Below, one piece after another: positions 1 to 64,000 of a stretch of 64,000 nt of DNA (position 1 is the stretch's first letter; each line of letters begins with the position of its first letter). The notes beneath the pieces are model-generated. The model was not told the DNA's origin and made no database searches. It worked only from the letters and a program-made list of their open reading frames with translations. The position numbers were made by a program, and so were the translations under genes. This DNA is from Nitratireductor soli (GTDB lineage: Bacteria; Pseudomonadota; Alphaproteobacteria; Rhizobiales; Rhizobiaceae), in the NCBI RefSeq assembly GCF_001050155.1, contig NZ_LFVY01000004.1, positions 124,001 through 188,000 of the forward strand, in the 5' to 3' direction.

Positions 1-102
1 GCGCATGGACACCAGCCAGTAGTGAACGATCGCCACGCGCAATGCGGTGTCTCCCAGAATTTTCGCGTCGAGTTTTCGCGTCGGGTTTTTCTGGCCGATC
101 AT
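1..102 (-). CDS. Glycosyltransferase family 4, N-terminal fragment (runs off window)
   Basis: Reading the minus strand from an ATG at 102 gives 34 in-frame codons to the window edge, ending in RVAIVHYWLVSMR. This is the usual first beta-strand and loop of GT4 (GT-B fold) sugar transferases, which normally continue GGEKV. An in-frame ATG at 135 is an alternative start; neither has a clear ribosome binding site. The gene diverges from the exopolysaccharide operon that starts at 401, so it probably adds a sugar to the same polymer. Only the start is visible, so donor and linkage cannot be inferred. Confidence 0.6.
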   Translation of the reverse strand, partial: MIGQKNPTRKLDAKILGDTALRVAIVHYWLVSMR

Positions 103-400
103 GGCGGCAACCGCCGGTGCGGGCACGCCGTCCATCCGGCTTGCCGCTTGTCTGAACGGAGGAGCGGGACGCTCGAATGGGCTAGGTCTTCATCCGATCG
201 TGCGCGGCACCGCCCGTCGCGATGCGGGGCCTGCCTCGAATATGCGCTGCGCTTAGGCCGGCTAGCCGAAAGGGACTAGGCGAAAACCGTCGCGACGGTA
301 TTTACCCGGCGCCGATTCGACCGATGATCAGCCAGGGCGTAAGGCGCAAGGCGCCGTTTCCGACGCCCGCGAATCGGACGGAGGCATCGGGGCAGGCATC
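103..400. promoter_or_regulatory. Divergent intergenic region ahead of exopolysaccharide operon
   Basis: About 300 bp separate the divergent GT4 gene from the ExoF-like gene. Short open frames cross it in several phases but none has a recognisable product. It should hold the promoters of both transcription units. I could not identify a convincing -35/-10 pair or operator by eye. Confidence 0.4.
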
Positions 401-1756
401 ATGGCGGGAACGGGGATTCAGCGGGCGCGCATATCTGGTGGGCTTTGGCGATATCTTCCGGCCGGCCGGCTATCGCCGCTGGCGATTGTCCTGGTCTGGA
501 GCCTTGTTTCGGCAATGGCCCCCGCACGCGCCGCCGACGACTTCCGGCTTCTGCCCCAGACCCGCATCAAGATCAGCGTTGTCGAATGGGTCGAGGCCCA
601 GGGCGAGTATCGCGAATGGACGGCGCTCAACGGTGAATATGCGGTGTCGAAATCGGGCATGATCGCCCTGCCGCTGGTCGGCGAGGCCGAGGCCAGCGGG
701 CTGACCACCGAGGCGCTTGCTGCCGGCATCGCCGATGCGCTGCAGCGCAGGACCGGGCTTGTCAGCCCGCCATCGGTGACTGTGGAGGTCATCCGTTACC
801 CGTCGATCTATGTGACCGGCAGCGTCGACCGGCCAGGCGAGTTCGAGTACCGGCCGGGCTTGATCGTATTGCAGGCGCTGGCCATGGCGGGCGGGCGTGT
901 TCGCAAATCAGATCTCGCTGGCGGCTATTCCGAGCTGGAACAGATTCGCTATGCGGGCGAATTGGGGCGCATCGAGCTGGAATTGCTGCAACGCCTGACA
1001 CGGCGCGCGCGCCTCGAAGCCGAGCTCGCCGAGCGCCCGGAGATCGAGTTCGCCGCCGCCCTTGCCGAAGCGCCGTTCGCCGCGCATGCGGCCCAGTTCG
1101 CCAGCGATGAGGACGCCATCTTCAAGGCCCGCACGGAAGCGTATGAGCGGCAGCTTGCTTCGCTGACCGAGCTTGGCGCGCTGTTTCGCGAGGAGATCAA
1201 GATTCTCGGCGAGAAAGTCACGGCGCAGGACCGGCAGATCGCTATTGCCGAGGACGAGCTTCGCGACATCGCCAAGCTGGTCAAGAGCGGCACCGCCACC
1301 AGATCGCGCGAGACGGGGCTGGAACGCGTCGTCGCCGACCTGCAAAGCAGCCGGCTCGATCTGGCCGTCGCCTCGATGCGCGCCCAGCAAAGACTGAGCG
1401 AAACCGATCGCGACGCGCTCAGCCTGAAGGGAGCGCGGCGAACGGAAGTCGGCACGGCGCTGCAGACCGTCAATCTCGAAATCGACGATCTCAAGCTGCG
1501 GCGCGACGTAACCGAACAGCTCTTGCAGGCGACCGGTGCGTCATTGAACCGGCGCCAGGATCGCGCCTTCGAGCAGCAGCCGCTGCATTTCACCGTGATC
1601 CGTGGTGGCGTGGCCGGCAAGCGCCAGGAAGCGCTCGAGACAACCTCGCTGCAACCCGGCGATGTTTTGGAAGTGCATCTCGATCTGGCGGGCGCCTCGA
1701 TGCCGCCGCTCGCCGCCGCAGCAACCGAACAAGCTGGCCGCGCCACGCCCCGCTGA
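401..1756 (+). CDS. ExoF-like polysaccharide export protein
   Basis: Protein of 451 aa. It starts with a signal sequence (hydrophobic about 25-45, Ala-rich cleavage region ending AARA). A Poly_export domain follows, recognisable from FRLLPQTRIKISVVEW and GMIALPLVGE, then an SLBB-like segment (YVTGSVDRPGEFEYRPG). The second half, about 185-390, is Glu/Arg/Ala-rich and predicted coiled coil, as in rhizobial ExoF rather than the shorter enterobacterial Wza. Known family role: periplasmic/outer-membrane part of the secretion channel for exopolysaccharide, working with the inner-membrane Wzz/ExoP component, which is the next gene 24 bp downstream. There is no lipobox cysteine in the signal region, so it is not an obvious lipoprotein. 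An exoF ortholog is possible, but I do not assign the symbol. Confidence 0.85.
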   Translation: MAGTGIQRARISGGLWRYLPAGRLSPLAIVLVWSLVSAMAPARAADDFRLLPQTRIKISVVEWVEAQGEYREWTALNGEYAVSKSGMIALPLVGEAEASGLTTEALAAGIADALQRRTGLVSPPSVTVEVIRYPSIYVTGSVDRPGEFEYRPGLIVLQALAMAGGRVRKSDLAGGYSELEQIRYAGELGRIELELLQRLTRRARLEAELAERPEIEFAAALAEAPFAAHAAQFASDEDAIFKARTEAYERQLASLTELGALFREEIKILGEKVTAQDRQIAIAEDELRDIAKLVKSGTATRSRETGLERVVADLQSSRLDLAVASMRAQQRLSETDRDALSLKGARRTEVGTALQTVNLEIDDLKLRRDVTEQLLQATGASLNRRQDRAFEQQPLHFTVIRGGVAGKRQEALETTSLQPGDVLEVHLDLAGASMPPLAAAATEQAGRATPR

Positions 1757-1780
1757 CGCGACAAAGGAACGGAACGAACC

Positions 1781-4135
1781 ATGGTGGTCCAGGACATTCG
1801 CAAGTTCCCAAGCGGTGAGTACGCAAGGCCGGGCAATGACCTGCCGCAGGAGTATATTTCCTTTCGCGACATCTGGTCTTTCCTGCGCCGGCATCTCCTG
1901 GTGCTGGCCTTCATGACCGGGCTCGGCGCCGCCCTCGGCGCGCTCTACATCGCCGAGACGCAACCGACCTATTCGTCCATCGCCCGCATCGTCATCGACC
2001 GCGAGCAGGCGCGCATCGCCTCGCAGGACGCCTCCACGGGGACCATCATCATCGAGGCGGCGGAAATCGCCAGCGAGGTGGAGATCGTCAAATCGGAGGC
2101 CATCGCCCGGTCTGTCATCCACGAGCTCAACCTCACCGAGGATCCGGAAATCCGCGACAGCACGTCCTGGCGCTCGGCGGTCCGCCGCGCCTTCGCTTCC
2201 CTGGCAGCGCTGTTCGCCGGTTCGGCCGAACCGGCCGGCAACCCGGCGGCGGCTCCCGACGAGGAAGACATCATGCGCCGCACCATGGCTGGCTTCCTTG
2301 GCCGCGTGTCGGTGCGCCGCGTCGGGCAATCCTACGTGCTGGAAATCGGCTACACCTCGACCGATCCCGTCAAGGCGGCCCGCGCGGCAAACGCCATCGC
2401 CAACACCTATATGCGTTCGACGCTGGACGCCAAATCCGCGATCGTCGCGCGTGGCGCGGACTGGATCCAGGACAAGCTGATCGAGATCGGCAAGCAGGCA
2501 CGCGAGGCCGCGCTCAGCGTCGAGCAATTCCGCAACGGCAACGACATCGAGCAGGTGGGAACGGCGGCGTCGCTCGATCAGCAGCAGCTGGCCGAGATCA
2601 GCGCTCAGCTTCTGGCAGCTCAAGCGAGCACGGCAAGCGAGGCGGCCCGGTTGGAGACGATCAACCGCCTTCTGCGCGGCGACCTGGCCGATGGTTATGT
2701 CGCCGAGGCGCTCAACAATGCCGAGATCAACCGCCTGCGGGGAGAACTCGGCGCAGCGCGGTCCCGGCTCGAAGTGCTTGGCGGCCGCTATGGCGCGGAC
2801 AGCGGGCCGGCACGTGCCGTGCATGATGAGATCGCCCGTCTCGAAGGGCAGATCAGAAGCGAGCTGCTGCGCATCCAGGGCGTCTACAAGGCCGGCCTCG
2901 ACACGGCCCGTGCCCGCGAGGCCCTGCTGCAGACCCAGCTTGAGGGGATCAAGGGCGGCGTTTCGCAGAAGAACCTGGCGCGCGTCGAACTGACCGAACT
3001 GGAAAGCCGGGCGACCACGTATCGGCGCATGTATGAAAGCGTGCTGCAGCAACTCATCGTCACGTTGCAAAAACAATCCTTCCCGATCGGCGATGCGCGG
3101 ATGGTGACCGCCGCGACGCCGCCGCTGGCCAAGACCTGGCCGAAAACGACCCTCATCATCCCGCTGTCGCTGATGCTGGGCTTTGCCGGTGGTCTCGGCC
3201 TGGCCGGTTTGCGCGACGTGCTCGACCGGCGCATCAATTCGGGCGAGAGGCTGGGCCGCGAGCTTGGCCTGCCGACGCTCGGCTACGTTCCCTTCACCCG
3301 GTTTCGCACGAGCCGGATCGCCGGTGGCCCGCCGGAGCCGGCCGCGGCCTTGCGCTACGTGCTGGATGCCCCTTATTCGGGATTCTCCGAAGCGTTGCGC
3401 AGCGTCAAGAACTCGATCGACGCGGCTTTCCCGGCGAATGGGCCAATCATCGTCGGGGTCACCTCCGTCGGCATCGGCGAAGGCAAGACGACCATCGCCA
3501 CCAACCTCGCCCAGCTCTACAGCAATGAGGGCGTTGCGGTGGTTCTGGTCGATGCGAGTTTCACCAGCCCGAGCATTAGCCGACTTGCCAAGGGGCGCGG
3601 CTCGGCGCTTGGCCTCTCCGTCTGCGGCGCGACGGCCATGCCGGCCACGATCGAGGATGACGATAAACCGGCGCGTCGCAAGCCGGGCGAGGGAGAGTTG
3701 GCGCTGCATGAATGGTCGGTCGTCACCCATGAGACCACCCCCTCATTGGAAGACCCGCCCATCCTCCCGGTGTTGACGGTCGACCAGATCAAGCAGGCGG
3801 CGCATCCGGGGCATCGCTACGGCCACTTGCCGGCGCTGAAACAACAGCTCGAAACGCTGCGCGGCCGCTACAATGTGATCATTGTCGACCTGTCGACCTT
3901 TGCCACGTCGGCTGACACCCGCGTCATCAGCGCCTATCTCGACGGTATTCTGGTGGTGCTTGGCAACCGGCGCAAGATGACCTTCGAATGGTTGGCCGGC
4001 GCGCTGGCGACGTTTGGCAAGTCGCGCGTCGGCGTGCTCGGCGTCGTGTTCAACCGAACCCTCAGCCAGAAGAGCTGGCCGGCCGCCGTCCGCGGCGCAT
4101 TGCGGCCCCGCAGGTGGCGCAATGGCGCCGCGTGA
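1781..4135 (+). CDS. ExoP-like Wzz chain-length determinant fused to a P-loop ATPase domain
   Basis: Protein of 784 aa. A Wzz-type domain has TM1 at about 37-57, a long periplasmic coiled coil at about 215-400 and TM2 at about 456-476. The cytoplasmic domain resembles bacterial tyrosine kinases, with Walker A GVTSVGIGEGKTT at about 560-572 and a Walker B-like strand YNVIIVDLSTFATSAD near 700. Known role: setting polymer length and gating export with the outer-membrane partner (the ExoF-like gene upstream). Two features are odd. The Walker A' motif, normally DxDxR, reads DASFTS. The C-terminus (AVRGALRPRRWRNGAA) has no tyrosine cluster. The ATPase fold is therefore clear, but tyrosine autokinase activity is doubtful. 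Ribosome binding site GGAACGGAACG precedes the ATG. The 3' end overlaps the next gene by 14 bp, indicating translational coupling. Confidence 0.85.
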   Translation: MVVQDIRKFPSGEYARPGNDLPQEYISFRDIWSFLRRHLLVLAFMTGLGAALGALYIAETQPTYSSIARIVIDREQARIASQDASTGTIIIEAAEIASEVEIVKSEAIARSVIHELNLTEDPEIRDSTSWRSAVRRAFASLAALFAGSAEPAGNPAAAPDEEDIMRRTMAGFLGRVSVRRVGQSYVLEIGYTSTDPVKAARAANAIANTYMRSTLDAKSAIVARGADWIQDKLIEIGKQAREAALSVEQFRNGNDIEQVGTAASLDQQQLAEISAQLLAAQASTASEAARLETINRLLRGDLADGYVAEALNNAEINRLRGELGAARSRLEVLGGRYGADSGPARAVHDEIARLEGQIRSELLRIQGVYKAGLDTARAREALLQTQLEGIKGGVSQKNLARVELTELESRATTYRRMYESVLQQLIVTLQKQSFPIGDARMVTAATPPLAKTWPKTTLIIPLSLMLGFAGGLGLAGLRDVLDRRINSGERLGRELGLPTLGYVPFTRFRTSRIAGGPPEPAAALRYVLDAPYSGFSEALRSVKNSIDAAFPANGPIIVGVTSVGIGEGKTTIATNLAQLYSNEGVAVVLVDASFTSPSISRLAKGRGSALGLSVCGATAMPATIEDDDKPARRKPGEGELALHEWSVVTHETTPSLEDPPILPVLTVDQIKQAAHPGHRYGHLPALKQQLETLRGRYNVIIVDLSTFATSADTRVISAYLDGILVVLGNRRKMTFEWLAGALATFGKSRVGVLGVVFNRTLSQKSWPAAVRGALRPRRWRNGAA

Positions 4136-5033
4136 AGCCCGGACCCCGGTCCATCGCCTGGCCGTCGGCATCGCCACCACCGGCCGCCGCGACATTCTGC
4201 GCGCCGCCTTGCCGCATTTGCAGCAACAGACGCGGCAGGCGGACTTGATCGTCATCTGCGCAGCAGAAGAAGCTGACGTCGATCAGACGGCGCTTGGCGA
4301 ACTCGCCGCCCGCACCCGCATCGTCTTCGCCAAGCGCGGCCTGTGTTGCCAGCGCAACCGCATTCTGGCCGGTGTTGCCGACGCCGACATCCTCCTGTTC
4401 CTCGACGATGATTTCCTGATGGCGCCAACCTATCTGGCGGAGACAGAGCGCATTTTCGCGGCGAATCCCGATGTGGTGATGGGCACTGGAACGGTCGATG
4501 CGGACGGCATTTCGGGACCCGGCATCGCCTTTTCGGACGGCGTGCGCATTCTCCATCGCCCGGGGCAGGCGACGGGTCGGCTGTGCGAAAGCCCGGTCTA
4601 CAACGCCTATGGATGCAACATGGCCGTCCGCATGGCGACCGTTCGCGCGCATCACCTGGCGTTCGACGAGAATCTGCCGCTATACGGCTGGCTGGAAGAC
4701 GTGGATTTCAGCCGCCAGATGGCCCGCCATGGCCGCATCGTCCGCTCGGGTCGGTTGCGCGGCGTGCATCTGGGAACCAAGTCCGGCCGGACCTCGGGCG
4801 TGCGTCTTGGCTATTCGCAGATCGCCAACCCGATCTATCTGATGCGCAAGAACACGATGAGCTTTCGCCATGCGGGGCCGCAGATGGCGCGCAACCTCGT
4901 CGCCAACGCGCTACGCCTGGCGGCGCCCGAACCCTGGGTCGACCGGCGCGGGCGATTGCGCGGCAATCTGCGCGCCCTGGCCGATCTCTGCCGCGGGCGG
5001 CTTGCGCCGCAAAACGTCACGGCGCTGGAGTAG
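4122..5033 (+). CDS. Glycosyltransferase family 2
   Basis: Protein of 303 aa counted from the ATG at 4122, which overlaps the end of the ExoP-like gene. A longer in-frame start at 4014 exists but would overlap that gene heavily and codes for low-complexity residues. The GT-A fold shows at LAVGIATTGRRDILRAALP, the metal/nucleotide-binding DDD at 95-97 (LLFLDDDFLMAP) and the acceptor-side ED pair at about 192-193 (LYGWLEDVDFSRQMARHG). Family role: transfer of a sugar from a nucleotide donor to the growing lipid-linked repeat unit at the inner face of the membrane. It has no obvious membrane segment. Specificity cannot be read from the sequence. The gene continues the exopolysaccharide operon, with 8 bp to the next one. 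Confidence 0.85.
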   Translation: MAPREARTPVHRLAVGIATTGRRDILRAALPHLQQQTRQADLIVICAAEEADVDQTALGELAARTRIVFAKRGLCCQRNRILAGVADADILLFLDDDFLMAPTYLAETERIFAANPDVVMGTGTVDADGISGPGIAFSDGVRILHRPGQATGRLCESPVYNAYGCNMAVRMATVRAHHLAFDENLPLYGWLEDVDFSRQMARHGRIVRSGRLRGVHLGTKSGRTSGVRLGYSQIANPIYLMRKNTMSFRHAGPQMARNLVANALRLAAPEPWVDRRGRLRGNLRALADLCRGRLAPQNVTALE

Positions 5034-5041
5034 AAACCGGC

Positions 5042-6364
5042 ATGCGTCCCGAACGCGTCGTCATCATCAACGACCGCTCCGCCGATGTCGGCGGCGCCTC
5101 CAACTTGTCGCGCCTGTCGGCCAGGATGCTGCGCGAGGCGGGCGTGCCGGTGACCTTCTTTTCGGGTGACTGCTCATCAGGGACAGCCGATGCAGATGCG
5201 CTCAATCTCAACGGCGTTCCGCTGCTGGAGCAGGGGCGCCTGTCGGCCGCGACGCAGGGGCTTTACAACCGGCAGGCCTGTGCCGCATTGGAAGCCTTGA
5301 TCGCCCGCATCGACACGCCGGCCACCCTCTATCACGTGCACGGTTGGTCGAAAATCCTGTCACCGTCGATCTTCCGTCCGCTCGCCCGCCTGCGCGACCG
5401 CGTCGTGCTGCATGCCCACGACTATTTCCTTGCTTGTCCGAATGGCGGTTTCGTCAATTATCCACGGGCGTCCGTCTGCGCGTTGGCACCCATGTCGGCG
5501 CGCTGCCTGATGACGCAATGCGACAAGCGCGGCTTTCATCAGAAGGCCTGGCGCACGGCGCGTCATGCGCTGCTGCATCGTCTGTTCGACATGCGTGCCA
5601 CGCCGGCCAACATCGTCCTCGTCCACGACCGCATGATTGACTATTTCCGGCGCGCCGGCATCGATCCGCAGCGCATGGTCACCATACGCAATCCGGTGAC
5701 GCCTTTCTTCACGGACGCGGCGGCGCCCTGGATGATGCGCGACTTCTTCTTCATCGGCCGGCTGGAGCCGGAGAAAGGATTTGAGGATGCCGCAGCGGCC
5801 GCCCGCCTGGCCGGGGTCGGGCTGCATGTGATCGGCGCGGGCGCCGGTCGCAGCCGCCTTGCAGGCGCCTATCCGGAAGTGGTGCTGCATGGCTGGCGCG
5901 ACCGGGCCGAGATCGCCGTGCTTTTGCGTTCGGCGCGCTGCGTGGTCATATCCTCGCGTGTCCCCGAACCGTTCGGCCTGGCAGCGTTGGAGGCGGCCGG
6001 CAGCGGCATTCCCGTCATTCTGCCTTCGGAAGCTCTGTTGAGCAGCGAAATCGAGGCGTCAGGCTCCGGCATGAGCTTTCCAGCCGGTGATGTCGGCGGG
6101 CTGGCCGGCGCCATGCGTGCGGTGGCCGGCGACGACGCGGAGGTCCAGCGCATGAGCCGCAATGCACGGCGCACCGCGGCCGATCTGGCGCACACGCCGC
6201 AATCCTGGGCGGCGGCGCTGATGACGCTCTATTGCGCCCTCGTTGATCGGGCGATGGCGGCCGAGAGCCAGCGCGGCTGCGGCGCCGCCCGGGGCACCCG
6301 GGGAGCCGCCGCAAGGACAGTGCCAGCTAATCCTTTTGGGCAGCCGGCGGGCAAGACACATTAG
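5042..6364 (+). CDS. Glycosyltransferase family 4
   Basis: Protein of 440 aa from the ATG at 5042, chosen because VVIINDRSADVGGASNLSRL is the expected first strand of a GT-B transferase. The open frame runs further upstream only as a shadow of the GT2 gene. The C-terminal nucleotide-sugar domain has FFIGRLEPEKGFEDA and the EX7E-type motif PEPFGLAALEAAGSGIPVI (about 305-325). A cysteine-bearing region in the middle (CPNGGFVNYPRASVC, CLMTQC) resembles the segment seen in many GT4 enzymes of capsule clusters. Likely role: addition of one sugar of the repeat unit. It is the last gene of the tightly packed run that starts at 401; the next gene begins after an AT-rich gap. Confidence 0.85.
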   Translation: MRPERVVIINDRSADVGGASNLSRLSARMLREAGVPVTFFSGDCSSGTADADALNLNGVPLLEQGRLSAATQGLYNRQACAALEALIARIDTPATLYHVHGWSKILSPSIFRPLARLRDRVVLHAHDYFLACPNGGFVNYPRASVCALAPMSARCLMTQCDKRGFHQKAWRTARHALLHRLFDMRATPANIVLVHDRMIDYFRRAGIDPQRMVTIRNPVTPFFTDAAAPWMMRDFFFIGRLEPEKGFEDAAAAARLAGVGLHVIGAGAGRSRLAGAYPEVVLHGWRDRAEIAVLLRSARCVVISSRVPEPFGLAALEAAGSGIPVILPSEALLSSEIEASGSGMSFPAGDVGGLAGAMRAVAGDDAEVQRMSRNARRTAADLAHTPQSWAAALMTLYCALVDRAMAAESQRGCGAARGTRGAAARTVPANPFGQPAGKTH

Positions 6365-6535
6365 GACAGGTCATATCAACGGGGGAGGAGGTTAGGCACG
6401 GGAGGATTTCGCTCGATTATGCATCAAAATATCTCTGCAAATACACCAATGGAATTATATCACGTGTTTTAAAGGCATTATAATATTTTGTCATGAGAGG
6501 TGCGGGTCTAGGAAAATTCTCTTAGGGGCTGTTGT
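6365..6535. promoter_or_regulatory. AT-rich upstream region of the ExoY-like gene
   Basis: This gap is much richer in A and T than its surroundings, and the bias continues into the first 40 or so codons of the next gene. It includes TATAAT at 6479-6484, which could serve as a -10 element, but I see no good -35 at the right distance. The likely function is an independent promoter for the ExoY-like gene. Confidence 0.35.
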
Positions 6536-7213
6536 ATGCTGTATGCTTTTGATAGTTCCATAAAAGAAGAAATAAAGATAGGCGGTCATGGAAAATACCG
6601 CCCATACATTTTTTTTAAAAGAACATTGGATGTCATATTTAGTCTTATAGCGATACTTTTCTTTCTTCCGTTCTTCATTGCTATTGCGACATTGCTCTCC
6701 ATCCATGATGGCTGGCCGGTTATTTATCGGCACAAGCGCATCGGGCGAAATGGCAAGGCATTCGACTGCTTCAAGTTCCGCACCATGCGGCGGGATGCCG
6801 ATCGGGTTCTGTCGGACCTGTTGAGAACGGATGCCGGCGCGCGGCTGGAATGGGACCTGCAGCAAAAGCTGCGCAACGATCCGCGCATCCATCCGGTCGG
6901 GCGCTTTCTGCGCATCTCCAGTCTTGATGAGCTGCCGCAATTCTTCAATGTGCTGCGCGGCGATATGAGCATCGTCGGACCCCGGCCGATCGTTGAGGAC
7001 GAGATCCCGCGCTATGGCGAGCGCATTCACGATTACCTGTCGATGACGCCGGGCATCACCGGACTTTGGCAGGTCTCCGGTCGCAGCGAGACGTCTTACC
7101 AATACCGCGTCGACCTGGACAGCCAGTACCGCGAGACATGCTCGCTGCTGCTTGATCTGAAAATCATCTGCCGGACGGTCACCGTGGTCCTGTTCGATCA
7201 CAATGGCTGTTGA
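6536..7213 (+). CDS. ExoY-like undecaprenyl-phosphate sugar-1-phosphate transferase
   Basis: Protein of 225 aa, a short (monotopic, ExoY/PglC-size) member of the bacterial sugar transferase family. One hydrophobic segment lies at 31-55 with the start of the conserved FKRTLDV. KFRTM is at 80-84, DELPQFFNVLRGDMSIVGPRP at about 131-151 and PGITGLWQVSGRS near 180, all diagnostic. Known role: transfer of hexose-1-phosphate (often galactose) onto undecaprenyl phosphate, the first committed step of exopolysaccharide repeat assembly. The start at 6536 has AGGGG seven bases upstream. The first codons are unusually AT-rich for this genome. Which sugar it uses is not visible. Confidence 0.88.
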   Translation: MLYAFDSSIKEEIKIGGHGKYRPYIFFKRTLDVIFSLIAILFFLPFFIAIATLLSIHDGWPVIYRHKRIGRNGKAFDCFKFRTMRRDADRVLSDLLRTDAGARLEWDLQQKLRNDPRIHPVGRFLRISSLDELPQFFNVLRGDMSIVGPRPIVEDEIPRYGERIHDYLSMTPGITGLWQVSGRSETSYQYRVDLDSQYRETCSLLLDLKIICRTVTVVLFDHNGC

Positions 7214-7243
7214 AAAGCCCGGGCTACTGGAGAAGCGCAGGCC

Positions 7244-7396
7244 TCACAGCACGAAGACAAGCAGCAGGACGATCCAGAAGAGGAGGCAGAAGGCGATGAC
7301 CAGCCAGCGTACCAGGATCTTGGTTCTGAGCGATTTCAGCGGTCCTGCCAGCAAACCGCGGCTCAGATGATTTTCCTTGCTTGCGTCTCGGGCCAT
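7244..7396 (-). CDS. Small single-pass membrane protein (hypothetical)
   Basis: Reading the minus strand from the ATG at 7396 gives 50 aa: a basic N-terminal half (MARDASKENHLSRG, PLKSLRTKI) and a strongly hydrophobic C-terminal helix (LVIAFCLLFWIVLLLVFVL) that ends the protein. A longer in-frame start at 7525 exists but adds Arg/Ser-rich sequence with no family resemblance. The layout suggests a tail-anchored or single-span inner-membrane peptide. I recognise no family. It lies convergent to the ExoY-like gene and divergent from the flippase. It could be real or a chance frame. Confidence 0.4.
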   Translation of the reverse strand: MARDASKENHLSRGLLAGPLKSLRTKILVRWLVIAFCLLFWIVLLLVFVL

Positions 7397-7648
7397 TTGC
7401 TTGCTGTCCGACGATCTAGGGGCAGACCGAAGACCACACATCCTTGTCGTCAAGGTGTCCGGTCGGCTCGGCACTCCATGCACGTTACGCAAAGCTGCAA
7501 CAACAATTGGGCGACAAAAACTCATGCGGCCAGATTTTCAGCGACTTGACCGAAACGAGCGGCGAATCACCGATAGCCACGCGGCAACCCTAGCCGATCG
7601 GCCAGCCGCCGTGAATAGCGGCCCCGGACAGGTACCTGGGGTTACCAT

Positions 7649-9163
7649 GTGATGGGCATCGAGCAGCGCCCGGGCGTGGAAGCACAGCCGAGAACAATTC
7701 TCGGCATGCCGTTTCCCGGTTTGCTGGGAGGCGGGCTTTGGGCCCTCGCCGCCAAGCTCGTCTCGCAGGTGGCGCAACTTGCGGCGTTCATCATGGCAGC
7801 CCGTCTATTGACGCCGACGGAGTTCGGTTTTTTCGCCTTCACCTCGGCGATGGCCATCTTTCTGGTGGTGGTGGCTGAAGGCGGCTGGGCCGAATACATC
7901 ATGAAATCGGAGGAGAATTCGCGGCGCTGGCGGCAGGTGGCCGCCGTGTCGCTGGGCAGCGGCGTGTTGCTCACCGCCGCCGGGCTCGCCGCCGCCGCCG
8001 TTTTCTATGCTTATCTCGGCAAGCACTGGGAAGGCGGCCTTCTGGCGCTCTTCAGCCTGTGGATCCTGCCTTCGTCGCTGACGGCTGTTTATGATGGCGT
8101 GCTGGTCAATCGCGGCATGCTGCATCGGCAGGCGGCAATCCGCATCGTCGCGGAGCTGGGCGCGCTGTCGGTCACGGCGGCGGGCCTTCTGGCGGGCTGG
8201 AATGTGGTGGCGCTCATTGTGGGCCGCTTGACGATGCAGGGTCTTATTCTTTGCGGATCGGTGGCGGTCGTCGGCTGGATAGCCCCATCACTGCCAAGCC
8301 GGTCCTTCATAGGCGAGTTGCTGCAGTTCTCGCGCTACATCCTCAGCAACAGGATGATCATCTTCCTGCGCTCGTATTCGGGAACCCTGGCCGTCGGCAG
8401 CTTTCTCGGCTTGTCGGAAGCCGGTTATTATCGGGCAGCCGAACGGATCGTCGCCGCCTTCTCCGAACTGATCGGCGAGCCGGCGCGCATGCTGGCCTGG
8501 ATCGTGTTTCGCCGTGCGCATGCCGAGAAACCGGGCGCCCAGGGCGGAGCGAAGGGGACGGCAGGGGTCGGCAACCGGTTCTTCCCGGTTCTGTTTGCCG
8601 TCGCGGCGCCGGTCTATCTGGGGCTCGCCCTCGTTTCCGGCGATCTGGTCCACCTGGCGCTTGGCGCTGGCTGGGCGCCGGCGGCGCTGGTCGTCGGCAT
8701 ATTGGCGGCCAAGCAGTTGCTGCTGGTGCCGAGCTACGTCACCGAACCATTGCTGGCCATCCGTGGCGCGGTCAACCGGCTGCCTCCGGTCTCCCTGCTC
8801 AATGGTGCGGTTTCGGTGTCGCTGGTCCTGATCACGGCGCCTTTCGGCTTTGTCTGGGTGGCGGTCGGTCAATGCATTGCCGCCGCTATCGCGCTTGCGA
8901 CATCGGTCTGGCTGCAGGCGCGCTATGGCGGCATCGATTGGCGCAGGGTGCTGCGCAACAGCGGGTTCGTCGCCATCGCTTCTGCGGTCATGCTGGTGGC
9001 CGTCCACTATTTCAAGGGCGTTGCCGGGCAGGCCGGCCTCAGCGCGTTGCAGTCCTTCCTTGTTCAGGTCCTGGTCGGCGGCCTTATCTATATCCCGGTT
9101 CTGGCTCTCTCGTGGAAATGGGTCGGTGTGACGATGCCTCATCCAGCGGCGGAGAAACCATGA
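7649..9163 (+). CDS. Wzx-type oligosaccharide flippase
   Basis: Protein of 504 aa with about 12-14 hydrophobic segments. It starts with GLLGGGLWALAAKLVSQVAQLAAFIMAARLLTPTEFG (positions about 25-60), the classic first helix pair and LxPxxFG loop of the MATE-like polysaccharide translocase superfamily. Role by family: moves lipid-linked repeat units across the inner membrane before polymerisation. The start is GTG at 7649 with an ATG one codon later. The stop overlaps the following methyltransferase start (ATGA). A membrane-protein partner for polymerisation, a Wzy-like gene, lies at 29743. Confidence 0.85.
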   Translation: MMGIEQRPGVEAQPRTILGMPFPGLLGGGLWALAAKLVSQVAQLAAFIMAARLLTPTEFGFFAFTSAMAIFLVVVAEGGWAEYIMKSEENSRRWRQVAAVSLGSGVLLTAAGLAAAAVFYAYLGKHWEGGLLALFSLWILPSSLTAVYDGVLVNRGMLHRQAAIRIVAELGALSVTAAGLLAGWNVVALIVGRLTMQGLILCGSVAVVGWIAPSLPSRSFIGELLQFSRYILSNRMIIFLRSYSGTLAVGSFLGLSEAGYYRAAERIVAAFSELIGEPARMLAWIVFRRAHAEKPGAQGGAKGTAGVGNRFFPVLFAVAAPVYLGLALVSGDLVHLALGAGWAPAALVVGILAAKQLLLVPSYVTEPLLAIRGAVNRLPPVSLLNGAVSVSLVLITAPFGFVWVAVGQCIAAAIALATSVWLQARYGGIDWRRVLRNSGFVAIASAVMLVAVHYFKGVAGQAGLSALQSFLVQVLVGGLIYIPVLALSWKWVGVTMPHPAAEKP

Positions 9164-9969
9164 TGAGGGATCGGCTGCGCCCGCTGAAACGGTGGCTGGC
9201 CGCGAGCTTGCGCTCTTCGCTGCTGCCGCTGCGGATCGCCCAGGGCCGGCTGCGCTCGTTATCGCCGGTGCCGTGCCGGTTCTCCGGTGCCTATCGCTCC
9301 CATGACGCCGCTTTGGCGGCCGCGCGTCGTTATGGGCTTGCCGGCTACGACCACCCGGAGGTGGCCGAGGTTGCGTTCGAACCGATGTGCCGGATCGCGC
9401 CATGGGATTACCCGGTCCTGTTCTGGCTCCGGCGGCTGCAGGGGGAGGTGGAATCCCTGGTGGATGCGGGCGGTCACATGGGAACGAAGTACCGGGCGTT
9501 CCGCGACGCATTGCCCGTCAGCGAAACATTCCAGTGGACCGTCTACGACCTGCCGGCCATCGTCGAAGCCGGCCGCCGCCGCGCCAGCGCCGATGGCTTG
9601 CATGGATTGCGTTTCGTCGATCGGCTGGAGGAGGCCGGCGCGCCCGACCTCTTCCTGGGTTCGGGCTTGCTGCAGTATCTGGACACACCGCTGCCGGCGC
9701 TGATCGGCCGGTTGCGAACGCCGCCCTCCCACCTGCTTCTCAACAAGGTGGCGTTGCGCAAGGGCCCGACCGTGGTGACGCTGGAGTGCATAGGGCGTGC
9801 CCGCGTGCCCTATCAGATCCGCAACGAGGCCGCCTTCATGGCATCCGTCGAGGCGCTCGGCTACCAGCTCGTCGACCGCTGGACCATTCCTTCGCTTGCC
9901 CATGTCATCGACACGCATCCCGAATTGGGGGCCAGCGAGAGCGCCGGGTTCTACTTCCGTCTGGCCTGA
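9160..9969 (+). CDS. Methyltransferase of the TIGR04325 type
   Basis: Protein of 269 aa from the ATG at 9160, which overlaps the flippase stop. The open frame continues upstream only as a shadow of the flippase. It has SLVDAGGHMGTKYRAF, a SAM-binding-like first loop, then TVYDLPAIVEAGRRRA and LLNKVALR. These match the TIGR04325 family of putative methyltransferases commonly found in polysaccharide and O-antigen clusters. Substrate unknown; probably O-methylation of a sugar or an intermediate. It is translationally coupled to the flippase, which places it in the exopolysaccharide set. The N-terminal 40 residues are basic and hydrophobic and could associate with the membrane. Confidence 0.7.
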   Translation: MMRDRLRPLKRWLAASLRSSLLPLRIAQGRLRSLSPVPCRFSGAYRSHDAALAAARRYGLAGYDHPEVAEVAFEPMCRIAPWDYPVLFWLRRLQGEVESLVDAGGHMGTKYRAFRDALPVSETFQWTVYDLPAIVEAGRRRASADGLHGLRFVDRLEEAGAPDLFLGSGLLQYLDTPLPALIGRLRTPPSHLLLNKVALRKGPTVVTLECIGRARVPYQIRNEAAFMASVEALGYQLVDRWTIPSLAHVIDTHPELGASESAGFYFRLA

Positions 9970-9984
9970 AGAATGGCGTTGCGT

Positions 9985-11655
9985 TCAGCCGGCGCCGGCG
10001 CGTTGAAGAACCGATTTCAGATGATCGGCAAGGCGCATCGTCATGGCGACGATCATCAAGGTCGGGTTGGCGTGTCCGGCGGTCGGGAACACCGAACTGC
10101 CGGCGATGTAGAGCCCTTCCACCCCATGCACGCGCCCGTTTGGATCGACGACGCTGGTCGCCGGATCGCTTCCCATGCGGGTGGTGCAGGCCGGATGGGC
10201 CATGTCGCTGAACGGAGCGTGCTTGAAATCCTCGTCGAGTATCCAGGACTCCATTTGCGGCTGCGGCAGGCCGATTCGCCAGAACTCCGCCGACATCAGC
10301 TCGGCCAGCCGCGCTACACTGGCAACTTCTGCCCAGCCGATCTTCCAGTCGACGCGGGCGACAGGCATGCCGAGGCGGTCGCGCCTGGATGACAGGGTAA
10401 CGCGGCTTTCGGGATTGGGCCGCTGCTCGACCATCGCGTCGAAGCGGATTTCGTCCACCTTGCGCGGCAGCCCGCGCTTCATGATCAGCCGGCGGCGCAG
10501 CCCCGACATGAACACATCGGGCGCGGCAAGGACGGTGCGGATGTCGTGCCAGCGCGACCCCCGCCCATCGCCGTAAAGTCGTTTCAGCGCCATCCAGGGG
10601 TCGTCGGCAGAAAGTGTCTGCACGGGGTAGGTGGCGCAATTGAGCAGCTCTTCACGCCGTTGCAGGCGCGGGCTGAGTGCCAGGCCACGCAGGTAGAAAT
10701 GCGCGGCCCGATCGTGCGTCAGGCCGTAAAAGCCGAAATGCTCGGCCACTTCGGTGATCCGCTTCCTGCCGAACCGGGCAATGACGGTGCGCGGGTGGTC
10801 GGCGAGATAGCGGCCGACGACGCCACGTTCATTGCCGATGCCGGGCTTGCAGATCTCGTTCGACGCCAGGAGCAGCCGCGCATTCTCGACGCCGCCGCAG
10901 CACAGGACCATCGCCGCGGCCTCGATGGTGGCGCTGACGCCGTCCAGCGTGCGGGCCTCGACTGACCTGATACGCCGGCCGCTGTCGTCGAGATCAAGGC
11001 GGGTCACCGTGGCGTGGGTGAGGACATCGACGTTCGAGGCGTGTATTTCCCGGGCCAGCGCGGCAAACCGCAGCGGCTCTCCTCGACGGCCCTTTCCATG
11101 GCTGAACTGCCAGAAGAACGTGCGCAGCAGGTCGCCATTGATGCCGAGGTCGGCTGGCGGCGATGTCAGGCGATGACACAGGGATCCGTCATAAAGGTTG
11201 GGGCCGAGGTTGAGCATGGCTGCCGCACGGTCCAGCGCCTCGGTCAGGTCCCGGCGTGATACCGGCCAGCCGGAGCCTGGCACCCAGTTGCGCTCGGTGA
11301 AGTCGATCTCGTCGAAGGCGGCGCATTTCCCGACCCAGGTATGGCTGCTGCCGCCGACGACCCGGTTGCGCAGCTCGAATGGAGGAATGTCGTTCAGCCA
11401 GGAGAGCGCGCCCGTATAGCCGCGCGGCAGCGCCATGGTGTTGCGCTTGCCCGGATCGCCGATGTTCTCGACCTTGTTCAGCGCCTGGACACCTTGCTCG
11501 AAGGTTTCGCCGCCGCTTTCCAGAACCAGGATGCGAACCTTCGTGCCGGCCAGTTCCCGGGCAAGGGTCAGGCCCGCCGGACCGGTGCCGATGATGACCA
11601 GATCCGCGGCAAGCCGTGTTCCCGAGGGCATGGATCGCAGGTCGAGGAACGTCAC
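9985..11655 (-). CDS. GMC-family FAD-dependent oxidoreductase
   Basis: Protein of 556 aa. The N-terminal Rossmann motif ADLVIIGTGPAGLTLARELA (about 17-36) is followed by the FAD ribose-binding acid at VLESGG. Further in are GGSSHTWVGKCAAFDEIDF (GMC signature-like) and the C-terminal PACTTRMGSDPATSVVDPNGRVHGVEGLYIAGSSVFPT-type block, quoted here only in outline, with NPTLMIVAMTMRLADHL at the end. Family role: oxidation of alcohols (sugars, polyols, choline) with FAD. The start is GTG at 11655 with GCGGGG upstream; an ATG eight codons in lacks a binding site. It converges on the methyltransferase gene and diverges from the DegT gene. It may modify the polysaccharide or the NRPS/PKS product; nothing decides between these. 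Confidence 0.8.
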   Translation of the reverse strand: MTFLDLRSMPSGTRLAADLVIIGTGPAGLTLARELAGTKVRILVLESGGETFEQGVQALNKVENIGDPGKRNTMALPRGYTGALSWLNDIPPFELRNRVVGGSSHTWVGKCAAFDEIDFTERNWVPGSGWPVSRRDLTEALDRAAAMLNLGPNLYDGSLCHRLTSPPADLGINGDLLRTFFWQFSHGKGRRGEPLRFAALAREIHASNVDVLTHATVTRLDLDDSGRRIRSVEARTLDGVSATIEAAAMVLCCGGVENARLLLASNEICKPGIGNERGVVGRYLADHPRTVIARFGRKRITEVAEHFGFYGLTHDRAAHFYLRGLALSPRLQRREELLNCATYPVQTLSADDPWMALKRLYGDGRGSRWHDIRTVLAAPDVFMSGLRRRLIMKRGLPRKVDEIRFDAMVEQRPNPESRVTLSSRRDRLGMPVARVDWKIGWAEVASVARLAELMSAEFWRIGLPQPQMESWILDEDFKHAPFSDMAHPACTTRMGSDPATSVVDPNGRVHGVEGLYIAGSSVFPTAGHANPTLMIVAMTMRLADHLKSVLQRAGAG

Positions 11656-12099
11656 ATCTGCCCCGCTCTATCTCTTCGTTCTTCCGCATTTATGCGGACG
11701 CCAGGTGATTCCACCTGACTGCAGAATGCTTTAGCGCTCGCTCGCGCCTCGTTTCGGCGTCCGTTTCGGCCTGGGTCGGACATGCAGCAGGAAAGAAGAC
11801 GCGCTGCGGTTTCTATGGAAAATCCCCGGATAATGTAGCAAGTCAACGCGCGTGACCGAAACTGGCCGAATTGAATAGAAGAAGCGTCTTGCTAATGTTT
11901 TTGGCCATCGCGAGGTAGGCGCCACATCACCCGCGTAGATCATTGGCTTATTTGAAATCATCATGGTTGCGGCATAGGCTCGAAGAACAAGAAAGAAAGC
12001 GTTCCGGTGGTCTCGGCGTGTTCCTTGGCAAAAGCCGATGGGCACGCCGCTTTTCCGCCCGAGGGCTTTCTTTCACCGGGGCAAATCGGGAAACGGGCA
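11656..12099. promoter_or_regulatory. Divergent intergenic region between GMC oxidoreductase and DegT genes
   Basis: About 440 bp without a convincing gene. It contains a short direct repeat of GTTTCGG around 11752-11770 and an A/T-richer stretch at about 11860-11960. A GTG-initiated in-frame extension of the DegT gene starts at 12007. The region presumably carries promoters for both divergent genes. I see no clear operator. Confidence 0.35.
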
Positions 12100-13278
12100 A
12101 TGGCGAAAGTTGGTTTGCGTGAGTGGTTCGCGGTCGGCAGGGTCATGGCTTCGGGGCGGCTGGCGCGCTATGGCGGGCCGGGCGGGGGGCCTCTCGACCG
12201 GTTCGAGGCCGATTTCTCAAAACAGTTCGGCACCAGGCACACGCTGGCCGTCAGCAGCGGCACGGGCGCGCTGATCTGCGGCCTGGCGGCTGCCGGTCTT
12301 GGGCCGGGCGATGAGGTGCTGGTGCCCGCCTATACGTGGATCGCCACAGCCGCCGCCGTGCTTGCGGTCGGCGCGGTGCCGGTCATCGTCGACATTGACC
12401 AGACCCTGACCATGGACCCCGCCGACATCGTGCGCCGCATCACCCCGCGCACGCGCGCCATCCTGCCGGTGCATATGGCCAACATGGTCTGCGATATGGA
12501 GGCGATCATGGAGATCGCCCGCACGAACGGCCTGCTGGTCATCGAGGATGCCTGCCAGGCGGTCGGCGTCAGCTATCGCGGCCGCCGCACCGGAACGATC
12601 GGCGATGTCGGCGCCTTCAGCTTCAACCAGTTCAAGAACATCAACATTGGCGAAGGCGGCGCCGTGGTCACCGACAGCGACCGGTTTTTCGCCCGCGCCC
12701 GCATGTATCACGATGTCGGCGCGCTGTTTCGCGGCCATCTCGACAATTACAACGAGCCGCATTTCTTCGGCGTCAACATGAAGGCCAGCCAGATCCAGGG
12801 CGCCATGCTGAACGTGCAACTGAAGAAGCTCGACCCGATGCTGCACCGCATGCGCCGGCGTCACGGCGTGATGGCGCGCATTCTGTCTTCCTCGCAGGCC
12901 TTTCAGCTTGGGCCGCACAACGACCCGGGCAATGCGGTCGGCCTGCATCTGATCTTTGATACGGCAAAGGAGGCGAGCGCTTTTGCCGAACAACACCGCC
13001 GTGGCGTTTACCGGCTCTATGATTCCAGCCGCCATGTCTGCACCAACTGGGTGCCGATCCTCGAGCAGCGCGCCGCCCATCCGGCAATGAACCCGTTCTC
13101 CTGGACGTCCAAGCCGATCGAATATGCGCCCGATATGTGCGCCCGCTCGATCGATATCCTGCAGCGCACCTGCCGCATCAGCCTTGGCGAGAACTACCCG
13201 CTGGCCTTGATGGCCTATCTCGCGCGCCGCATGGCCGGCGGCAAGGCTCCGCAGAGGCGGTTGTCCTATGCGGCATAG
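12100..13278 (+). CDS. DegT/DnrJ/EryC1/StrS-family PLP aminotransferase
   Basis: Protein of 392 aa from the ATG at 12100 (a GTG at 12007 would add 31 residues without family similarity). Fold-type I features are present: SSGTGALICGLAAAGLGPGD for phosphate/PLP contact, EDACQAVGVSYRGRRTG with the PLP-ring aspartate, and the Schiff-base lysine K179 within SFNQFKNINIGEGG. Family role: transfer of an amino group to keto-sugars or cyclitols, making amino sugars. The 3' end overlaps the phosphopantetheinyl transferase start, so the two are co-translated. It may supply an amino sugar for the exopolysaccharide or act with the NRPS/PKS cluster; the coupling to the Sfp-type gene favours the second. Confidence 0.82.
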   Translation: MAKVGLREWFAVGRVMASGRLARYGGPGGGPLDRFEADFSKQFGTRHTLAVSSGTGALICGLAAAGLGPGDEVLVPAYTWIATAAAVLAVGAVPVIVDIDQTLTMDPADIVRRITPRTRAILPVHMANMVCDMEAIMEIARTNGLLVIEDACQAVGVSYRGRRTGTIGDVGAFSFNQFKNINIGEGGAVVTDSDRFFARARMYHDVGALFRGHLDNYNEPHFFGVNMKASQIQGAMLNVQLKKLDPMLHRMRRRHGVMARILSSSQAFQLGPHNDPGNAVGLHLIFDTAKEASAFAEQHRRGVYRLYDSSRHVCTNWVPILEQRAAHPAMNPFSWTSKPIEYAPDMCARSIDILQRTCRISLGENYPLALMAYLARRMAGGKAPQRRLSYAA

Positions 13279-14080
13279 ACCCGTCGGCATCGGCTCCACC
13301 ATCATCGACATCTGGCAATGGCCGCTCGACGTTGCCGCCGATGCGCTGCCCGGTCTCGTCGCTGCGTTGAGCGATGCCGAATTCGCCCGCGCCGCCCGTT
13401 TCGTGCGTGAGCGCGACCGGCTGCGCTTCATCGCCGGGCGCGGCCATCTGCGGGCCATTCTCGGCGCGTATCTGGCGGTGCCGGCAAAGCGGCTCGCCTT
13501 CGACTACAACGCCTTCGGCAAGCCGCGCCTGGCGGGCGCCGGCGAACTGCCGCTGCATTTCAATCTCAGCCACAGCGCCGGTGTCGCGGTGCTGGCGGTC
13601 TGCGATCACTATCAGATCGGCATCGACATCGAGCAGGTGGCGCCGTTCAAGGAGGATCTGGCCGGGACCTTCTTTTCAGCCGCTGAGCGCCGCGCGCTGC
13701 GCTGCGTTCCACCCAAAGCCTATCTCGACGCCTTCTACCGTTGCTGGACGCGCAAGGAGGCATTCGTCAAGGCGCATGGCGCGGGCTTGTCGCTGCCGCT
13801 CGATTCGTTCGATGTGTCGATCGGCGCAACCGGCCAGCCGCGTCTGCTGCGGCTGGACGGCATGCCGGACGCACCGGAGCAATGGTGCCTCCTCAACCTT
13901 GCCACGCCGCGCGGTTTCATCGGCGCGGTCGCCGCCCTGACGGCCGGCAATGCGGTTTCGCTGCGCTATCGAACCGGTGAAATTGCCGTCCCCCGCCGCG
14001 CCGCCATGCCGGCACCCGAGGCAGCGATCCTGGCGCGGAATGGGCGGCCCGCACACCAGTCGTTCGCGGTCGGAAACTGA
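13268..14080 (+). CDS. Sfp-type 4'-phosphopantetheinyl transferase
   Basis: Protein of 270 aa, the size of Sfp/EntD-type enzymes. NLSHS is at 99-103, the Mg-binding GIDIE at 118-122, and WTRKEAFVKAHGAGL starts at W160 with K163, E164 and K168; together these are the three diagnostic motifs. Role: converts apo carrier domains to holo form by transferring phosphopantetheine from CoA to a serine. There are four carrier domains in the neighbouring minus-strand operon (serines in DLGGTS, LGFDSL, LGADSL and LGGHSL), and this enzyme is the obvious activator. The start codon overlaps the DegT gene end. It converges on the NRPS operon with 15 bp between stops. Confidence 0.92.
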   Translation: MRHRPVGIGSTIIDIWQWPLDVAADALPGLVAALSDAEFARAARFVRERDRLRFIAGRGHLRAILGAYLAVPAKRLAFDYNAFGKPRLAGAGELPLHFNLSHSAGVAVLAVCDHYQIGIDIEQVAPFKEDLAGTFFSAAERRALRCVPPKAYLDAFYRCWTRKEAFVKAHGAGLSLPLDSFDVSIGATGQPRLLRLDGMPDAPEQWCLLNLATPRGFIGAVAALTAGNAVSLRYRTGEIAVPRRAAMPAPEAAILARNGRPAHQSFAVGN

Positions 14081-14095
14081 GACAAGCGCCGGGCA

Positions 14096-15721
14096 CTACG
14101 CATTGAGGCGGGCGTCGAGGATGTAGCGCGTGCCGCTGGCATCGAAATGGTGGCAGCCGATGAGGCCGGGCTTGAAATCCGGAACAATCCGCCGCACGCA
14201 GGTCTCGCGATAGGCATCCCGGTCGAGTTGCTCGATTTCCATGATGTTCAGGCCATAGCCGTAAATGCCATACGCATTGTTCTGGGACGGGCGGAACAGC
14301 CGCCTGTGGCGGGCGAAGACCCGCCCGGCATTGCGCGCCGTGGCGCTGCCGATGACGATGGGGTTGCGCCGGTGCGCGGTGATCGACGACAATTTCGGTC
14401 CATCGACCTCGAATGCATAGAGCGCCGAGCAATGGTCCTCGAAAGCGTGGTGTTCCGACAGATTCGAAAACAGCCACCACGTGCCCTTGTGGCGAAACAG
14501 CGTGCTGTCGGCGGCCGAGCAGCCTTCGAGCGCGCTGGAATAAGGTTCCCAGACCAGCGGAAAGCTGACCGCGCGCCAGATCTCGATACGCTTTCTCTGA
14601 TGCGTTTCCGGCATCATGAAAATCGCGCCGTCATGGCTGAAGACGAAGGGAAACGACAGGTGGTTGTCGCCACCGAGCGCGATGCCGATCGGCTCCAGCC
14701 CGTCACGCGTCAAGCGGCCGACGGCGATGTGCGCCTTGCTGTCGCCGATCCCGTAATTCTCATAGAAAACATAGGTTTCGCCCTCATGCCTGAACAGGAA
14801 CGGGTCGGCCTTGATCGAGGTTTTCGAGGGGGGGATTTCCACCGCTTGACGGGGGTCGAAATCGTCGATCGCTCCGCGCCCGCTGTAGAGGGTCCAGACG
14901 GCCGTCTCGCTGTGCGCGCGGCGGCGCAAGGCCTTTGCCGCAAGGGCCAGCGATCCGTGGGCGAGCTTCACCGCATAGGCGGCGGTTTCGCCGATGGTCG
15001 GGCAGGCGGGGGCCGACGCCTTGGGCAGCCGGACCAGGGCGGGGCCGAACTGACGCGTGTCGGCCAGGCGGCCAAGCTCGCGCATTGCCAGAAGAACCGA
15101 TTTCTCCTGAATGAAGGCTGCGTTGCGCGCGGCGCTGAATTTCATGTTGAACGCCGCTTCGGCAATCCGCATCGGCTGCCGCCCTTTTCCCTGCTCGACG
15201 GTCAGGCCCAGGCGACTTTCAGGCGCGTTGGCCAGCGTGTCGTCGATGCCCGTCCAGTTGGCGCGCGGCGATTGGGCTTCGACGTGGCTGAGCGTCCAGA
15301 CGCCGAACGGCAGGCCGGAGATGATGTCTTCCGGCAGGCCGGCCGGCACATGGCGCAGGACGAGATCCAGGCCGAGGGCTGCAACCGGCTCCGGCGAGCG
15401 GTCAAGGGCAAGGACCGGGATCGCCTTGCGAGCCCGGGCAAAACGCGCGGCGCGATAGGGTTTCTGTCGGGCGAACAAGGCCCGGTCGAGACGTGAAACC
15501 CAGCCGGCGATAATGCTCGAGCGCTGATCGGCGAAAGGGTCCGGATGAACCAGGAAGCCGGCCAGCAAAAAACGCGGATCGGCCAGAATCCTGTCGAACA
15601 GTTGCAGTTCCCAATTCTCGAAACGCCGGCCGGCCCCCGTCAGGATGCCGATCCTCAGGGGGGCTGGCCGGTCATGCGTTGACGCGGAGCGCTTGGCGGA
15701 CGATTTCTGCTCATTCCTCAC
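14096..15721 (-). CDS. Formyltransferase-fold plus beta-propeller protein (GINT1_N-like)
   Basis: Protein of 541 aa using the GTG at 15721, which overlaps the end of the NRPS gene by 11 bp; further upstream the frame is a shadow of that gene. The N-terminal 1-220 looks like a formyltransferase Rossmann fold (LRIGILTGAG; LDLVLRHVPAGLPEDIISGLPFGVW). The catalytic Asn-x-His reads LSH and no GxDxG aspartate is evident, so formyl transfer is doubtful. Residues about 270-530 carry repeated DPFLFRHEGETYVFYENY / GAIFMMPETH / STLFRHKGTWWLFSN blades, resembling the five-bladed domain of the glucosamine inositolphosphorylceramide transferase family and of GH43-like propellers. Such proteins occur in bacterial glycan clusters. 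Its coupling to the NRPS makes a role in tailoring or conjugating that product possible. Precise function unknown. Confidence 0.6.
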   Translation of the reverse strand: MRNEQKSSAKRSASTHDRPAPLRIGILTGAGRRFENWELQLFDRILADPRFLLAGFLVHPDPFADQRSSIIAGWVSRLDRALFARQKPYRAARFARARKAIPVLALDRSPEPVAALGLDLVLRHVPAGLPEDIISGLPFGVWTLSHVEAQSPRANWTGIDDTLANAPESRLGLTVEQGKGRQPMRIAEAAFNMKFSAARNAAFIQEKSVLLAMRELGRLADTRQFGPALVRLPKASAPACPTIGETAAYAVKLAHGSLALAAKALRRRAHSETAVWTLYSGRGAIDDFDPRQAVEIPPSKTSIKADPFLFRHEGETYVFYENYGIGDSKAHIAVGRLTRDGLEPIGIALGGDNHLSFPFVFSHDGAIFMMPETHQRKRIEIWRAVSFPLVWEPYSSALEGCSAADSTLFRHKGTWWLFSNLSEHHAFEDHCSALYAFEVDGPKLSSITAHRRNPIVIGSATARNAGRVFARHRRLFRPSQNNAYGIYGYGLNIMEIEQLDRDAYRETCVRRIVPDFKPGLIGCHHFDASGTRYILDARLNA

Positions 15722-18497
15722 GGCGCGCTCCCGTGTGCAGGCGATCCGACAGGACGCCCGACAAGCTTTCGATACCCGCCTGGGTGAGGGAATCCTCGTG
15801 CCAGCCGGCAAGATCGAACACCGGCGCATCGTCGGGAATGAAACCGCGCCAGCCGAACAAAAGGTTTCTGGCGCGCTTGTTGGTCGCTTGGCTCCTGAAC
15901 AGGAGCACGGTTTCGGCGTTGATCGGCCGGGGCCGATAGCGGCGTGCTGCGGCAACCAGGAAATCCGTGACATCCGCAGTGGCCTGTTCCTCGGTGTTCA
16001 TGGCGTTGCCGCCGCTGAACCGCTCGAGCAGTTTCAGCGTCACGTTGAACTCCTTCAGATAGGTGATCGGCCGCATGCGCCCGCCAAGCAGCTTGCCGGT
16101 GAAATAGGCAAGCCGCTTGACGCGCTTCTCCGTGTTCCAGCGCCAGCGGGTGAAGCGCGACTGCGAGGCGACATAGCCAGGCGCCCAACTGTCGATCAGG
16201 GCGACGAACTGGATCCGATGCCCGAGGCAATGCAATTGCCGTGTCATCTCCATCGCCAGGATGCCGTTGACGCATAGCCCGATCAGCGCGATCGACTGGG
16301 GTCCGTCGGCAAGCTTCATGCAGGCGATCGCGTTGCCGGCGATCTGTTCCAGCGAAAGCTCGCGCATCGCCGGGTCGATGCTGGCGTTGAGCATGTTGAG
16401 ATTGACTGCCGAGATCTCCTGGGGAAGCAGGCGCGCCATGCGGTAGTAGAGAAACGGATGATTGAGCGTGTAGAGGGCGCAACTGCCGTCGCCCTGCTGG
16501 TAGACGGAGATGTCCCAGGCGGGGGCTTGCCGCGCATTCGTTTCCGCCATCGCCGCGGCAGGGATTTGCGGTTCCTCAAGCGTTTGCTCAGCCTCACCGA
16601 AGACCGCGCGGGCAAACCCCGCAAGCGTCGGCGCCTCGAACAGAAGTGCCAGGTCCGGCTTCACGCCGAAGGTCGCTTTCACAGCCGCCAGCATGCGCAA
16701 CGCCAGCAGCGAGTGACCGCCCAGCGCGAAGAAATCATCGCCCGCGCCGACCGCGTCAATGCCCAGAACATCCGCCCAGATGCGGCCGAGCTGGCGCTCT
16801 CTTTCCGGGATGGACTGCCGCGCGCCTGTTTCCGCGTTGGCGGGGCGCGGGGCGGGGGTCGGCTGAACGCCGGGCTCCGGCAGCGCCAACAGCACGCTGA
16901 TGCCGGATGGCATGTCGGCTGCCGCCAGATGGCCGGCGAGATAGGCCATCAGCCGCGCCGGCAGCGCTTCAAGCGCGCCGGCGGTTGTCGGCGAGGGCGT
17001 GACGAAGGCGTAGGGCTGCCCGCCATCGATGGGTTGCTGCAACGCCGCCGCGGCCACGTCCTCGTGCCCGGTCAGCAACGTCTCCAGCCGTGACGCGCCG
17101 CGCGGGCCGTTCGCCGGCGGTGCCGGCGCGCGCACCGGACCCCGTATGGAAGCGATCTTCGCATCGGCATCGTCCAGCATGAGCGTGTAGGTCGCGCACC
17201 ACAAATCCAGCAATTCCTGCGCCGTCCGCGCGTCGAACAAATCGGTGTTGTACTCGATCGACATGCGCCAGCCGCTCGGCCGGCCGATCATGATGAAGTT
17301 GAGATCGTAGATCACGCCCGGCGATTGCGATGGCGCGCTGATCAGTTCGAAACCGCCGTAATGCGCGTTCTCGAGGAACGCCTTCTGCTGGTTGAAATTC
17401 ACCGAGACGAGCGGGTTGCGCGAAGGGTCGCGGGCCGGATTGACCAGTTCCACCAGATTGTTGAACGGCATCTTCTGATGATTGAGCGCATCGGCCACCG
17501 TCGCGCTGACCCGGGCGAGGTGCTGGGCGAAGGTCAGGTTCTCGGGAAAGTCGAAACGCAGCACCAGATTGTTGATGAACACGCCGATCAGGCTCTCCAG
17601 ATCGACATCCTCGCGTCCGGCGATCTGCGTGCCGAACAGGACTTCGCGCGCGGCGCAATAGTGATGCAGGGCCGCACTGATGACCGCCGCGCCGTAGCTG
17701 AACAGCGAGACCTGATGGGCGCGCGCCGCCGCGTCGATGCGCTCGCCGAAGGAGAGCGGCATCACGGCGGAGAGGATTTCGCCATGGCTGGTTTTCGCCT
17801 GCCCGCGCGGCCGGTCGGGGCGGACTTCGAAATAGGGCGCGTCAGCCAATTGCGCGCGCCAATAGGTTTTCTCCGTCTCGAAACCGTAGCTGTTGCGGTA
17901 TTCATCCTGCCACAGGGCGAAATCGCCATATTGCAGCGCCAGCTCCGGCAATTCGGGCGCGCGCTGTGCGTCGATCGCGGCGGCGATCTCGCCGACCTCG
18001 CGGCCCAGAACCCGGATCGACCAGCCGTCGAAGCAGGATTGATGCGCCGTGATGAGGATGAAACCGCGCTGGTTTTCGACCATCAGGAAGGTGACGCGGA
18101 ACAGGCCGGGCTCTCCCAGGTCGAAGGGGGCTGCGGCCGTTTCCTTGCTGATCGACTGGACGCGCGCGTCGCGCTGGTCGGCCGGCACATGCCGAAGGTC
18201 GATCACCGGCATCTTGAAATCGACGGTTTCGACGACCTGTTGCCGTGGCCGGCCGTGCACATCGACGAGGCCCGTCCGCAGGATCTCATGACGGTCGATC
18301 ACGCGCCGAAAGGCGGCTTCGATGCTCCCGGTCTTGAATGCGCCGCGGATTTCCCAGCGCACCGCCACGTTGAGCGCCGGATTTCCCGGGTTCAACTGGT
18401 CGAGGAACCAGCAGCGCAGCTGTGTCTGTGTGCAGGGAAACTCGGCGACGACTGCGCGCCCGGCATGTGGGTGCGTGTGTTGATCGGTTTCGCTCAT
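15711..18497 (-). CDS. NRPS termination protein: C - (A remnant) - PCP - TE
   Basis: Protein of 928 aa. The condensation domain spans about 15-450, but the catalytic motif is HQSCFDG at 152-158, so the second His of HHxxxDG is Gln. Residues about 455-550 (LETLLTGHEDVAAAAL, GGQPYAFVTPSP, LMAYLAGHLAAADMPSG, LLALPEPG) read like a worn C-terminal sub-domain of an adenylation domain; the large A core is absent. A carrier domain follows with S596 in ALGGHSLLAL, then a type I thioesterase with GLCVNG (nucleophile C742 rather than Ser), D769 and H900 as the probable triad. The start overlaps the stop of the preceding 2,659-residue protein (ATGA). Likely role: receive the chain from the glycine carrier and release it, by hydrolysis, cyclisation or capture of an amine. 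Whether the C domain condenses anything is open. Confidence 0.88.
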   Translation of the reverse strand: MSETDQHTHPHAGRAVVAEFPCTQTQLRCWFLDQLNPGNPALNVAVRWEIRGAFKTGSIEAAFRRVIDRHEILRTGLVDVHGRPRQQVVETVDFKMPVIDLRHVPADQRDARVQSISKETAAAPFDLGEPGLFRVTFLMVENQRGFILITAHQSCFDGWSIRVLGREVGEIAAAIDAQRAPELPELALQYGDFALWQDEYRNSYGFETEKTYWRAQLADAPYFEVRPDRPRGQAKTSHGEILSAVMPLSFGERIDAAARAHQVSLFSYGAAVISAALHHYCAAREVLFGTQIAGREDVDLESLIGVFINNLVLRFDFPENLTFAQHLARVSATVADALNHQKMPFNNLVELVNPARDPSRNPLVSVNFNQQKAFLENAHYGGFELISAPSQSPGVIYDLNFIMIGRPSGWRMSIEYNTDLFDARTAQELLDLWCATYTLMLDDADAKIASIRGPVRAPAPPANGPRGASRLETLLTGHEDVAAAALQQPIDGGQPYAFVTPSPTTAGALEALPARLMAYLAGHLAAADMPSGISVLLALPEPGVQPTPAPRPANAETGARQSIPERERQLGRIWADVLGIDAVGAGDDFFALGGHSLLALRMLAAVKATFGVKPDLALLFEAPTLAGFARAVFGEAEQTLEEPQIPAAAMAETNARQAPAWDISVYQQGDGSCALYTLNHPFLYYRMARLLPQEISAVNLNMLNASIDPAMRELSLEQIAGNAIACMKLADGPQSIALIGLCVNGILAMEMTRQLHCLGHRIQFVALIDSWAPGYVASQSRFTRWRWNTEKRVKRLAYFTGKLLGGRMRPITYLKEFNVTLKLLERFSGGNAMNTEEQATADVTDFLVAAARRYRPRPINAETVLLFRSQATNKRARNLLFGWRGFIPDDAPVFDLAGWHEDSLTQAGIESLSGVLSDRLHTGARREE

Positions 18498-21400
18498 CGC
18501 CCAGCCCCTGCGACCCGCCGCGCGCCATTGCGATAATCCTTCAGCGACGGCACATGCGGCATGGTTCCGTTGGCCGAAGACACGCTCTCAGCCTCGGCGC
18601 AAATCGCCAGTTCGCCGATGGTCGGATGGCGCAGCAGATGCTTGGCCTCCAGCGGCACGCCGGCATCCATCATGCGCGCGGCAATGCGGAAGATGCTGAG
18701 CGAATCCGCGCCGAGCGCGTAGAGATTGTCCTCGATGCCGATCTCGCCGATCTCCAGCACCTCGCTCCAGATGTTCGACAACTTCTTCTCCATCGGCGTG
18801 CGCGGCTGCACGCGGATGGGGGCGGCCGCCTGCCGCCTTGGCAACCCGAGCGCCTCCAGGGCCTTGCGATCCAGCTTGCCGTTCGCCGTCTGCGGCAGCT
18901 CTTTTGCCTCGAGCCAGAACCCCGGCACCATATGGGTCGGCAAATGCGCCTTGGCATGTGTCGTCAACCGTTCGGCTGAAGGCGGCTCATCCAGCTTTTC
19001 GGCCACGAAATGACACACCAGCTGGCGGTCGCCATTCGTGTTGCGCGCGGCCACCACCGCGCATTGGCGCACACCCTCGGCCTTGCCGATGACGGTTTCG
19101 ATCTCGCCCAGTTCGATGCGGAAGCCGCGCAGCTTGATCTGATTGTCACGGCGGCCGAGCAGTTGCAGCGAGCCGTCCGGCAAGCGCCGCCCGACATCAC
19201 CGGTGCGGTACAGCCGCTGCGGCACGCCGGCGATGTTGACATTGCGGAAGGCCGCCCGGGTCTGCTCGCGGTTTTCGAAGTAGCCGACCGCCAGCCCTTC
19301 GCCGCCAATGTTGAGTTCGCCGATCACGCCGACAGGGGCGATCCTGTCCTGGCCGTCGAGAATGAAGAGCTGCGTGTTGGCGATCGGATGACCGATGGTG
19401 ATCGGCGCTTGCGCATCGTCGATGCGCGCCAGTGAGGACCAGATGGTGGTCTCGGTCGGCCCGTACATGTTCCACAATTCGTCGCCGATGCCGATCAGCG
19501 TCCTGGCCAATTCGCCAGGCAAGGGTTCACCGCCGCACAGCATTTTCAGTTGCGGCTGATTTTCAAGGCCTGCCTCCACCAGCATCTGCCAGAGCGTCGG
19601 CGTTGCCTGGAGAATGGTCGCCTGGCTGCGTTTCAGGAGATCGACCAGCGCGAACCCGTCGCGCACCTGGGCGCCGTCGGCGATGACCACCTTGCCGCCC
19701 GTGATCAGCGGCAGGTAGAGTTCCAGGCCGGCGATGTCGAACGAGATGGTGGTGACGGCGATCAGCGTATCCTCGGCGGTGAAGCCGGGTTCGCGCGCCA
19801 TCGAGGTCAGGAAGTTGACCAGCGCACGATGCGGCACCTCGACACCCTTCGGCACGCCGGTCGAGCCGGAGGTGAAGATGATGTAGGCGGCAGACGCCGC
19901 GTGGCGCGTGCGCCGTTCCAGCGGCGTCGGGCTTTGCGCTGCGATTGCCGCTTCTTCCGTATCGAGGCGGATCGTCACCGCATCCGCGCCGGCCAGTGCG
20001 GCGATCCGGTCGCTGGCGCAGACAACGGCGGAAATGCGCGCGGCCTCCATGGTCTGCCGCAGGCGGGCTTCGGGATGCTCGGGATCGAGCGGCACATAGA
20101 TGTGCCCGGATTTCATGATCGCCAGAAGCGTCACCAGCATGTCGATGGAGCGGTCGAGCGCCACCGCCACGCGGCGTCCGGGAATGAACACTTTCTCGTG
20201 GATCAGATGGGCAAGCTGCCAGCTCCGCGCGTCCAGTTCGGCATAGGTGATGGAAGCGTCGCCATGCTGCGCCGCGATGGCGTCGGGCCGCTCGGCCACG
20301 CGCTCGGCGAACAGGTCGTAGACGAGACGCTCCTGATCGAATTCGGCTTCCGTCGCGTTCACCTGATGGACGAGCCAATCCGTCTCGTCCTGCGAGAGGA
20401 GCGGCAGCGTGCCGATCCTCGCCGTCATATGATCGGCGATGGCCGAGGCGAGCGTGCGGAAATGACCGAGCCAGCGCTCGATGGTCTGCCGGTCGAAGAC
20501 ATCGCCATTGTAATCGACGTCGATCCGGATGCCGTCCTCGCTCTCGATCATGTTGAGGAACATGTCGAAATTGGAGAAGGCCTTTGGGTTCGGCGTCACA
20601 CGTGCTTCAAGCCCGCCGAAATCGAGGTTCTTCGCCATCCGCTCGAGGTTGAACTGGATTTCCGTCAGCGGCAGGCGGCTCGGGTCGCGCTTGACGCCGA
20701 GTTTCCGCACCAGCGTGCCATAGGTGTAGTCCTGGTGTTCGAACGCCTTGAGGACCAGTTGCTGCGTCTGGCGCAGATGCGCATCGAAGGACTGGTTGTC
20801 GTCGACCGCATGGCGCAGGGGCAGCAGGTTGACGCAATGGCCGACGAGGTTCTGCCCGTCGAGCAGGCTTTGCCCCGCCGACGGCACGGCGACGACGATG
20901 TCGTCGCTTGCCGAAAGGCGGGCGATCATCACCTGCAAGGCGGCAAGCAGGGTCGAGAACATCGTCGCACCGCCCTTCGCCCCGGCCTTCTTCAGGCGCT
21001 TGTAAGTGTCCTTGTCGATGGACGCGGTGACGGTGCCGCCGGAAAAGCTGCGCCGTTCGGGCCTCGGCCGGTCGGTCGGCAAGTCGGCGAGGTCCGGCAG
21101 GGTTGCGAACTGGCCGAGCCAGAAGGCCTCCGTCTCACCGGTTGCTCCGGTCGTGCCGGCACGCTCCCGTGCGTAGGCGGCGAAGGAAAGCGCCGGCTGA
21201 AGGTCGGGCTGTTCGCCTTTAAGCAGTGCGACATAGGCGGCCGCCAATTCCTCGACGATGACATTGACGGACCAGCCGTCGCAGACGATGTGATGCGCCG
21301 TGAAGACCAGCACGTGCCGGTCGGCGGCAAGCCGCGCCATCTGCGCGCGCACCAGCGGTCCGTTGACCAGATCGAAGGGCGTGCGGGCTTCCTCGGCGGC

Positions 21401-24400
21401 GATGTGTTCGATTTCCGCGTCTGCGGAAACATCGCGCAGCGGGAGATCGACGGTGAAGTCGGGGATGATGTCGAACCGGTCCCCGGCGCGCGAAAAGCGG
21501 ATGTGGAGCGCATCGTGACGGGCAATCACCAGGGCGAAGGCGCGCCGAAAGGCGGCTTCGTCGAGAGGGCCGTCGAGCGCCAGGTTGAAGGATTCGTTGA
21601 ACGCGCAGGAAGCCTCGTCGCCGGCTTGCGCGGCCAGCCAGATTTCCGTCTGCGCTTCCGTCAGCGGCGCCGATGCGGGAGCCGGCTCCGCCCCGGCCGC
21701 GGCGGCGACCGGAACCGGATGCGCGGGGGCAAGAATGCCGGCCCCCTGCAGCGCGTCCAGGCTGTTTGCGAAGACCGCGGCAATGCGCTCGAAATCCTCT
21801 TCCGAATGCTGCGTCGTCAGGAAGCAGGGATAGCCGTCCTGCACATGCAGGCCCTGCAGGCGCGCATGGGGATAAAACAGCGCGCCAAGCGGATCGGCGC
21901 TGCCGAAATCGGTGACGAACCAGCTCTTGTAGCCATGGATCGGGCTCGCGATGCCGCGCCGCGCCAACTCGTCGTTGAGGCTGCCGACGAGCTGTTCTGT
22001 GCGCGCGGCGACACGGTCGTAAAGCGCCTGGCCCTCGCCCTTGATGTGTTCCAGCACGGCCTTGGTGGCGGCGAGCACGATCGGGTGGCGCACGAAGGTG
22101 CCGGCGAAGAAGGTTGGCGCGACCATCGGCACGCTGTCGTCGCCATAGGACCAGCCGCCGCCGTCCAGCGCATCCATGAACCGGCTGTCGCCGGCCAGCA
22201 CGCCGATCGGCATGCCGCCGCCCAGCACCTTGCCGTAGGTCGCCAGATCGCCCGTGATGCCCCAGATGGCCTGCATGCCGCCCGGATGGACACGGAAGCC
22301 CGTCACCACCTCGTCGAAGACCAGGGCGAATTCGCCCTGCGTGGCGATGGCGCGCAATTCGCGGACGAAGTCCACAGGGCGCAATTCGGGGTGCCGGCTC
22401 TGCACCGGCTCGATGATGACGGCGGCGATGTCGTCGGCATTGGCGCGGATCCAGTCGAGGCTTTCGGGCGCACCGTAGCTCAGCACCGTCATGTTGGAGA
22501 CCGAGCCTGGCGGAATGCCGGCGGCGATCGGCAGCGCGGCATGGGCGCCCGAGCGGCTGCGGCCCTTCACCAGCACCTCGTCGAACTGGCCGTGATAATC
22601 ATTGCCGAACACCACCACCCGCTCGCGTCCGGTGACGGCGCGGGCAACCCGCATGGCGGCCATCACGGCTTCCGAACCGGTGTTGCAGAAGGTGACGCGC
22701 TGGTGGCCGGTCAATTCGCTGACGAGGTCCGCCACATCGCCGGCCAGCGGCGTCTGCGGGCCGATGGCGAAGCCGCTATTGGCCTGGGCAATGATCGCCT
22801 CGACGACGAAGTCCGGCGCATGGCCGAAGGCTGTCTGGCCCATGCCGTTGACCAGATCGATATATTCATTGCCGTCGACGTCCCAGATGCGCGCGCCCTT
22901 CGAACGGTCGGAGACGACGGGGAAGACCATTTCCTTCCACTCGGCCCGGAAGCCGGAAGCCGCGCGCGGATCGGCCAGACGCGGCCGATGGGTTTCGGTG
23001 AACGCCTTGGATTTTGCGTTCTTCGCTTCGTAACGCGCGATCAGATCGGCGATGAAGGCGCGTTTCTCCCGCGTGATCTCGTGATCGGCATGCTGCGCGC
23101 CGGGCTTGTAGAGGCGGATGCGCTCGCCGCCGATTTCCTTTTCCTGATCGCCGGCGGGAGGCGTCGCGATGGGTGGTGTCGGCGCCGCGGCCACAACTCC
23201 CGCCTGCATTGGCGCGGCGGGTACGCCGCCCAGCGATTGGATGGTCTGCATCTGCTGGGCGAAGAGCTGCTGCGCCATCTGCAATTGCGACTGGAACAGC
23301 GCCTCTATTCCGGCGGGCGCTGTGGTGGGTCCATTCGTCATTGTCGATGGCGCAGCAAGCGCGGCGACCGGCGTGGGGGGCGGGGGCGTCGCCGGGGTTT
23401 CTGGCGCCGGCTGCACGGCATCGGCCGGCAGTTCGGCATCCAGATGCCGCGCAAGGGCTTGTATGGTCGGGATGTTGCTCAAAAGCTCGCGGAAGGAGAG
23501 CTTGACCTTGTATTCCTTCTCCACCTTTTGCGCGAACTGGCCGATGAACAGGGAATCGAAGCCCAGTTCGAGAAACGTCGCGCCGCCGGCGTCGTCAGGC
23601 AGTTCCTCGCCGGACAGATCGGCAAGCAGGGCGGTAAGGGCAGCTTCCAGCCTGGCGGGCCGGTCGGCAGCGGGGAAGGCGGGTGTGGCTGTCATGATGA
23701 CGGGTCCGTTTGTCGGGGTTGTCGGCAATGCGACGGCAGCCTGCGCAACCGTTGCAGCGTTCGCCTGGCGAAGCGGCTTCGGCGCGTCGATCCAGTGCAG
23801 TTGCCGTTGGAAAGGGTAGGTCGGCAGGGCGACGGTCCGCCGCGCCTCCGCCGGCAGGTCCGGCCAGTCGAACCGGCAACCGGCGATCCAGAGCCGAGCG
23901 TGGGCCTCGGCGAACACTTCTTGCGCCAGCCCGGCGCGGTCGTGTTCGGGCAGGGACTGGACGATTGCAGCCAGCGCCTCGCGTTTGAGTGTTTGCGCGC
24001 AAAACACCGACAGGGTTCGGCCGGGGCCGGTTTCCAGAAGGACAGGCTTGCTGCCCTGGCAGGCTGTGGACAACCCGCCGGCAAAGCGCACCGCATCGCG
24101 ACAGTGCCGCGCCCAGTAGGCGGGCGCAGCCCCTTGTTCGTCGGTCTGCCAGTCGCCGGTGACGCAGGAAATATAGGGGATCGTCGCCGGGTGGTAGGTG
24201 ACCCGCGACGTCTCGTCTTCCAGGAGCCGCGCCGCCTCGTCCATCATCGCTGAATGGAAGGCGTGCGAGGTGTGCAGGCGGCTATAGGCGACCCCGGCGG
24301 CATCGAGTGCCGCGCAGGTGGCGTCCATCGCCTCGAACGGGCCGGAAATAACGGACAGTTTGGGCGCGTTGATCGCGGCGATTTCCACGCCGTCGCAGAG

Positions 24401-26473
24401 GTGAAGCGCAACCGTCGCTGCGTCTGCGCGCACCGAGACCATGGCGCCCTTGGGTTGCTCCTGCATCAGCCGGCCACGCGCCGCCACCAGCTTCATCCCG
24501 TCCTCGAACGACATCACGCCGGAAAGTGCGGCGGCAACGAACTCGCCGACGCTGTGGCCGATCATCGCTGCCGGTTTGAGGCCCCGGCTCATCCAGAGGC
24601 GCGCCGTTGCGTACTCGACCAGAAACAGCGCCGGCTGGGCAATTTTCGTGTCGCGCAATGCCTCGGCGAGTTTCTCGTCGGGGCCGCCTTCACGGCGGAT
24701 GAAATCGCGCAGGTCGGCATCGATCAGCGGTTTGGCGAGTTCGGCGCCCTGGTCGATCCAGCGGGCGAATTCCGGCTCGGCGGCATGGAGCGCGCCGCCC
24801 ATGCCGACATATTGCGCGCCCTGGCCGGGAAACAGGAAGATGACCGGCGGCGGCGTTTCCTCGGCCCGGCCCGATATCGGCCGTTCGCTCGTCAGGCCGG
24901 TGATCGCCTCCTCGCGGCTTCGCGCGACGACCGCCGAACGCTGTAGGAAATCATGCCGGCCGGCTTGCAGCGTGTGCGCGACCGATGAGAGCGGTGCTGC
25001 GCCATTGCGCAATGCAGCGCCCAGGTTTTCGCGCATGGCGGTGAGCGCCGCTTCGTTGCGCGCCGACAAGGGCAGGATATGCACCGCGTTGCCATCATCC
25101 TCGGCAAGCGGGGCGGCGGGCGGGGCTTCCTCCAGCACCAGGTGCACATTCGTTCCGCCGACGCCGAACGAGCTGACGCCGGCGCGGCGCGGCGTTCCAT
25201 CCGTGTTCCAGTCGCTGAGCTGACGCGGAATGCTGAACGGGCTGTCGTCGAGGTCGATGTGCGGGTTCGGTGCGACGAAATTCGCCACGGGCGGAATCTG
25301 CCGGTGGCGCAGCACCAGCGCGGCCTTGATCAGCCCGGCGACGCCCGCGGCGGCGTCCAGATGACCAAAATTTCCCTTCACCGAGCCGAGCGCGCAAAAA
25401 CCCTTGTCCGCCACCGCGCCGAACGCCTTGGTCAGGCCGCTGAATTCGATCGGATCGCCAAGCGGTGTCGCCGTGCCATGGCATTCGACATAGCCGATCG
25501 TCGCCGGATCGATGCCGGCGCTGGCATGCGCCGCGGCAATGGCTTCGGACTGGCCTGAAACGCTTGGCGCGGTGTAGCCGACCTTGTCGGCGCCGTCATT
25601 GTTGACGCCATAGCCGCGGATGACGGCGTGGATCATGTCGCCGTCGCCGAGCACGTCTTCGAGCCGCTTGAGCAGCACAACGCCCGCCCCGCTGCCGAAC
25701 ACCGTGCCTGCCGCATCGGCGTCGAACGGCCGGCAGAATCCATCCGGCGAGACCATCCCGCCTTCCTGGTAGAGATAGCCGCGCTTTTGCGGAAAGGTGA
25801 TCGACACGCCGCCGGCCAGCGCCATGTCGCAGCCATAGGTCAAGAGGGTCTGGCAGGCTTGCGTGACGGCCAGCGCCGAGGTCGAGCAGGCCGACTGGAT
25901 GGTGAAGGCGGGACCGCGCAGGTTCAGCTTGTAGGCGACCCGCGTCGCCAGTGTGTCGTTGACCGAGCCGATCAGCTCCGAGAACATGCCGACCTGGTAG
26001 TTTGAGGTGAACTGCTCCACCTTGACCCGGTCGGACAGCACATTGTTGATCAGGTAGGTGCCCATCGCCGAACCGGCGAAGACGCCGATCGATGCCGGCG
26101 CGCGGAAGGGATCGCAGCCGGCGCCTTCCAGCGCTTCCCAGCATATCTCCAGAAACAACCGGAACTGGGGATCGATGAGCGCGGCCTCGCGCGGATACAT
26201 GCCGAAGAACTCGGCATCGAACAGGCCGACATCGTCGAGATGCGGCCGCGCCGCCACATAATCCTTCGACGCGCGCACCGCATCCTCGAAGGCATCGTCG
26301 ATTTCATCCGGCTGAAACCGGCGAAAGGCATGCCGTCCCTCGCGGATCATCTCCCAGAGTTCGTCTACGGAAGCCGCGCCGGGAAAACGGCCGGCCATGC
26401 CGATGATGGCAATGCTGCCGATCCCTTCGTCCAGGGCATCGGTCGCATCGTCGGGTCGCGCTTGCTCGGTCAT
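18494..26473 (-). CDS. Hybrid PKS-NRPS: KS - AT - ACP - aminotransferase - C - A(Gly-like) - PCP
   Basis: Protein of 2,659 aa from the ATG at 26473, overlapping the upstream stop. KS is at about 20-450 (C196 in QSACSTS, H332 in ECHGTA, H371 in NFGH). AT is at about 540-850 (S641 in GHSVGE; HAFHS at 737-741, malonyl-type). ACP is at about 935-1015 (S974 in LGFDSL). A Gln/Pro/Ala-rich linker follows. The class III aminotransferase is at about 1120-1570 (VFDEVVTGFR, K1415 in TYGKVLGGG). C is at about 1602-2030 (HHIVCDG, H1728). A is at about 2050-2540 (TSGSTGVPKG). PCP is at about 2555-2625 (S2591). No KR, DH, ER or epimerase is present. A-domain pocket residues by alignment with GrsA are D2246, I2247, L2250, Q2289, L2312, G2314, M2336, I2344, W2345 and K2533, one change from the recalled glycine code DILQLGLIWK. 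The order AT-ACP-AMT-C matches the beta-amino-acid-forming part of mycosubtilin/iturin synthases. Confidence 0.93.
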   Translation of the reverse strand: MTEQARPDDATDALDEGIGSIAIIGMAGRFPGAASVDELWEMIREGRHAFRRFQPDEIDDAFEDAVRASKDYVAARPHLDDVGLFDAEFFGMYPREAALIDPQFRLFLEICWEALEGAGCDPFRAPASIGVFAGSAMGTYLINNVLSDRVKVEQFTSNYQVGMFSELIGSVNDTLATRVAYKLNLRGPAFTIQSACSTSALAVTQACQTLLTYGCDMALAGGVSITFPQKRGYLYQEGGMVSPDGFCRPFDADAAGTVFGSGAGVVLLKRLEDVLGDGDMIHAVIRGYGVNNDGADKVGYTAPSVSGQSEAIAAAHASAGIDPATIGYVECHGTATPLGDPIEFSGLTKAFGAVADKGFCALGSVKGNFGHLDAAAGVAGLIKAALVLRHRQIPPVANFVAPNPHIDLDDSPFSIPRQLSDWNTDGTPRRAGVSSFGVGGTNVHLVLEEAPPAAPLAEDDGNAVHILPLSARNEAALTAMRENLGAALRNGAAPLSSVAHTLQAGRHDFLQRSAVVARSREEAITGLTSERPISGRAEETPPPVIFLFPGQGAQYVGMGGALHAAEPEFARWIDQGAELAKPLIDADLRDFIRREGGPDEKLAEALRDTKIAQPALFLVEYATARLWMSRGLKPAAMIGHSVGEFVAAALSGVMSFEDGMKLVAARGRLMQEQPKGAMVSVRADAATVALHLCDGVEIAAINAPKLSVISGPFEAMDATCAALDAAGVAYSRLHTSHAFHSAMMDEAARLLEDETSRVTYHPATIPYISCVTGDWQTDEQGAAPAYWARHCRDAVRFAGGLSTACQGSKPVLLETGPGRTLSVFCAQTLKREALAAIVQSLPEHDRAGLAQEVFAEAHARLWIAGCRFDWPDLPAEARRTVALPTYPFQRQLHWIDAPKPLRQANAATVAQAAVALPTTPTNGPVIMTATPAFPAADRPARLEAALTALLADLSGEELPDDAGGATFLELGFDSLFIGQFAQKVEKEYKVKLSFRELLSNIPTIQALARHLDAELPADAVQPAPETPATPPPPTPVAALAAPSTMTNGPTTAPAGIEALFQSQLQMAQQLFAQQMQTIQSLGGVPAAPMQAGVVAAAPTPPIATPPAGDQEKEIGGERIRLYKPGAQHADHEITREKRAFIADLIARYEAKNAKSKAFTETHRPRLADPRAASGFRAEWKEMVFPVVSDRSKGARIWDVDGNEYIDLVNGMGQTAFGHAPDFVVEAIIAQANSGFAIGPQTPLAGDVADLVSELTGHQRVTFCNTGSEAVMAAMRVARAVTGRERVVVFGNDYHGQFDEVLVKGRSRSGAHAALPIAAGIPPGSVSNMTVLSYGAPESLDWIRANADDIAAVIIEPVQSRHPELRPVDFVRELRAIATQGEFALVFDEVVTGFRVHPGGMQAIWGITGDLATYGKVLGGGMPIGVLAGDSRFMDALDGGGWSYGDDSVPMVAPTFFAGTFVRHPIVLAATKAVLEHIKGEGQALYDRVAARTEQLVGSLNDELARRGIASPIHGYKSWFVTDFGSADPLGALFYPHARLQGLHVQDGYPCFLTTQHSEEDFERIAAVFANSLDALQGAGILAPAHPVPVAAAAGAEPAPASAPLTEAQTEIWLAAQAGDEASCAFNESFNLALDGPLDEAAFRRAFALVIARHDALHIRFSRAGDRFDIIPDFTVDLPLRDVSADAEIEHIAAEEARTPFDLVNGPLVRAQMARLAADRHVLVFTAHHIVCDGWSVNVIVEELAAAYVALLKGEQPDLQPALSFAAYARERAGTTGATGETEAFWLGQFATLPDLADLPTDRPRPERRSFSGGTVTASIDKDTYKRLKKAGAKGGATMFSTLLAALQVMIARLSASDDIVVAVPSAGQSLLDGQNLVGHCVNLLPLRHAVDDNQSFDAHLRQTQQLVLKAFEHQDYTYGTLVRKLGVKRDPSRLPLTEIQFNLERMAKNLDFGGLEARVTPNPKAFSNFDMFLNMIESEDGIRIDVDYNGDVFDRQTIERWLGHFRTLASAIADHMTARIGTLPLLSQDETDWLVHQVNATEAEFDQERLVYDLFAERVAERPDAIAAQHGDASITYAELDARSWQLAHLIHEKVFIPGRRVAVALDRSIDMLVTLLAIMKSGHIYVPLDPEHPEARLRQTMEAARISAVVCASDRIAALAGADAVTIRLDTEEAAIAAQSPTPLERRTRHAASAAYIIFTSGSTGVPKGVEVPHRALVNFLTSMAREPGFTAEDTLIAVTTISFDIAGLELYLPLITGGKVVIADGAQVRDGFALVDLLKRSQATILQATPTLWQMLVEAGLENQPQLKMLCGGEPLPGELARTLIGIGDELWNMYGPTETTIWSSLARIDDAQAPITIGHPIANTQLFILDGQDRIAPVGVIGELNIGGEGLAVGYFENREQTRAAFRNVNIAGVPQRLYRTGDVGRRLPDGSLQLLGRRDNQIKLRGFRIELGEIETVIGKAEGVRQCAVVAARNTNGDRQLVCHFVAEKLDEPPSAERLTTHAKAHLPTHMVPGFWLEAKELPQTANGKLDRKALEALGLPRRQAAAPIRVQPRTPMEKKLSNIWSEVLEIGEIGIEDNLYALGADSLSIFRIAARMMDAGVPLEAKHLLRHPTIGELAICAEAESVSSANGTMPHVPSLKDYRNGARRVAGAGR

Positions 26474-28422
26474 CGCTGGCTCCGACGCAACTGGCTCATC
26501 CGCTTTCTTTGCATTTCGGCGCGCATACGGATGGCAGGCGCGGCAACCGTGTCGCCCGCTCTGGCGTCGAGAAAGCGCGCCAGGCTGCCGATGTTGGGAT
26601 GCTCGAACACGGCGACCACGTCGATTGCGCGGCCAAGCGCTTGTTCCAGCGCCGCATGGATGCGCATCAACTGCATCGACGTACCGCCGAGATCGAAGAA
26701 ATTCTGCTCCGCCCCGATGTCCTTCGCGCCAAGGACCTGTTCCCACAGCCCGGCGATGATCGCCACGGTTCCTTGCGCCCGTTCCGGTGCCTTGGCGGGG
26801 GAGGAGATGTCGGGCAGGGTGAGACGTGAACGATCCACCTTGCCGGCGGGATTCATTGGGAACGTGTCGAGGACGATCGCCTTGCTTGGAATCATATGCG
26901 CTGGAAGAACGGCTTTCAGGCTTGCCAGAACGGCCGCCGCAAACGGCAGTTCGCCGTCCAGGGCGGGCGCCTGCGGCTTGAGGAAAGCAACGATCCGCTT
27001 GGCGCTGCCGGACTGATGGCATTGGACGACGGCATCGGAAAGGCGCCCGTCGCGCCGCAGCGCCGCTTCGATCTCGTCCAGCTCGATGCGCTTGCCGTCG
27101 ATCTTGATCTGCCGGTCGCGGCGGCCCTTGAAGCGCAGCAGGCCATTCTCATCCATCACCGCGACGTCGCCGGTGAGATAGCAACGCATCGCTTCTCCCG
27201 CCGACGTGCGGATCGTCACGAAGCGTTCGGCCGTCAGTTCGGGCCGGTTCAGGTAGCCGATGGCGAGGCCGTCGCCGGAAACGGCTAGCTGCCCCTCGAC
27301 GCCGGCCGGCAGTTCTGCCAGCCCATCGTCGAGGATGTGGACGCGGCTGTGGGCGATGGAATGGCCGATCGGCATGTCAGCATCGGCGAAATCCGTTGAG
27401 ACCGCGAAGGCCGAGGCCATCACCGTGACTTCGGTCGGGCCGTAGGCGTTGGTCAGGATGCAGCCCGGATGCGTTCTGAGAAAGCGTTTCGCATGATCGA
27501 CGGACGCCACCTCGCCACCAAACAGGACATGCCGCAGCGAGGACAGCCGCGGCCCGTGATGGTCGACGAGGAGATGAAACAGCCCGGTGGTGAGCAGCAT
27601 GACCGAGACGGAATTGTCGGCGATCACCTGCGTGATGCGCGGCAGCGAAAGCGTGCGCTCGCCAATGCCCACCAGCCGGCATCCATTGAGCAGCGCGCCC
27701 CAGATTTCGAAGGTGGCGGCATCGAAGGAGATCGTCGCCGTGTGCAGCACGACGTCGTCCGGGTGAAAGTGGATGTAGTTCTGCGCCCGTACCAGGCGCA
27801 CAATGCCGCGATGCGGAATGACGACGCCCTTCGGGCGGCCGGTCGAGCCGGACGTGTACATGATGTAGGCCGCATCGCCGCCATCGGTGGCAATGTCGGG
27901 CGCCGGCGCGTCCACATCCGGCAGAGCGGCAAGCGCGGCATCGAGATCCACCTGGCGGCAATGATCGGTGGCCGCCGGCGGCAGGATATCCGCGTTGCCG
28001 CGCTCGGTCAGGATGACACGCGGCGCGCAATCGCCGATCATGTAGGCAAGATGCTCGGCCGGATAGGCGGGATCGAAGGGCGCGTAGGCCGCGCCTGCCT
28101 TGAGGATCGCCAGCTTGGCGATCAGGGTCTTCAGCGCTCGTGGCAGCAACAGGCCGACAATATCGCCTTTCACCACGCCGAGCCGCATCAGCTCATGCGC
28201 CAGGAGCGATGACTGCCGGTCGAGCTCGCCATAGGTGAGACGGAGATCGTCGAACTGGATGGCGATGGCGTCCGGCTGTTCGAGCGCCATCTGCGCAACG
28301 ATGCCGTGTAGCGTTGCGTTGCGATCGTAACCTCTGGGTGCTTTCTGGGGCGCTTCGGTGCCGGAGAGGTGACGTGGTGATGGTTCACTCGAAAAGTCCG
28401 ACTGCCGCTGCGTCCTGTTCAT
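26470..28422 (-). CDS. NRPS loading protein: A(Leu-like) - PCP
   Basis: Protein of 650 aa from the ATG at 28422; a GTG at 28545 would add 41 residues, and neither start has a strong binding site. The adenylation domain shows YIMYTSGSTGRPKGVV, NAYGPTEVTV, YLTGDVA, FKGRRDRQIKIDGKRIE and the catalytic lysine in NPAGKVDR. A carrier follows with DLGGTSMQLMRIH (Ser of GGTS). There is no condensation domain, so this is the starter module. Pocket residues aligned with GrsA read D-A-F-L-L-G-A-V-M-K, which matches 8 of 10 positions of the leucine code DAWLYGAVMK as I recall it; leucine or another branched residue is the best guess. The basic C-terminal tail (MQRKRMSQLRRSQR) could be a docking segment for the KS of the next protein, whose start overlaps by 4 bp. 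Confidence 0.88.
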   Translation of the reverse strand: MNRTQRQSDFSSEPSPRHLSGTEAPQKAPRGYDRNATLHGIVAQMALEQPDAIAIQFDDLRLTYGELDRQSSLLAHELMRLGVVKGDIVGLLLPRALKTLIAKLAILKAGAAYAPFDPAYPAEHLAYMIGDCAPRVILTERGNADILPPAATDHCRQVDLDAALAALPDVDAPAPDIATDGGDAAYIMYTSGSTGRPKGVVIPHRGIVRLVRAQNYIHFHPDDVVLHTATISFDAATFEIWGALLNGCRLVGIGERTLSLPRITQVIADNSVSVMLLTTGLFHLLVDHHGPRLSSLRHVLFGGEVASVDHAKRFLRTHPGCILTNAYGPTEVTVMASAFAVSTDFADADMPIGHSIAHSRVHILDDGLAELPAGVEGQLAVSGDGLAIGYLNRPELTAERFVTIRTSAGEAMRCYLTGDVAVMDENGLLRFKGRRDRQIKIDGKRIELDEIEAALRRDGRLSDAVVQCHQSGSAKRIVAFLKPQAPALDGELPFAAAVLASLKAVLPAHMIPSKAIVLDTFPMNPAGKVDRSRLTLPDISSPAKAPERAQGTVAIIAGLWEQVLGAKDIGAEQNFFDLGGTSMQLMRIHAALEQALGRAIDVVAVFEHPNIGSLARFLDARAGDTVAAPAIRMRAEMQRKRMSQLRRSQR

Positions 28423-28682
28423 GCCGAGGTCCCACCCGAAACGTGATCCGCGCCTGTCTTTGAAGTATTTGAAAATGTTGCCATTTTCTGGATGAAGCGC
28501 GGGGAGGTCAATGGCTTCCCATGCCTTGTGCAGGAAGGATTTCACGCGCCTGCGAAAAGAAACAGATGGCCATGTGGATGAGGCGGCTTTCCCCCCGACG
28601 GCCTATCCCTGCACGGCCCTAGCCCATTCGGCGAGACCAGCTTTGCGGTGGTCGACCGCCCTATCCCAAAGCATTAGAGAAA

Positions 28683-28706
28683 GCCCGCGGGCGGCTCGGG
28701 GCGGGC
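28683..28706 (-). terminator. Possible terminator of the GH16 gene
   Basis: On the minus strand, just after the GH16 stop, GCCCGC and GCGGGC can pair around a 12-base loop and are followed by TTTCTCT. The stem is only 6 bp but all G/C. It would also separate this transcript from the NRPS operon that begins just downstream on the same strand. Confidence 0.4.
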
Positions 28707-28709
28707 CAG

Positions 28710-29525
28710 TCAGTCGAGGCGGTAGGCGCGCACGTAATCGACGAACATGTGGGACGGGTCCGGCGCCTCTTCCTTCGTCGCGCCATCGACCAGCGCCAGG
28801 TTGAGAAGAATGTAGAGCGGTTGCCGGTGTTCCGGCTGCGTCTCGGTTTTCCAGACGAAGGCGCGGTTGAAATAGATGCGGATCCAGTCGCGGTCGACCC
28901 TGACGCCGTAGGTGTGAAACTCGCCGGGCTTGGCCGCTTCGGAGCCCGTGCCGAACACCTCGTTGCGGTTGTACTGCGACGTGTGCCGCCCATCGCGATG
29001 CCACACATGCACGACCGAGGAGTATCCGCCCGGCTTGTCGCCGTAATACTCGAGAACATCGATCTCGGCGGTCGCCTTGGAGCGGTCTTTGCCGATCAGC
29101 CAGAATGCCGGCCACACGCCCGGCCCCTCGGGGAGGCGCGCGCGCATCTCGAAGTATCCATATTGCTGGGCAAACCCATCGCCCTTCGGGTCGACCGAGG
29201 CAAGCAGGCCGGATTGCCATTCGCCCTCCTTGTCGCGCCGCGCCTCGATGCGCAGCACACCGTCCTCGACACGGAACGGGAAGCCCTCGTGCGGGTTGGC
29301 GAAGCGCGCGCCGCCAAAATCCCCCGACCAGGGCGTGTGGGCGATCCAGCGCGTGCCCGGCCCCCAGGCGGAGACGTCGAGCGTGGTGAAATCCTCGTCG
29401 AAGGAGAGCGACATCTGCTCGAGATTGAGCCGGTCCTGCGGTGCTTCCGCGGCCTTTGGCGGGCTGAGCGCGGTCAGAAGAAAAAGGGCGGCAAGAGTAA
29501 TGCCAGCCGCGACGATGCGGCGCAT
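28710..29525 (-). CDS. Secreted glycoside hydrolase family 16
   Basis: Protein of 271 aa from the ATG at 29525, which begins a signal peptide (MRRIVAAGITLAALFLLTAL, cleavage near AAEA). The beta-jelly-roll of GH16 is recognisable from YGYFEMRARLPEGPGVWPAFW and from the catalytic EIDVLE motif, E154, D156 and E159 (nucleophile and acid/base glutamates). The end has FVDYVRAYRL. Family role: endo-cleavage of beta-1,3/1,4-glucans or galactans. In rhizobia ExoK/ExsH-type GH16 enzymes trim succinoglycan. Being among exopolysaccharide genes, it most likely shortens the nascent polymer outside the cell. It diverges from the Wzy-like gene. Confidence 0.88.
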   Translation of the reverse strand: MRRIVAAGITLAALFLLTALSPPKAAEAPQDRLNLEQMSLSFDEDFTTLDVSAWGPGTRWIAHTPWSGDFGGARFANPHEGFPFRVEDGVLRIEARRDKEGEWQSGLLASVDPKGDGFAQQYGYFEMRARLPEGPGVWPAFWLIGKDRSKATAEIDVLEYYGDKPGGYSSVVHVWHRDGRHTSQYNRNEVFGTGSEAAKPGEFHTYGVRVDRDWIRIYFNRAFVWKTETQPEHRQPLYILLNLALVDGATKEEAPDPSHMFVDYVRAYRLD

Positions 29526-29742
29526 CGCACCCGAATGCCCGGGCTGGCCGTTAACAGGAATACAGGCCAAGGCCACCTCCTGAAACGACCATACCATGCG
29601 CCTTGCAGAGGATGAATTCGTCCAACATGCCCGCCATTAGTCCTTAAGGTGTATCCGTGGGTGGAACGACGCTCCCACCGCACCGTGCTAGCGTTTGCCA
29701 TGCCAATGCCACGAAGACGTTGACAGGGAGCGCCGAAACGCC

Positions 29743-31152
29743 ATGCGCATCGAGTTGCTGGGCATTGTCGCGATGATCCTGGGGGCGGTGACGCTGATGG
29801 CGCCGATGCGCTGGGCCTTCCATGTCATCGTTTTCTCGACGCTGTTCGGTGCCGCCGCTGCTCTCAGCCTGCCGAGCCTCGGCGGCGCGTCCGTTCTGGT
29901 GCCGAGCCTGCTCCTCGCCTTCTATTGCCTGCGCCTTTTCAAGGCCTTTGGCGAAAGGCCGGTGCTGGCTTCGGTGACAGGCACATCCGCTGGATTCTGG
30001 CTGCTTCTTCTGACGGTTTATGCCGTTCTGACGGCTGTATTCCTACCGCGCCTGCTGGCGGGCGAGACCGAGACCATGACGGTTCTGCGCTCGCCCTTCG
30101 GCCGCAGCGCCATCAACCTGGTCCCCTTGTCGTTCTCGACCAACAACATCACCCAGTCGGTCTACGCGCTGGGAGGCCTGTTCTGTTTCGCCTTCACTTT
30201 CGCGTATTTGCGGCGCGGCGGCGCTTCATCCGATCTCGTCAAGGCGATGTTCATCGTTGGAGCGCTCAACCTCGTCTTCGCGCTGCTCGATGTGGTGACC
30301 TATTATTCAGGCACGGCCTATCTCTTCGATTTCATCCGCACGGCGAACTACGCCCTGCTGACCGGCTCGGAGAAAGCCGGCTTCAAGCGCATTTCCGGCA
30401 CGTTTCCCGAAGCCTCGGCCTTCGCCGGCTACACCATCGTCCTGTTTGCATTCATTGCCAGCCTCTGGCTCGATCGGGTTCGGCCGCTTTCCACCGGCAT
30501 ACTCGGCGGCCTCCTCTTGCTGGCTTTGCTCTTGTCCACGTCGAGCACAGCGCTGGTCAGCCTTGCCGTGGTGCTGGTGTTCCTTTTCGCCAGGTCCGTG
30601 CCGGCGTCGACCGGACCCCACCCCGTCAGTCGCCCGGCATTCCTGATGAGCGTTGTTGTGCTGGTGCCGCTTGTCTTCCTGTTGTGTGTCGTGATGGCTC
30701 CGGGTCTGGTGCAGGAGATTCAATCGTTTCTCGACGAAATGCTGTTTTCGAAGCTCGACAGCCAGTCCGGTCGCGAACGGTTCATGTGGAATGCCGTGGC
30801 GTTCCAGGTCTTCCAGGACACATGGGGCCTGGGCGCCGGTCTCGGCAGCGCGCGCGCGTCAAGTTATGCACTGGTCCTGTTGTCGAATGTCGGCATTGTG
30901 GGCGCGGCCCTGTTTGTCCTGTTCATCGGCTCGCTCCTCCTCCAGCGCGGCGGCAAGGGCGCTTTCGAGACGGCTACTGTCCGCGCTGCCAAGGCTGGTC
31001 TGGTGGCCGGGCTGTGTGAGGCGATGGTCTCCGGCACGGTCTATGATCTGGGTCTTTTGTTCTATGTGCTGGCCGGTGCAATCGCATCGTTCGGGCGGCA
31101 GCCCGTCTTTTCCGGCGCGGGGCCAACCGCAAAGGCGGAGGCAGCACAGTGA
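29743..31152 (+). CDS. Wzy/O-antigen ligase-type polysaccharide polymerase
   Basis: Protein of 469 aa from the ATG at 29743 (TTGACAGGGAGCG upstream gives GGGAG spaced 9-10). It has about 10-12 hydrophobic helices, a large periplasmic loop roughly 225-240 and 330-350 with RISGTFPEASAFAGY, and a later ERFMWNAVAFQVFQDTWGLGAGLGSARASS block. The pattern RxxGxFxepsxfA ... W GxGxGs is what O-antigen ligase/Wzy (PF04932-like) proteins show. Role: joining repeat units on the periplasmic side. The stop overlaps the GTG of the pyruvyltransferase gene, so the two are coupled. Confidence 0.8.
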   Translation: MRIELLGIVAMILGAVTLMAPMRWAFHVIVFSTLFGAAAALSLPSLGGASVLVPSLLLAFYCLRLFKAFGERPVLASVTGTSAGFWLLLLTVYAVLTAVFLPRLLAGETETMTVLRSPFGRSAINLVPLSFSTNNITQSVYALGGLFCFAFTFAYLRRGGASSDLVKAMFIVGALNLVFALLDVVTYYSGTAYLFDFIRTANYALLTGSEKAGFKRISGTFPEASAFAGYTIVLFAFIASLWLDRVRPLSTGILGGLLLLALLLSTSSTALVSLAVVLVFLFARSVPASTGPHPVSRPAFLMSVVVLVPLVFLLCVVMAPGLVQEIQSFLDEMLFSKLDSQSGRERFMWNAVAFQVFQDTWGLGAGLGSARASSYALVLLSNVGIVGAALFVLFIGSLLLQRGGKGAFETATVRAAKAGLVAGLCEAMVSGTVYDLGLLFYVLAGAIASFGRQPVFSGAGPTAKAEAAQ

Positions 31153-32363
31153 AAGTGCTGGTCTTCAACGTCCGTTACAGCCCCAATCTGGGAGACGGGA
31201 TCCTCGCTTTATGCCTGGAGAACGCCTTGCGCCGCGCAGCGCCCGAACTGACGGTGGAAACCATCGACCTTGCCGGTCGTGAAACCTACGATGGGGCCGG
31301 CGATAGGCGCCGGCTGGCCTTGACGATGCTCGGATGGCTGCCCTCCGGCATACGCCGCCTGCTCGTTGAGCGGGCGCTTGCTCGCCGCCTGGACCTCCTG
31401 AAAAAAGCGTGGTTGCCGCGCATCGCGGCGGCCGATGCGGTGGTGATCGGCGGCGGCAATCTGTTCCAGGACGACGACCTCAACTTTCCGCTGAAGGTCG
31501 GCGCGGTTCTCGAATGCGCGCGACAGGTGCGACGACCGGTCGGCGTGTTCGCCGTCGGTGTCGGCGGGCACTGGTCGAAGCGCGCGCAAACGCTGTTCGG
31601 CCAGATCCGGGCATGCAAAGTGTTTCACCTCTCGGTGCGCGACAAGGCGGCCGGCGACAATTGGCGGCGCCATTTTGACGGCTGGCGCTCGGCGAAAATT
31701 CTTCCCGACCCTGGCCTGCTGGCGCGCGACCTGATCGCCGCGCCGCAGCCGGGCGGTGGGCGGGGGGCGCCGATGATCGGCATCTGCGTCACCCATCCGG
31801 TGATCTTGCGCCGTCACAGCGAGGGCGGTCGTGGGTCCATCCCGCTGTTGAAGGCCGCGCAATATGGCGCGCTGGTCCGCTGGCTTTCGAAAGCCGGTTG
31901 CCGCGTCACCTTGTTCACCAATGGCGCGACCGAGGATCAGCGCTTCCTGGAAAGCATCGCCAGGAAACTGCCGGCCGGCGCAGCCAGGCTGCCTGGACTG
32001 ACCGTTGCGCCGCCGCCGCGCACGCCGGAGGATCTCGTGGCTTTGATCGGCACGTTCGACGCGGTCGCCGCGCACCGGCTGCATGCTTGCATTGTCGCCT
32101 ACGCGCTGGCGGTGCCGCATGTCGGCTTCGGATGGGACCGGAAGGTCGAGAGCTTCTTTCGCGCCGTCGGCCGCGAGCGGTTCTTTCTGTCGGGCAAGGG
32201 TGTGGGCGTCGAGCAGATCGGCGGGTGCATTCTGGCTGCCATGCGCGACGGCATTGCGGAAGAGGCCCATGCCCGGCATTTCATCGAGGCGCGCGCCGCC
32301 GTGGCGCTGCTCGCGCGCGACCTGGCCGCTGCCGTTGAGCCTGCGTTTGTCGAACAGGTCTAG
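31149..32363 (+). CDS. Polysaccharide pyruvyl transferase family protein
   Basis: Protein of 404 aa starting at GTG 31149, overlapping the previous stop (GTGA). It shows the family pattern: VRYSPNLGDGILALCLENAL at the start, ADAVVIGGGNLFQDDDLNFPL near 95-115, and late FDAVAAHRLHACIVAYALAVPHVGFGWDRKVESF. These are the GT-B-like features of the CsaB/ExoV/WcaK pyruvyltransferase superfamily. Known role: addition of ketal-linked pyruvate from phosphoenolpyruvate to a sugar of the repeat unit, giving the polymer acidic groups. Some members of this superfamily do other things, so the substrate is inferred from context. Confidence 0.82.
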   Translation: MKVLVFNVRYSPNLGDGILALCLENALRRAAPELTVETIDLAGRETYDGAGDRRRLALTMLGWLPSGIRRLLVERALARRLDLLKKAWLPRIAAADAVVIGGGNLFQDDDLNFPLKVGAVLECARQVRRPVGVFAVGVGGHWSKRAQTLFGQIRACKVFHLSVRDKAAGDNWRRHFDGWRSAKILPDPGLLARDLIAAPQPGGGRGAPMIGICVTHPVILRRHSEGGRGSIPLLKAAQYGALVRWLSKAGCRVTLFTNGATEDQRFLESIARKLPAGAARLPGLTVAPPPRTPEDLVALIGTFDAVAAHRLHACIVAYALAVPHVGFGWDRKVESFFRAVGRERFFLSGKGVGVEQIGGCILAAMRDGIAEEAHARHFIEARAAVALLARDLAAAVEPAFVEQV

Positions 32364-32377
32364 ATGTGAGCTTTCGC

Positions 32378-32417
32378 TCGTCATCCCGGCCGACCGCAGG
32401 GAGAGCTGGGATGACGA
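32378..32417. repeat. Intergenic hairpin between convergent genes
   Basis: TCGTCATCCC at 32378-32387 is matched exactly by GGGATGACGA at 32408-32417, a 10-bp stem with a 20-base spacer. It lies between the pyruvyltransferase stop and the IalB-family stop. No T-run follows on either strand. It resembles a dispersed intergenic palindrome and may double as a transcription barrier between the convergent genes. Confidence 0.45.
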
Positions 32418-32452
32418 CGGTGGGGTACGCTTCCGTCAGGACGTGAAACGAT

Positions 32453-33067
32453 CTAGCGCGTCGTTCCAGGGCGCGGCGTCGGGGTCGAGCCGGTGGTCTG
32501 CCGGTCGGGTGTCGACGGCTGGGCGCTAGCCGTTGCAGGCGGGTTGAAAATCTCGGCATAGGCAGGCGCAAACCCATTGAGCGACAGCGGAATGGTGAAA
32601 TCGCCCTGGCCGGGACTGACCACCATGATCGAGGCGTTGGTGCCCTTGCGCATATGCTCCGTCAGTTCATCGGGAAACAGGCTTTCCAGAAGGCAGCCCT
32701 GGAAGGTGCAGCGGCTGATGGGGAAATAGTACGCGTCGCCCTGATCGACGACGAAGCGCGCGCCACGCGACAGGTCGATGCCGAGCGGCAGGGCGATCTG
32801 CGCCCGGGCCTTGCCGCTTTCGGCGTCGAACGCCAGCGCCGTCACCATGGCGATCGCCTGGCCCTGATTGACCAGCATGCGCTGGTAGAGCTGGCAGGAT
32901 TGCGTCTCGTCCGGTTTGCCGAAACATTCCAGCAGCCAGTCGCCATAGGCCTGGCGGCTCTGCGGCTCGGCGAACTGCGCCGTCTCCTGCGCGCCGGCCA
33001 CGCCCGAGGCGAGCAGCCCCAGCAGGAAAAGCGGCAGAGACGCTCGGAGTGCTGTGGTGGCCATCAT
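32453..33067 (-). CDS. Invasion-associated locus B (IalB) family protein
   Basis: Protein of 204 aa from an ATG at 33067 (GTG at 33076 or ATG at 33064 also fit; GGGAAGG lies just upstream). The signal peptide ends near VAGAQE. The mature part shows the IalB layout: YGDWLLECFGKPDETQSCQLYQ, then ALPLGIDLSRGARFVVDQG, and CTFQGCLLESLFPDEL, with paired cysteines likely forming disulphides. The tail is Pro/Thr/Ser-rich and disordered. Known IalB proteins are periplasmic or surface proteins of unclear biochemistry. Here it is the last gene of a curli operon, 10 bp after csgG, so it may help curlin secretion or folding. Confidence 0.8.
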   Translation of the reverse strand: MMATTALRASLPLFLLGLLASGVAGAQETAQFAEPQSRQAYGDWLLECFGKPDETQSCQLYQRMLVNQGQAIAMVTALAFDAESGKARAQIALPLGIDLSRGARFVVDQGDAYYFPISRCTFQGCLLESLFPDELTEHMRKGTNASIMVVSPGQGDFTIPLSLNGFAPAYAEIFNPPATASAQPSTPDRQTTGSTPTPRPGTTR

Positions 33068-33076
33068 CCTTCCCAC

Positions 33077-33970
33077 TCAACTGGGTTCTGGAACTGCCGC
33101 TGCGACATAGGTCTTGTGGAACTTCTGGATCAGCTCGTTCTGCAGATTGGGATCGTTGAACTGCCACAAGCCGTTGCGCGCGCCGCGTACGATCAGGCTG
33201 TAGACGGCCAGTTCGATCGCCTGGCGCACGGCAATGCCGACCGGCTCGTTGCGGGTGAAGCCGGCCTCGGCCTGAAGGATCTCGTCGATGGCGACAAACT
33301 TGAACACCGATCCGCGCAGCAGGACCGAATAGACGGTCTTGGTGGTGGTGACGGATTCGGAGACCTCGCCCGTGCCGACGCTGACGGCGCGCAGGGCGAC
33401 GGTGATCACGTCGCGCCGGTATTCGGCGTTGCCGCCAATGCCGAGATAGCGCGCGCCGAGGCCGCCGGTGATGACGTTGGTGTCGAAATCGACGATGCCG
33501 CCCTCGAGGATCAGCCCGGCAAAGCGCAAAGCCGGCAGTTGCGATCCATTGGCGCCCAGATAGGCCTTGCGCGTCTGGTCGATGATGTTGCGCTCGTTGA
33601 GCAGGTTCTTCAGCCCGACTCGCTCGACCACGTTGAACCAGGCGCCGCTGCCCGTTTCCTTCAGCACGTCGATCAGGATGTCGCCGGCGCCTTGCGTCAC
33701 CGCCTTGGAGAACTGGGCGAAATTGTCCTCCGGCTTTTGCTGGCCGGTCTTGTCGGCGAATTCGTAGACCGCCACGTCGATCCGTTTGGCCGGCGGGGGC
33801 AGGGCGCTGAGCTTGTAGCCGACCTCGGTCCTCGGCGTCAGCGCGGCGGGTTGAATGAGGATGTCGTCCTTGCCGCCCGGCGTCTGGCAGCCTGCCAACG
33901 CGGCAAGCCCCAGCGCCAGACCCAAGCCGGCAGCCCTACGCAGGAAACGGTGATGGCTTCGGCTCGACAT
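33077..33970 (-). CDS. csgG: CsgG/HfaB-family curli secretion pore lipoprotein
   Basis: Protein of 297 aa with a lipoprotein signal (LALGLAALAGC, acylated Cys about residue 28). CsgG-like features: RIDVAVYEFADKTGQ, GAGDILIDVLKETGSGAWFNVVERVGLKNLLNERNII in outline, VDFDTNVITGGLGARYLGIGG and VYSVLLRGSVFKFVAIDEILQAEAGFTRNEP. Known role: a nonameric outer-membrane channel that exports curlin subunits, capped by CsgE and extended by CsgF in enterobacteria. It sits in an operon with CsgF- and curlin-type genes, which fixes the assignment over HfaB holdfast anchors. Confidence 0.9.
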   Translation of the reverse strand: MSSRSHHRFLRRAAGLGLALGLAALAGCQTPGGKDDILIQPAALTPRTEVGYKLSALPPPAKRIDVAVYEFADKTGQQKPEDNFAQFSKAVTQGAGDILIDVLKETGSGAWFNVVERVGLKNLLNERNIIDQTRKAYLGANGSQLPALRFAGLILEGGIVDFDTNVITGGLGARYLGIGGNAEYRRDVITVALRAVSVGTGEVSESVTTTKTVYSVLLRGSVFKFVAIDEILQAEAGFTRNEPVGIAVRQAIELAVYSLIVRGARNGLWQFNDPNLQNELIQKFHKTYVAAAVPEPS

Positions 33971-34004
33971 GATGTTTTCCCCCGGCTTGTGTTTGCGCAG
34001 TCTT

Positions 34005-34322
34005 TTACTCGGAAGGAACGACCCCGCTATTGGTCTGGTTCAATGCGGGATTGTTGGTTGCCGCGTCTGTAGCGCCGCCGAGATCGATGGTGATGGGTGG
34101 GAAATTGATGCTGGGTGGGCCGCCGCTGCCGCCGCCGGACGGTTTGTGCTTGTTCTGGATGTCCGCCAGGTTGAGCAGGAATTCGTCGAGCAACGGCGAG
34201 CCGCCGAAGGAGGGATCGCCGGACCTGTAGATGAGCTGCCCCGCCTGGACGCCGGACATGGCCGCGAGCAGCGCGGCGAACGACAGCGGCAGGAGCGGTT
34301 TTAGATGCAATCTTCGGGACAT
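34005..34322 (-). CDS. csgF: CsgF-like curli assembly protein
   Basis: Protein of 105 aa from the ATG at 34322. Signal peptide to about residue 27 (VQAG), then the CsgF signature QLIYRSGDPSFGGSPL, which in the family inserts into the CsgG pore to form a second constriction. LLDEFLLNLADIQNKHK follows, then a Gly/Ser/Pro spacer and an Asn-rich tail. Known role: surface-exposed coupling of secretion to nucleation through CsgB. It is followed by csgG 34 bp later on the same strand. Confidence 0.87.
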   Translation of the reverse strand: MSRRLHLKPLLPLSFAALLAAMSGVQAGQLIYRSGDPSFGGSPLLDEFLLNLADIQNKHKPSGGGSGGPPSINFPPITIDLGGATDAATNNPALNQTNSGVVPSE

Positions 34323-34341
34323 CTCGGTTCCTCTTCCATTC

Positions 34342-34923
34342 TCAGTTGATCTTGATGCGTGTGCCGGGGGGCGCGTTCTTGATGACCACACCGCCATTGT
34401 AGTTCTGGCCCGCCTGGCCGTAGGTGACGACCGTGTCCTGGGAGTTCACGAGTCCGACCAGAGCGCCCAGCCCATTGCCGATCTGCGCGGTGGCGAGCGT
34501 GTTGCCGGCGCCGCCGACGATGGCGGCGATTGAGGTGTTTCCGTCGCCGATCTGCACCTGGCCGATGACGCTGCCGGGTGAATTGTCGATCGTCGCGATG
34601 GCGTTGTTCTGCGCGCCGAATTGCAGCGTGGCGATGCCCGCGCCCGGACTGTTGCGGACATGGCTTGCCGCTGCATTGTTCTCGCCGCGCTGCAGGATGA
34701 CGACGCTGCTGCCGGCGTCGGTCAAGGCAGCCGGGTCGAGAATGCCGGCGAACGGCTCATAGTTGCGCTGTTGCTGGCCGGCGACGATCTGCTCGACGCT
34801 CGCATTGTCGACCTGGAAGGATAGGGGTTCGGCAAAAACGGGCCAACTGCCACCGGTCAGGATGGCCAGCAGCACCGGTCCCAGCAGTACGGGTCGAAGG
34901 CATCGTCTCGTCATCATTCTCAT
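34342..34923 (-). CDS. Minor curlin / CsgB-like nucleator
   Basis: Protein of 193 aa from the ATG at 34923 (AGGAAAAGG upstream; ATGs two and three codons later are alternatives). Signal peptide ends about WPVFA. After a region of about 45 residues come roughly five imperfect curlin-type repeats of about 22 aa: VVILQRGENNAAASHV, IATLQFGAQNNAIATID, IGQVQIGDGNTSIAAIV, LATAQIGNGLGALVGLV and the divergent VVTYGQAGQNYNGGVVIK. The basic last repeat (IKNAPPGTRIKIN) resembles the altered R5 of CsgB, which anchors nucleator to the cell. Position directly before csgF supports a CsgB-like role; sequence alone cannot separate A from B. Confidence 0.8.
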   Translation of the reverse strand: MRMMTRRCLRPVLLGPVLLAILTGGSWPVFAEPLSFQVDNASVEQIVAGQQQRNYEPFAGILDPAALTDAGSSVVILQRGENNAAASHVRNSPGAGIATLQFGAQNNAIATIDNSPGSVIGQVQIGDGNTSIAAIVGGAGNTLATAQIGNGLGALVGLVNSQDTVVTYGQAGQNYNGGVVIKNAPPGTRIKIN

Positions 34924-34978
34924 CTGCCTGGCCTTTTCCTCTGCCGTACTGGTCTCGGGTTCAATCACCCCGGTTCAC

Positions 34979-35341
34979 TCACAATGTCGTCGAGCGGCAG
35001 GTGGCGTTCTCTGCGCCGCTTTCAAGCCTCAGTTCGACCTCGATGCGCGCCCGGGGCGCTGCCGACACCGCCATGCGCGAAACAATCGACGGCCCGCCAT
35101 CGGATTCGATCACGAACGCCCCGCCTTGGCGCGACAGGGAGCGATTGGAGCCGTTGACGATCTGCGCGTCGAGCCTGTAGCGGCCGGCAAGCCCCGCCTT
35201 TCCTCCGGCAAGCCCGGTGATGGTCGTCAGCCCGCCGGATTTTTCAAAGCGGATGTCGCAATGCACCGCGTCTTCGTCCGCTAGCGCCAGCCCGGCGGAC
35301 AGCCCGGCCAGCGTACACAGAACCAGGACGATGCGGAGCAT
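34979..35341 (-). CDS. CsgH-like curli assembly/inhibitor protein
   Basis: Protein of 120 aa from the ATG at 35341 (signal peptide MLRIVLVLCTLAGLSAGLALA). The frame runs further upstream only as a shadow of the curlin gene. The mature domain has two cysteines (VHCDIRFEKSGG; ENATCRSTTL), GRYRLDAQIVNGSNRSLSRQGG and RARIEVELRLESG. This is the small immunoglobulin-like fold of CsgC/CsgH, with the CxI...C arrangement and the alphaproteobacterial CsgH size. Known role: holds curlin soluble in the periplasm and blocks premature amyloid. It lies between the two curlin genes. Confidence 0.75.
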   Translation of the reverse strand: MLRIVLVLCTLAGLSAGLALADEDAVHCDIRFEKSGGLTTITGLAGGKAGLAGRYRLDAQIVNGSNRSLSRQGGAFVIESDGGPSIVSRMAVSAAPRARIEVELRLESGAENATCRSTTL

Positions 35342-35402
35342 TGCGACCTCCCTGATTGCGGAAGGGCGTGGGTGCCCTCCCGCGCGCTTGTCTGCAGCGG
35401 GT

Positions 35403-36290
35403 TCAGCGGCTGTTCTGGTAGTTGATCGCCGAATTACCGTTGCCTGTCTGCAGGATGGCGCTGCGGTTGCCATTGCCAAGTTGCAGGTTGGCTGCGGCGT
35501 TGTTGGTCGAACCGAGCGAAGCAATGCCACTGCCGCTGATGGAAGCGCCGGCCGGCAGGCTTCCGCCGAACACCATGCCGTTGATGGCGGCGAGCGAGAC
35601 GGTCGTTCCGCCGCCCTGCGAGATGAAGGACTGGTTGCCATTGTCCTCCTGCAGCGAGGCTGCGGTGTTGTTCTCACCATCTTGGAAGATGACGGAACTG
35701 TTGTTGTTGCCGACCTGCGATGAGGCCATGTAGTTGTCTTCGCCGCCGACCTGCAGGCCGAACGATGTGTTGCTGTTGCCCAATTGGGCAATCGCTCCGC
35801 CATTGTCGACGCCGTCCTGGACGATCGCCGCATTGTTGCTGTTGCCGACCTGGGCGATGGCGCCCTCATTGGCTGAATCCTGCTGGCTGATCAGCGCGGT
35901 GTTGTTGTCGCCGATCTGCAGCGTGCCCGATTCCTGTTGCGTGCCGATCTGCTGGTTGATCGCCATATTGCCGTTGCCGAGCTGGAATTGGACATTGGAG
36001 TTGAAGAAGCCGCCGGAGGTGATGTCGGCCGAGCCGATGTTGTTGGGGCCCACCTGGTTGCCGTCGGTGTTGACGATCACGCCGTCGCCGACATTCGCCG
36101 CGGCGCGTGCCTCGTTCAGCCCGACGCCGCCATTGTCGCCGACTGCCGATGCGGCTTCGCCGGCAATGGTCGTGGAAGCGGAATCATCCGTGTTGATCGC
36201 CGATGAGCCGACGCCTGCGGTCGCGGTTTGAGCCAAGGCTCCGCCGCACATGAGGGCAAATGCGGAGGTGGTTAAAAGAAAGCGTTTCAT
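35403..36290 (-). CDS. Major curlin-like amyloid subunit
   Basis: Protein of 295 aa, strong ribosome binding site GGGAG eight bases before the ATG. Signal peptide to about residue 21 (GGALAQ). An Ala/Gly/Asn-rich N-terminal part of about 85 residues follows. The rest is built of curlin repeats with the X(6)QXGXXNX(10) plan, for example VQFQLGNGNMAIN, GTLQIGDNNTALISQQD, AIAQVGNSNNAAIVQDG, AIAQLGNSNTSFGLQVG, YMASSQVGNNNSSVIFQDG and ANLQLGNGNRSAILQTGNG. A Ser/Gly/Ala-rich spacer of about 35 residues interrupts the repeats (SLAAINGMVFGGS). Role by family: surface amyloid fibre of the biofilm matrix. It is the first gene of the operon, as expected for the most abundant product, and is nearly twice the length of enterobacterial CsgA. 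Confidence 0.88.
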   Translation of the reverse strand: MKRFLLTTSAFALMCGGALAQTATAGVGSSAINTDDSASTTIAGEAASAVGDNGGVGLNEARAAANVGDGVIVNTDGNQVGPNNIGSADITSGGFFNSNVQFQLGNGNMAINQQIGTQQESGTLQIGDNNTALISQQDSANEGAIAQVGNSNNAAIVQDGVDNGGAIAQLGNSNTSFGLQVGGEDNYMASSQVGNNNSSVIFQDGENNTAASLQEDNGNQSFISQGGGTTVSLAAINGMVFGGSLPAGASISGSGIASLGSTNNAAANLQLGNGNRSAILQTGNGNSAINYQNSR

Positions 36291-36633
36291 GTGGTGTCTC
36301 CCTGAGAAAATTTTCTTGAAAAGACGGGTGAAACAAGCGTGTGAGACCCGCCTGCATGAACGCTAGTGAAGGCCGATGGGCGAAACAATTTGGTTCAATT
36401 GAATAGGCGTCAGTCAAATTACACGGGCATGGAGGTAGGCTCAGCACCCGGATGCCGAGCCGCCCGCCATAGTGCTGATCAATACCTCAATGCCGGTAAT
36501 CAAACTTGATAAGTGGATGAAGCCACCGCCTCCCATTGGAGGAATCGAAGCGGCGCAACCTAGCCATTAGGTGAATTGTCGGGCAGCATTGTCGCGTTAA
36601 GTTTGGAGTTTGCCGAGATGCGGACGGTGATCC
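36291..36633. promoter_or_regulatory. Divergent region upstream of the curli operon
   Basis: About 340 bp between the curlin start and a divergent small secreted protein. It is A/T-richer near 36300-36440 than the coding DNA around it. No gene is visible. It should contain the curli promoter and binding sites for regulators such as the Crp/Fnr and LuxR proteins encoded nearby. I could not define a motif. Confidence 0.45.
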
Positions 36634-37041
36634 ATGGAGACGCGTGCCAATCGGAGAGTCCCGACTTTCTTCCTGGCGATTGCCGCGCAGGCTTTGCTGA
36701 GTGCCGGGGAAACGGGCGCGCAAGAGCGCGCGCTGTCCGTGCAGGAGGATTTTCTATCGATCGAGCAGGTTCAGCCGAAGGGCGCCGTAGCCGGCGTCGC
36801 CATCCGCCAGATCGGAGACGAGCCGCCGCCTCTCGTGCGCGCGGCTCGTCCATCGACACCGGCAAAAAAACGGCCGGCGGCCTTGGTCAAAGCCCGCACG
36901 CAGGCTGCTGGCACGCACCAGGGTGTCCCGCCGCCTGGTCGCCAGAGTTTGACGCTCGATTTCGGGCGGAACTCTCAAGAGATTATGAGGCTGCCTTCCG
37001 TAAGAGAGGGGCTGAGTTCACAAACTGGTGAGAATAATTGA
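36634..37041 (+). CDS. Small secreted protein of unknown function
   Basis: Protein of 135 aa beginning with a signal-like sequence (RRVPTFFLAIAAQALLSAGETGAQ). The mature part has SVQEDFLSIEQVQPKGAVAGVAIRQIGD, then Pro/Ala/Lys-rich stretches that look disordered. No family recognised. It diverges from the curli operon and precedes the Crp/Fnr gene by an AT-rich gap. Its place suggests an accessory to the curli system, and a distant relative of CsgE cannot be excluded, but no CsgE motif is visible. The coding status is moderately supported by the clean signal peptide. Confidence 0.45.
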   Translation: METRANRRVPTFFLAIAAQALLSAGETGAQERALSVQEDFLSIEQVQPKGAVAGVAIRQIGDEPPPLVRAARPSTPAKKRPAALVKARTQAAGTHQGVPPPGRQSLTLDFGRNSQEIMRLPSVREGLSSQTGENN

Positions 37042-37235
37042 TTTGAGTAAATCAATAAAATTCTCAATTAATTATTTTATATTGAAAAGAATATATATCA
37101 ATTATACTTATTTTCTATTGTTTATCACAAAGATTGATTTTAGAGTTTTCTATATTCATGTGACGCGATTTATAGTTTGGTGGAACCAATTGCCACGTTT
37201 CGACGTTGACGACAAATCGATCAGGGAGACCGGCC
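37028..37235. promoter_or_regulatory. AT-rich leader of the Crp/Fnr regulator
   Basis: This roughly 200-bp stretch is dominated by A and T (runs such as TAATTATTTTATATTG), in sharp contrast to the flanking coding DNA. It has no gene of its own. It probably holds the promoter of the Crp/Fnr gene and could bind a xenogeneic silencer of the Ros/MucR or H-NS type. Confidence 0.4.
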
Positions 37236-38048
37236 ATGGAGGGCCTGGTGATCGAAACAGAAATCGCTGCGGGGTCTAAAGATAAAAAGGGGGAGGGCGA
37301 AGGGGCCGAGGGTATGCTGGCTAGCGGTGCGGGGAGTTTCAGAGAGATTTTGCACTATCTTGAATCCGAGGCGGCCCCGGGTCTGCTCGGGCTCGGCGTG
37401 CGCAAGCTTGGTGGCGTTGATCTAAAGAAACGGGTCTACTCCGCCGGCACGACGATTGCCGACAGTGATGATCGGCGACGCGCGGTCTTGCTCATCATTT
37501 CCGGCTGGGTCTCGTGCGGTAAGGAACTGACCGACGGCTCGCGCACGGTTGTCGATTTCTCGCTGAGCGGGGATGTGATCACTTTGGGATCGACGGAGTG
37601 GACCCGCGAGGTGATGATGGCGCTGACGCCTGTGACCTTGTTCGAGTTTCCCGGCGCGATCTATGAAAATCTGTCGACGTTTCCTCGCCGCGTGCGTGAG
37701 TTCGTCCTCAAGGGCATGGCCCGGCGTTATGCACGCACGGCCGAGCACTTTGTCAGCATAAGCCGTCGCGGCGCGGTGGAGCGCGTGGCGCATCTCCTTC
37801 TTGAATTGTCGCACCGCGTCGGCGTGCGCGAGAACGGTGGCACCGCTTGTTTTTCGTGTCCGTTGACGCAGGTGGATCTGGGCGATGCCCTCGGGCTTTC
37901 CGTGGTTCACGTCAACCGTGTCCTGAGAAAGCTGCGTGAAGCAGGCTACGTGTCGTTTCGTGGAGGCGTCGTGGAATTCCAGGACCGGCAGCGTCTGATT
38001 GAAATGGTGGGCTTCGACGGATCGTATCTTGCGTTAAACGTCGAGTAG
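37236..38048 (+). CDS. Crp/Fnr-family transcriptional regulator
   Basis: Protein of 270 aa from the ATG at 37236, which has AGGGAG seven bases upstream; a TTG at 37206 would add ten residues. The N-terminal effector domain (about 70-175) is a cNMP-binding-like beta barrel: KKRVYSAGTTIADSDD, LLIISGWVSCGKELTDGSRTVVDF and LSGDVITLG. It has no Fnr-type cysteine cluster. The C-terminal HTH is at about 195-255 (RVAHLLLELSHR, CPLTQVDLGDALGLSVVHVNRVLRKLREAGYV). Many rhizobial regulators of this design respond to unknown ligands. The position between the curli operon and a LuxR gene suggests control of matrix production. Confidence 0.85.
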   Translation: MEGLVIETEIAAGSKDKKGEGEGAEGMLASGAGSFREILHYLESEAAPGLLGLGVRKLGGVDLKKRVYSAGTTIADSDDRRRAVLLIISGWVSCGKELTDGSRTVVDFSLSGDVITLGSTEWTREVMMALTPVTLFEFPGAIYENLSTFPRRVREFVLKGMARRYARTAEHFVSISRRGAVERVAHLLLELSHRVGVRENGGTACFSCPLTQVDLGDALGLSVVHVNRVLRKLREAGYVSFRGGVVEFQDRQRLIEMVGFDGSYLALNVE

Positions 38049-38407
38049 GCGTTTGTTTGTGTCGTCAGTAAAGAATCAAACGCAATATCGTTAATGACGC
38101 CTGTCAAAGAAGGTATGTGTTGAGTAAAAATACAACCTAAGGTTTTATAAACTGCGCATATATCACTAAATGATTAATCTTCCAATGTATTGATCCATGT
38201 TAATGCAATTTATCCCCAAATATGACGATAATGATTATCCAAGTGATGGCCGGTCATGGCGCTTTGCGGCATGAAAACCATTGCGCCGACCGATGGTCGG
38301 CGAACAAGATCGAGTGCGTCAAAAAACAATACCAGAATATAGATGATTCGCTCGTGCTTGTACGTTGGGGAAATTCGAATTCCAGTACGAGTTGGGGAGC
38401 GTGAATT
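38049..38407. promoter_or_regulatory. AT-rich intergenic region ahead of the LuxR regulator
   Basis: About 360 bp with no convincing gene. Right after the Crp/Fnr stop, GCGTTTG (38049-38055) and CAAACGC (38077-38083) form a short inverted repeat without a T-run. The rest to about 38240 is A/T-rich. It likely contains the promoter of the LuxR-type gene, whose own binding site is GGGGAG shortly before 38408. Confidence 0.4.
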
Positions 38408-39169
38408 ATGCAACAGATAAAAGCACCACAGGAAAACATCGGCCTGAAAGCGATCATAAATTCCTCTGATCACGGCGTTCTCGCCGTCAATGATCCGGTC
38501 TGGGAAGAGGACATCGACGAGGCCGAACGTGATATGGTTTTGTTGATCGACCCCAGAGTGCTTGACCGCGAGTGCCTGGCGCGCAGCCTGATCACACAGG
38601 ATCCGTCGCTCGACATTGTCGCGGTCAGTTCGGCCGCGGATTGGCACAAGCGCGGCGATCCGCGGCAGCCAGCGGCCGTCCTGCTGATCGCCGGAAGCCG
38701 GAAAATAAGCGACCAGGGCGTCGGTGGCGAGATTCAGGAACTCGTGGAGGAGTTCGCCGACCAGCCCGTCGTGGTCATCGCCGATTCCGACGATCTCGGA
38801 CAGATACTCAAGGCGTTGGAGGCAGGCGCGAGGGGATACATCCCAAGCAATGTCGGCGTCGGCGTTGCCGCCGAAGCCATTCTGCTCGCCCGTGCCGGCG
38901 GGGTGTTCGTGCCGGCCAGCGGCGTCCTGGCGATGCGCGAGGTGATCAACTCCACCAGCAGCCGGGTCGTCGGACTGGGCAATCTGTTCACGGCGCGCGA
39001 AGCCGAGGTGGCCGAAGCGCTGCGGCGGGGAAAGGCGAACAAGATCATCGCCTATGAACTCCAGCTTTGCGAAAGCACGGTCAAGGTTCACATCCGCAAC
39101 ATCATGAAGAAATTGAACGCCACCAATCGAACCGAGGTGGCCTACAAGATCCGCGAAATGCTGCCGTGA
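38408..39169 (+). CDS. LuxR-family regulator with pseudo-receiver domain (CsgD-like design)
   Basis: Protein of 253 aa. An N-terminal receiver-like domain at about 40-170 starts DMVLLIDPRVLDRECLARSL. The strand that should carry the phosphate-accepting Asp reads AAVLLIAGSRK, and the conserved Lys position reads GYIPSN, so phosphorylation is unlikely. The C-terminal LuxR/GerE HTH is intact: LFTAREAEVAEALRRGKANKIIAYEL, ESTVKVHIRNIMKKLNATNRTEVAYK, given here in outline. CsgD, the enterobacterial curli activator, has the same architecture with a non-canonical receiver. Location close to the curli operon makes a matrix-control role plausible but not proven. Confidence 0.82.
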   Translation: MQQIKAPQENIGLKAIINSSDHGVLAVNDPVWEEDIDEAERDMVLLIDPRVLDRECLARSLITQDPSLDIVAVSSAADWHKRGDPRQPAAVLLIAGSRKISDQGVGGEIQELVEEFADQPVVVIADSDDLGQILKALEAGARGYIPSNVGVGVAAEAILLARAGGVFVPASGVLAMREVINSTSSRVVGLGNLFTAREAEVAEALRRGKANKIIAYELQLCESTVKVHIRNIMKKLNATNRTEVAYKIREMLP

Positions 39170-39331
39170 GGCAGGCTTGGGGGGAACTATGGAGAGGTCT
39201 GCTTCGCCAGAGATAGAGTGCGCCGGCCCGTCATCCACTGGTCCAGCTTGGGCGATTGATGGCGGGCCGGTTCATGCATGCGATGATATCGCGCAGCCAG
39301 CGCCATCGCAGCCGAGACGAGGGGACCACCC

Positions 39332-39712
39332 TCATCTCTCAAGATCGATGTAGCTGTCCGGCACGAAGCGCGGCGTACAGATGCAGTAGAATTCCAGGTC
39401 GCCATCGCCCGTGTTGGTGATCCTCTGCGCGGCATTGGCTGGAATGACCGCCTGGTCGCCCGGCCCGAGCTGCTGCCGTACCCCGTCGATCTCGACGATC
39501 CCTTCGCCCTTGCGCACCACATAGCGTTCGCAGATGCCGGCAAGCCTGTGCAACTGGGTCGTCACGCCGGGTTCCACCCTGGCGATCGCCAGCGATGTCT
39601 CGGGCGAGGCGGGCGTGTTCATCAACTCGGTGATGTAGCAGCGCTCATCGGTCCAGAATTCCTCCTGACCCGTGTTCTCGACAAACCAATCCGGCAGCAT
39701 TTCAGCCCTCAT
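39332..39712 (-). CDS. Cupin-domain protein
   Basis: Protein of 126 aa if the ATG at 39712 is used (GGAAG nine bases upstream); ATG at 39721 or TTG at 39730 are in frame. A single cupin barrel is clear: ARVEPGVTTQLHRLAGICERYVVRKGEGIVEIDG is the first motif region (H-containing, E within ERYVV), and GPGDQAVIPANAAQRITNTGDGDLEFYCICTPRF is the second; both quoted in outline. The second motif lacks the usual histidine (AAQRITN in place of xxHxxxN), so metal binding may be altered. It diverges from the nucleoside importer operon with a palindrome between them. The substrate is unknown; a sugar-phosphate or nucleoside-derived aldehyde is conceivable. Confidence 0.78.
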   Translation of the reverse strand: MRAEMLPDWFVENTGQEEFWTDERCYITELMNTPASPETSLAIARVEPGVTTQLHRLAGICERYVVRKGEGIVEIDGVRQQLGPGDQAVIPANAAQRITNTGDGDLEFYCICTPRFVPDSYIDLER

Positions 39713-39743
39713 TTGCAGCATCTTCCACAATGATCAGCGTTGC

Positions 39744-39755
39744 TGACAATTGTCA
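39744..39755. promoter_or_regulatory. Palindromic operator candidate TGACAATTGTCA
   Basis: A perfect 12-bp palindrome lies between the divergent cupin and BMP-importer genes. It contains TTGTCAA (39750-39756), the same half-site found upstream of the ribose-type importer (52285-52303) and upstream of the SorC regulator (60481-60494). That suggests one regulator for all three units. Confidence 0.5.
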
Positions 39756-39828
39756 AAGGCGCGCCGGTGCTCCACAATGCCGGGCTTGATCACCGGGTGC
39801 AACCCGGGCGCAACAGGGAGTGGCGTTG

Positions 39829-40839
39829 ATGCGGATTTGGCGGAATTGGTTGGCGGCGGGTCTTCTTGGCGCGACGGTTTTCACGATGCCGGCAGCGGCG
39901 GCGGAAAAATTCTTCGTCTATGTCTCGCCCGACGCGATCGGCGTCAACGCCTTCCTCAAGATGGGCCAGTCGGGGATCCAGGCGGCCGGTGAGAAATACG
40001 GCGCCGATGTCGAGACCTATGAGAGCCGCACGGCGGCCGACCGCCTGGAGAATGTCAATGCGGCGGTCAATGAAGGCGCCGACATCGTCGTCATGCTCGG
40101 TTTCGAGTTCAATGACATCATCAAGCAGGTGGCGCCGACCGCGCCCGACACGCAGTTCCTCATCATCGACCAGTGCATCGACGACCGCCCGGCAAACGTC
40201 CATTGCGCGGTCTTCCGCGAGTATGAGTCCAGCTATCTGATGGGTGTTGCCGCCGGCCTGCTGACCGAGACCGACAAGGTCGGCGTCGTCGGCGCGCTCG
40301 ATATCCCCTTCCTGCACCGCTACACGGACGGCTATGCCGAAGGCGTGAAGTCGGTGAAGCCGGATGCATCCGTCGATATCCGCTGGGTCGGCGGCGAAAA
40401 CCCGTTTGCCGATCCGGTGCGCGCCAAGGAACAGGCGGTGGCGATGCATGCCGCCGGCGCCGACCTGATTTTCACCGCCACGGCAGGCGGCGATTTCGGT
40501 GTCTTCGAAGCGGCCAAGGAAAAGAATTTCAAGGCGTTCTCGGTCGATGTGAACCAGTGTCCCAATGCGCCGGGCCACATCGTCGACATGACGCTGAAGC
40601 AGGTCGACACCGCCATGGTGCAGGCCATCGGCGCGATCCTCGATGGCGAAAAGAGCGTCACCATGGCGCTCGGCCTGAAGGAAGGCGGCATGTCGGCCAT
40701 GGCGCTGCAGGAAGACCAGATCGCCGATAGCGGCTGCCTGATCGCCGATCATCCGGAGGTGGCGGCGAAGATGCGCGAGGTGGCCGACAGCATCAAGGAC
40801 GGTTCGCTGAAGCTGGAAGACCCGATGTTCGCCAAGTAG
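39829..40839 (+). CDS. BMP-family substrate-binding protein of a nucleoside ABC importer
   Basis: Protein of 336 aa from the ATG at 39829, eight bases after CAGGGAG. A GTG at 39820 is too close to the binding site. Signal peptide MRIWRNWLAAGLLGATVFTMPAAAA. The mature chain has the Bmp/Med pattern: KMGQSGIQAAGEKYGADVETYES, NVNAAVNEGADIVVMLGFEFNDI, VFREYESSYLMGVAAGLLT, GVVGALDIPFLHRYTDGYAEG and FTATAGGDFGVFEAAKEKN. Known family role: binding of purine nucleosides, with other ligands in some members. There is no lipobox cysteine. It opens an operon with an ATPase, two permeases, an amidohydrolase and a purine nucleoside phosphorylase, which strongly favours a nucleoside ligand. Confidence 0.88.
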   Translation: MRIWRNWLAAGLLGATVFTMPAAAAEKFFVYVSPDAIGVNAFLKMGQSGIQAAGEKYGADVETYESRTAADRLENVNAAVNEGADIVVMLGFEFNDIIKQVAPTAPDTQFLIIDQCIDDRPANVHCAVFREYESSYLMGVAAGLLTETDKVGVVGALDIPFLHRYTDGYAEGVKSVKPDASVDIRWVGGENPFADPVRAKEQAVAMHAAGADLIFTATAGGDFGVFEAAKEKNFKAFSVDVNQCPNAPGHIVDMTLKQVDTAMVQAIGAILDGEKSVTMALGLKEGGMSAMALQEDQIADSGCLIADHPEVAAKMREVADSIKDGSLKLEDPMFAK

Positions 40840-40863
40840 CGGGCTTCGGGACGGGTTCAGGCG

Positions 40864-42384
40864 ATGCGCATTGCTCTCAGCGGGGTAACCGTCCGCTTCG
40901 GCCCGGTGACCGCCGTCAACCAGGTTTCGCTCGGCATCGAGCCGGGCGAGATTCATGCCCTGGTCGGCGAGAACGGCGCCGGCAAGTCGACCTTGATGAA
41001 CATGCTGTTCGGCCTGGTGACGCCTGCCGAAGGGACCATCGCCATCGACGGCGTGGAGCGTCGCTGGGCCTCGCCGCAGGATGCGATCCGCGCCGGGCTG
41101 GGCATGGTGCATCAGCATTTCATGCTGCAGGATTCCATGTCGGTGCTGGAAAACATCGTCCTGTGCGCCGAACCGGTCGGCCGCTTCGGCTTCGTTGATT
41201 TCGCCGGCGCGCGCGCCAGGCTTGACGCGATCGCCGAAAGCCACGGCGTCTCCATCGATCTCGACCGGCAACTTGGCCGTCTCTCGGTCGGCGAGCGCCA
41301 GGCGGTGGAAATTCTCAAGGTTCTTTACCGCGAGGCGGATCTGCTCATCCTCGACGAGCCGACCGCCGTATTGACGCCGCAGGAAAAGGACCGCCTGTTC
41401 GACACGCTGCGCAGCTTCCGCGCCGCCGGCAAGGCAATCGTCCTCATCACCCATAAGCTGGACGAGGTGGTGGAGATCGCCGACCGGGTGAGTGTCATGC
41501 GCGCCGGCCGCCTTGTGGCGTCCTCGCCGCTTGCCGAGACCTCCAAGGAAGAGATCGCCCGTGGCATCGTCGGCGGTGCATTGCCGGCGCCCCGCATCCG
41601 CAAGGCGCAGGAGCCGGGTGACGTGGTGCTGGCGGTCGACGCATTGACCGTGCCCCGGCGCGGTCAGGATGTGGGGCCGATTTCCTTCGATCTGCGCGCC
41701 GGCGAGATCGTCGGCATTGCCGGCGTTAGCGGCAACGGCCAGGCCGAGCTGGTCCGTGCGCTGACCGGTCTTGAACGGCTGCGCTCCGGCGCCATCAGCC
41801 TGTGCGGCCAGCGCATCGAAAAGCGCGATGTCGGCGCGCGCCGCCGTCTCGGCCTGAGCTATATTCCCGAGGATCGCCAGCGCATGGGATTGGCGCTGGG
41901 CGCGTCGGTCACCGAAAACGCCAATGCCGGGCGCGACGACCGCAAATCCTTCACCATCGGACCGTTCCTCAGGCATTCGGCGATGGCGCGGTTCGCCCGG
42001 GCGCTGATCGACAATTACCGCATCCGTGTTGCCGGCCCGCGCGCCGCCGCCGCGACCATGTCGGGCGGCAACAAGCAAAAGCTGGTCGTCGGCCGCGAGC
42101 TCGGCCGCAGCACGCCGCTGGTGATCGCCGAGAATCCCACCTGGGGGGTCGACATCGGCGCCATCGATTTCATCCACGGCGAGCTGATGCGCATGCGCGA
42201 TGCGGGCCACGCCATCTTGCTGATCTCCACCGAGCTCGACGAGGTGATCGCGTTGTCCGACCGCATCCTGGTCATGTATGACGGCAGGGTCTCCGGTGAA
42301 GTGGCGGGCGGCGAGGCCAGCCGCGAGCGGGTCGGTGCGCTGATGACGTCGCGTGCGGCCGATGCGCTGGGAAAGGTCGCGTGA
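40864..42384 (+). CDS. Nucleoside ABC importer, duplicated ATPase
   Basis: Protein of 506 aa with two ABC domains. Domain 1 has Walker A GENGAGKST, signature LSVGERQ and Walker B LLILDEPTAVLTPQE. Domain 2 has the degenerate P-loop GVSGNGQAEL typical of this subgroup, SGGNKQKLVVGRELGRS and VIAENPTWGVD. This is the YufO/NupA-type ATPase that partners BMP binding proteins and two different permeases. It powers uptake at the inner membrane. The stop overlaps the first permease start (GTGATGA). In domain 2 the Walker B acid reads ENPTWG rather than DEPT, as is usual for the second half of these proteins. Confidence 0.9.
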   Translation: MRIALSGVTVRFGPVTAVNQVSLGIEPGEIHALVGENGAGKSTLMNMLFGLVTPAEGTIAIDGVERRWASPQDAIRAGLGMVHQHFMLQDSMSVLENIVLCAEPVGRFGFVDFAGARARLDAIAESHGVSIDLDRQLGRLSVGERQAVEILKVLYREADLLILDEPTAVLTPQEKDRLFDTLRSFRAAGKAIVLITHKLDEVVEIADRVSVMRAGRLVASSPLAETSKEEIARGIVGGALPAPRIRKAQEPGDVVLAVDALTVPRRGQDVGPISFDLRAGEIVGIAGVSGNGQAELVRALTGLERLRSGAISLCGQRIEKRDVGARRRLGLSYIPEDRQRMGLALGASVTENANAGRDDRKSFTIGPFLRHSAMARFARALIDNYRIRVAGPRAAAATMSGGNKQKLVVGRELGRSTPLVIAENPTWGVDIGAIDFIHGELMRMRDAGHAILLISTELDEVIALSDRILVMYDGRVSGEVAGGEASRERVGALMTSRAADALGKVA

Positions 42385-43436
42385 TGAAGTTCGCCAACGG
42401 CACAATGCGCGCGGTCTTGCCCTGGGCCTTCACGGTCCTGTGGATCGCCGCCATCATCTTTGCCTTGCTCCTGTTCGTCGGCGCGCCCTTCGGCGAGGCG
42501 ATCTCGGGTTTCCTGCAAGGCGCCTTTGGCGGCCGCCGCCACGCCTATCTGATGGCGACGCTCAGCCGCACGGCGCTGATCACCGGCATGGCGATTTCGG
42601 TGATGCTGAGCTTTCGCGCCGGCCTGTTCAACATCGGCGGCGAGGGGCAGCTCGTCGCCGGCGGGCTGGTCGCCGCGCTGGTGGCCACTCTCCTGCCGGG
42701 ACCGCCCCTCGTCGTTCTCGTGGTTGCCATTCTGGCGGCGATGCTGGCCGGCGCGCTCTGGGCGCTCATCGCCGGCGTTCTGCAGCTTTATATGGGCGTG
42801 CCTCTGCTGGTCGGTTCGCTGCTCCTCAACTATCCGATCCGCTACATCGCTTCCTATGCGGTCGCCCATCCCTTCCGCGACGTGCCGTCCGGCATGGTCC
42901 AGTCGCATCTCGTGCCGCAGGAGACCTGGCTCGCCTATTTCCCCGGCACACGGCTCGACATCGGCATTCTGTTCACACTGGCCGCGACTGCTTTCGCGCT
43001 CGTCTACAGCTACTGGACGGTACACGGCTACCACACGCGGCTGAATGGCCTTTCAGCCGATTTCGCCCGCACGGTCGGCCTGCCGGTGCGCAAGCTGACG
43101 CTGCAGACCCTGGCCATCAGTGGCGCCATCGCCGGTCTTGTCGGGGCGATTGCCGTGTTCGGCATCCATCACCGCTACATCGACGGCATGCTGGTGCAGC
43201 CGCTGTATGCCTGGACCGGCATCATCGCCGTGCTTCTGGTCGGCATGGTCCCATGGGCCGTGCCGCTGTCCGGCTTCTTCTTCGCCGCGGTCCAGACCGG
43301 GGCCGCCGGCATGGAGCGCGCCGCCGGCGTGCCGAAGGAGATCGCCCTGGTGATCCAGGCGGTGATCATCCTGTTCGTCGCCAGCCGCGTCTCCGGCGCG
43401 CTGTCGTCGAAAGAGCGAGGAGGCGGCAATGCTTGA
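42381..43436 (+). CDS. Nucleoside ABC importer, permease 1
   Basis: Protein of 351 aa (GTG at 42381, ATG one codon later). About ten hydrophobic helices and the BPD_transp_2 pattern MAISVMLSFRAGLFNIGGEGQLVAGGLVAALVA near the start, quoted in outline. A later block has PLYAWTGIIAVLLVGMVPWAVPLSG. YufP/NupB-type permeases look like this. It forms half of the transmembrane channel with the next gene. Overlaps the ATPase by 4 bp and the second permease by 8 bp. Confidence 0.88.
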   Translation: MMKFANGTMRAVLPWAFTVLWIAAIIFALLLFVGAPFGEAISGFLQGAFGGRRHAYLMATLSRTALITGMAISVMLSFRAGLFNIGGEGQLVAGGLVAALVATLLPGPPLVVLVVAILAAMLAGALWALIAGVLQLYMGVPLLVGSLLLNYPIRYIASYAVAHPFRDVPSGMVQSHLVPQETWLAYFPGTRLDIGILFTLAATAFALVYSYWTVHGYHTRLNGLSADFARTVGLPVRKLTLQTLAISGAIAGLVGAIAVFGIHHRYIDGMLVQPLYAWTGIIAVLLVGMVPWAVPLSGFFFAAVQTGAAGMERAAGVPKEIALVIQAVIILFVASRVSGALSSKERGGGNA

Positions 43437-44343
43437 GCTGTTGCTCGATCCCTCCTTTGCCGCCTCGATACCGCGTTTCGTCACGCCGATCCTGCTGGCA
43501 GCGCTGGGCGGAGTCCTGTGCGAACGGGCAGGCGTCTTCAACATCGCGCTCGAGGGGTTTCTGCTCACCGGCGCCTTCGCTGCCGTGCTGGGGGCCTACT
43601 TTTCCGGCTCACCCTATCTGGGAGCCGGGGTCGCTATGGCGGCCGGCATGACGATGGGGTTGATATTCGCCGAGTTCAACCTCAGGCGCGGCGGCGATGC
43701 CATTGTCGTCTCCATCGCCATCAACCTCCTGGCAGCCGGCCTCACCACCTTCCTGCTGCGCGCCGTCTTTAATGTGACCGGCGCTTTCAGCGACCCGGCC
43801 ATCGCCGGTTTCGGGTCCATCCGGATTCCGCTGATCGAGGATATTCCGGTTCTCGGGCCGGTGCTCAGCGGCCAGTCGATCCTGTTCTACCTGGCGCTTG
43901 CCTGCGTGCCGCTGCTGCACGTCTTCTTGGCCCGGCATCGGCTCGGCCTGCGCATTCGCGCTGCCGGCGAGAATGCCGACGCCCTGCGCGCCGGCGGCGT
44001 CAGCCCGCGGCGCGTGCAGCTCCTGGCGCTGGTCGCCTGCGGTGCGCTGTGCGGCCTCGGTGGTGCGCAGCTCTCCATCGCCAACGTCAATCTGTTCGTC
44101 GAGAACATGAGCGCCGGGCGCGGCTGGATCGCCGTCGTCGCCGTGCTCCTGACGCGCGGCCGGCCCTGGCCGCTGTTCTTCATCGCGCTTCTGTTCGGCG
44201 CGGTCGACAGCCTGTCCTTCCGCGTGCAGGGCCTGGGGCTTGCCCAGCAGTTCACCGACATGATGCCGTATCTCGCCACGCTTGTCGTGCTGGTCGTCCT
44301 GTCCTGGTGGCGGGCCAGGCGAGCCAGGGGAGGGGCTTCATGA
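43429..44343 (+). CDS. Nucleoside ABC importer, permease 2
   Basis: Protein of 304 aa with GAGGAGG upstream of the ATG. BPD_transp_2 pattern LAALGGVLCERAGVFNIALEGFLLTGAFAAVLG near residue 25-55 in outline, then HRLGLRIRAAGENADALRAGGVSPRRVQL, which is the conserved cytoplasmic coupling loop. YufQ/NupC-type partner to permease 1. The stop overlaps the ATG of the amidohydrolase, so importer and deaminase are made together. That points to a substrate that is deaminated right after entry. Confidence 0.88.
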   Translation: MLELLLDPSFAASIPRFVTPILLAALGGVLCERAGVFNIALEGFLLTGAFAAVLGAYFSGSPYLGAGVAMAAGMTMGLIFAEFNLRRGGDAIVVSIAINLLAAGLTTFLLRAVFNVTGAFSDPAIAGFGSIRIPLIEDIPVLGPVLSGQSILFYLALACVPLLHVFLARHRLGLRIRAAGENADALRAGGVSPRRVQLLALVACGALCGLGGAQLSIANVNLFVENMSAGRGWIAVVAVLLTRGRPWPLFFIALLFGAVDSLSFRVQGLGLAQQFTDMMPYLATLVVLVVLSWWRARRARGGAS

Positions 44344-45659
44344 ACGTCGACCTCGTCATCCGAAACGCCATCGTCGTTGCCTGCGACGGCAAGAACACCG
44401 TTATCAAAGACGGTGGTGTTGCCGTGCAAGGTGGTCGCATCACACAGGTCGCCGCCTCGGCGGATCTGGCGGCCGCCATCCAATCGGCAAAGACGGTCGT
44501 CGACGGCGCCGGTCACATCCTGATGCCGGGGCTGGTCAACGCCCATTGCCACGCCGCCGACAGCCTGTTTCGCGGGCTGGTCGAGGATCTGCCGCTGGAA
44601 CCCTGGCTGCAGAAGGTGTGGACGGCGGAAGGCGCGATTCTCAATCCGCAAACGTCCTATCTGGGCAGCGTTCTCGGCTGCGCCGAACTCCTCCTGTCGG
44701 GCGTCACCAGCGTCATGGACATGTTCTGGTATCCGGGCGAGACCGTGCGCGCCGCGCGCAAACTGGGCATGCGGGTCGCCACCGGCGGCATCTTCTTCGA
44801 CGGTCCGGGCGTCACCGGCGGCGATCTCGACAGCCGCATCAAAGCGGCGGAGGATTTCTTCGCCGCGTTCGGCGGTGCGGACGATGTCTTCGCGGCGACC
44901 ATGCCGCATGGCGCCTATACGGTCGGGCCGGAGAACCTGAAGGCGGCACGCGCCATCGCCGACCGGCATGGCGGCCTGTTCAGCACCCATGCGGCCGAAA
45001 CCAAGGCCGAGCAGGATGACATTCAGGGCCGCTATGGCAGATCGGTCATCCGCCACCTTGATCATCTCGACCTGCTCGACGAGCGCGCGACGCTCGCCCA
45101 TTGCGTCCATCTGGATGACGAGGAAATCGACATCCTGGCGCGCACGGGCGCGACGGTCTCGCACAATCCCATGTCGAACCTGAAGCTTGCCTCCGGCATC
45201 GCCCGCATTCCCGACATGCTGTCGGCGGGCGTCAATGTGGCGCTCGGCACGGACGGGGCGATCAGCGGCAACGATCTCGACATGTGGCTGGCCCTGCGCA
45301 TGGCCGCGACCCTGCACAAGGGCGCCACACAGCGCGCCGATGCGGTTTCCACCATTGAAGCGCTGGCCATGGTCACCACCACCGGTGCGCGGGCGCTCGG
45401 CGCGAGCGACCGCCTGGGAAGCCTGGAGACGGGCAAGCTCGCCGACATGATTCTCGTCGATGTGAGGCGCCCGCATGCGGTGCCGCTGTTCGATCCGGTC
45501 ACGCATCTGGTCTATTCGACGGCCAAATCCGATGTACGCCATGTGTTCGTTGGCGGCGAACACGTGGTGCGTGATGGTCAACTCACGCGTCATTCCATCG
45601 ACGAAACGCTTGACGAGGTGGCGCGTCTTGCGCCGCGCATCGCCGCCACCATTGCCTGA
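44340..45659 (+). CDS. Amidohydrolase, MTA/SAH deaminase-like
   Basis: Protein of 439 aa from the ATG at 44340, overlapping the permease stop. Metal-dependent amidohydrolase motifs: NAHCH with H69 and H71, THAAE, ERATLAHCVHLDDEE, SHNPMSNLKLASG and GTDGAISGNDLDMW with the catalytic Asp. The segment SLFRGLVEDLPLEPWLQKVW resembles the 'LRG-DDLPL-WL' loop of MTA/SAH/adenosine deaminases and of the TrzA/AtzA group. Expected role: hydrolytic removal of the 6-amino group of a purine nucleoside such as 5'-methylthioadenosine, S-adenosylhomocysteine or 5'-deoxyadenosine. The phosphorylase gene immediately after it would then split the 6-oxopurine nucleoside. Guanine or cytosine deaminase activity is a less likely alternative. 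Confidence 0.8.
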   Translation: MNVDLVIRNAIVVACDGKNTVIKDGGVAVQGGRITQVAASADLAAAIQSAKTVVDGAGHILMPGLVNAHCHAADSLFRGLVEDLPLEPWLQKVWTAEGAILNPQTSYLGSVLGCAELLLSGVTSVMDMFWYPGETVRAARKLGMRVATGGIFFDGPGVTGGDLDSRIKAAEDFFAAFGGADDVFAATMPHGAYTVGPENLKAARAIADRHGGLFSTHAAETKAEQDDIQGRYGRSVIRHLDHLDLLDERATLAHCVHLDDEEIDILARTGATVSHNPMSNLKLASGIARIPDMLSAGVNVALGTDGAISGNDLDMWLALRMAATLHKGATQRADAVSTIEALAMVTTTGARALGASDRLGSLETGKLADMILVDVRRPHAVPLFDPVTHLVYSTAKSDVRHVFVGGEHVVRDGQLTRHSIDETLDEVARLAPRIAATIA

Positions 45660-45685
45660 ACCAGAATGCCGAAGGAGATCCGGTC

Positions 45686-46522
45686 ATGACCGAAAGCCAA
45701 CTCGCGCGCCTTGAGCGCGCCCACGCCTCCATCAGGGAGCGCGCCGGCGCGCCGGCCGCCGTCGCCATCATGCTGGGGTCGGGCCTGGGCCAGCTCGCCG
45801 ACAAGGTCGAGGACGCCGTGACGATCCCCTATGGCGAGGTCGAGGGTTTTCCGGTCTCCACCGCGCCCGGCCACAAGGGCGCCTTCGTCATCGGCACGCT
45901 GCATGGCCGCCGCGTCGTGATGATGCAGGGGCGCTTGCATCTCTACGAGGGCTGGGCGCCGCGCGACATCGCGCTCGCCGTCTACCTGTTGCAGCGCCTC
46001 GGCGCCGAGACCCTCGTCGTCACCAATGCGGCAGGGTCGCTCAATCCGGACTACGCGCCGGGCGATGTGATGCTGATCGAGGATCACATGAACTTCACCG
46101 GTGTGAACCCGCTGGTCGGGCCGAATGACGATGCCATCGGCATCCGCTTTCCCGACATGTCGCGCGCCTATGATCCTGAGTTATTGGTCGCCGCGAAAGA
46201 TGCCGCGAAGGCGGCAGGCATTGCCGTCCGCCAGGGCATCTATGCCGGCGTGCTCGGTCCCTCGCTCGAGACGTCCGCGGAACGCCGCTACTACCGCGCC
46301 TCGGGTTCGGATGCGGTCGGCATGTCGACGGTGACCGAGGTGATCGCCGCCGGTCATTGCGAACTGCCGGTCATCGGCCTGTCGGCCATCACCAACGAGG
46401 CGACCGGCGGCCCCGACCAGCAGGTCGACACGATCGACTATGTTTTCGCCAATGCCGAGATCGCCGGCCGCAAGATCGAAGCGATCCTCGCCCATTTATT
46501 GCCTGCCCTGAAGGGAGCCTGA
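45686..46522 (+). CDS. Purine nucleoside phosphorylase (trimeric PNP/MTAP family)
   Basis: Protein of 278 aa with AAGGAG eight bases before the ATG. Family motifs: AIMLGSGLGQL (phosphate site), TAPGHKGAFVIG, MQGRLHLYEGW, TNAAGSLN, YAGVLGPSLETSAE and SDAVGMSTVTEVIAA, then SAITNEATG, where the Asn is the residue used by 6-oxopurine-specific PNPs. Reaction: nucleoside + phosphate to base + ribose-1-phosphate (or a 5-modified ribose-1-phosphate). A 6-oxopurine preference fits placement straight after a deaminase. If the substrate is methylthioinosine or 5'-deoxyinosine, the product feeds MtnA encoded at 49721-50830. Three bases separate it from the next gene. Confidence 0.88.
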   Translation: MTESQLARLERAHASIRERAGAPAAVAIMLGSGLGQLADKVEDAVTIPYGEVEGFPVSTAPGHKGAFVIGTLHGRRVVMMQGRLHLYEGWAPRDIALAVYLLQRLGAETLVVTNAAGSLNPDYAPGDVMLIEDHMNFTGVNPLVGPNDDAIGIRFPDMSRAYDPELLVAAKDAAKAAGIAVRQGIYAGVLGPSLETSAERRYYRASGSDAVGMSTVTEVIAAGHCELPVIGLSAITNEATGGPDQQVDTIDYVFANAEIAGRKIEAILAHLLPALKGA

Positions 46523-46525
46523 TCC

Positions 46526-47308
46526 ATGCAGAACGCCATTCCACCCGTTTCCAGCCTTCTTGACCTCACCGGGCGGACGGTCATCGTCACCGGCGCCAGC
46601 GGCGGCATCGGCAGCGGCATTGCCGGACGGCTGGCCGAGGCCGGCGCCAATGTGGTCTGCCATTATCTTGGCAACCGGGCGGCCGCCGAGGCGCTTGCCG
46701 CAGGCATTGGCGAGAAGGCGATTGCGGTTCGCGCCGATCTGTCGGACGATGCCGACGTCGCGGCGCTGATGAATGCGGCGCTCGAAAGATTCGCTGCCGT
46801 CCATGCGCTGGTCAACAATGCGGGCTTCCAGCCGGTCGCGCCCCTGATGCAGATTTCACAGGAGGACTGGGCGCGGATGATGGCGGTCAACACCGCCGCC
46901 CCCTTCCTGCTGACGCGCGCCTTCGCCGCCCATGTGGAGCAGCGGGGTGGTGGTGGCGCGGTGGTCAACATCGCCTCCATCGAGGGGCATCAGCCGGCGC
47001 CCGGCCATGCGCATTACGCGGCCTCCAAGGCGGCGCTCTTGATGTTCACCAAGGCGGCGGGCCTCGAGCTTGGCGCGCGCGGCATTCGCGTCAACGCCAT
47101 CTCGCCCGGTCTCATCCATCGCGACGGCATCGAGGAAGGCTGGCCCGAGGGCGTTGCCCGCTGGAAGGAGGCGGCACCCCTTGGCCGTCTCGGCCAGCCG
47201 CAGGACATCGGCGACGCCGCGCTGTTCCTCCTCTCCGATGCGGCGCGCTGGGTGAGCGGCGCCGACCTGATCGTCGACGGCGGCGTCAGCACCCGCTCGA
47301 CCTGGTGA
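46526..47308 (+). CDS. Short-chain dehydrogenase/reductase 1
   Basis: Protein of 260 aa, classical SDR. TGASGGIGSGIA is the dinucleotide motif, LVNNAGF and VVNIASIEGH (catalytic Ser) follow, then HYAASKAAL with the Tyr-x3-Lys pair, and RVNAISPGLIHRDG. GGGAG lies eight bases before the ATG and the gene is only 3 bp after the phosphorylase, so it belongs to the nucleoside operon. The substrate is probably a sugar, sugar alcohol or aldehyde from nucleoside breakdown. The sequence alone cannot say which; annotation as an acyl-ACP reductase would be a generic family hit. Confidence 0.82.
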   Translation: MQNAIPPVSSLLDLTGRTVIVTGASGGIGSGIAGRLAEAGANVVCHYLGNRAAAEALAAGIGEKAIAVRADLSDDADVAALMNAALERFAAVHALVNNAGFQPVAPLMQISQEDWARMMAVNTAAPFLLTRAFAAHVEQRGGGGAVVNIASIEGHQPAPGHAHYAASKAALLMFTKAAGLELGARGIRVNAISPGLIHRDGIEEGWPEGVARWKEAAPLGRLGQPQDIGDAALFLLSDAARWVSGADLIVDGGVSTRSTW

Positions 47309-47375
47309 GGTTCGGTTCTGAAAACAAGCAGTTATGACGAACAACGGAATCAGTTTGCGAGGCAGTTGAATCATT

Positions 47376-48161
47376 ATGGGAACGACAGACATGCAGCCGC
47401 TTGAAGGCAGGGTCATTGCGGTCACAGGCGCGGCTGGCGGCATTGGCCGCGGCATCGCGCAGGCCATACTGGAAGCGGGCGGGCGGGTGGCCCTCCTCGA
47501 TCTGCCGGGCGCCAAGCTGGATGAGGCGGCGGCAGCGCTGGGCGCTGGTGAGCGCGTTGCGACGGCCACCGCCGACGTCACCGATGCGGCGAGCCTCGAG
47601 GCGGCTTTCGCGGAGATCGTCGCGAAGACAGGCCGGCTCGATGGCCTGGTCAACAATGCCGGCGTGGTGCGTCTCGGCCCGGCGGATGCGATGAAGGCCT
47701 CCGACATCGACCTGGAAATGGCGGTCAATGTGAAGGGCGTTCTGCTCGCCGCCCAGGCGGCCGCGCGCCGTTTCGGCGCCGAGGGCGGGGCGATCGTCAA
47801 CATCGCCTCCAACGCCGGCAAGGTCGGCTATCCCAACATGGCCGGCTACAACGCCTCGAAGGCGGCCGTCATCAACCTGACGCGCTCGCTGTCGCTCGAA
47901 TGGGCGGCGCGCAACATCAACGTCAACGCCGTCTGCCCCGGCGGCGTGGCGACGGACATGCTGAAGAGCGTCGCCGATTTCATCGTCGGCGGCGACAAGG
48001 AGAAATCGGATGAAATGATGAAGGCGATGGTGCCGCATCAGCTCGGCCGCCACATCCAGCCGATCGAGGTCGGCCGTGTGGTGGTGTTCCTGCTGTCCGA
48101 TACGGCGAAGATCATCCGTGGCCAGTCGATCACCATCGACGGCGGCGACACGCCTTACTGA
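47376..48161 (+). CDS. Short-chain dehydrogenase/reductase 2
   Basis: Protein of 261 aa, classical SDR: TGAAGGIGRGIA at about 14-25, LVNNAGVV, IVNIASNAGKVG (catalytic Ser), GYNASKAAVINL (Tyr and Lys) and NVNAVCPGGVATDM. An internal ATG at 47391 is an alternative start. It is 67 bp after the first SDR and probably in the same transcript. Two different dehydrogenases at the end of a nucleoside salvage operon suggest sequential oxidation steps on a released sugar or aldehyde. The product is not known. Convergent with the HxlR gene. Confidence 0.82.
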   Translation: MGTTDMQPLEGRVIAVTGAAGGIGRGIAQAILEAGGRVALLDLPGAKLDEAAAALGAGERVATATADVTDAASLEAAFAEIVAKTGRLDGLVNNAGVVRLGPADAMKASDIDLEMAVNVKGVLLAAQAAARRFGAEGGAIVNIASNAGKVGYPNMAGYNASKAAVINLTRSLSLEWAARNINVNAVCPGGVATDMLKSVADFIVGGDKEKSDEMMKAMVPHQLGRHIQPIEVGRVVVFLLSDTAKIIRGQSITIDGGDTPY

Positions 48162-48226
48162 CGGGTTGGAAACACTGTGAAGTCAATGCCTTGCCTTGCA
48201 AAGCGGATTCAGTTCCGCAAGGCGGC

Positions 48227-48607
48227 TCAGTCGTCGGGCTCTTTGCCCGGCGGCATGGATCTGACCCGCACATCCATCTGCAGCGCCTGGTCGGCGCCCC
48301 AATCGTAGAGCGCCTGGAGGACTGCGCGCAGCGATTCGCCGCGCTGCGTCAGCCGGTAGAACCGCACGGTTCCGCCCTCGCTCGGCTCGACGGTGACCAG
48401 CCCATCGGTCTCCAGATCCTGCAGGCGCTGCGTCAGCATCTTGTCGCTGAGGCGCGGCAGGGCGCGCCTCAGATCGCTGTAGCGCATCGGCTGCTGCTTG
48501 AGGCGGGCGAGGATGACGGGCTTCCATTTGCCGCCGAGGATGCTCAGCGAGAACTCCACCGGGCAGCCGAAGACGGGGTAGCGCTTTCCGGGGCTGGCTC
48601 TGTCCAT
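48227..48607 (-). CDS. HxlR-family transcriptional regulator
   Basis: Protein of 126 aa, winged helix of the HxlR/MarR-like type: CPVEFSLSILGGKWKPVILARLKQ with the near-universal N-terminal Cys (residue about 15), MRYSDLRRALPRLSDKMLTQRLQDLETDGLV and VRFYRLTQRGESL, quoted in part. The Cys is the redox/quinone/aldehyde sensor in several members of this family. The gene diverges from the truncated haemoglobin, whose expression it may control, and converges on the second SDR. Ligand unknown. Confidence 0.87.
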   Translation of the reverse strand: MDRASPGKRYPVFGCPVEFSLSILGGKWKPVILARLKQQPMRYSDLRRALPRLSDKMLTQRLQDLETDGLVTVEPSEGGTVRFYRLTQRGESLRAVLQALYDWGADQALQMDVRVRSMPPGKEPDD

Positions 48608-48721
48608 CTGCTTACCATCTGGTTCGTTGAACTGTTTCGTCCGCCGCGCTTATCTGCGTGGCGAGGCCGGGCGCTACCTTAGCGCGTGGATCGAAGACTT
48701 CCACCTCTTCAGCATGCATGG

Positions 48722-49546
48722 ATGGCGACTATGAACGACCCGACGGACCCCGCATCTGACGACACCGCCCGCACCGCCGCGCGCGAACCGCTTGACCGGG
48801 AGCGCGAGCCGACCTTGTACGAATGGGCTGGCGGCTATCCGGCCCTGCTTGCCATGACGACCATCTTCTACACGCGCCACGTGCCGGATGACCCGCTGAT
48901 CGGCCCGCTCTTCGCCGATATGCTGCCCGACCATCCCGAGCGCGTCGCCGCCTGGCTCTCTGAGGTGTTCGGCGGGCCGAAGCTCTATTCGGAGCGCTAT
49001 GGCGGGTATCGGCGTATGGTCTCCCAGCATGTAGGCAAGAAGATCACGCCCGAGCAGCGCGCCCGCTGGGCGAGCCTGATGGCCGCGAGCGCCGACGAGG
49101 CGGGTCTGCCGACCGACCCGGAATTCCGCGCCGCCTTCGTCGCCTATATCGAATGGGGTTCGCGCATCGCCGTCGAGAACTCCCAGGTCGATGCCGTGCC
49201 GCCGCCGCACATGCCCGTGCCGCGCTGGTGGTGGGTGTGCGATGCGACGCCCGGCGCGCGCATCTCGGCGCTGCAGCAGGAGGAGGAGCGTTCGGTGCCG
49301 GCGCCCCCGCTGCCGGGCGAGGGGGAGGCCGTCGGCTTTGCCGAGCATATCCGGCCGCTGTTCCGTCAGGTCGACCGCAATTCGATGCGTTTCGCCTTCG
49401 ATCTCTGGTCGCGCGACGATGTCGAGAAGCACGGCACGGCGATCCTGCACAGGCTGCGCGCCGGCACTATGCCCTGCGACGGCGCCTGGCCGGCGGAACG
49501 GGTTGCGCTCTTTGCCCGCTGGCTGGAGGCGGGCGCGCCGGAATAG
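48722..49546 (+). CDS. Group II truncated haemoglobin fused to a cytochrome c-like (haem-less) domain
   Basis: Protein of 274 aa from ATG 48722; ATG 48731 or GTG 48686 are alternatives. Residues about 25-150 form a 2/2 globin of group II: LYEWAGGYPALLAMTTIFYTRHVPDDPLIGPLF in outline, and the proximal His in RRMVSQHVGKKITPEQRARW. A Trp-rich linker (PRWWWVCDA) follows. The C-terminal 65 residues (FAEHIRPLFRQVDRNSM, FDLWSRDDVEKHGTAILHRLRAG, MPCDGAWPAERVALFARWLEAG) have the helix pattern of a PSD1/cytochrome-c-type domain, but there is no CxxCH for haem attachment. Likely role: O2 or NO chemistry. The extra domain may contact a redox partner. The divergent HxlR gene probably regulates it. Confidence 0.82.
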   Translation: MATMNDPTDPASDDTARTAAREPLDREREPTLYEWAGGYPALLAMTTIFYTRHVPDDPLIGPLFADMLPDHPERVAAWLSEVFGGPKLYSERYGGYRRMVSQHVGKKITPEQRARWASLMAASADEAGLPTDPEFRAAFVAYIEWGSRIAVENSQVDAVPPPHMPVPRWWWVCDATPGARISALQQEEERSVPAPPLPGEGEAVGFAEHIRPLFRQVDRNSMRFAFDLWSRDDVEKHGTAILHRLRAGTMPCDGAWPAERVALFARWLEAGAPE

Positions 49547-49720
49547 AGAACAGACGTGACGAATTGCGGAGCCCTGATGCGGGCCTTGCCCAACCACGAG
49601 AGCCGGATGCCGGGCGAGAGGGTTTGGATGAAGCGCCCGGAAACCGTTTCTGCAGATACGGCGAAAAGTCTGTGAAATCAGCGCCTTGAGCGCATCTTCG
49701 GAATCGCTTTTCGAGGCCTG

Positions 49721-50830
49721 TCAGGCGGCATCGGCGTCGGCGCGATCGGGGAACAGGTTCCTCAATCCCTTGGCGGAAGCCTCGGCGATGCCGCGCTCGG
49801 TGATGAGACCGGTCACCAGCCGCGCCGGGGTCACGTCGAAGGCGGGATTGCCGGCGGGCGTCGCTTCGGGCGAGATGCGCACCTGGCGCACCTGGCCAGC
49901 CTCGTCCTTGCCCCACACCAGCGACACCTCGTCGCCCGAACGTTCCTCGATCGGAATTTCCTTCACCCCGTCGCGCACCGTCCAGTCGATGGTCGGCGAG
50001 GGGAGCGCGACGTAGAAGGGCACGCCATTGTCCTTCGCCGCCAGCGCCTTGAGATAGGTGCCGATCTTGTTGCACACGTCGCCATCGGCCGTCGTGCGGT
50101 CGGTGCCGACGATGACCATGTCGACCATGCCGTGCTGCATCAGGTGGCCGCCGGCATTGTCGACCACCAGCGTGTGCGGCACGCCATGGCCGGCCATCTC
50201 CCAGGAGGTCAGGTGGGCGCCCTGGTTGCGCGGCCGCGTTTCGTCCACATAGACGTGGACCGGGATGCCTGCCTCGACAGCCAGATAGATCGGCGAGGTG
50301 GCCGTGCCGTAGTCGACGGTGGCAAGCCACCCGGCATTGCAATGGGTGAGGATGCTGACCGGCTCGCCGGGCTTTTTCCGCGCGGCGATTTCGCGAATGA
50401 TTTCGAGCCCATGCCGGCCGATGTTGCGGTTGAGCTCGACATCCTCGTCGGCGATCTCGGCGGCGCGCGCATAGGCGGCCGCGGCGCGCTCCGCCTCCGG
50501 CAGCTTGCGCAGCATGGTGCGCATCGCGTCGAGCGCCCAGCGCAGGTTGATCGCCGTCGGGCGCGTCTCGTGCAGCGTCTCCCAGACATCGTCGAGCGCT
50601 GCATCGGAGGGGGCCTCGCCCATGCGGATCGCCACGCCATAGGCGGCGGTGACGCCGATCAGCGGCGCGCCGCGCACCCACATGTCGCGGATGGCGGTGG
50701 CGATGCCGTCGACCGTGCCAACGGTCTCGATGCGCAGTTCATGCGGCAGCCAGCGTTGGTCGATCAGGTCGACGGACCGTCCATCCTCGTTCAGCCAGAT
50801 GGTGCGATAGTGCTTGTCGGCGACCTTCAT
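49721..50830 (-). CDS. mtnA: S-methyl-5-thioribose-1-phosphate isomerase
   Basis: Protein of 369 aa, eIF2B-alpha-like isomerase. [13 protein letters not shown] begins at 53, the catalytic cysteine is C164 in THCNAGWLA, the catalytic aspartate D244 in [18 protein letters not shown], and [20 protein letters not shown] closes the family pattern. Reaction: 5-methylthioribose-1-phosphate to 5-methylthioribulose-1-phosphate. The enzyme also accepts 5-deoxyribose-1-phosphate in characterised systems. Its ATG overlaps the kinase stop by 4 bp. No mtnB, mtnC or mtnD of the Met salvage route is in this window; the aldolase fusion at 57378 offers another exit. Confidence 0.92.
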
Positions 50831-52092
50831 TTCAGTTTCCCCTGGTCCAGTGCTTCAGCCAGCGCGTCCAGTTCGGCCAGCGATTGTATGGTGTTGCGGT
50901 TGACGGTGACGTGGCGGCCGAACTTCAGCGCCGCCGCCTCGCAGGAGGCGCGCAGCGCCTCGTCCTCGATCTCCTCGAAATCCGCATTGTGCGCGAGGCC
51001 GAGGATGCGCCGGTGCATCTCGATGCCGGCAAAGCCCAGCATGTCCGTCCACAGATCGTGGATCACATGGTTGAGCGCCTGTTCGGCAGCCAATCCGTCA
51101 CCCTGGTCTTCATATAGGGCGGCTTGATGGAGAATCCCGCTGCGTTCGGTGCGCCAGAGACGGGCGAATTCCTCCCGGAAGACAGTCCAGGTCTCGTCGA
51201 CGACGCCGAGCAGATAGACCCGCATCGGGTCGCGGCTGCCGCCGCCCTCGTGACCACGCTGCGAAAAGTAGGCCATCCAGTAATTGGCGAGCAGCATGCC
51301 GACATCGAAGGCCATCGGGCCATAGAAGGCGAATTCCGGGTCGATCACCCTGGTTTCGTCGTCCGTCACCATGACGGAACCCGAATGCAGATCGCCATGC
51401 ACCATGGTCTCGGCCCTGGTGGCGAAGATGTGCTTCATGCGCTGGGCGGCGACCTTGAGGTCGCGGTCGGCACGCAACTCCTTCACCAATGCATCCAGGC
51501 CCGGCGTGTGCCGGTTCATCGGCGCTTCGAAATAGGGATCGGAAAAGACGAGGTTTTCCGTGATGTCGCACAGTTCCACATTGTCGGCGAACAGCGCCAG
51601 GTCCGCCTTGCGCTCGGACGCCTTCATCGAGAGGTCGGAGCCGCGGAACAGCGTGTGCGCCATGAACAGGCCGAGGTCCCGGCCGATCTTCGGCAACTGC
51701 CGGCCCTCGATCAGCGCGCGCCTGAGGATGACGTGCAGCGATAGATACTCCATCACGATCAGCGCCTGCGCCTCGTCGAAATAATGGAGCGCGGGGACCG
51801 TGCCCGGTGCGCGGTGCTGTTGCCGGGTCAGCGCGTGATATTCGAAGAAGGAGCGTTTCAGGGGCAGGGGCCAGCTGTCGCCGACGAGGCGCACATAGGG
51901 CAGCGCCTGCTTGACGATGACGGTTTCCGTCGCGCCCTCGACGATGAAGACGAGGTTGAGGTTGCCGTCGCCGACTTCCCGGACTTTCCAGCCGTCCGGC
52001 GCACCGCCGACGCGCGCGGCGATTTCGTCGATCGCACCGAGCCTGGCCGGCAGCGTCTCCACCGTCAATGCCTCGAAGGCGTTGTCTTTCAT
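50827..52092 (-). CDS. mtnK: S-methyl-5-thioribose kinase
   Basis: Protein of 421 aa from the ATG at 52092, with GGAGGAG seven bases upstream (the frame opens at 52110). Choline-kinase-like fold: [14 protein letters not shown] (nucleotide loop), [12 protein letters not shown] with the ATP-binding lysine near 61, the Brenner-type catalytic segment [17 protein letters not shown], and [17 protein letters not shown] for metal binding. Reaction: phosphorylation of 5-methylthioribose at C1 with ATP. It is the first gene of the mtnKA operon and diverges from the ribose-type importer, which likely supplies its substrate. It could also serve 5-deoxyribose. Confidence 0.92.
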
Positions 52093-52136
52093 GCTTCCTG
52101 TCTCCTCCATGCGCGCCGGACGCGTGACGCTCGCCT

Positions 52137-52240
52137 CTCACCCGCCTGCCGGCACCTTCTCCCCGCGCGCGGGGAGAAGGAGGATAATCGCAACGTGGGC
52201 ACCTCCCTCTCCCCGCGAGCGGGGAGAGGGTAAGGGTGAG
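52137..52240. repeat. Rhizobial-type intergenic palindromic repeat
   Basis: A 104-bp element bounded by the inverted pair CTCACCC (52137-52143) and GGGTGAG (52234-52240). Inside are two further hairpins: a perfect 26-bp palindrome at 52155-52180 (CCTTCTCCCC GCGCGC centre) and a 12-bp-arm hairpin at 52205-52230 (CCCTCTCCCCGC arms, loop GA). Similar G/C-rich multi-hairpin repeats are dispersed in Hyphomicrobiales genomes (RIME-type). It sits between mtnK and the divergent importer. Confidence 0.75.
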
Positions 52241-52284
52241 GGGCGGGCGCCGCCATAGTCACCACGCTATCAATGCTCTGTCAT

Positions 52285-52303
52285 TTGTCAATCATGTTGA
52301 CAA
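52285..52303. promoter_or_regulatory. Inverted-repeat operator candidate upstream of ribose-type importer
   Basis: TTGTCAA (52285-52291), a 5-base spacer TCATG, then TTGACAA (52297-52303): a perfect 7-bp inverted repeat. It lies about 40 bp before the importer ATPase start and on the mtnK side of the same divergent gap. The half-site is shared with 39744-39756 and 60481-60494. Probable binding site for the SorC-type regulator encoded at 59489-60448. Confidence 0.55.
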
Positions 52304-52341
52304 TTGCTTGTTTGCTGGTAGCGTCGGAATGGGAGGAGAGC

Positions 52342-53859
52342 ATGGGCGAAGACGCCATTTTTCGCATTGCCGGGTTGACCAAGGCATTCGGCCCCAACGC
52401 CGTGTTGCGCGGGGTGGGGCTCGACCTGCACGCCGGTGAGGTCACCGTTTTGATGGGCGCCAATGGCGCCGGCAAGTCGACGCTCGTCAAGATCATGAGC
52501 GGCGTTCATCGCGCCGACCGTGGCGTGATGATGATGGGCGACAAGCCGTTCTCTCCCATTTCTCCCGCCGAGGCGATGCGCGCCGGCGTGGTGACGGTGC
52601 ACCAGAACATCAATGACGGCGTGGTCGGCGCGCTCGACGTCGCCACCAACCTCGTGCTCGACCGGCTGAACGGCGCTGGTCGCGGACTGTTCTTCAACCC
52701 GCGCCGCATCAGGCGTGAAGCGCGCGACGTCGCCGACCGGATGGGGCTCGGCATCGATCTCGCCGCAGAGGTGACGGATCTCTCGCTGGCCGACCGGCAG
52801 ATGGTCGCCATCGCCCGCGCCATGGCGCATGAGCCGCAGGTGATGATTCTCGACGAACCGACCTCGTCGCTGTCGAGCAACGAGGCGGAACGGCTGTTCG
52901 CCCTGATCGACCGGTTGCGCGCGCGCGGCGTCGCGATCCTCTACATCTCGCACCGCATGTCGGACATTCGCCGCCTGGCCGACCGCATCGTCAGCCTGCG
53001 CGACGGGGCGATTGCCGGCCGGTTCGAGGACAAGCCGCTCGACTATGAGGGCGCGGTGAACGCCATGCTCGGCCAGAATCTCGGCCTGCACGGCATCGAC
53101 GCCCGCGATGCCGCCGAGCCGGTCTTCTCGGCCAGCCGATTGACCATCGCGCCCGGCGCCAAACCACTGTCCATGGCATTGGGCGCCGGCGAGGTGGTGG
53201 CGATCACGGGTCTGGTCGGCGTCGGCAAGACCCGGCTTGCCGAAATCTTGTTCGGCATCCATCGGCCGTTTTCGGGGACCATGCGGCTGGATGGCCGGCC
53301 CCATGCGCCGCGCAATGCGGCGGACGCCATTCGCAACGGGGTCTTCCTGGTCGCCAAGGATCGCGCCTCGACCGGCATCGTGCCGGATTTCAACATCTAC
53401 GAGAACATGAGCCTGCCGTTCCTGCCACGCTTCTCGCGCCTGAGCGTTGCGCGCCGCCGCGCCGAGCGGCAGACGGCCCGCACGCAGATCGCCGACCTGA
53501 AAATCGTCTGCCGCACCGAGCGCGACGATCTGGCGACCCTGTCGGGCGGCAACCAGCAGAAGGTGACGGTGGCGCGCTGGCTGACCCAGCCTTCGCGGCT
53601 GCTCATCCTCGACGAGCCTTTCCAGGGCGTCGATATCGCCGCCCGCCACGACATCGCCGCCAAGCTGCGCGAGAGTGCCGGCAGGCGGGCGACCCTTCTT
53701 TTCCTGACCGAACTGGATGAGGCGCTGGAAACGGCGGACCGCATTCTGGTCATGTCGGAGAACACCATCGTCGGCGAGCATCGCAACGCCGATGTGGATA
53801 TGGACAAGCTGCTGGCCGAGGTCGCCGGAAAGCAACACGAAACCGCAGGGAGCGTTTAG
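52342..53859 (+). CDS. Ribose-type (CUT2) ABC importer, duplicated ATPase
   Basis: Protein of 505 aa from the ATG at 52342, preceded by GGGAGGAGAG. Domain 1: Walker A GANGAGKSTL, LSLADRQMVAIARAM signature region, Walker B MILDEPTSSLSSNE. Domain 2: degenerate P-loop GLVGVGKTRL, LSGGNQQKVTVARWL, LLILDEPFQGVD. This is the RbsA/XylG arrangement for pentoses and related sugars. Followed 3 bp later by the permease and then the binding protein. With mtnK and mtnA divergent and an aldolase nearby, the likely cargo is 5-methylthioribose, 5-deoxyribose or a similar modified ribose. Confidence 0.9.
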   Translation: MGEDAIFRIAGLTKAFGPNAVLRGVGLDLHAGEVTVLMGANGAGKSTLVKIMSGVHRADRGVMMMGDKPFSPISPAEAMRAGVVTVHQNINDGVVGALDVATNLVLDRLNGAGRGLFFNPRRIRREARDVADRMGLGIDLAAEVTDLSLADRQMVAIARAMAHEPQVMILDEPTSSLSSNEAERLFALIDRLRARGVAILYISHRMSDIRRLADRIVSLRDGAIAGRFEDKPLDYEGAVNAMLGQNLGLHGIDARDAAEPVFSASRLTIAPGAKPLSMALGAGEVVAITGLVGVGKTRLAEILFGIHRPFSGTMRLDGRPHAPRNAADAIRNGVFLVAKDRASTGIVPDFNIYENMSLPFLPRFSRLSVARRRAERQTARTQIADLKIVCRTERDDLATLSGGNQQKVTVARWLTQPSRLLILDEPFQGVDIAARHDIAAKLRESAGRRATLLFLTELDEALETADRILVMSENTIVGEHRNADVDMDKLLAEVAGKQHETAGSV

Positions 53860-53862
53860 AGA

Positions 53863-54918
53863 ATGGACAGCCGGACGGCGGAGAAAACACCGGTCGAAAC
53901 GCCTCAGCCGCCGGCAGCGCGCCTTTCGGCGCGCGAACTGGCGATCCGCTACGGCTTCCTGGCGCTGCTCGTCGGCCTGATCGTCTTTTTCTCGCTCGCC
54001 ACGCGCGGCTTCACCTCGCCGCAAGCCGCTGTCTTCATCCTCCAGTCCGTGTCCATCACCGGCATCCTGGCGCTGGGCGTCACCGCCACGCTGGTGGTCG
54101 GCGGCTTCGACCTCTCCATCGGCTCGATCGCCACCAGTTCGATGATGGCGGCGGCCTATGTGATGGTGGTGCTGGAGCAGAACGCGCTGGTCGCCGTGAT
54201 CGCCTGCCTGGCCATCGGCGCGCTGGTCGGCCTGATCAACGGGCTGATCATCTGCTATATGCGGGTGCCTGACCTGCTGGCCACGCTCGGCATGATGTTC
54301 CTTCTGATCGGCCTGCAGCGCATCCCGACCGAAGGACGCTCCATCGCCACCGGCATGACCCTGCCGGACGGCTCGACAGCCGAAGGCACGTTCAGCCCGG
54401 CCTTCCTGGCGCTCGGGCGGCACCGGTTCGACCTGTTCATAGACAATCTGGTGCCGGCCTCCGTGGTGGTGCTGATCGTGCTGGCCATCGTCATCTGGTT
54501 CTTCCTCGAATACACGCGCTTCGGCCGCATGATGTATGCGGTCGGCTCCAATGAGCGGGCGGCCGAGTTCGCCGGCGCGCCGGTCAAGGCCTACCGCATC
54601 TGGGCCTATGTGATCTCGGGTGTCTTCGCCTCCATCGGCGGCATTCTGTTGGCCGCGCGGCTCGGCCGTGGCGACATCGCCTCCGGCAACAATCTGCTGC
54701 TCGATGCGGTCGCCGCCGCGCTGATCGGCTTCGCGGTTCTGGGCGCGGCCAAGCCGAACGCTTTCGGCACGGCGATCGGCGCGCTGTTCGTCGGCGTGCT
54801 GCTGCAGGGGCTGACCATGATGAACGTGCCTTATTACACGCAGGATTTCGTCAAGGGCGCGGTGCTCGTCATCGCCTTGATCTTCACCTTTGCGCTTCTG
54901 GGGAGGAAAGCCCGCTAG
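53863..54918 (+). CDS. Ribose-type (CUT2) ABC importer, permease
   Basis: Protein of 351 aa with a polar N-terminal 25 residues and about eight to ten helices. RbsC-like pattern: GILALGVTATLVVGGFDLSIGS near 63-84, GLINGLIICYMRVPDLLATLGMM, YAVGSNERAAEFAGAPVKAYRIWAYVISGVFA (coupling loop) and LGRGDIASGNNLLLDAVAAALIG. An insertion of about 30 residues around 140-175 (RSIATGMTLPDGSTAEGTF) replaces the short loop of RbsC and is seen in several CUT2 permeases. Forms the homodimeric channel with the ATPase encoded just before it. Confidence 0.9.
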   Translation: MDSRTAEKTPVETPQPPAARLSARELAIRYGFLALLVGLIVFFSLATRGFTSPQAAVFILQSVSITGILALGVTATLVVGGFDLSIGSIATSSMMAAAYVMVVLEQNALVAVIACLAIGALVGLINGLIICYMRVPDLLATLGMMFLLIGLQRIPTEGRSIATGMTLPDGSTAEGTFSPAFLALGRHRFDLFIDNLVPASVVVLIVLAIVIWFFLEYTRFGRMMYAVGSNERAAEFAGAPVKAYRIWAYVISGVFASIGGILLAARLGRGDIASGNNLLLDAVAAALIGFAVLGAAKPNAFGTAIGALFVGVLLQGLTMMNVPYYTQDFVKGAVLVIALIFTFALLGRKAR

Positions 54919-54963
54919 CGCCCGCATCGATTGAAAACGAGTAGAAACAGTATGGAGGAAAGC

Positions 54964-56019
54964 ATGCAAATTTCACGCAGACTGTTGGGCAAGATGGCGG
55001 CGGCACTGGCCGGAGCCACGATGTTGCTACCCGCGGCCGCGGTGGCGCAGGACAAGCCGGCCCCGTTCGACAATCCGGGCGACGTCGAGATCGCGCTGGT
55101 GCGCTATCTCTCGACGGGCGATTTCTTCCAGGCTTATCTGTCGGGCGTCGAGGCGCAGGCCAAGGCTCTGGGCGTCAATCTGCGCGTGCTCGACAGCCGC
55201 CAGGACGCTGCCCTTCAGGCCGACATGGTCGACCAGGCGATCGCGCTCGGCGTCGATGGCATCATCATCCAGCATGGCCTGACCGAATCGATGAAGGAAG
55301 CAGCCCAGCGGGCCGTCGACGCCGGTATCAAGGTCGTCGCCTTCGACGTGAATGTGGAAAACGACGCCATCCCGCAGGTCGAGCAGTCCGACCGCGATCT
55401 GGCGCGCCTGGCGCTGGAGCAGGCCATTGCCGACAATGGCGAGAGCTGGAAGGCCGGCTATGTCTATGTGGCCGGCATCGCCCCGCTCGACCGCCGCGAC
55501 GAGACCTGGCGCGAATTCAAGGAAAAGTATTCGGGCATCGAGGAAGTGGCGATGTTCGGCACGCTCGACAACCCGATCGCCAATTCCGTCGCCAACCAGG
55601 CACGTTCGGTGGTCACCGCGAATCCGGACATCCAGGTCATGTTCGCGCCCTATGACGAGTTCGCCAAGGGTGTGAAGATCGCCGTCGACGAGGCCGGCAT
55701 GTCCGACAGCATCAAGATCTACTCGGCCGACGTCTCGACCGCCGACATTTCGGCCATGCGCGAGCCGGGCAGCGCCTGGGCGGCGACCGCCGCGACCAAT
55801 CCCGCCGTTGTCGGCGAGGTTTCCGTGCGCGCGCTCGCCATGCTTTTGGCCGGCGAGGAGCCGGGCAAGAGCGTCATCGTTCCGCCGACGCTGATCACCC
55901 AGAAGGCGCTCAACGACGGCGACATCAAGAACATGGATGAACTGGCGCAGAAATTGCCGCAGTTCGCCCACGCCGATGTGGCGGTGCCGGCATGGATGCC
56001 CCTGCCGCCGCGCGACTGA
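54964..56019 (+). CDS. Ribose-type ABC importer, periplasmic binding protein
   Basis: Protein of 351 aa from the ATG at 54964, with GGAGGAAAG just upstream; the frame opens at 54931. Signal peptide MQISRRLLGKMAAALAGATM to AVAQ. Peripla_BP_4 type I binding fold: LVRYLSTGDFFQAYLSGVEAQAKAL, LQADMVDQAIALGVDGIIIQHG, KVVAFDVNVEN, VAGIAPLDRRDETWREF and VMFAPYDEFAKGVKIAVDEAG. Ligand contacts usually include an aromatic from FFQ and Asp/Arg residues present here, but specificity cannot be read. Last gene of the importer operon; a hairpin follows. Confidence 0.9.
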   Translation: MQISRRLLGKMAAALAGATMLLPAAAVAQDKPAPFDNPGDVEIALVRYLSTGDFFQAYLSGVEAQAKALGVNLRVLDSRQDAALQADMVDQAIALGVDGIIIQHGLTESMKEAAQRAVDAGIKVVAFDVNVENDAIPQVEQSDRDLARLALEQAIADNGESWKAGYVYVAGIAPLDRRDETWREFKEKYSGIEEVAMFGTLDNPIANSVANQARSVVTANPDIQVMFAPYDEFAKGVKIAVDEAGMSDSIKIYSADVSTADISAMREPGSAWAATAATNPAVVGEVSVRALAMLLAGEEPGKSVIVPPTLITQKALNDGDIKNMDELAQKLPQFAHADVAVPAWMPLPPRD

Positions 56020-56048
56020 GGCGCGAGCGGTAAACCAGATAAGGTAGA

Positions 56049-56071
56049 GGGCGGCTCCCGGGCCGCCCTTT
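56049..56071 (+). terminator. Rho-independent terminator after the ribose-type importer
   Basis: GGGCGGC (56049-56055), loop TCCCGG, GCCGCCC (56062-56068), then TTT. Seven perfect G/C pairs directly after the binding-protein gene. It separates this operon from the convergent S66 peptidase gene. Confidence 0.75.
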
Positions 56072-56101
56072 GGCATTACGGGTCTGTTTTCTTCCTTGGT
56101 G

Positions 56102-57139
56102 TTACTTCTGAAACGCTGTCCACTCGACGACCGGTGGCTGCGTCATCGTGCAGTAATCACTTTCGGCGGTGCAACCAACCGCGGCCGTCTGGCCAAGCAG
56201 AAGCGGCCGATTGTGACGCCCATGGCCAACGCTTGGGAAGTAAAAGACCGGGCGGCCGAACCGTTCGGCAAAGCGGCGTATGACGCTCTTGTAGAGGAGC
56301 CGCTCGGCATCTGACGCGTCAAGCGGGAAAAACTGCCCGAAGATGATGCCGTTGACCTGCAAGTCCTTTTTGAACAGGAGCTGCTGCAAGGCGCGGTCGA
56401 GCTGGCGTGGACTGACATTGACGTCTTCGAGAAAGAGAAGTTTCTCGGCATAGTCAGGCTCCCAGGGCGTTGAGATGGCGGCCATCAAGAGTGTCATGTT
56501 GCCGCCACGCAACTCACCGGTGACACCATCGCGAGCGGCCTGGTTCAGCGGCTGGAAGCTGGTGTACGCGAGGCCCTGCTTGGCGATATCCGGGATCCAT
56601 GGAAGCGGCTCCAGGTCGTTGATGGTGCTCGAGCTTATGCCAAGCGCTGCCATCTGCTGATTTAGCGCGGCAAGGACGCCGTGGATGGAAGGCCATCCGA
56701 GTTGCTCGTTCAGCCATGAGTGGATCGCTGTGACGTCGCTGTATCCGATGATGTACTTGTGCCGCGCATTGGCCAGATCGGGCTTCCGCTGATCGAGATA
56801 TGGCATCAGGTTCATCGCGCCGCCACCGCCGCGCATGAACCAGATGATGTCGACTGAGTCGTCCAGCAAGGCATCAAGCAGCTGACGCGCCCGCTCGCGG
56901 TCCGTATTGACATAGCCGAAATCAGATATGATCTGCTGGAAATACCGATCGATAACTTCGTATCCGGCGTCTTCCAGCATCGACTTCATCGGCGCGATCA
57001 TGGTCTCGTCGATGGCACTGGACGAGGACATCAGCGCGACCGTGGGGCGCGATTTCTCGGTGTCCGCCTCGGCTGGTGAAGACCACAGTGGCGTGCAGCT
57101 TAGGAAAAATAGAAAAAGTATAAAACGGTAAAAACCCAA
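56102..57139 (-). CDS. Secreted LD-carboxypeptidase-like S66 peptidase
   Basis: Protein of 345 aa starting at TTG 57139 (GGAG about nine bases upstream); the next Met is 46 residues in, and only the TTG start gives the signal peptide FILFLFFLSCTPLWSSPAEA. S66 catalytic elements: IIGYSDVTAIHSWL with nucleophile S134, LFLEDVNV with E238 and PSVGHG with H306. Family role: cleaves L,D-peptide bonds in recycled murein tripeptides (LdcA) or microcin/peptide conjugates (MccF-like). LdcA-type enzymes are usually cytoplasmic, so an exported copy is unusual. Codon use is more A/T-rich than its neighbours and the gap upstream is very A/T-rich, which hints at horizontal acquisition. Confidence 0.82.
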   Translation of the reverse strand: MGFYRFILFLFFLSCTPLWSSPAEADTEKSRPTVALMSSSSAIDETMIAPMKSMLEDAGYEVIDRYFQQIISDFGYVNTDRERARQLLDALLDDSVDIIWFMRGGGGAMNLMPYLDQRKPDLANARHKYIIGYSDVTAIHSWLNEQLGWPSIHGVLAALNQQMAALGISSSTINDLEPLPWIPDIAKQGLAYTSFQPLNQAARDGVTGELRGGNMTLLMAAISTPWEPDYAEKLLFLEDVNVSPRQLDRALQQLLFKKDLQVNGIIFGQFFPLDASDAERLLYKSVIRRFAERFGRPVFYFPSVGHGRHNRPLLLGQTAAVGCTAESDYCTMTQPPVVEWTAFQK

Positions 57140-57377
57140 GTTACTCGACTCCTGAAAAAGTACTAATATATGTAAAGATAATATTTATATAAGGAAATAT
57201 AATATTAATATTGGTATTATTATAATATATAATGCTTCTGGAAATTCCAGTCTCTTTCAAAAGATTCGTTGTTTGGAGCGGAGCAGACAAAAATGGCGGC
57301 ATTGAGCCGCCAGATTTTCTGGTTGTGAGCATCCGCCCTCTCGCTCGCATGGAACGGAAGCCGGAGGGCGGACTTGG

Positions 57378-59432
57378 CTATCGCAACGCCGCGGCGATGT
57401 TGCCACCGTCGACGGTGGTGACATCGGCGGTCGTGCGTTCGGCGAGTGCCTGGTGCAGGAAGGCTTGCGCAACGTCTTCGGCGCGCACCTCCAGGCCGAG
57501 CAGATTGCCGCCCATATAATCCTTCTCCGACAGGCCACGCGACGTCGAGCGGCTGGCGATCATTTCGTCGGTCAGGAGACCGGAGCGGATGCGGTCGGCG
57601 TTGACGGCGTTCGAGCGCACGCCGATCGAACCGTAGTCGAGCGCATATTGCCGCGACAGGAACAGGGTTGCCGCCTTCGGCAGGCCATAGGCGCCGAAAT
57701 TCGCACCGGGATTGACCGCCTGCTTCGAGGCGTTGAACAGCAGCACGCCGCCCGTGCCCTGCTGCTTGAATAGCCTGACGGCATTCTGCGCGACGCTCTG
57801 ATGGGCAAAGAAGTTGAGTTCGAAGCTCTTGCGCAGTGTGGCGTCGTCCAGTTCGCCGATCTTGCCTTCCCAGGCGGCCCCGGCATTGGAGACCACGATG
57901 TCGACGCCGCCGAACACGGCGCGCGCCCTGTCGAAGGCGGCGCGCACGGCAGCCGGGTCTGTGACGTCCGCGCCGACGCCGATCGAGGCGTTGCCGGCCT
58001 GCTTGGCGGCGGCCTGCGCCTTGGCTTCATCGAGGTCGACCACGACCACATGCGCGCCCTGTGCGGCGAACAGCTTTGCGGTGGCGGCGCCGATGGCGCC
58101 AGCGCCGCCTGTCACCAACGCCACCTGGCCAGACAAGGGCTTCGGCTTGTTGGAGGCAAGCTTTGCCTGCTCCAGAGACCAGTATTCGAGCTCGAACAGG
58201 TCGGACAGCGCCAGTGGATGGAACGAACCGATGGCCTCGGCTCCCGTCACCGCCTCGACCAGCATTTCGCCGACATCGGCGGCGATCTTCGCCTCCTTCA
58301 TGCTGCGGCCATGGCCGAACAAGCCGAGCCCGCGCACCAGCGTCAGGCGCGGCATGGTGTCGAGCATGGTGCGCTCCACATCGTCGGCCGCGTTGTTGGT
58401 CTCGAAGTAGTTCTTGTAGCGGGCGGCGTATTCGGCGACCTTCTCGCGGATCACCTTGCCATACTGGTCGAGCTTGCCCGCCTCGGGCGCCGGCAGCACC
58501 ATCGGGCCGGTCTTGATGCGGATCGACAGATCCGGCGTGGACACGCCGCGCGTCGCCAACTCTTCCGCCGTGTCGGCGTTCACGTAGTCGAGGATCTTCG
58601 GCGAGGTGCGGAAATCGCAGACCATGCGGCCGAACTTGCCGTCGCCCTCGGGAATGGCGATCGCGCCGCGCAGATAGGGCTCGATCTCGGCCGGCGCGGC
58701 GGGCTGCGCGGGCAGGGCGACGGGCTTGAACGGCGCCTTGCCGTTCCTGGCGACGTAATCCTCGGCCATGGTCACGTATTGGATCATCAGATCGTAGGCG
58801 TCCTTCGCCGTCTCGGCGAAGGTGAAGATGCCGTGCTTGTCGAGGATCAGGCCGTCGACTTGAGGGTTGGCGTCGTAGATGTCGGCGGCCGCCTTGGCCA
58901 GATCGAAGCCCGGTTTGATGTAGGGCACGAAGCCCATCTTGGCGCCGAACACCTTCTTGCACAGCGCTTCGCTGTCCTGCTGATCGACCAGTGCCAGGAT
59001 CGCCGTCGAATGGGTGTGGTCAACGAACTTTTGCGGCAGGAAGGCGTGCAGCAGCGTTTCGATCGACGGGTTCGGGGAACCGGGGTCGATCAGGCTGGCG
59101 CGCTGCATCGCCACCATGTCCTCGTCGCCGAGCGTGCCAAGGCTGCGGGCGGCCAGCAGCGTGTCCATCTTCACCGCCGGCAGGCCGGCCGGCTCGATGA
59201 CGCCCATGTCCCAGCCGCTGCCCTTGACGCACAGCACCTCCCATTCCCGGCCCAGTATGTCGGTCGTCGTGGTCTTCAGCGAGGTGTTGCCGCCGCCATG
59301 CAGCACCAGCCGCGGCTCGCCGCCCAGCAGCCGCGTCGTATAGACCCGCAACGCCAGATCGCGGGCGACGCCCTTCTTCGCGTAATCCTCGACCAGCTTT
59401 TCGGCGTGGCTGTCATTCCAAAGGTTCTGCAT
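57378..59432 (-). CDS. Bifunctional class II aldolase / short-chain dehydrogenase
   Basis: Protein of 684 aa. The N-terminal aldolase/adducin domain (about 1-390) has VLHGGGNTSLKT, VKGSGWDMGVIEPAGLP, HTHSTAILALVDQQDS with metal-ligand histidines, and ILDKHGIFTFAETAKDAYD. The C-terminal SDR domain (about 430-684) has ALVTGGAGAIGAATAKLF, VVSNAGAAWEG, LLFNASKQA (Ser) and FGAYGLPKAA (Tyr and Lys). Similar fusions (RhaD type) split rhamnulose-1-phosphate to DHAP and lactaldehyde and then convert the aldehyde. Here no rhamnose isomerase or kinase is present, while mtnK, mtnA and a ribose-type importer are. I infer cleavage of 5-methylthioribulose- or 5-deoxyribulose-1-phosphate to DHAP plus methylthioacetaldehyde or acetaldehyde, with the SDR acting on the aldehyde. 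Rhamnose catabolism is the main alternative. Confidence 0.85.
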   Translation of the reverse strand: MQNLWNDSHAEKLVEDYAKKGVARDLALRVYTTRLLGGEPRLVLHGGGNTSLKTTTTDILGREWEVLCVKGSGWDMGVIEPAGLPAVKMDTLLAARSLGTLGDEDMVAMQRASLIDPGSPNPSIETLLHAFLPQKFVDHTHSTAILALVDQQDSEALCKKVFGAKMGFVPYIKPGFDLAKAAADIYDANPQVDGLILDKHGIFTFAETAKDAYDLMIQYVTMAEDYVARNGKAPFKPVALPAQPAAPAEIEPYLRGAIAIPEGDGKFGRMVCDFRTSPKILDYVNADTAEELATRGVSTPDLSIRIKTGPMVLPAPEAGKLDQYGKVIREKVAEYAARYKNYFETNNAADDVERTMLDTMPRLTLVRGLGLFGHGRSMKEAKIAADVGEMLVEAVTGAEAIGSFHPLALSDLFELEYWSLEQAKLASNKPKPLSGQVALVTGGAGAIGAATAKLFAAQGAHVVVVDLDEAKAQAAAKQAGNASIGVGADVTDPAAVRAAFDRARAVFGGVDIVVSNAGAAWEGKIGELDDATLRKSFELNFFAHQSVAQNAVRLFKQQGTGGVLLFNASKQAVNPGANFGAYGLPKAATLFLSRQYALDYGSIGVRSNAVNADRIRSGLLTDEMIASRSTSRGLSEKDYMGGNLLGLEVRAEDVAQAFLHQALAERTTADVTTVDGGNIAAALR

Positions 59433-59488
59433 CGTCTTCCTGTTTATTGACTTGGGTTTTGGCTTGCCGGCCGTGATCTGGACGATGA

Positions 59489-60448
59489 TCAGGCCGGCAC
59501 TGGTTTCGCATGATGCTCGACCAGCCGTTCGGCCATCGAGGACGTGGTCACCAGGTGGGTGAAGAACCGGCCGGCGATGGCAGCCAGAAGCGGCTCGAGT
59601 TTCTCGTCTTCCTGCACGACCATCAGGCGCCTGGGAATGGCCCGGATCGCGTCGAAATCGGCCGAGATCATGCGCCGGTTGTAGTCGCAGTCGAGCAATT
59701 TTCCGTCGGCGCCGATCATCTGTCCGGCGATGACGCCGGCGGCGCCCAGCGCCTTCAGCTTCGCCAGCTCATCGAGGCTGAGCGCCCCACATTTGATGAC
59801 ATGGCTGTCCGTGTCCAGCGCGCCGACCGTGAACAGTGCCAGATCGCAATCGCCGATGCCGTCGAGCTGTTCGCGGATCACCGGTTCCTCGCGCAGTTCG
59901 CGCGCCAGTTTCTCCGTGCTGAGCACGAGCGGCGCATAGAAGTTCAGCCCCCTTGCATTCAGCCGGCGGGCGATCTCCATCGTGCATTGGTCGGGGCGAT
60001 AGGAGTAGGGCGAGCCGAGATTGCCGCACATCTCCACCACGGTCACGCCCTCGCGGTCGGCGTAGTTCATCGCGTCGGCGATGGCGTAGACGGTGCGCCC
60101 CCAGGCGACGCAGACGCGGCCGCCATTCTCCACCATCTCGACGAAGACATTGGCGGCAAGCGTTGGAATTTCGGCGGCCGGCGTGGCGGCAAGTCCCTCC
60201 TCGCCGGTAAGCCAGACCGTATCGAGACCGAACGCGTCTTCGACGCGGCGCGCCAGGCGATCGTCGCGGAACAGGTGGGTCGATGTCGAGATGTTGACGA
60301 TGCCGGCTTCCCGCGCCTTGCGCAGGTAGAGTGCCACGGAGGCGCGCGAGATGTTCAGCCGCTGCGCAACCTCATCCTGGCGCAGGCCGTGCGTATAATA
60401 AAGCCAGGCGGCTTTATGAATGATCTGATCCGTGGGACGATAAGCCAT
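59489..60448 (-). CDS. SorC-family sugar-responsive regulator
   Basis: Protein of 319 aa from the ATG at 60448, chosen for CGGAGGAGCGGC just upstream; the frame opens with a TTG at 60487. N-terminal HTH about 15-55: LYYTHGLRQDEVAQRLNISRASVALYLRKAREAGIV in outline. The effector domain is the SorC/DeoR sugar-phosphate-binding fold: VCVAWGRTVYAIADAM, VVEMCGNLGSPYSYRPDQ, LFTVGALDTDSHVIKCGALS, AGVIAGQMIGADG and LDCDYNRRMIS. Such regulators usually respond to a phosphorylated sugar intermediate. It precedes the aldolase gene on the same strand with a 56-bp gap and likely controls it and the TTGTCAA-marked operons. Confidence 0.87.
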   Translation of the reverse strand: MAYRPTDQIIHKAAWLYYTHGLRQDEVAQRLNISRASVALYLRKAREAGIVNISTSTHLFRDDRLARRVEDAFGLDTVWLTGEEGLAATPAAEIPTLAANVFVEMVENGGRVCVAWGRTVYAIADAMNYADREGVTVVEMCGNLGSPYSYRPDQCTMEIARRLNARGLNFYAPLVLSTEKLARELREEPVIREQLDGIGDCDLALFTVGALDTDSHVIKCGALSLDELAKLKALGAAGVIAGQMIGADGKLLDCDYNRRMISADFDAIRAIPRRLMVVQEDEKLEPLLAAIAGRFFTHLVTTSSMAERLVEHHAKPVPA

Positions 60449-60480
60449 GCCGCTCCTCCGCTCGACATTATTCATGTCGA

Positions 60481-60494
60481 TTGACAAAAGTCAA
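60481..60494. promoter_or_regulatory. Inverted repeat TTGAC-AAAA-GTCAA upstream of SorC regulator
   Basis: A perfect 5-bp-arm inverted repeat 33-46 bp before the chosen regulator start. It contains TTGACAA (60481-60487), the same 7-mer as the operator candidates at 39750-39756 (complement) and 52297-52303. An autoregulatory site is the simplest reading. Confidence 0.5.
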
Positions 60495-60552
60495 TTCGAG
60501 CTCGTGAGAAGGGGGATGGAAAGGGTCAATACGAAAACGTGGCCGATACGAA

Positions 60553-60578
60553 AGGCCGGGATGCGAACACCCCGGCCT
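60553..60578 (-). terminator. Terminator of the glycine-zipper lipoprotein gene
   Basis: AGGCCGGG (60553-60560) pairs with CCCGGCCT (60571-60578) around a 10-base loop. Read on the minus strand the hairpin follows the lipoprotein gene by about 40 bp and is followed by TTTCG. Eight pairs, mostly G/C. Confidence 0.65.
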
Positions 60579-60619
60579 GATCGGTTCAAGCGGTCGGCTG
60601 ACGTCTATATGCCTTGCGG

Positions 60620-60889
60620 TCAGTAGCCGCGTGGGCAGCGCGCTTCGTAGCGGCGGCCATATTCATCGCGGTAGACGCAGCGGTTGCTGTTTTCCGATGC
60701 ACGTCCGACGAGAGCGCCGGCCACCGTGCCGATGGCGCCGCCGATAATGGCGCCTTCAACCTTGTTGCCGGAAGCGAGCGCACCGATGGCCGCGCCGCTG
60801 GCGCCGCCGAACGCCGCGCCCTGTTCCGTGGGCGTGCAGGCAGCGATGCCGAGAAGCAGTGCCGGTATAAGAAGAATGCTCTTTTTCAT
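60620..60889 (-). CDS. Small glycine-zipper lipoprotein
   Basis: Protein of 89 aa with GGAGAGGA before the ATG. Lipoprotein signal LLLGIAAC (Cys about residue 18), then two glycine-zipper stretches, GAAFGGASGAAIGALASG and GAIIGGAIGTVAGALVG. A short tail with two cysteines follows (NRCVYRDEYGRRYEARCPRGY). This is the YMGG-like glycine-zipper family of outer-membrane-linked lipoproteins, often called 17 kDa antigen-like or OsmB-like. Role: probably envelope stability under stress; not determined. Stands alone between two intergenic regions. Confidence 0.85.
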   Translation of the reverse strand: MKKSILLIPALLLGIAACTPTEQGAAFGGASGAAIGALASGNKVEGAIIGGAIGTVAGALVGRASENSNRCVYRDEYGRRYEARCPRGY

Positions 60890-61307
60890 GGGTCCTCTCC
60901 AGGTGTCCTTCGATCATAAAGTCGCAGGCGGCGATTTGGTTCCGCAAGCGGCAGTTCAAACACATGTCCCTATGGCGACATAATCTAGGAATTAAATCAG
61001 GCCAAATTCCGGCCTACAAGTGCAGTTTGCTTCGACTTGTACGCTTTGCCGGGCTTGCGGCCTCCGGTCGAGCCGATTCTTGCGCCGGCAAAGATTTTGG
61101 CAGGTTTTAGGCAAGTTTTTGTCCTCCAGGGGTTCCATCCCGGCGTCATATGGCCGAGTTTGGTCTCAATCCACACCTTCGAAGTCGCATTCAGGCCATG
61201 CGCGATGGCGCTTTTCGGCCACGCTTTGATGTGTGGAGGAATGTTCCGGCGGCGGGCGGCTGTGAAAGTCGTTTGCCTCCAGCCATCGGACAGAAATGGA
61301 GTGAAAA
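60890..61307. other. Intergenic region ahead of the BCCT transporter
   Basis: About 420 bp without a supported gene. Short frames exist on both strands (for example minus 60997-61320 and plus 61037-61315), but they lack binding sites and family features. It must contain the promoter for the BCCT gene; an osmotic-stress promoter would be expected but I could not identify one. Confidence 0.4.
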
Positions 61308-62891
61308 ATGTCTGAAACAACCCTCGAGGAGGATCACGGACTAGAAGCTGGGCAGGACAATGTTCGCGTGCTCGGCCTTGATGTTCACAATCCCGTTTTC
61401 TTCGTCTCCGCGGTGCTGATCACCGCTTTCGTCATCGTGACGCTGATCTTTCGCGATGTGGCAGGCGAGGCGCTTGGCGGGTTACGTACCTGGCTGACCT
61501 CGACCTTTGATTGGGTCTTCATGCTGTCGGCCAATCTTTTTGTCTTGTTCTGCCTCGTGGTGGCGGTGTCGCCCTTCGGCAAAATCAGGCTTGGCGGCAA
61601 GGATGCTGTTGCCGAATATTCCTATTCCGGCTGGTTCGCCATGCTTTTTGCGGCCGGTATGGGCATTGGCCTGATGTTCTTCGGCGTGCTTGAGCCGATG
61701 TATCATTTCAACAATCCGCCCCTCGGTCTGGAAGCGCCGGTTGTCGATGGCGCGCTCGTTGCAAGCGCGGTGCCCGCCGCGCGCGAGATGGGCATGGCGG
61801 CGACGATCTTCCACTGGGGCCTGCACCCCTGGGCGATCTATGCGGTTCTTGCCCTGTCCTTGTCGCTGGCAAGCTACAACAAGGGATTGCCGCTCTCGAT
61901 CCGCTCGGCATTCTATCCGATCTTCGGTGAGCGGATTCGCGGCTGGATCGGCCATGTGATCGACATCATGGCGGTGTTCGCCACGCTGTTCGGCCTGGCC
62001 ACATCGCTCGGTTTTGGCGCTTCGCAGGCGCTTGCAGGCTTGAACGAGCTCTACGGCGTGCCGAACACGGACACCATGAAGGTGCTGTTGATCCTGGGCA
62101 TTACGGGCGTTGCCCTGGTCTCGGTCGTGGCGGGGCTCGATGCCGGCGTGAAGCGCCTGTCGGAGATCAACATGGTGCTGGCGCTGCTCCTGCTCGTCTT
62201 CGTCATCAGCTTCGGGCCGACGCTGGCCATCGTCACCGGCTTCTTCTCGAACACCTGGGCTTACGTCAAGGAACTGCCGGAACTGTCGAACTGGGTCGGC
62301 CGCGAGGACACCGACTTCATGCACGGCTGGACCACCTTCTATTGGGCCTGGTGGATCTCCTGGTCGCCCTTCGTCGGCATGTTCATCGCCCGCGTCTCCA
62401 AGGGCCGCACGGTGCGTGAGTTCATCACCTGCGTGCTGCTCATCCCGACTTTGGTATCGATCCTGTGGATGACGACCTTCGGCGGCACGGCGCTCGAACA
62501 GTATCTGGCCGAGGGCTACACCGGCGTGCAGCAGACGGTGGTCGACTATGTGCCGGAATTGTCGTTGTTCGCCATGCTGGCCGATCTTCCCTTGGCCGGC
62601 GTGAGTTCGCTGATCGGCATCATCCTGGTGATCGTCTTCTTTGTCACCTCGTCGGATTCCGGCTCACTGGTCATCGATACGATCACGGCCGGCGGGAAGA
62701 TCGACGCACCGGTTGCCCAGCGCGTCTTCTGGGCGCTGTTCGAAGGACTGGTGGCAATCGTGCTTCTTCTGGGGGGCGGGCTTGCGGCCCTGCAGGCCGG
62801 GGCGATCGCAACGGGCTTCCCCTTCGCCATCCTGCTGGTGGTCATGCTCTATGCCACCTACAAGGCGCTGCTGTCCGAACACCGGGCTTAA
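61308..62891 (+). CDS. BCCT-family betaine/choline-type transporter
   Basis: Protein of 527 aa with GGAGTG six bases before the ATG. Twelve helices; AAGMGIGLMFFG at 115-126 carries GMGIG (117-121), the sodium-coupled glycine-betaine type as in BetP rather than the GIGIG of carnitine antiporters. HWGLHPWAIYAVLALSLSLA follows. The family signature GWTTFYWAWWISWSPFVGMF lies at about 340-360, then ARVSKGRTVREF. The N-terminal tail is short and acidic, and the C-terminal tail is only about 10 residues, so the osmosensing C-terminal domain of BetP is absent. Likely role: sodium-driven uptake of betaine or a related quaternary amine as nutrient or osmoprotectant. Confidence 0.92.
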   Translation: MSETTLEEDHGLEAGQDNVRVLGLDVHNPVFFVSAVLITAFVIVTLIFRDVAGEALGGLRTWLTSTFDWVFMLSANLFVLFCLVVAVSPFGKIRLGGKDAVAEYSYSGWFAMLFAAGMGIGLMFFGVLEPMYHFNNPPLGLEAPVVDGALVASAVPAAREMGMAATIFHWGLHPWAIYAVLALSLSLASYNKGLPLSIRSAFYPIFGERIRGWIGHVIDIMAVFATLFGLATSLGFGASQALAGLNELYGVPNTDTMKVLLILGITGVALVSVVAGLDAGVKRLSEINMVLALLLLVFVISFGPTLAIVTGFFSNTWAYVKELPELSNWVGREDTDFMHGWTTFYWAWWISWSPFVGMFIARVSKGRTVREFITCVLLIPTLVSILWMTTFGGTALEQYLAEGYTGVQQTVVDYVPELSLFAMLADLPLAGVSSLIGIILVIVFFVTSSDSGSLVIDTITAGGKIDAPVAQRVFWALFEGLVAIVLLLGGGLAALQAGAIATGFPFAILLVVMLYATYKALLSEHRA

Positions 62892-62921
62892 CGCGCGGAC
62901 CATGCGGTCATTGAACAGGTG

Positions 62922-62953
62922 AAAGGCCCCGGCGCTTGGCGCCGGGGCCTTTT
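62922..62953. terminator. Strong bidirectional terminator
   Basis: AAAGGCCCCGGCGC (62922-62935), loop TTG, GCGCCGGGGCCTTT (62939-62952), then a further T. A 14-bp perfect stem with A-run on one side and T-run on the other. It serves both the BCCT gene and the convergent deacetylase gene. Confidence 0.9.
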
Positions 62954-62963
62954 CAATTGCCGC

Positions 62964-63992
62964 TCAGGTGCCGCCGTCCGCGGAACCCCCGGTCGCCGGA
63001 TTCTCGCCTGAATTCTCGCCTGGGCGCTGCGCCAGGTAGTCGCGATAGCTCACGCATTGCACATCGTCCTTGACGCAGACCTCCCGCGCAAAACGCTCCA
63101 TCGCATTCCAATAGGCGCCGTCATTCATCAAGGTGAAGTGGAAGCCGAGTTGCACGGGCGTCCGCTTGCCGGTGTATTCCTTCTCGAAGCTGGCCAGGAA
63201 AGCGTCGTAGGCGCGCTGCTCGAAGGTGGAGGCCTCGTCCGGCTTTTCCTTGCCGCCGGAATGGCGGACATAGAGATTGTAATCCATCGCGATGATCTGT
63301 TTCTCGCGCGGCCCCTCGGGGATCAGCGGCAGGGAAAAGCGCGTCACGCCGCCCTGCGCCTTCGGCGCGACGGGGCCGCGTGAAACCGTGCTGGCGTCAT
63401 AGACGAAGCCGCGGGCGCGAAGGGCTGTGTAAAGTGCCGGACTGGTCGAAAGATAGGGCGCGCGGAAGCCTTGTATCTCCTTGCGGACGAAATCCTGCCA
63501 GGCTTCCGGCTCGCCCTCGATCCCGTTCAGTGTCCAGACATTGGCAACGATGCTCGCGAACTGATCGAACTCGCTCTCCCAGTCCCCGGCACTCCAGTCC
63601 TTGCCGTCGAAATGGCCGCAGGCGTGGCTGGCGATCTCGTGGCCTTCCGCACGGGCTTTCCACACCTGGCCCAGCCGGCCCGCCACATCCTCGCGCGAAT
63701 AGCCGCTGCCGACATTCGAGCGGCCGGGCCGCATGCCGGGAGCCTGGTATTCCTTGCGCGTTTCCGGCGACAGGAGGTAGACGCAGGACAGGAAGAAGGT
63801 GAAGCGCGCGCCCGTGTTGCGTGCCAACGCCCGGCTGCGTTCCCACTGTTCCAGATGCAGCGCGCCATCGAAGGAGATGATGACATACTGTGGAGTGGTC
63901 GAGGCAGGGCCTGACGATGCCGTGGCATCATTGGCAAAACAAGGGCCCGCGAGCGCCAGTGCCAGCGCCCCGGCGCAGAAAGGTCTCAACAT
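62964..63992 (-). CDS. Secreted polysaccharide deacetylase-family protein
   Basis: Protein of 342 aa from the ATG at 63992, signal peptide to about ALAGPCFA. NodB-homology fold: YVIISFDGALH with D42, HEIASHACGHFDG with H123 and H127 (metal pair), FRAPYLSTSPAL and the late GFHFTLMNDGAYW. The first motif is FDGA rather than the usual FDDG, so one of the two aspartates is missing; some divergent family members share this. The C-terminal 20 residues are disordered (GENSGENPATGGSADGG). Role: likely removal of N- or O-acyl groups from a cell-wall or exported glycan in the periplasm. Substrate unknown. Confidence 0.83.
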   Translation of the reverse strand: MLRPFCAGALALALAGPCFANDATASSGPASTTPQYVIISFDGALHLEQWERSRALARNTGARFTFFLSCVYLLSPETRKEYQAPGMRPGRSNVGSGYSREDVAGRLGQVWKARAEGHEIASHACGHFDGKDWSAGDWESEFDQFASIVANVWTLNGIEGEPEAWQDFVRKEIQGFRAPYLSTSPALYTALRARGFVYDASTVSRGPVAPKAQGGVTRFSLPLIPEGPREKQIIAMDYNLYVRHSGGKEKPDEASTFEQRAYDAFLASFEKEYTGKRTPVQLGFHFTLMNDGAYWNAMERFAREVCVKDDVQCVSYRDYLAQRPGENSGENPATGGSADGGT

Positions 63993-64000
63993 GAAAATGG

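Follow-up and report, generated by a model that had tools for sequence, protein, structure and literature searches.

A hybrid NRPS/PKS assembly line within the exopolysaccharide locus of Nitratireductor soli and its relatives, with a possible role in polymer decoration

We herein report that the NRPS/PKS operon of Nitratireductor soli is flanked on both sides by a Wzx/Wzy exopolysaccharide locus, which extends over positions 515-32363 of the window (the whole stretch of 64,000 nucleotides that was analysed, positions 124,001 to 188,000 of contig NZ_LFVY01000004.1) and was absent from the initial annotation. Given that the assembly line lies inside this cluster, we propose that its product may decorate the secreted polysaccharide instead of being a free antibiotic. 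The initial annotation predicted a free small diamino-acyl-glycine; the chemistry up to glycine is supported, but this view leaves out both the exopolysaccharide locus and the unusual terminal module of the assembly line.

The exopolysaccharide locus and its conservation

The surrounding genes include an initiating transferase, a flippase, a polymerase (Wzy, scoring below the Pfam cut-off), a co-polymerase and an export protein. Outside the three assembly-line genes, the following features were assigned:

515-1756, plus strand: Wza-like polysaccharide export protein (profile match)
1781-4135, plus strand: Wzz/Wzc-type co-polymerase (profile match)
4122-5033, plus strand: GT2-like glycosyltransferase (20.8 bits, below the cut-off of 23.3)
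5042-6364, plus strand: GT4 glycosyltransferase (profile match)
6512-7213, plus strand: initiating sugar transferase, Bac_transf (open frame; domain in 6785-7213)
7652-9163, plus strand: Wzx-type flippase (profile match)
9313-9969, plus strand: TIGR04325 methyltransferase (profile match)
9985-11631, minus strand: GMC oxidoreductase (profile match)
12145-13278, plus strand: DegT sugar-type aminotransferase (nearest solved relative Kdo C8 transaminase, 5k8b)
13268-14080, plus strand: Sfp-type phosphopantetheinyl transferase, PPTase (Pfam)
14096-15721, minus strand: GINT1_N/GH43-type beta-propeller protein (Pfam, Foldseek; domain match outside the N-terminal third)
28710-29525, minus strand: GH16 glycanase (profile match)
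29743-31152, plus strand: Wzy/O-antigen ligase-like polymerase (Wzy_C 27.4 bits, below the cut-off of 31.7)
31149-32363, plus strand: polysaccharide pyruvyl transferase (profile match)

The locus shares Wza-, Wzc-, Wzx- and Wzy-like proteins, an initiating transferase, glycosyltransferases, a pyruvyl transferase and GH16 with rhizobial Wzx/Wzy exopolysaccharide loci but, unlike them, it holds a full hybrid assembly line together with its own PPTase. No published case of a hybrid assembly line in such a locus was found among the matches listed, and no separate acyltransferase was seen among the polysaccharide genes scanned here.

A scan yielded 78 loci, of which 11 (L101-L111) were set aside as other NRPSs on tblastn evidence; the 67 remaining orthologous loci span Hyphomicrobiales and Rhodobacterales, with many rhizobia and related bacteria among them. 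In 63 of the 67, genes for the synthesis or export of polysaccharide lay in the flanks that were fetched or elsewhere on that contig; the others comprised two loci with only GH16 and two on contigs shorter than 10 kb. Within the fetched flanks, 48 loci contained a homologue of a polysaccharide synthesis or export gene of the window (Wzx in 44) and three more contained only GH16, the count being 51/67 if the flank-edge GH16 match is accepted and 48/67 otherwise. A Wzy homologue was located on the same contig in L043 (one of the three GH16-only loci) and in 14 of the remaining 16 loci; in six of these 14, where Wzy lies further away, the match is weak (32-34% identity). The plasmid loci that were fetched (8 of the 20 matches listed) all have a polysaccharide setting, as do the more distant loci G482 and G627, and the gene order of the window recurs on plasmids (L003, L005, L020 and L021, of which L021 lacks GMC) as well as in six Nitratireductor congeners, five of which are missing the methyltransferase. 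NrpC, the last protein of the assembly line, and Wzy are present or absent together in all nine other congeners (eight with both, one with neither). Among 199 genomes of the family, Wzy homologues at E<=1e-60 were detected in 11, only four of them with NrpC; G482, one of the five genomes with NrpC, gave no Wzy match at this threshold, only one of 30% identity, and in G493 a polysaccharide locus of this kind occurs with no assembly line. The locus is not mentioned in the accessible portions of the NRPS/PKS literature on Pseudovibrio, Acetobacteraceae and Rhizobium sp. 11515TR.

The PPTase is convergent with the operon, as described initially, and its gene shares 11 nt with the DegT gene in the window. 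Of the 49 loci having both genes, 48 show them overlapping or directly adjacent (-14 to +9 nt) and one gave no value; the PPTase start nearest the DegT stop was picked automatically, a choice biased towards short distances. DegT was not seen in 18/67 loci and GMC in 22/67, some flanks being short. Since either gene is missing in part of the loci, an acceptor amine cannot always be of their making, and we discarded an obligatory DegT/GMC-made amino sugar as a general rule.

The gene at 14096 was initially described as a formyltransferase-fold/propeller protein. Its propeller part is borne out: in the scan of 33 members, the window among them, GINT1_N was matched in 33/33 and GH43 in 29/33. A formyltransferase domain gave no match at E<=1 in any of the 33 members, nor did formyltransferase relatives appear among PDB sequences or the 50 best Foldseek matches, and the sugar N-formyltransferase identity was dropped. 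A homologue (40% identity, 96% coverage) lies in the G493 polysaccharide locus, which has no assembly line, whereas none was matched in the Rhodobacterales loci; hence, it is the polymer, and not the NRPS, with which the fourth protein seems to be associated.

The assembly line and its predicted product

The four overlapping minus-strand genes were recovered as open reading frames at 26470-28422 (or 28545), 18494-26473, 15711-18497 and 14096-15721, which with these starts overlap their neighbours by 4, 4 and 11 nt. Pfam assigned A and PCP to the first; KS, AT, two carrier domains, a class III aminotransferase, C and A to the second; and C, PCP and TE to the third. Together with the alignments, these matches agree with the domain order claimed initially (A-PCP; KS-AT-ACP-AMT-C-A-PCP; C-(A remnant)-PCP-TE). 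All of the following features lie on the minus strand:

26470-28422, minus strand: NrpA, A-PCP loading protein (Pfam AMP-binding and PP-binding; start ATG 28422 or GTG 28545)
18494-26473, minus strand: NrpB, KS-AT-ACP-AMT-C-A-PCP, 2659 aa (Pfam, active-site residues; 4-nt overlap with nrpA)
25277-26416, minus strand: KS domain of NrpB (Pfam ketoacyl-synt)
23918-24841, minus strand: AT domain of NrpB, malonyl-type motifs GHSVG/HAFH (Pfam and motif alignment)
21794-23026, minus strand: AMT domain of NrpB, MycA-like, the stretch used as query (best PDB match 6kfm, MycA)
20372-21670, minus strand: C domain of NrpB, HHxxxDG intact (Pfam and alignment)
18875-20311, minus strand: A domain (A2) of NrpB, Gly code DILQLGMIW(K) (pocket code)
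15711-18497, minus strand: NrpC, altered C-(A remnant)-PCP-TE(Cys) (Pfam and family alignment)
17148-18443, minus strand: C domain of NrpC, HQSCFDG replacing HHxxxDG (family alignment)
16818-17144, minus strand: remnant of an A-domain C-terminal subdomain (profile; weak in the window, 9 bits)
15714-16526, minus strand: thioesterase-fold domain, GLCVNG nucleophile elbow (Cys742), Asp769, His900 (alignment, PDB sequence match, Foldseek)

Conservation was assessed in three alignments, each including the window: NrpB rows longer than 2500 aa (63 of 67 loci; L049, L058, L083 and L093 left out), NrpA rows of 450-900 aa (63 of 67; L058, L092, L099 and L100 left out) and NrpC rows of 700-1200 aa (66 of 67; L083 left out). 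From the NrpA pocket analysis L049 and L083, which are A2 domains of cut contigs, were removed, leaving 62 rows. In some Rhodobacterales the A-PCP protein is fused to the KS protein (L092, L099 and L100 count as fused), which supports the order NrpA to NrpB. The one-frame matches of L058 and L083 were rejected as NrpA-NrpB fusions, these being cut contigs in which the "NrpA" match is the A2 domain.

NrpB retains the Cys/His/His of the KS, the AMT lysine, both carrier serines and the malonyl-type AT motifs in 64/64 rows, and its C domain keeps the second His and the Asp in 64/64 and the first His in 63/64. No KR was found among the Pfam matches, which agrees with the PKS module without KR read at the outset. 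The mycosubtilin-type logic proposed there, with an aminotransferase turning the beta-keto group into an amine, is likewise supported: a MycA-family AMT lies between ACP and C, and aligns with that of MycA (PDB 6kfm) over 408 residues at 393 bits, as against 179 bits for the best glutamate-semialdehyde aminomutase. In MycA, of the iturin family, a PKS module without KR is followed by AMT and then C-A-PCP, the same order as in NrpB, and the starter is a fatty acid; McyE of microcystin synthesis, named alongside NdaF of nodularin, has the order KS-AT-(CM)-ACP-AMT-C-A-PCP, also like NrpB. Here, unlike in MycA, the starter unit is not of the FAAL (fatty-acyl) type but an NRPS A-PCP, predicted to load an amino acid and thereby to give a beta,gamma-diamine. 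To our knowledge, neither McyE/NdaF nor Pseudanabaena-type synthetases have been reported in polysaccharide loci. An amino-acid starter feeding an AMT-PKS module, initially called unusual, does have a precedent, since PMC11356792 describes a predicted C-A(Val)-PCP-PKS-PCP-aminotransferase protein in Pseudanabaena (OA858_07105).

Pocket codes re-derived with GrsA anchors were the same as before, namely DAFLLGAVM(K) for NrpA and DILQLGMIW(K) for NrpB. The latter is near the glycine code DILQLGLIWK, and the A2 pocket is nearly fixed across the family (four codes in 64 rows; DILQLGMIW in 61, the other three differing at one position), in keeping with the glycine unit proposed initially. The starter (A1) pocket shows 25 codes in 62 rows. 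Mean pairwise identity is 99% for the A2 pocket versus 70% for its core, and 58% for the A1 pocket versus 58% for its core. Going by its code, DAFLLGAVM is presumably Leu-like, and in this lineage NrpA probably takes Leu or some other aliphatic amino acid as substrate; since the starter pocket is variable, the leucine of the initial annotation is plausible for this lineage at most and is not a family trait. An alpha-keto acid starter, proposed for floridanemamide in PMC13252402, is unlikely for NrpA, as the A1 pocket conserves its amine-binding Asp in 62/62 rows. The AMT match, the Gly pocket and the fusion-backed order thus support the chemistry up to a carrier-bound aminoacyl-malonate-amine-glycine, and we infer these steps from sequence with good support; the probable product of the assembly line is a diamino acid linked to glycine.

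The terminal protein NrpC is not a canonical C-A-PCP elongation module. Its C domain reads HQ in place of HH, the second His being lost, in 65/67 rows, and the stretch of the A remnant is deleted in 38/67. The remnant is nevertheless real in the family, as the subdomain profile exceeds 15 bits in 26/29 long linkers and in 0/145 shuffled ones, although the linker of the window itself reaches only 9 bits. HH is retained in L060, L093, L004, L018, L127 and L129, while L083, outside the alignment, has HQACFDG and GICVHG. At the thioesterase elbow Cys replaces the usual serine in 67/67 rows, as well as in L083, G482 and G627, and at the fifth position of the elbow, where GxCxG has Gly, 59 rows carry Asn and 7 carry His. 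The Asp is present in 65/67 rows and the His in 57/67; three of the ten rows without the His are cut short, and it is absent from all seven Rhodobacterales rows. The closest solved thioesterase, both by sequence (4.1e-18) and by Foldseek, is that of AB3403 (PDB 4zxh), an Acinetobacter terminal NRPS module whose elbow is also G-x-C but which, unlike NrpC, comprises four domains, an A domain among them. PMC11298585 and PMC6668435 describe Cys-thioesterases, SulM (8w2c) and ObiF, in which something other than water acts as the nucleophile that resolves the acyl-S-enzyme; there the Cys serves closure of a beta-lactam or beta-lactone ring, with no transfer to another molecule.

Proposed mechanism and alternative readings

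We propose that the assembly line could constitute a dedicated side branch of the exopolysaccharide pathway. The PPTase at 13268 would charge the carriers, NrpA would load a hydrophobic amino acid (Leu-like here), and NrpB would add malonate, turn the beta-ketone into an amine by its MycA-type AMT and add glycine by its C-A-PCP, giving a 3,4-diaminoacyl-glycyl thioester. NrpC, having lost amino-acid activation, would receive the finished chain, and its Cys-thioesterase would form an acyl-S-enzyme that an amine acceptor would then resolve. This acceptor would most likely be an amino sugar within the repeat unit, and its amine could possibly come from the GMC oxidase and DegT aminotransferase pair where present. 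The decorated unit would then pass through Wzx, Wzy, Wzc and Wza to yield a cationic or zwitterionic polymer. The attachment, in which the Cys-thioesterase would hand the beta,gamma-diaminoacyl-glycine over to an amino group on the repeat unit of the polysaccharide, we infer from the genomic context and regard as evenly balanced. Counting towards this mechanism are the recurrent polysaccharide setting and gene order, the concordance of NrpC and Wzy in the congeners, the DegT-PPTase coupling, the elbow Cys with its SulM and ObiF parallels, the finding of no separate acyltransferase among the polysaccharide genes scanned, and the near-fixed A2 pocket. Counting against it are the loci in which DegT or GMC was not seen, the missing thioesterase His of the Rhodobacterales rows, the use of the SulM and ObiF Cys for ring closure, the G493 locus, the family genomes with a strong Wzy match but no NrpC, the lack of such a match in G482, and the six weak matches to a Wzy further away. 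We are more tentative, somewhat short of an even judgement, about the general form of this proposal, in which the assembly line would be an obligate part of exopolysaccharide synthesis, with a lineage-variable starter and Cys-thioesterase grafting onto the repeat unit, producing positively charged, lineage-specific polymers in rhizobia and Rhodobacterales.

Possibly, although we find it rather doubtful, a free small molecule is released, either the linear 3,4-diaminoacyl-glycine or a lactam formed by the Cys-thioesterase (cf. sulfazecin and obafluorin), and is merely co-regulated with the exopolysaccharide, e.g., as a matrix signal or surface-active compound. The ring-closing activities of SulM and ObiF, the two internal amines of the diaminoacyl-glycyl thioester and the ordinary, AB3403-like fold of the thioesterase agree with such a release, which sits poorly with a polysaccharide setting kept over two orders, with the coupling of the aminotransferase and PPTase genes, and with the finding of no small-molecule exporter among the genes scanned at 515-32363.

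NrpC might also act as a true third elongation module that adds one more residue, its carrier receiving an amino acid in trans from NrpA, from NrpB or from a different A domain, and this would be compatible with the other readings. The prevalent loss of the second His and of the A remnant makes it improbable to us, even though the PCP3 serine is kept in 67/67 rows, the C domain ranks with the most conserved regions of NrpC, and the six loci retaining HH suggest that some members may condense. That an ordinary biosynthetic cluster merely hitch-hikes in a polysaccharide island we consider very improbable: the interleaved gene order is conserved from Nitratireductor to Rhizobium and Ensifer, mostly at 50-70% protein identity, and polysaccharide genes are retained after rearrangement in four of the five stretches read in the L055/L060/L088/L089/L091 group. 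Such an accident would fit the plasmid-borne relatives and the patchy distribution (5/199 genomes of the family and 2/385 of the class, N. soli itself being counted in both and the other class match covering the C domain only).

If decoration of the polymer is the right reading, assembly-line enzymes would serve, in genera with legume symbionts among their members, not only to make free natural products but also for the decoration of a surface polymer, and the thioesterase would be one that transfers peptides to sugars. The bacteria would then possess a genetically variable cationic polysaccharide, with likely effects on attachment, biofilm formation and host recognition.

Operon architecture and the predicted chemistry up to glycine

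The initial annotation had described four overlapping minus-strand genes, and all four are open frames, neighbours overlapping by 4, 4 and 11 nt with the chosen starts; Pfam likewise returns the order of the assembly-line domains that it had proposed.

26470-28422, minus strand, NrpA: A-PCP
18494-26473, minus strand, NrpB: KS-AT-carrier-aminotransferase (AMT)-C-A-PCP
15711-18497, minus strand, NrpC: C-PCP-TE
14096-15721, minus strand, GINT1_N/GH43-type beta-propeller protein (propeller gene)
13268-14080, plus strand, Sfp-type PPTase

The enzymes of the assembly line are of known kinds. In the NrpB alignment (the window and 63 of the 67 orthologous loci), the KS Cys/His/His, the AMT lysine, both carrier serines and the malonyl AT motifs are kept in 64/64 rows, as are the second His and the Asp of HHxxxDG, the first His being kept in 63. 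The C domains of NrpB and NrpC are the sole condensation domains found in the 5.1 Mb genome (99.48% complete). Nitratireductor pacificus is its closest named relative, which makes a Nitratireductor species the most likely source of the window. That A-PCP precedes KS is borne out by three loci in which NrpA and then NrpB share one frame (L092, L099, L100), and by single long genes of Rhodobacter CZR27 and Jannaschia M317 matching NrpA and part of NrpB.

Sequence supports amino acid loading, malonate extension, beta-amination and glycine addition as the successive steps. Beta-amination is argued by the alignment of the NrpB AMT with its close match, the solved aminotransferase domain of MycA from mycosubtilin synthesis (393 bits over 408 residues), the next family being glutamate-1-semialdehyde aminomutase at 179 bits. 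The feeding of an amino acid to a PKS with an aminotransferase was predicted earlier (PMC11356792).

Re-derivation of the two A-domain pocket codes agrees with the earlier reading, on the basis of GrsA anchor positions and reference codes. Among 61 shared rows, the NrpB pocket shows 99% identity between family pairs vs 70% for the domain core, whereas the NrpA pocket and core are both at 58%; hence, glycine is fixed in the family and the starter drifts between members. The NrpA pocket takes 25 codes in 62 rows, including DALFLGAVF (12 rows), DAFLLGAVM (7, the window among them) and DAVNIGVCI (6). A keto-acid starter is disfavoured, and an amino acid favoured, since all 62 of 62 rows retain the amino-group-binding Asp of the pocket.

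The terminal module

The terminal module, NrpC, is odd. Its C domain carries HQxxxDG in place of HHxxxDG in 65/67 rows (the window and 66 loci); HH occurs in L060 and L093, and also in Rhodobacter and Loktanella plasmid loci, G482 and G627, so that loss of the second His is usual, not universal. The A remnant previously claimed between C and PCP holds for the family, in which an A-subdomain relic scores above 15 bits in 26/29 long linkers vs 0/145 shuffled ones, but the window's own linker reaches only 9 bits, and the relic is gone in 38/67 rows.

The TE has Cys in the Ser position in 67/67 rows, Asp 27 residues past it in 65/67 and the His in 57/67; of the ten rows without His, three are cut short and seven are the seven Rhodobacterales rows. 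The latter (L090, L092, L093, L095, L096, L099, L100) keep the Cys in an elbow GxCVHG, and either a different His takes over there or the domain does without the usual triad. The predicted structure (mean pLDDT 87, pTM 0.85) has an alpha/beta-hydrolase fold and most resembles the TE of AB3403, whose elbow is likewise G-x-C.

The exopolysaccharide setting and its conservation

The operon is flanked on both sides by genes for a Wzx/Wzy-dependent exopolysaccharide. One flank holds, in order, Wza-like, Wzc-like and GT2-like proteins, GT4, an initiating sugar transferase, Wzx, a TIGR04325 methyltransferase, a GMC oxidase and DegT; then follow the PPTase, the propeller gene, the NRPS genes, GH16, a Wzy-like protein (its match falls short of the Pfam cut-off) and a pyruvyl transferase. 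DegT (12145-13278), whose closest solved relative is a Kdo C8 transaminase (5k8b), adjoins the GMC oxidase (9985-11631), and the two resemble a pair that would first oxidise and then aminate a sugar hydroxyl. In the window the DegT and PPTase genes share 11 nt, and in 48/49 loci with both genes their spacing falls between -14 and +9 nt (the remaining one without a value; nearest PPTase start codon picked by script).

Between the pyruvyl transferase and crp lie IalB, CsgG and curlin-repeat genes (32453-36251, minus strand). No homologues of these were hit in the five congener stretches that span this place (L025, L026, L028, L031 and L033), where pyrT adjoins crp, and the window's polysaccharide locus thus seems to have gained a curli-type amyloid operon by insertion. 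Positions 36001-40000, which border the curli genes and two regulators, have 57% G+C vs 62-67% in the rest of the window.

Scanning a single genome for each species yielded at least 78 loci, of which at least 67 are orthologues (L034-L100) and 11 other NRPS. L101, from a Phycisphaeraceae MAG, was set aside from the orthologues as a distant relative; it has two large open frames (7157-18102), matching NrpA at 40% and a third of NrpB at 45%. The fetched flanks contain a homologue of the window's polysaccharide synthesis or export genes in 48/67 orthologous loci (a Wzx in 44). Three more (L043, L052, L085) have only a GH16 hit there, although the contig of L043 (G005:C30) also bears a Wzy homologue. 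The other 16 include 14 whose contig carries a Wzy homologue at 32-60% identity (contigs equated by their matching lengths), weak (32-34%) in six; the remaining two, L049 and L058, are short contigs (9.1 and 8.5 kb). The setting thus totals 63/67 loci, L052 and L085 being left outside since a lone GH16 hit is weak. For five of the six weak-Wzy loci, the neighbouring stretches (L120-L123, L125) hold crp, luxR and wzy in 5/5, a sugar transferase and GT2 in 4/5, and wzx and the methyltransferase in three. The window's gene order recurs in plasmid loci L003, L005, L020 and L021 (the last without GMC) and in six congeners, five without the methyltransferase; nine other congeners tested have both NrpC and Wzy in eight cases and neither in one.

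In a wider family sample, a strong Wzy homologue occurs in 11/199 genomes and NrpC in 5/199, with four shared; hence, related polymerases exist without the assembly line. One such polysaccharide locus (G493, L132-L133) has wza, wzc, GT2, GT4, the sugar transferase, wzx, wzy and the propeller gene; the assembly line was not found there, and the locus holds instead an AMP-forming ligase and an asparagine-synthase-type protein, which we read as a putative alternative route of acyl activation in this kind of locus. It also contains an ABC transporter with an HlyD protein and a GH-like protein.

Proposed fate of the chain

Among the matches listed in the open-licence PubMed Central literature, we found no exopolysaccharide locus with a hybrid assembly line as a fixed component, which is weak evidence of absence. 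The main rival reading, itself plausible, is that the line makes a small molecule, free or ring-closed, whose production is co-regulated with that of the polymer; the Cys-TEs of SulM and ObiF form beta-lactam and beta-lactone rings via an acyl-S-enzyme (PMC11298585, PMC6668435). Transfer to an amine of the polysaccharide is argued for by the setting, the DegT-PPTase coupling, the nature of the terminal module and the lack of any other acyltransferase among the window's polysaccharide genes scanned. Since DegT is within reach in only 49/67 loci and GMC in 45/67, these enzymes are not necessarily the source of the acceptor amine. We infer that the finished chain would be handed to NrpC and held as an acyl-Cys intermediate on its TE, which the amine of an amino sugar or of a lipid-linked repeat unit may then attack.
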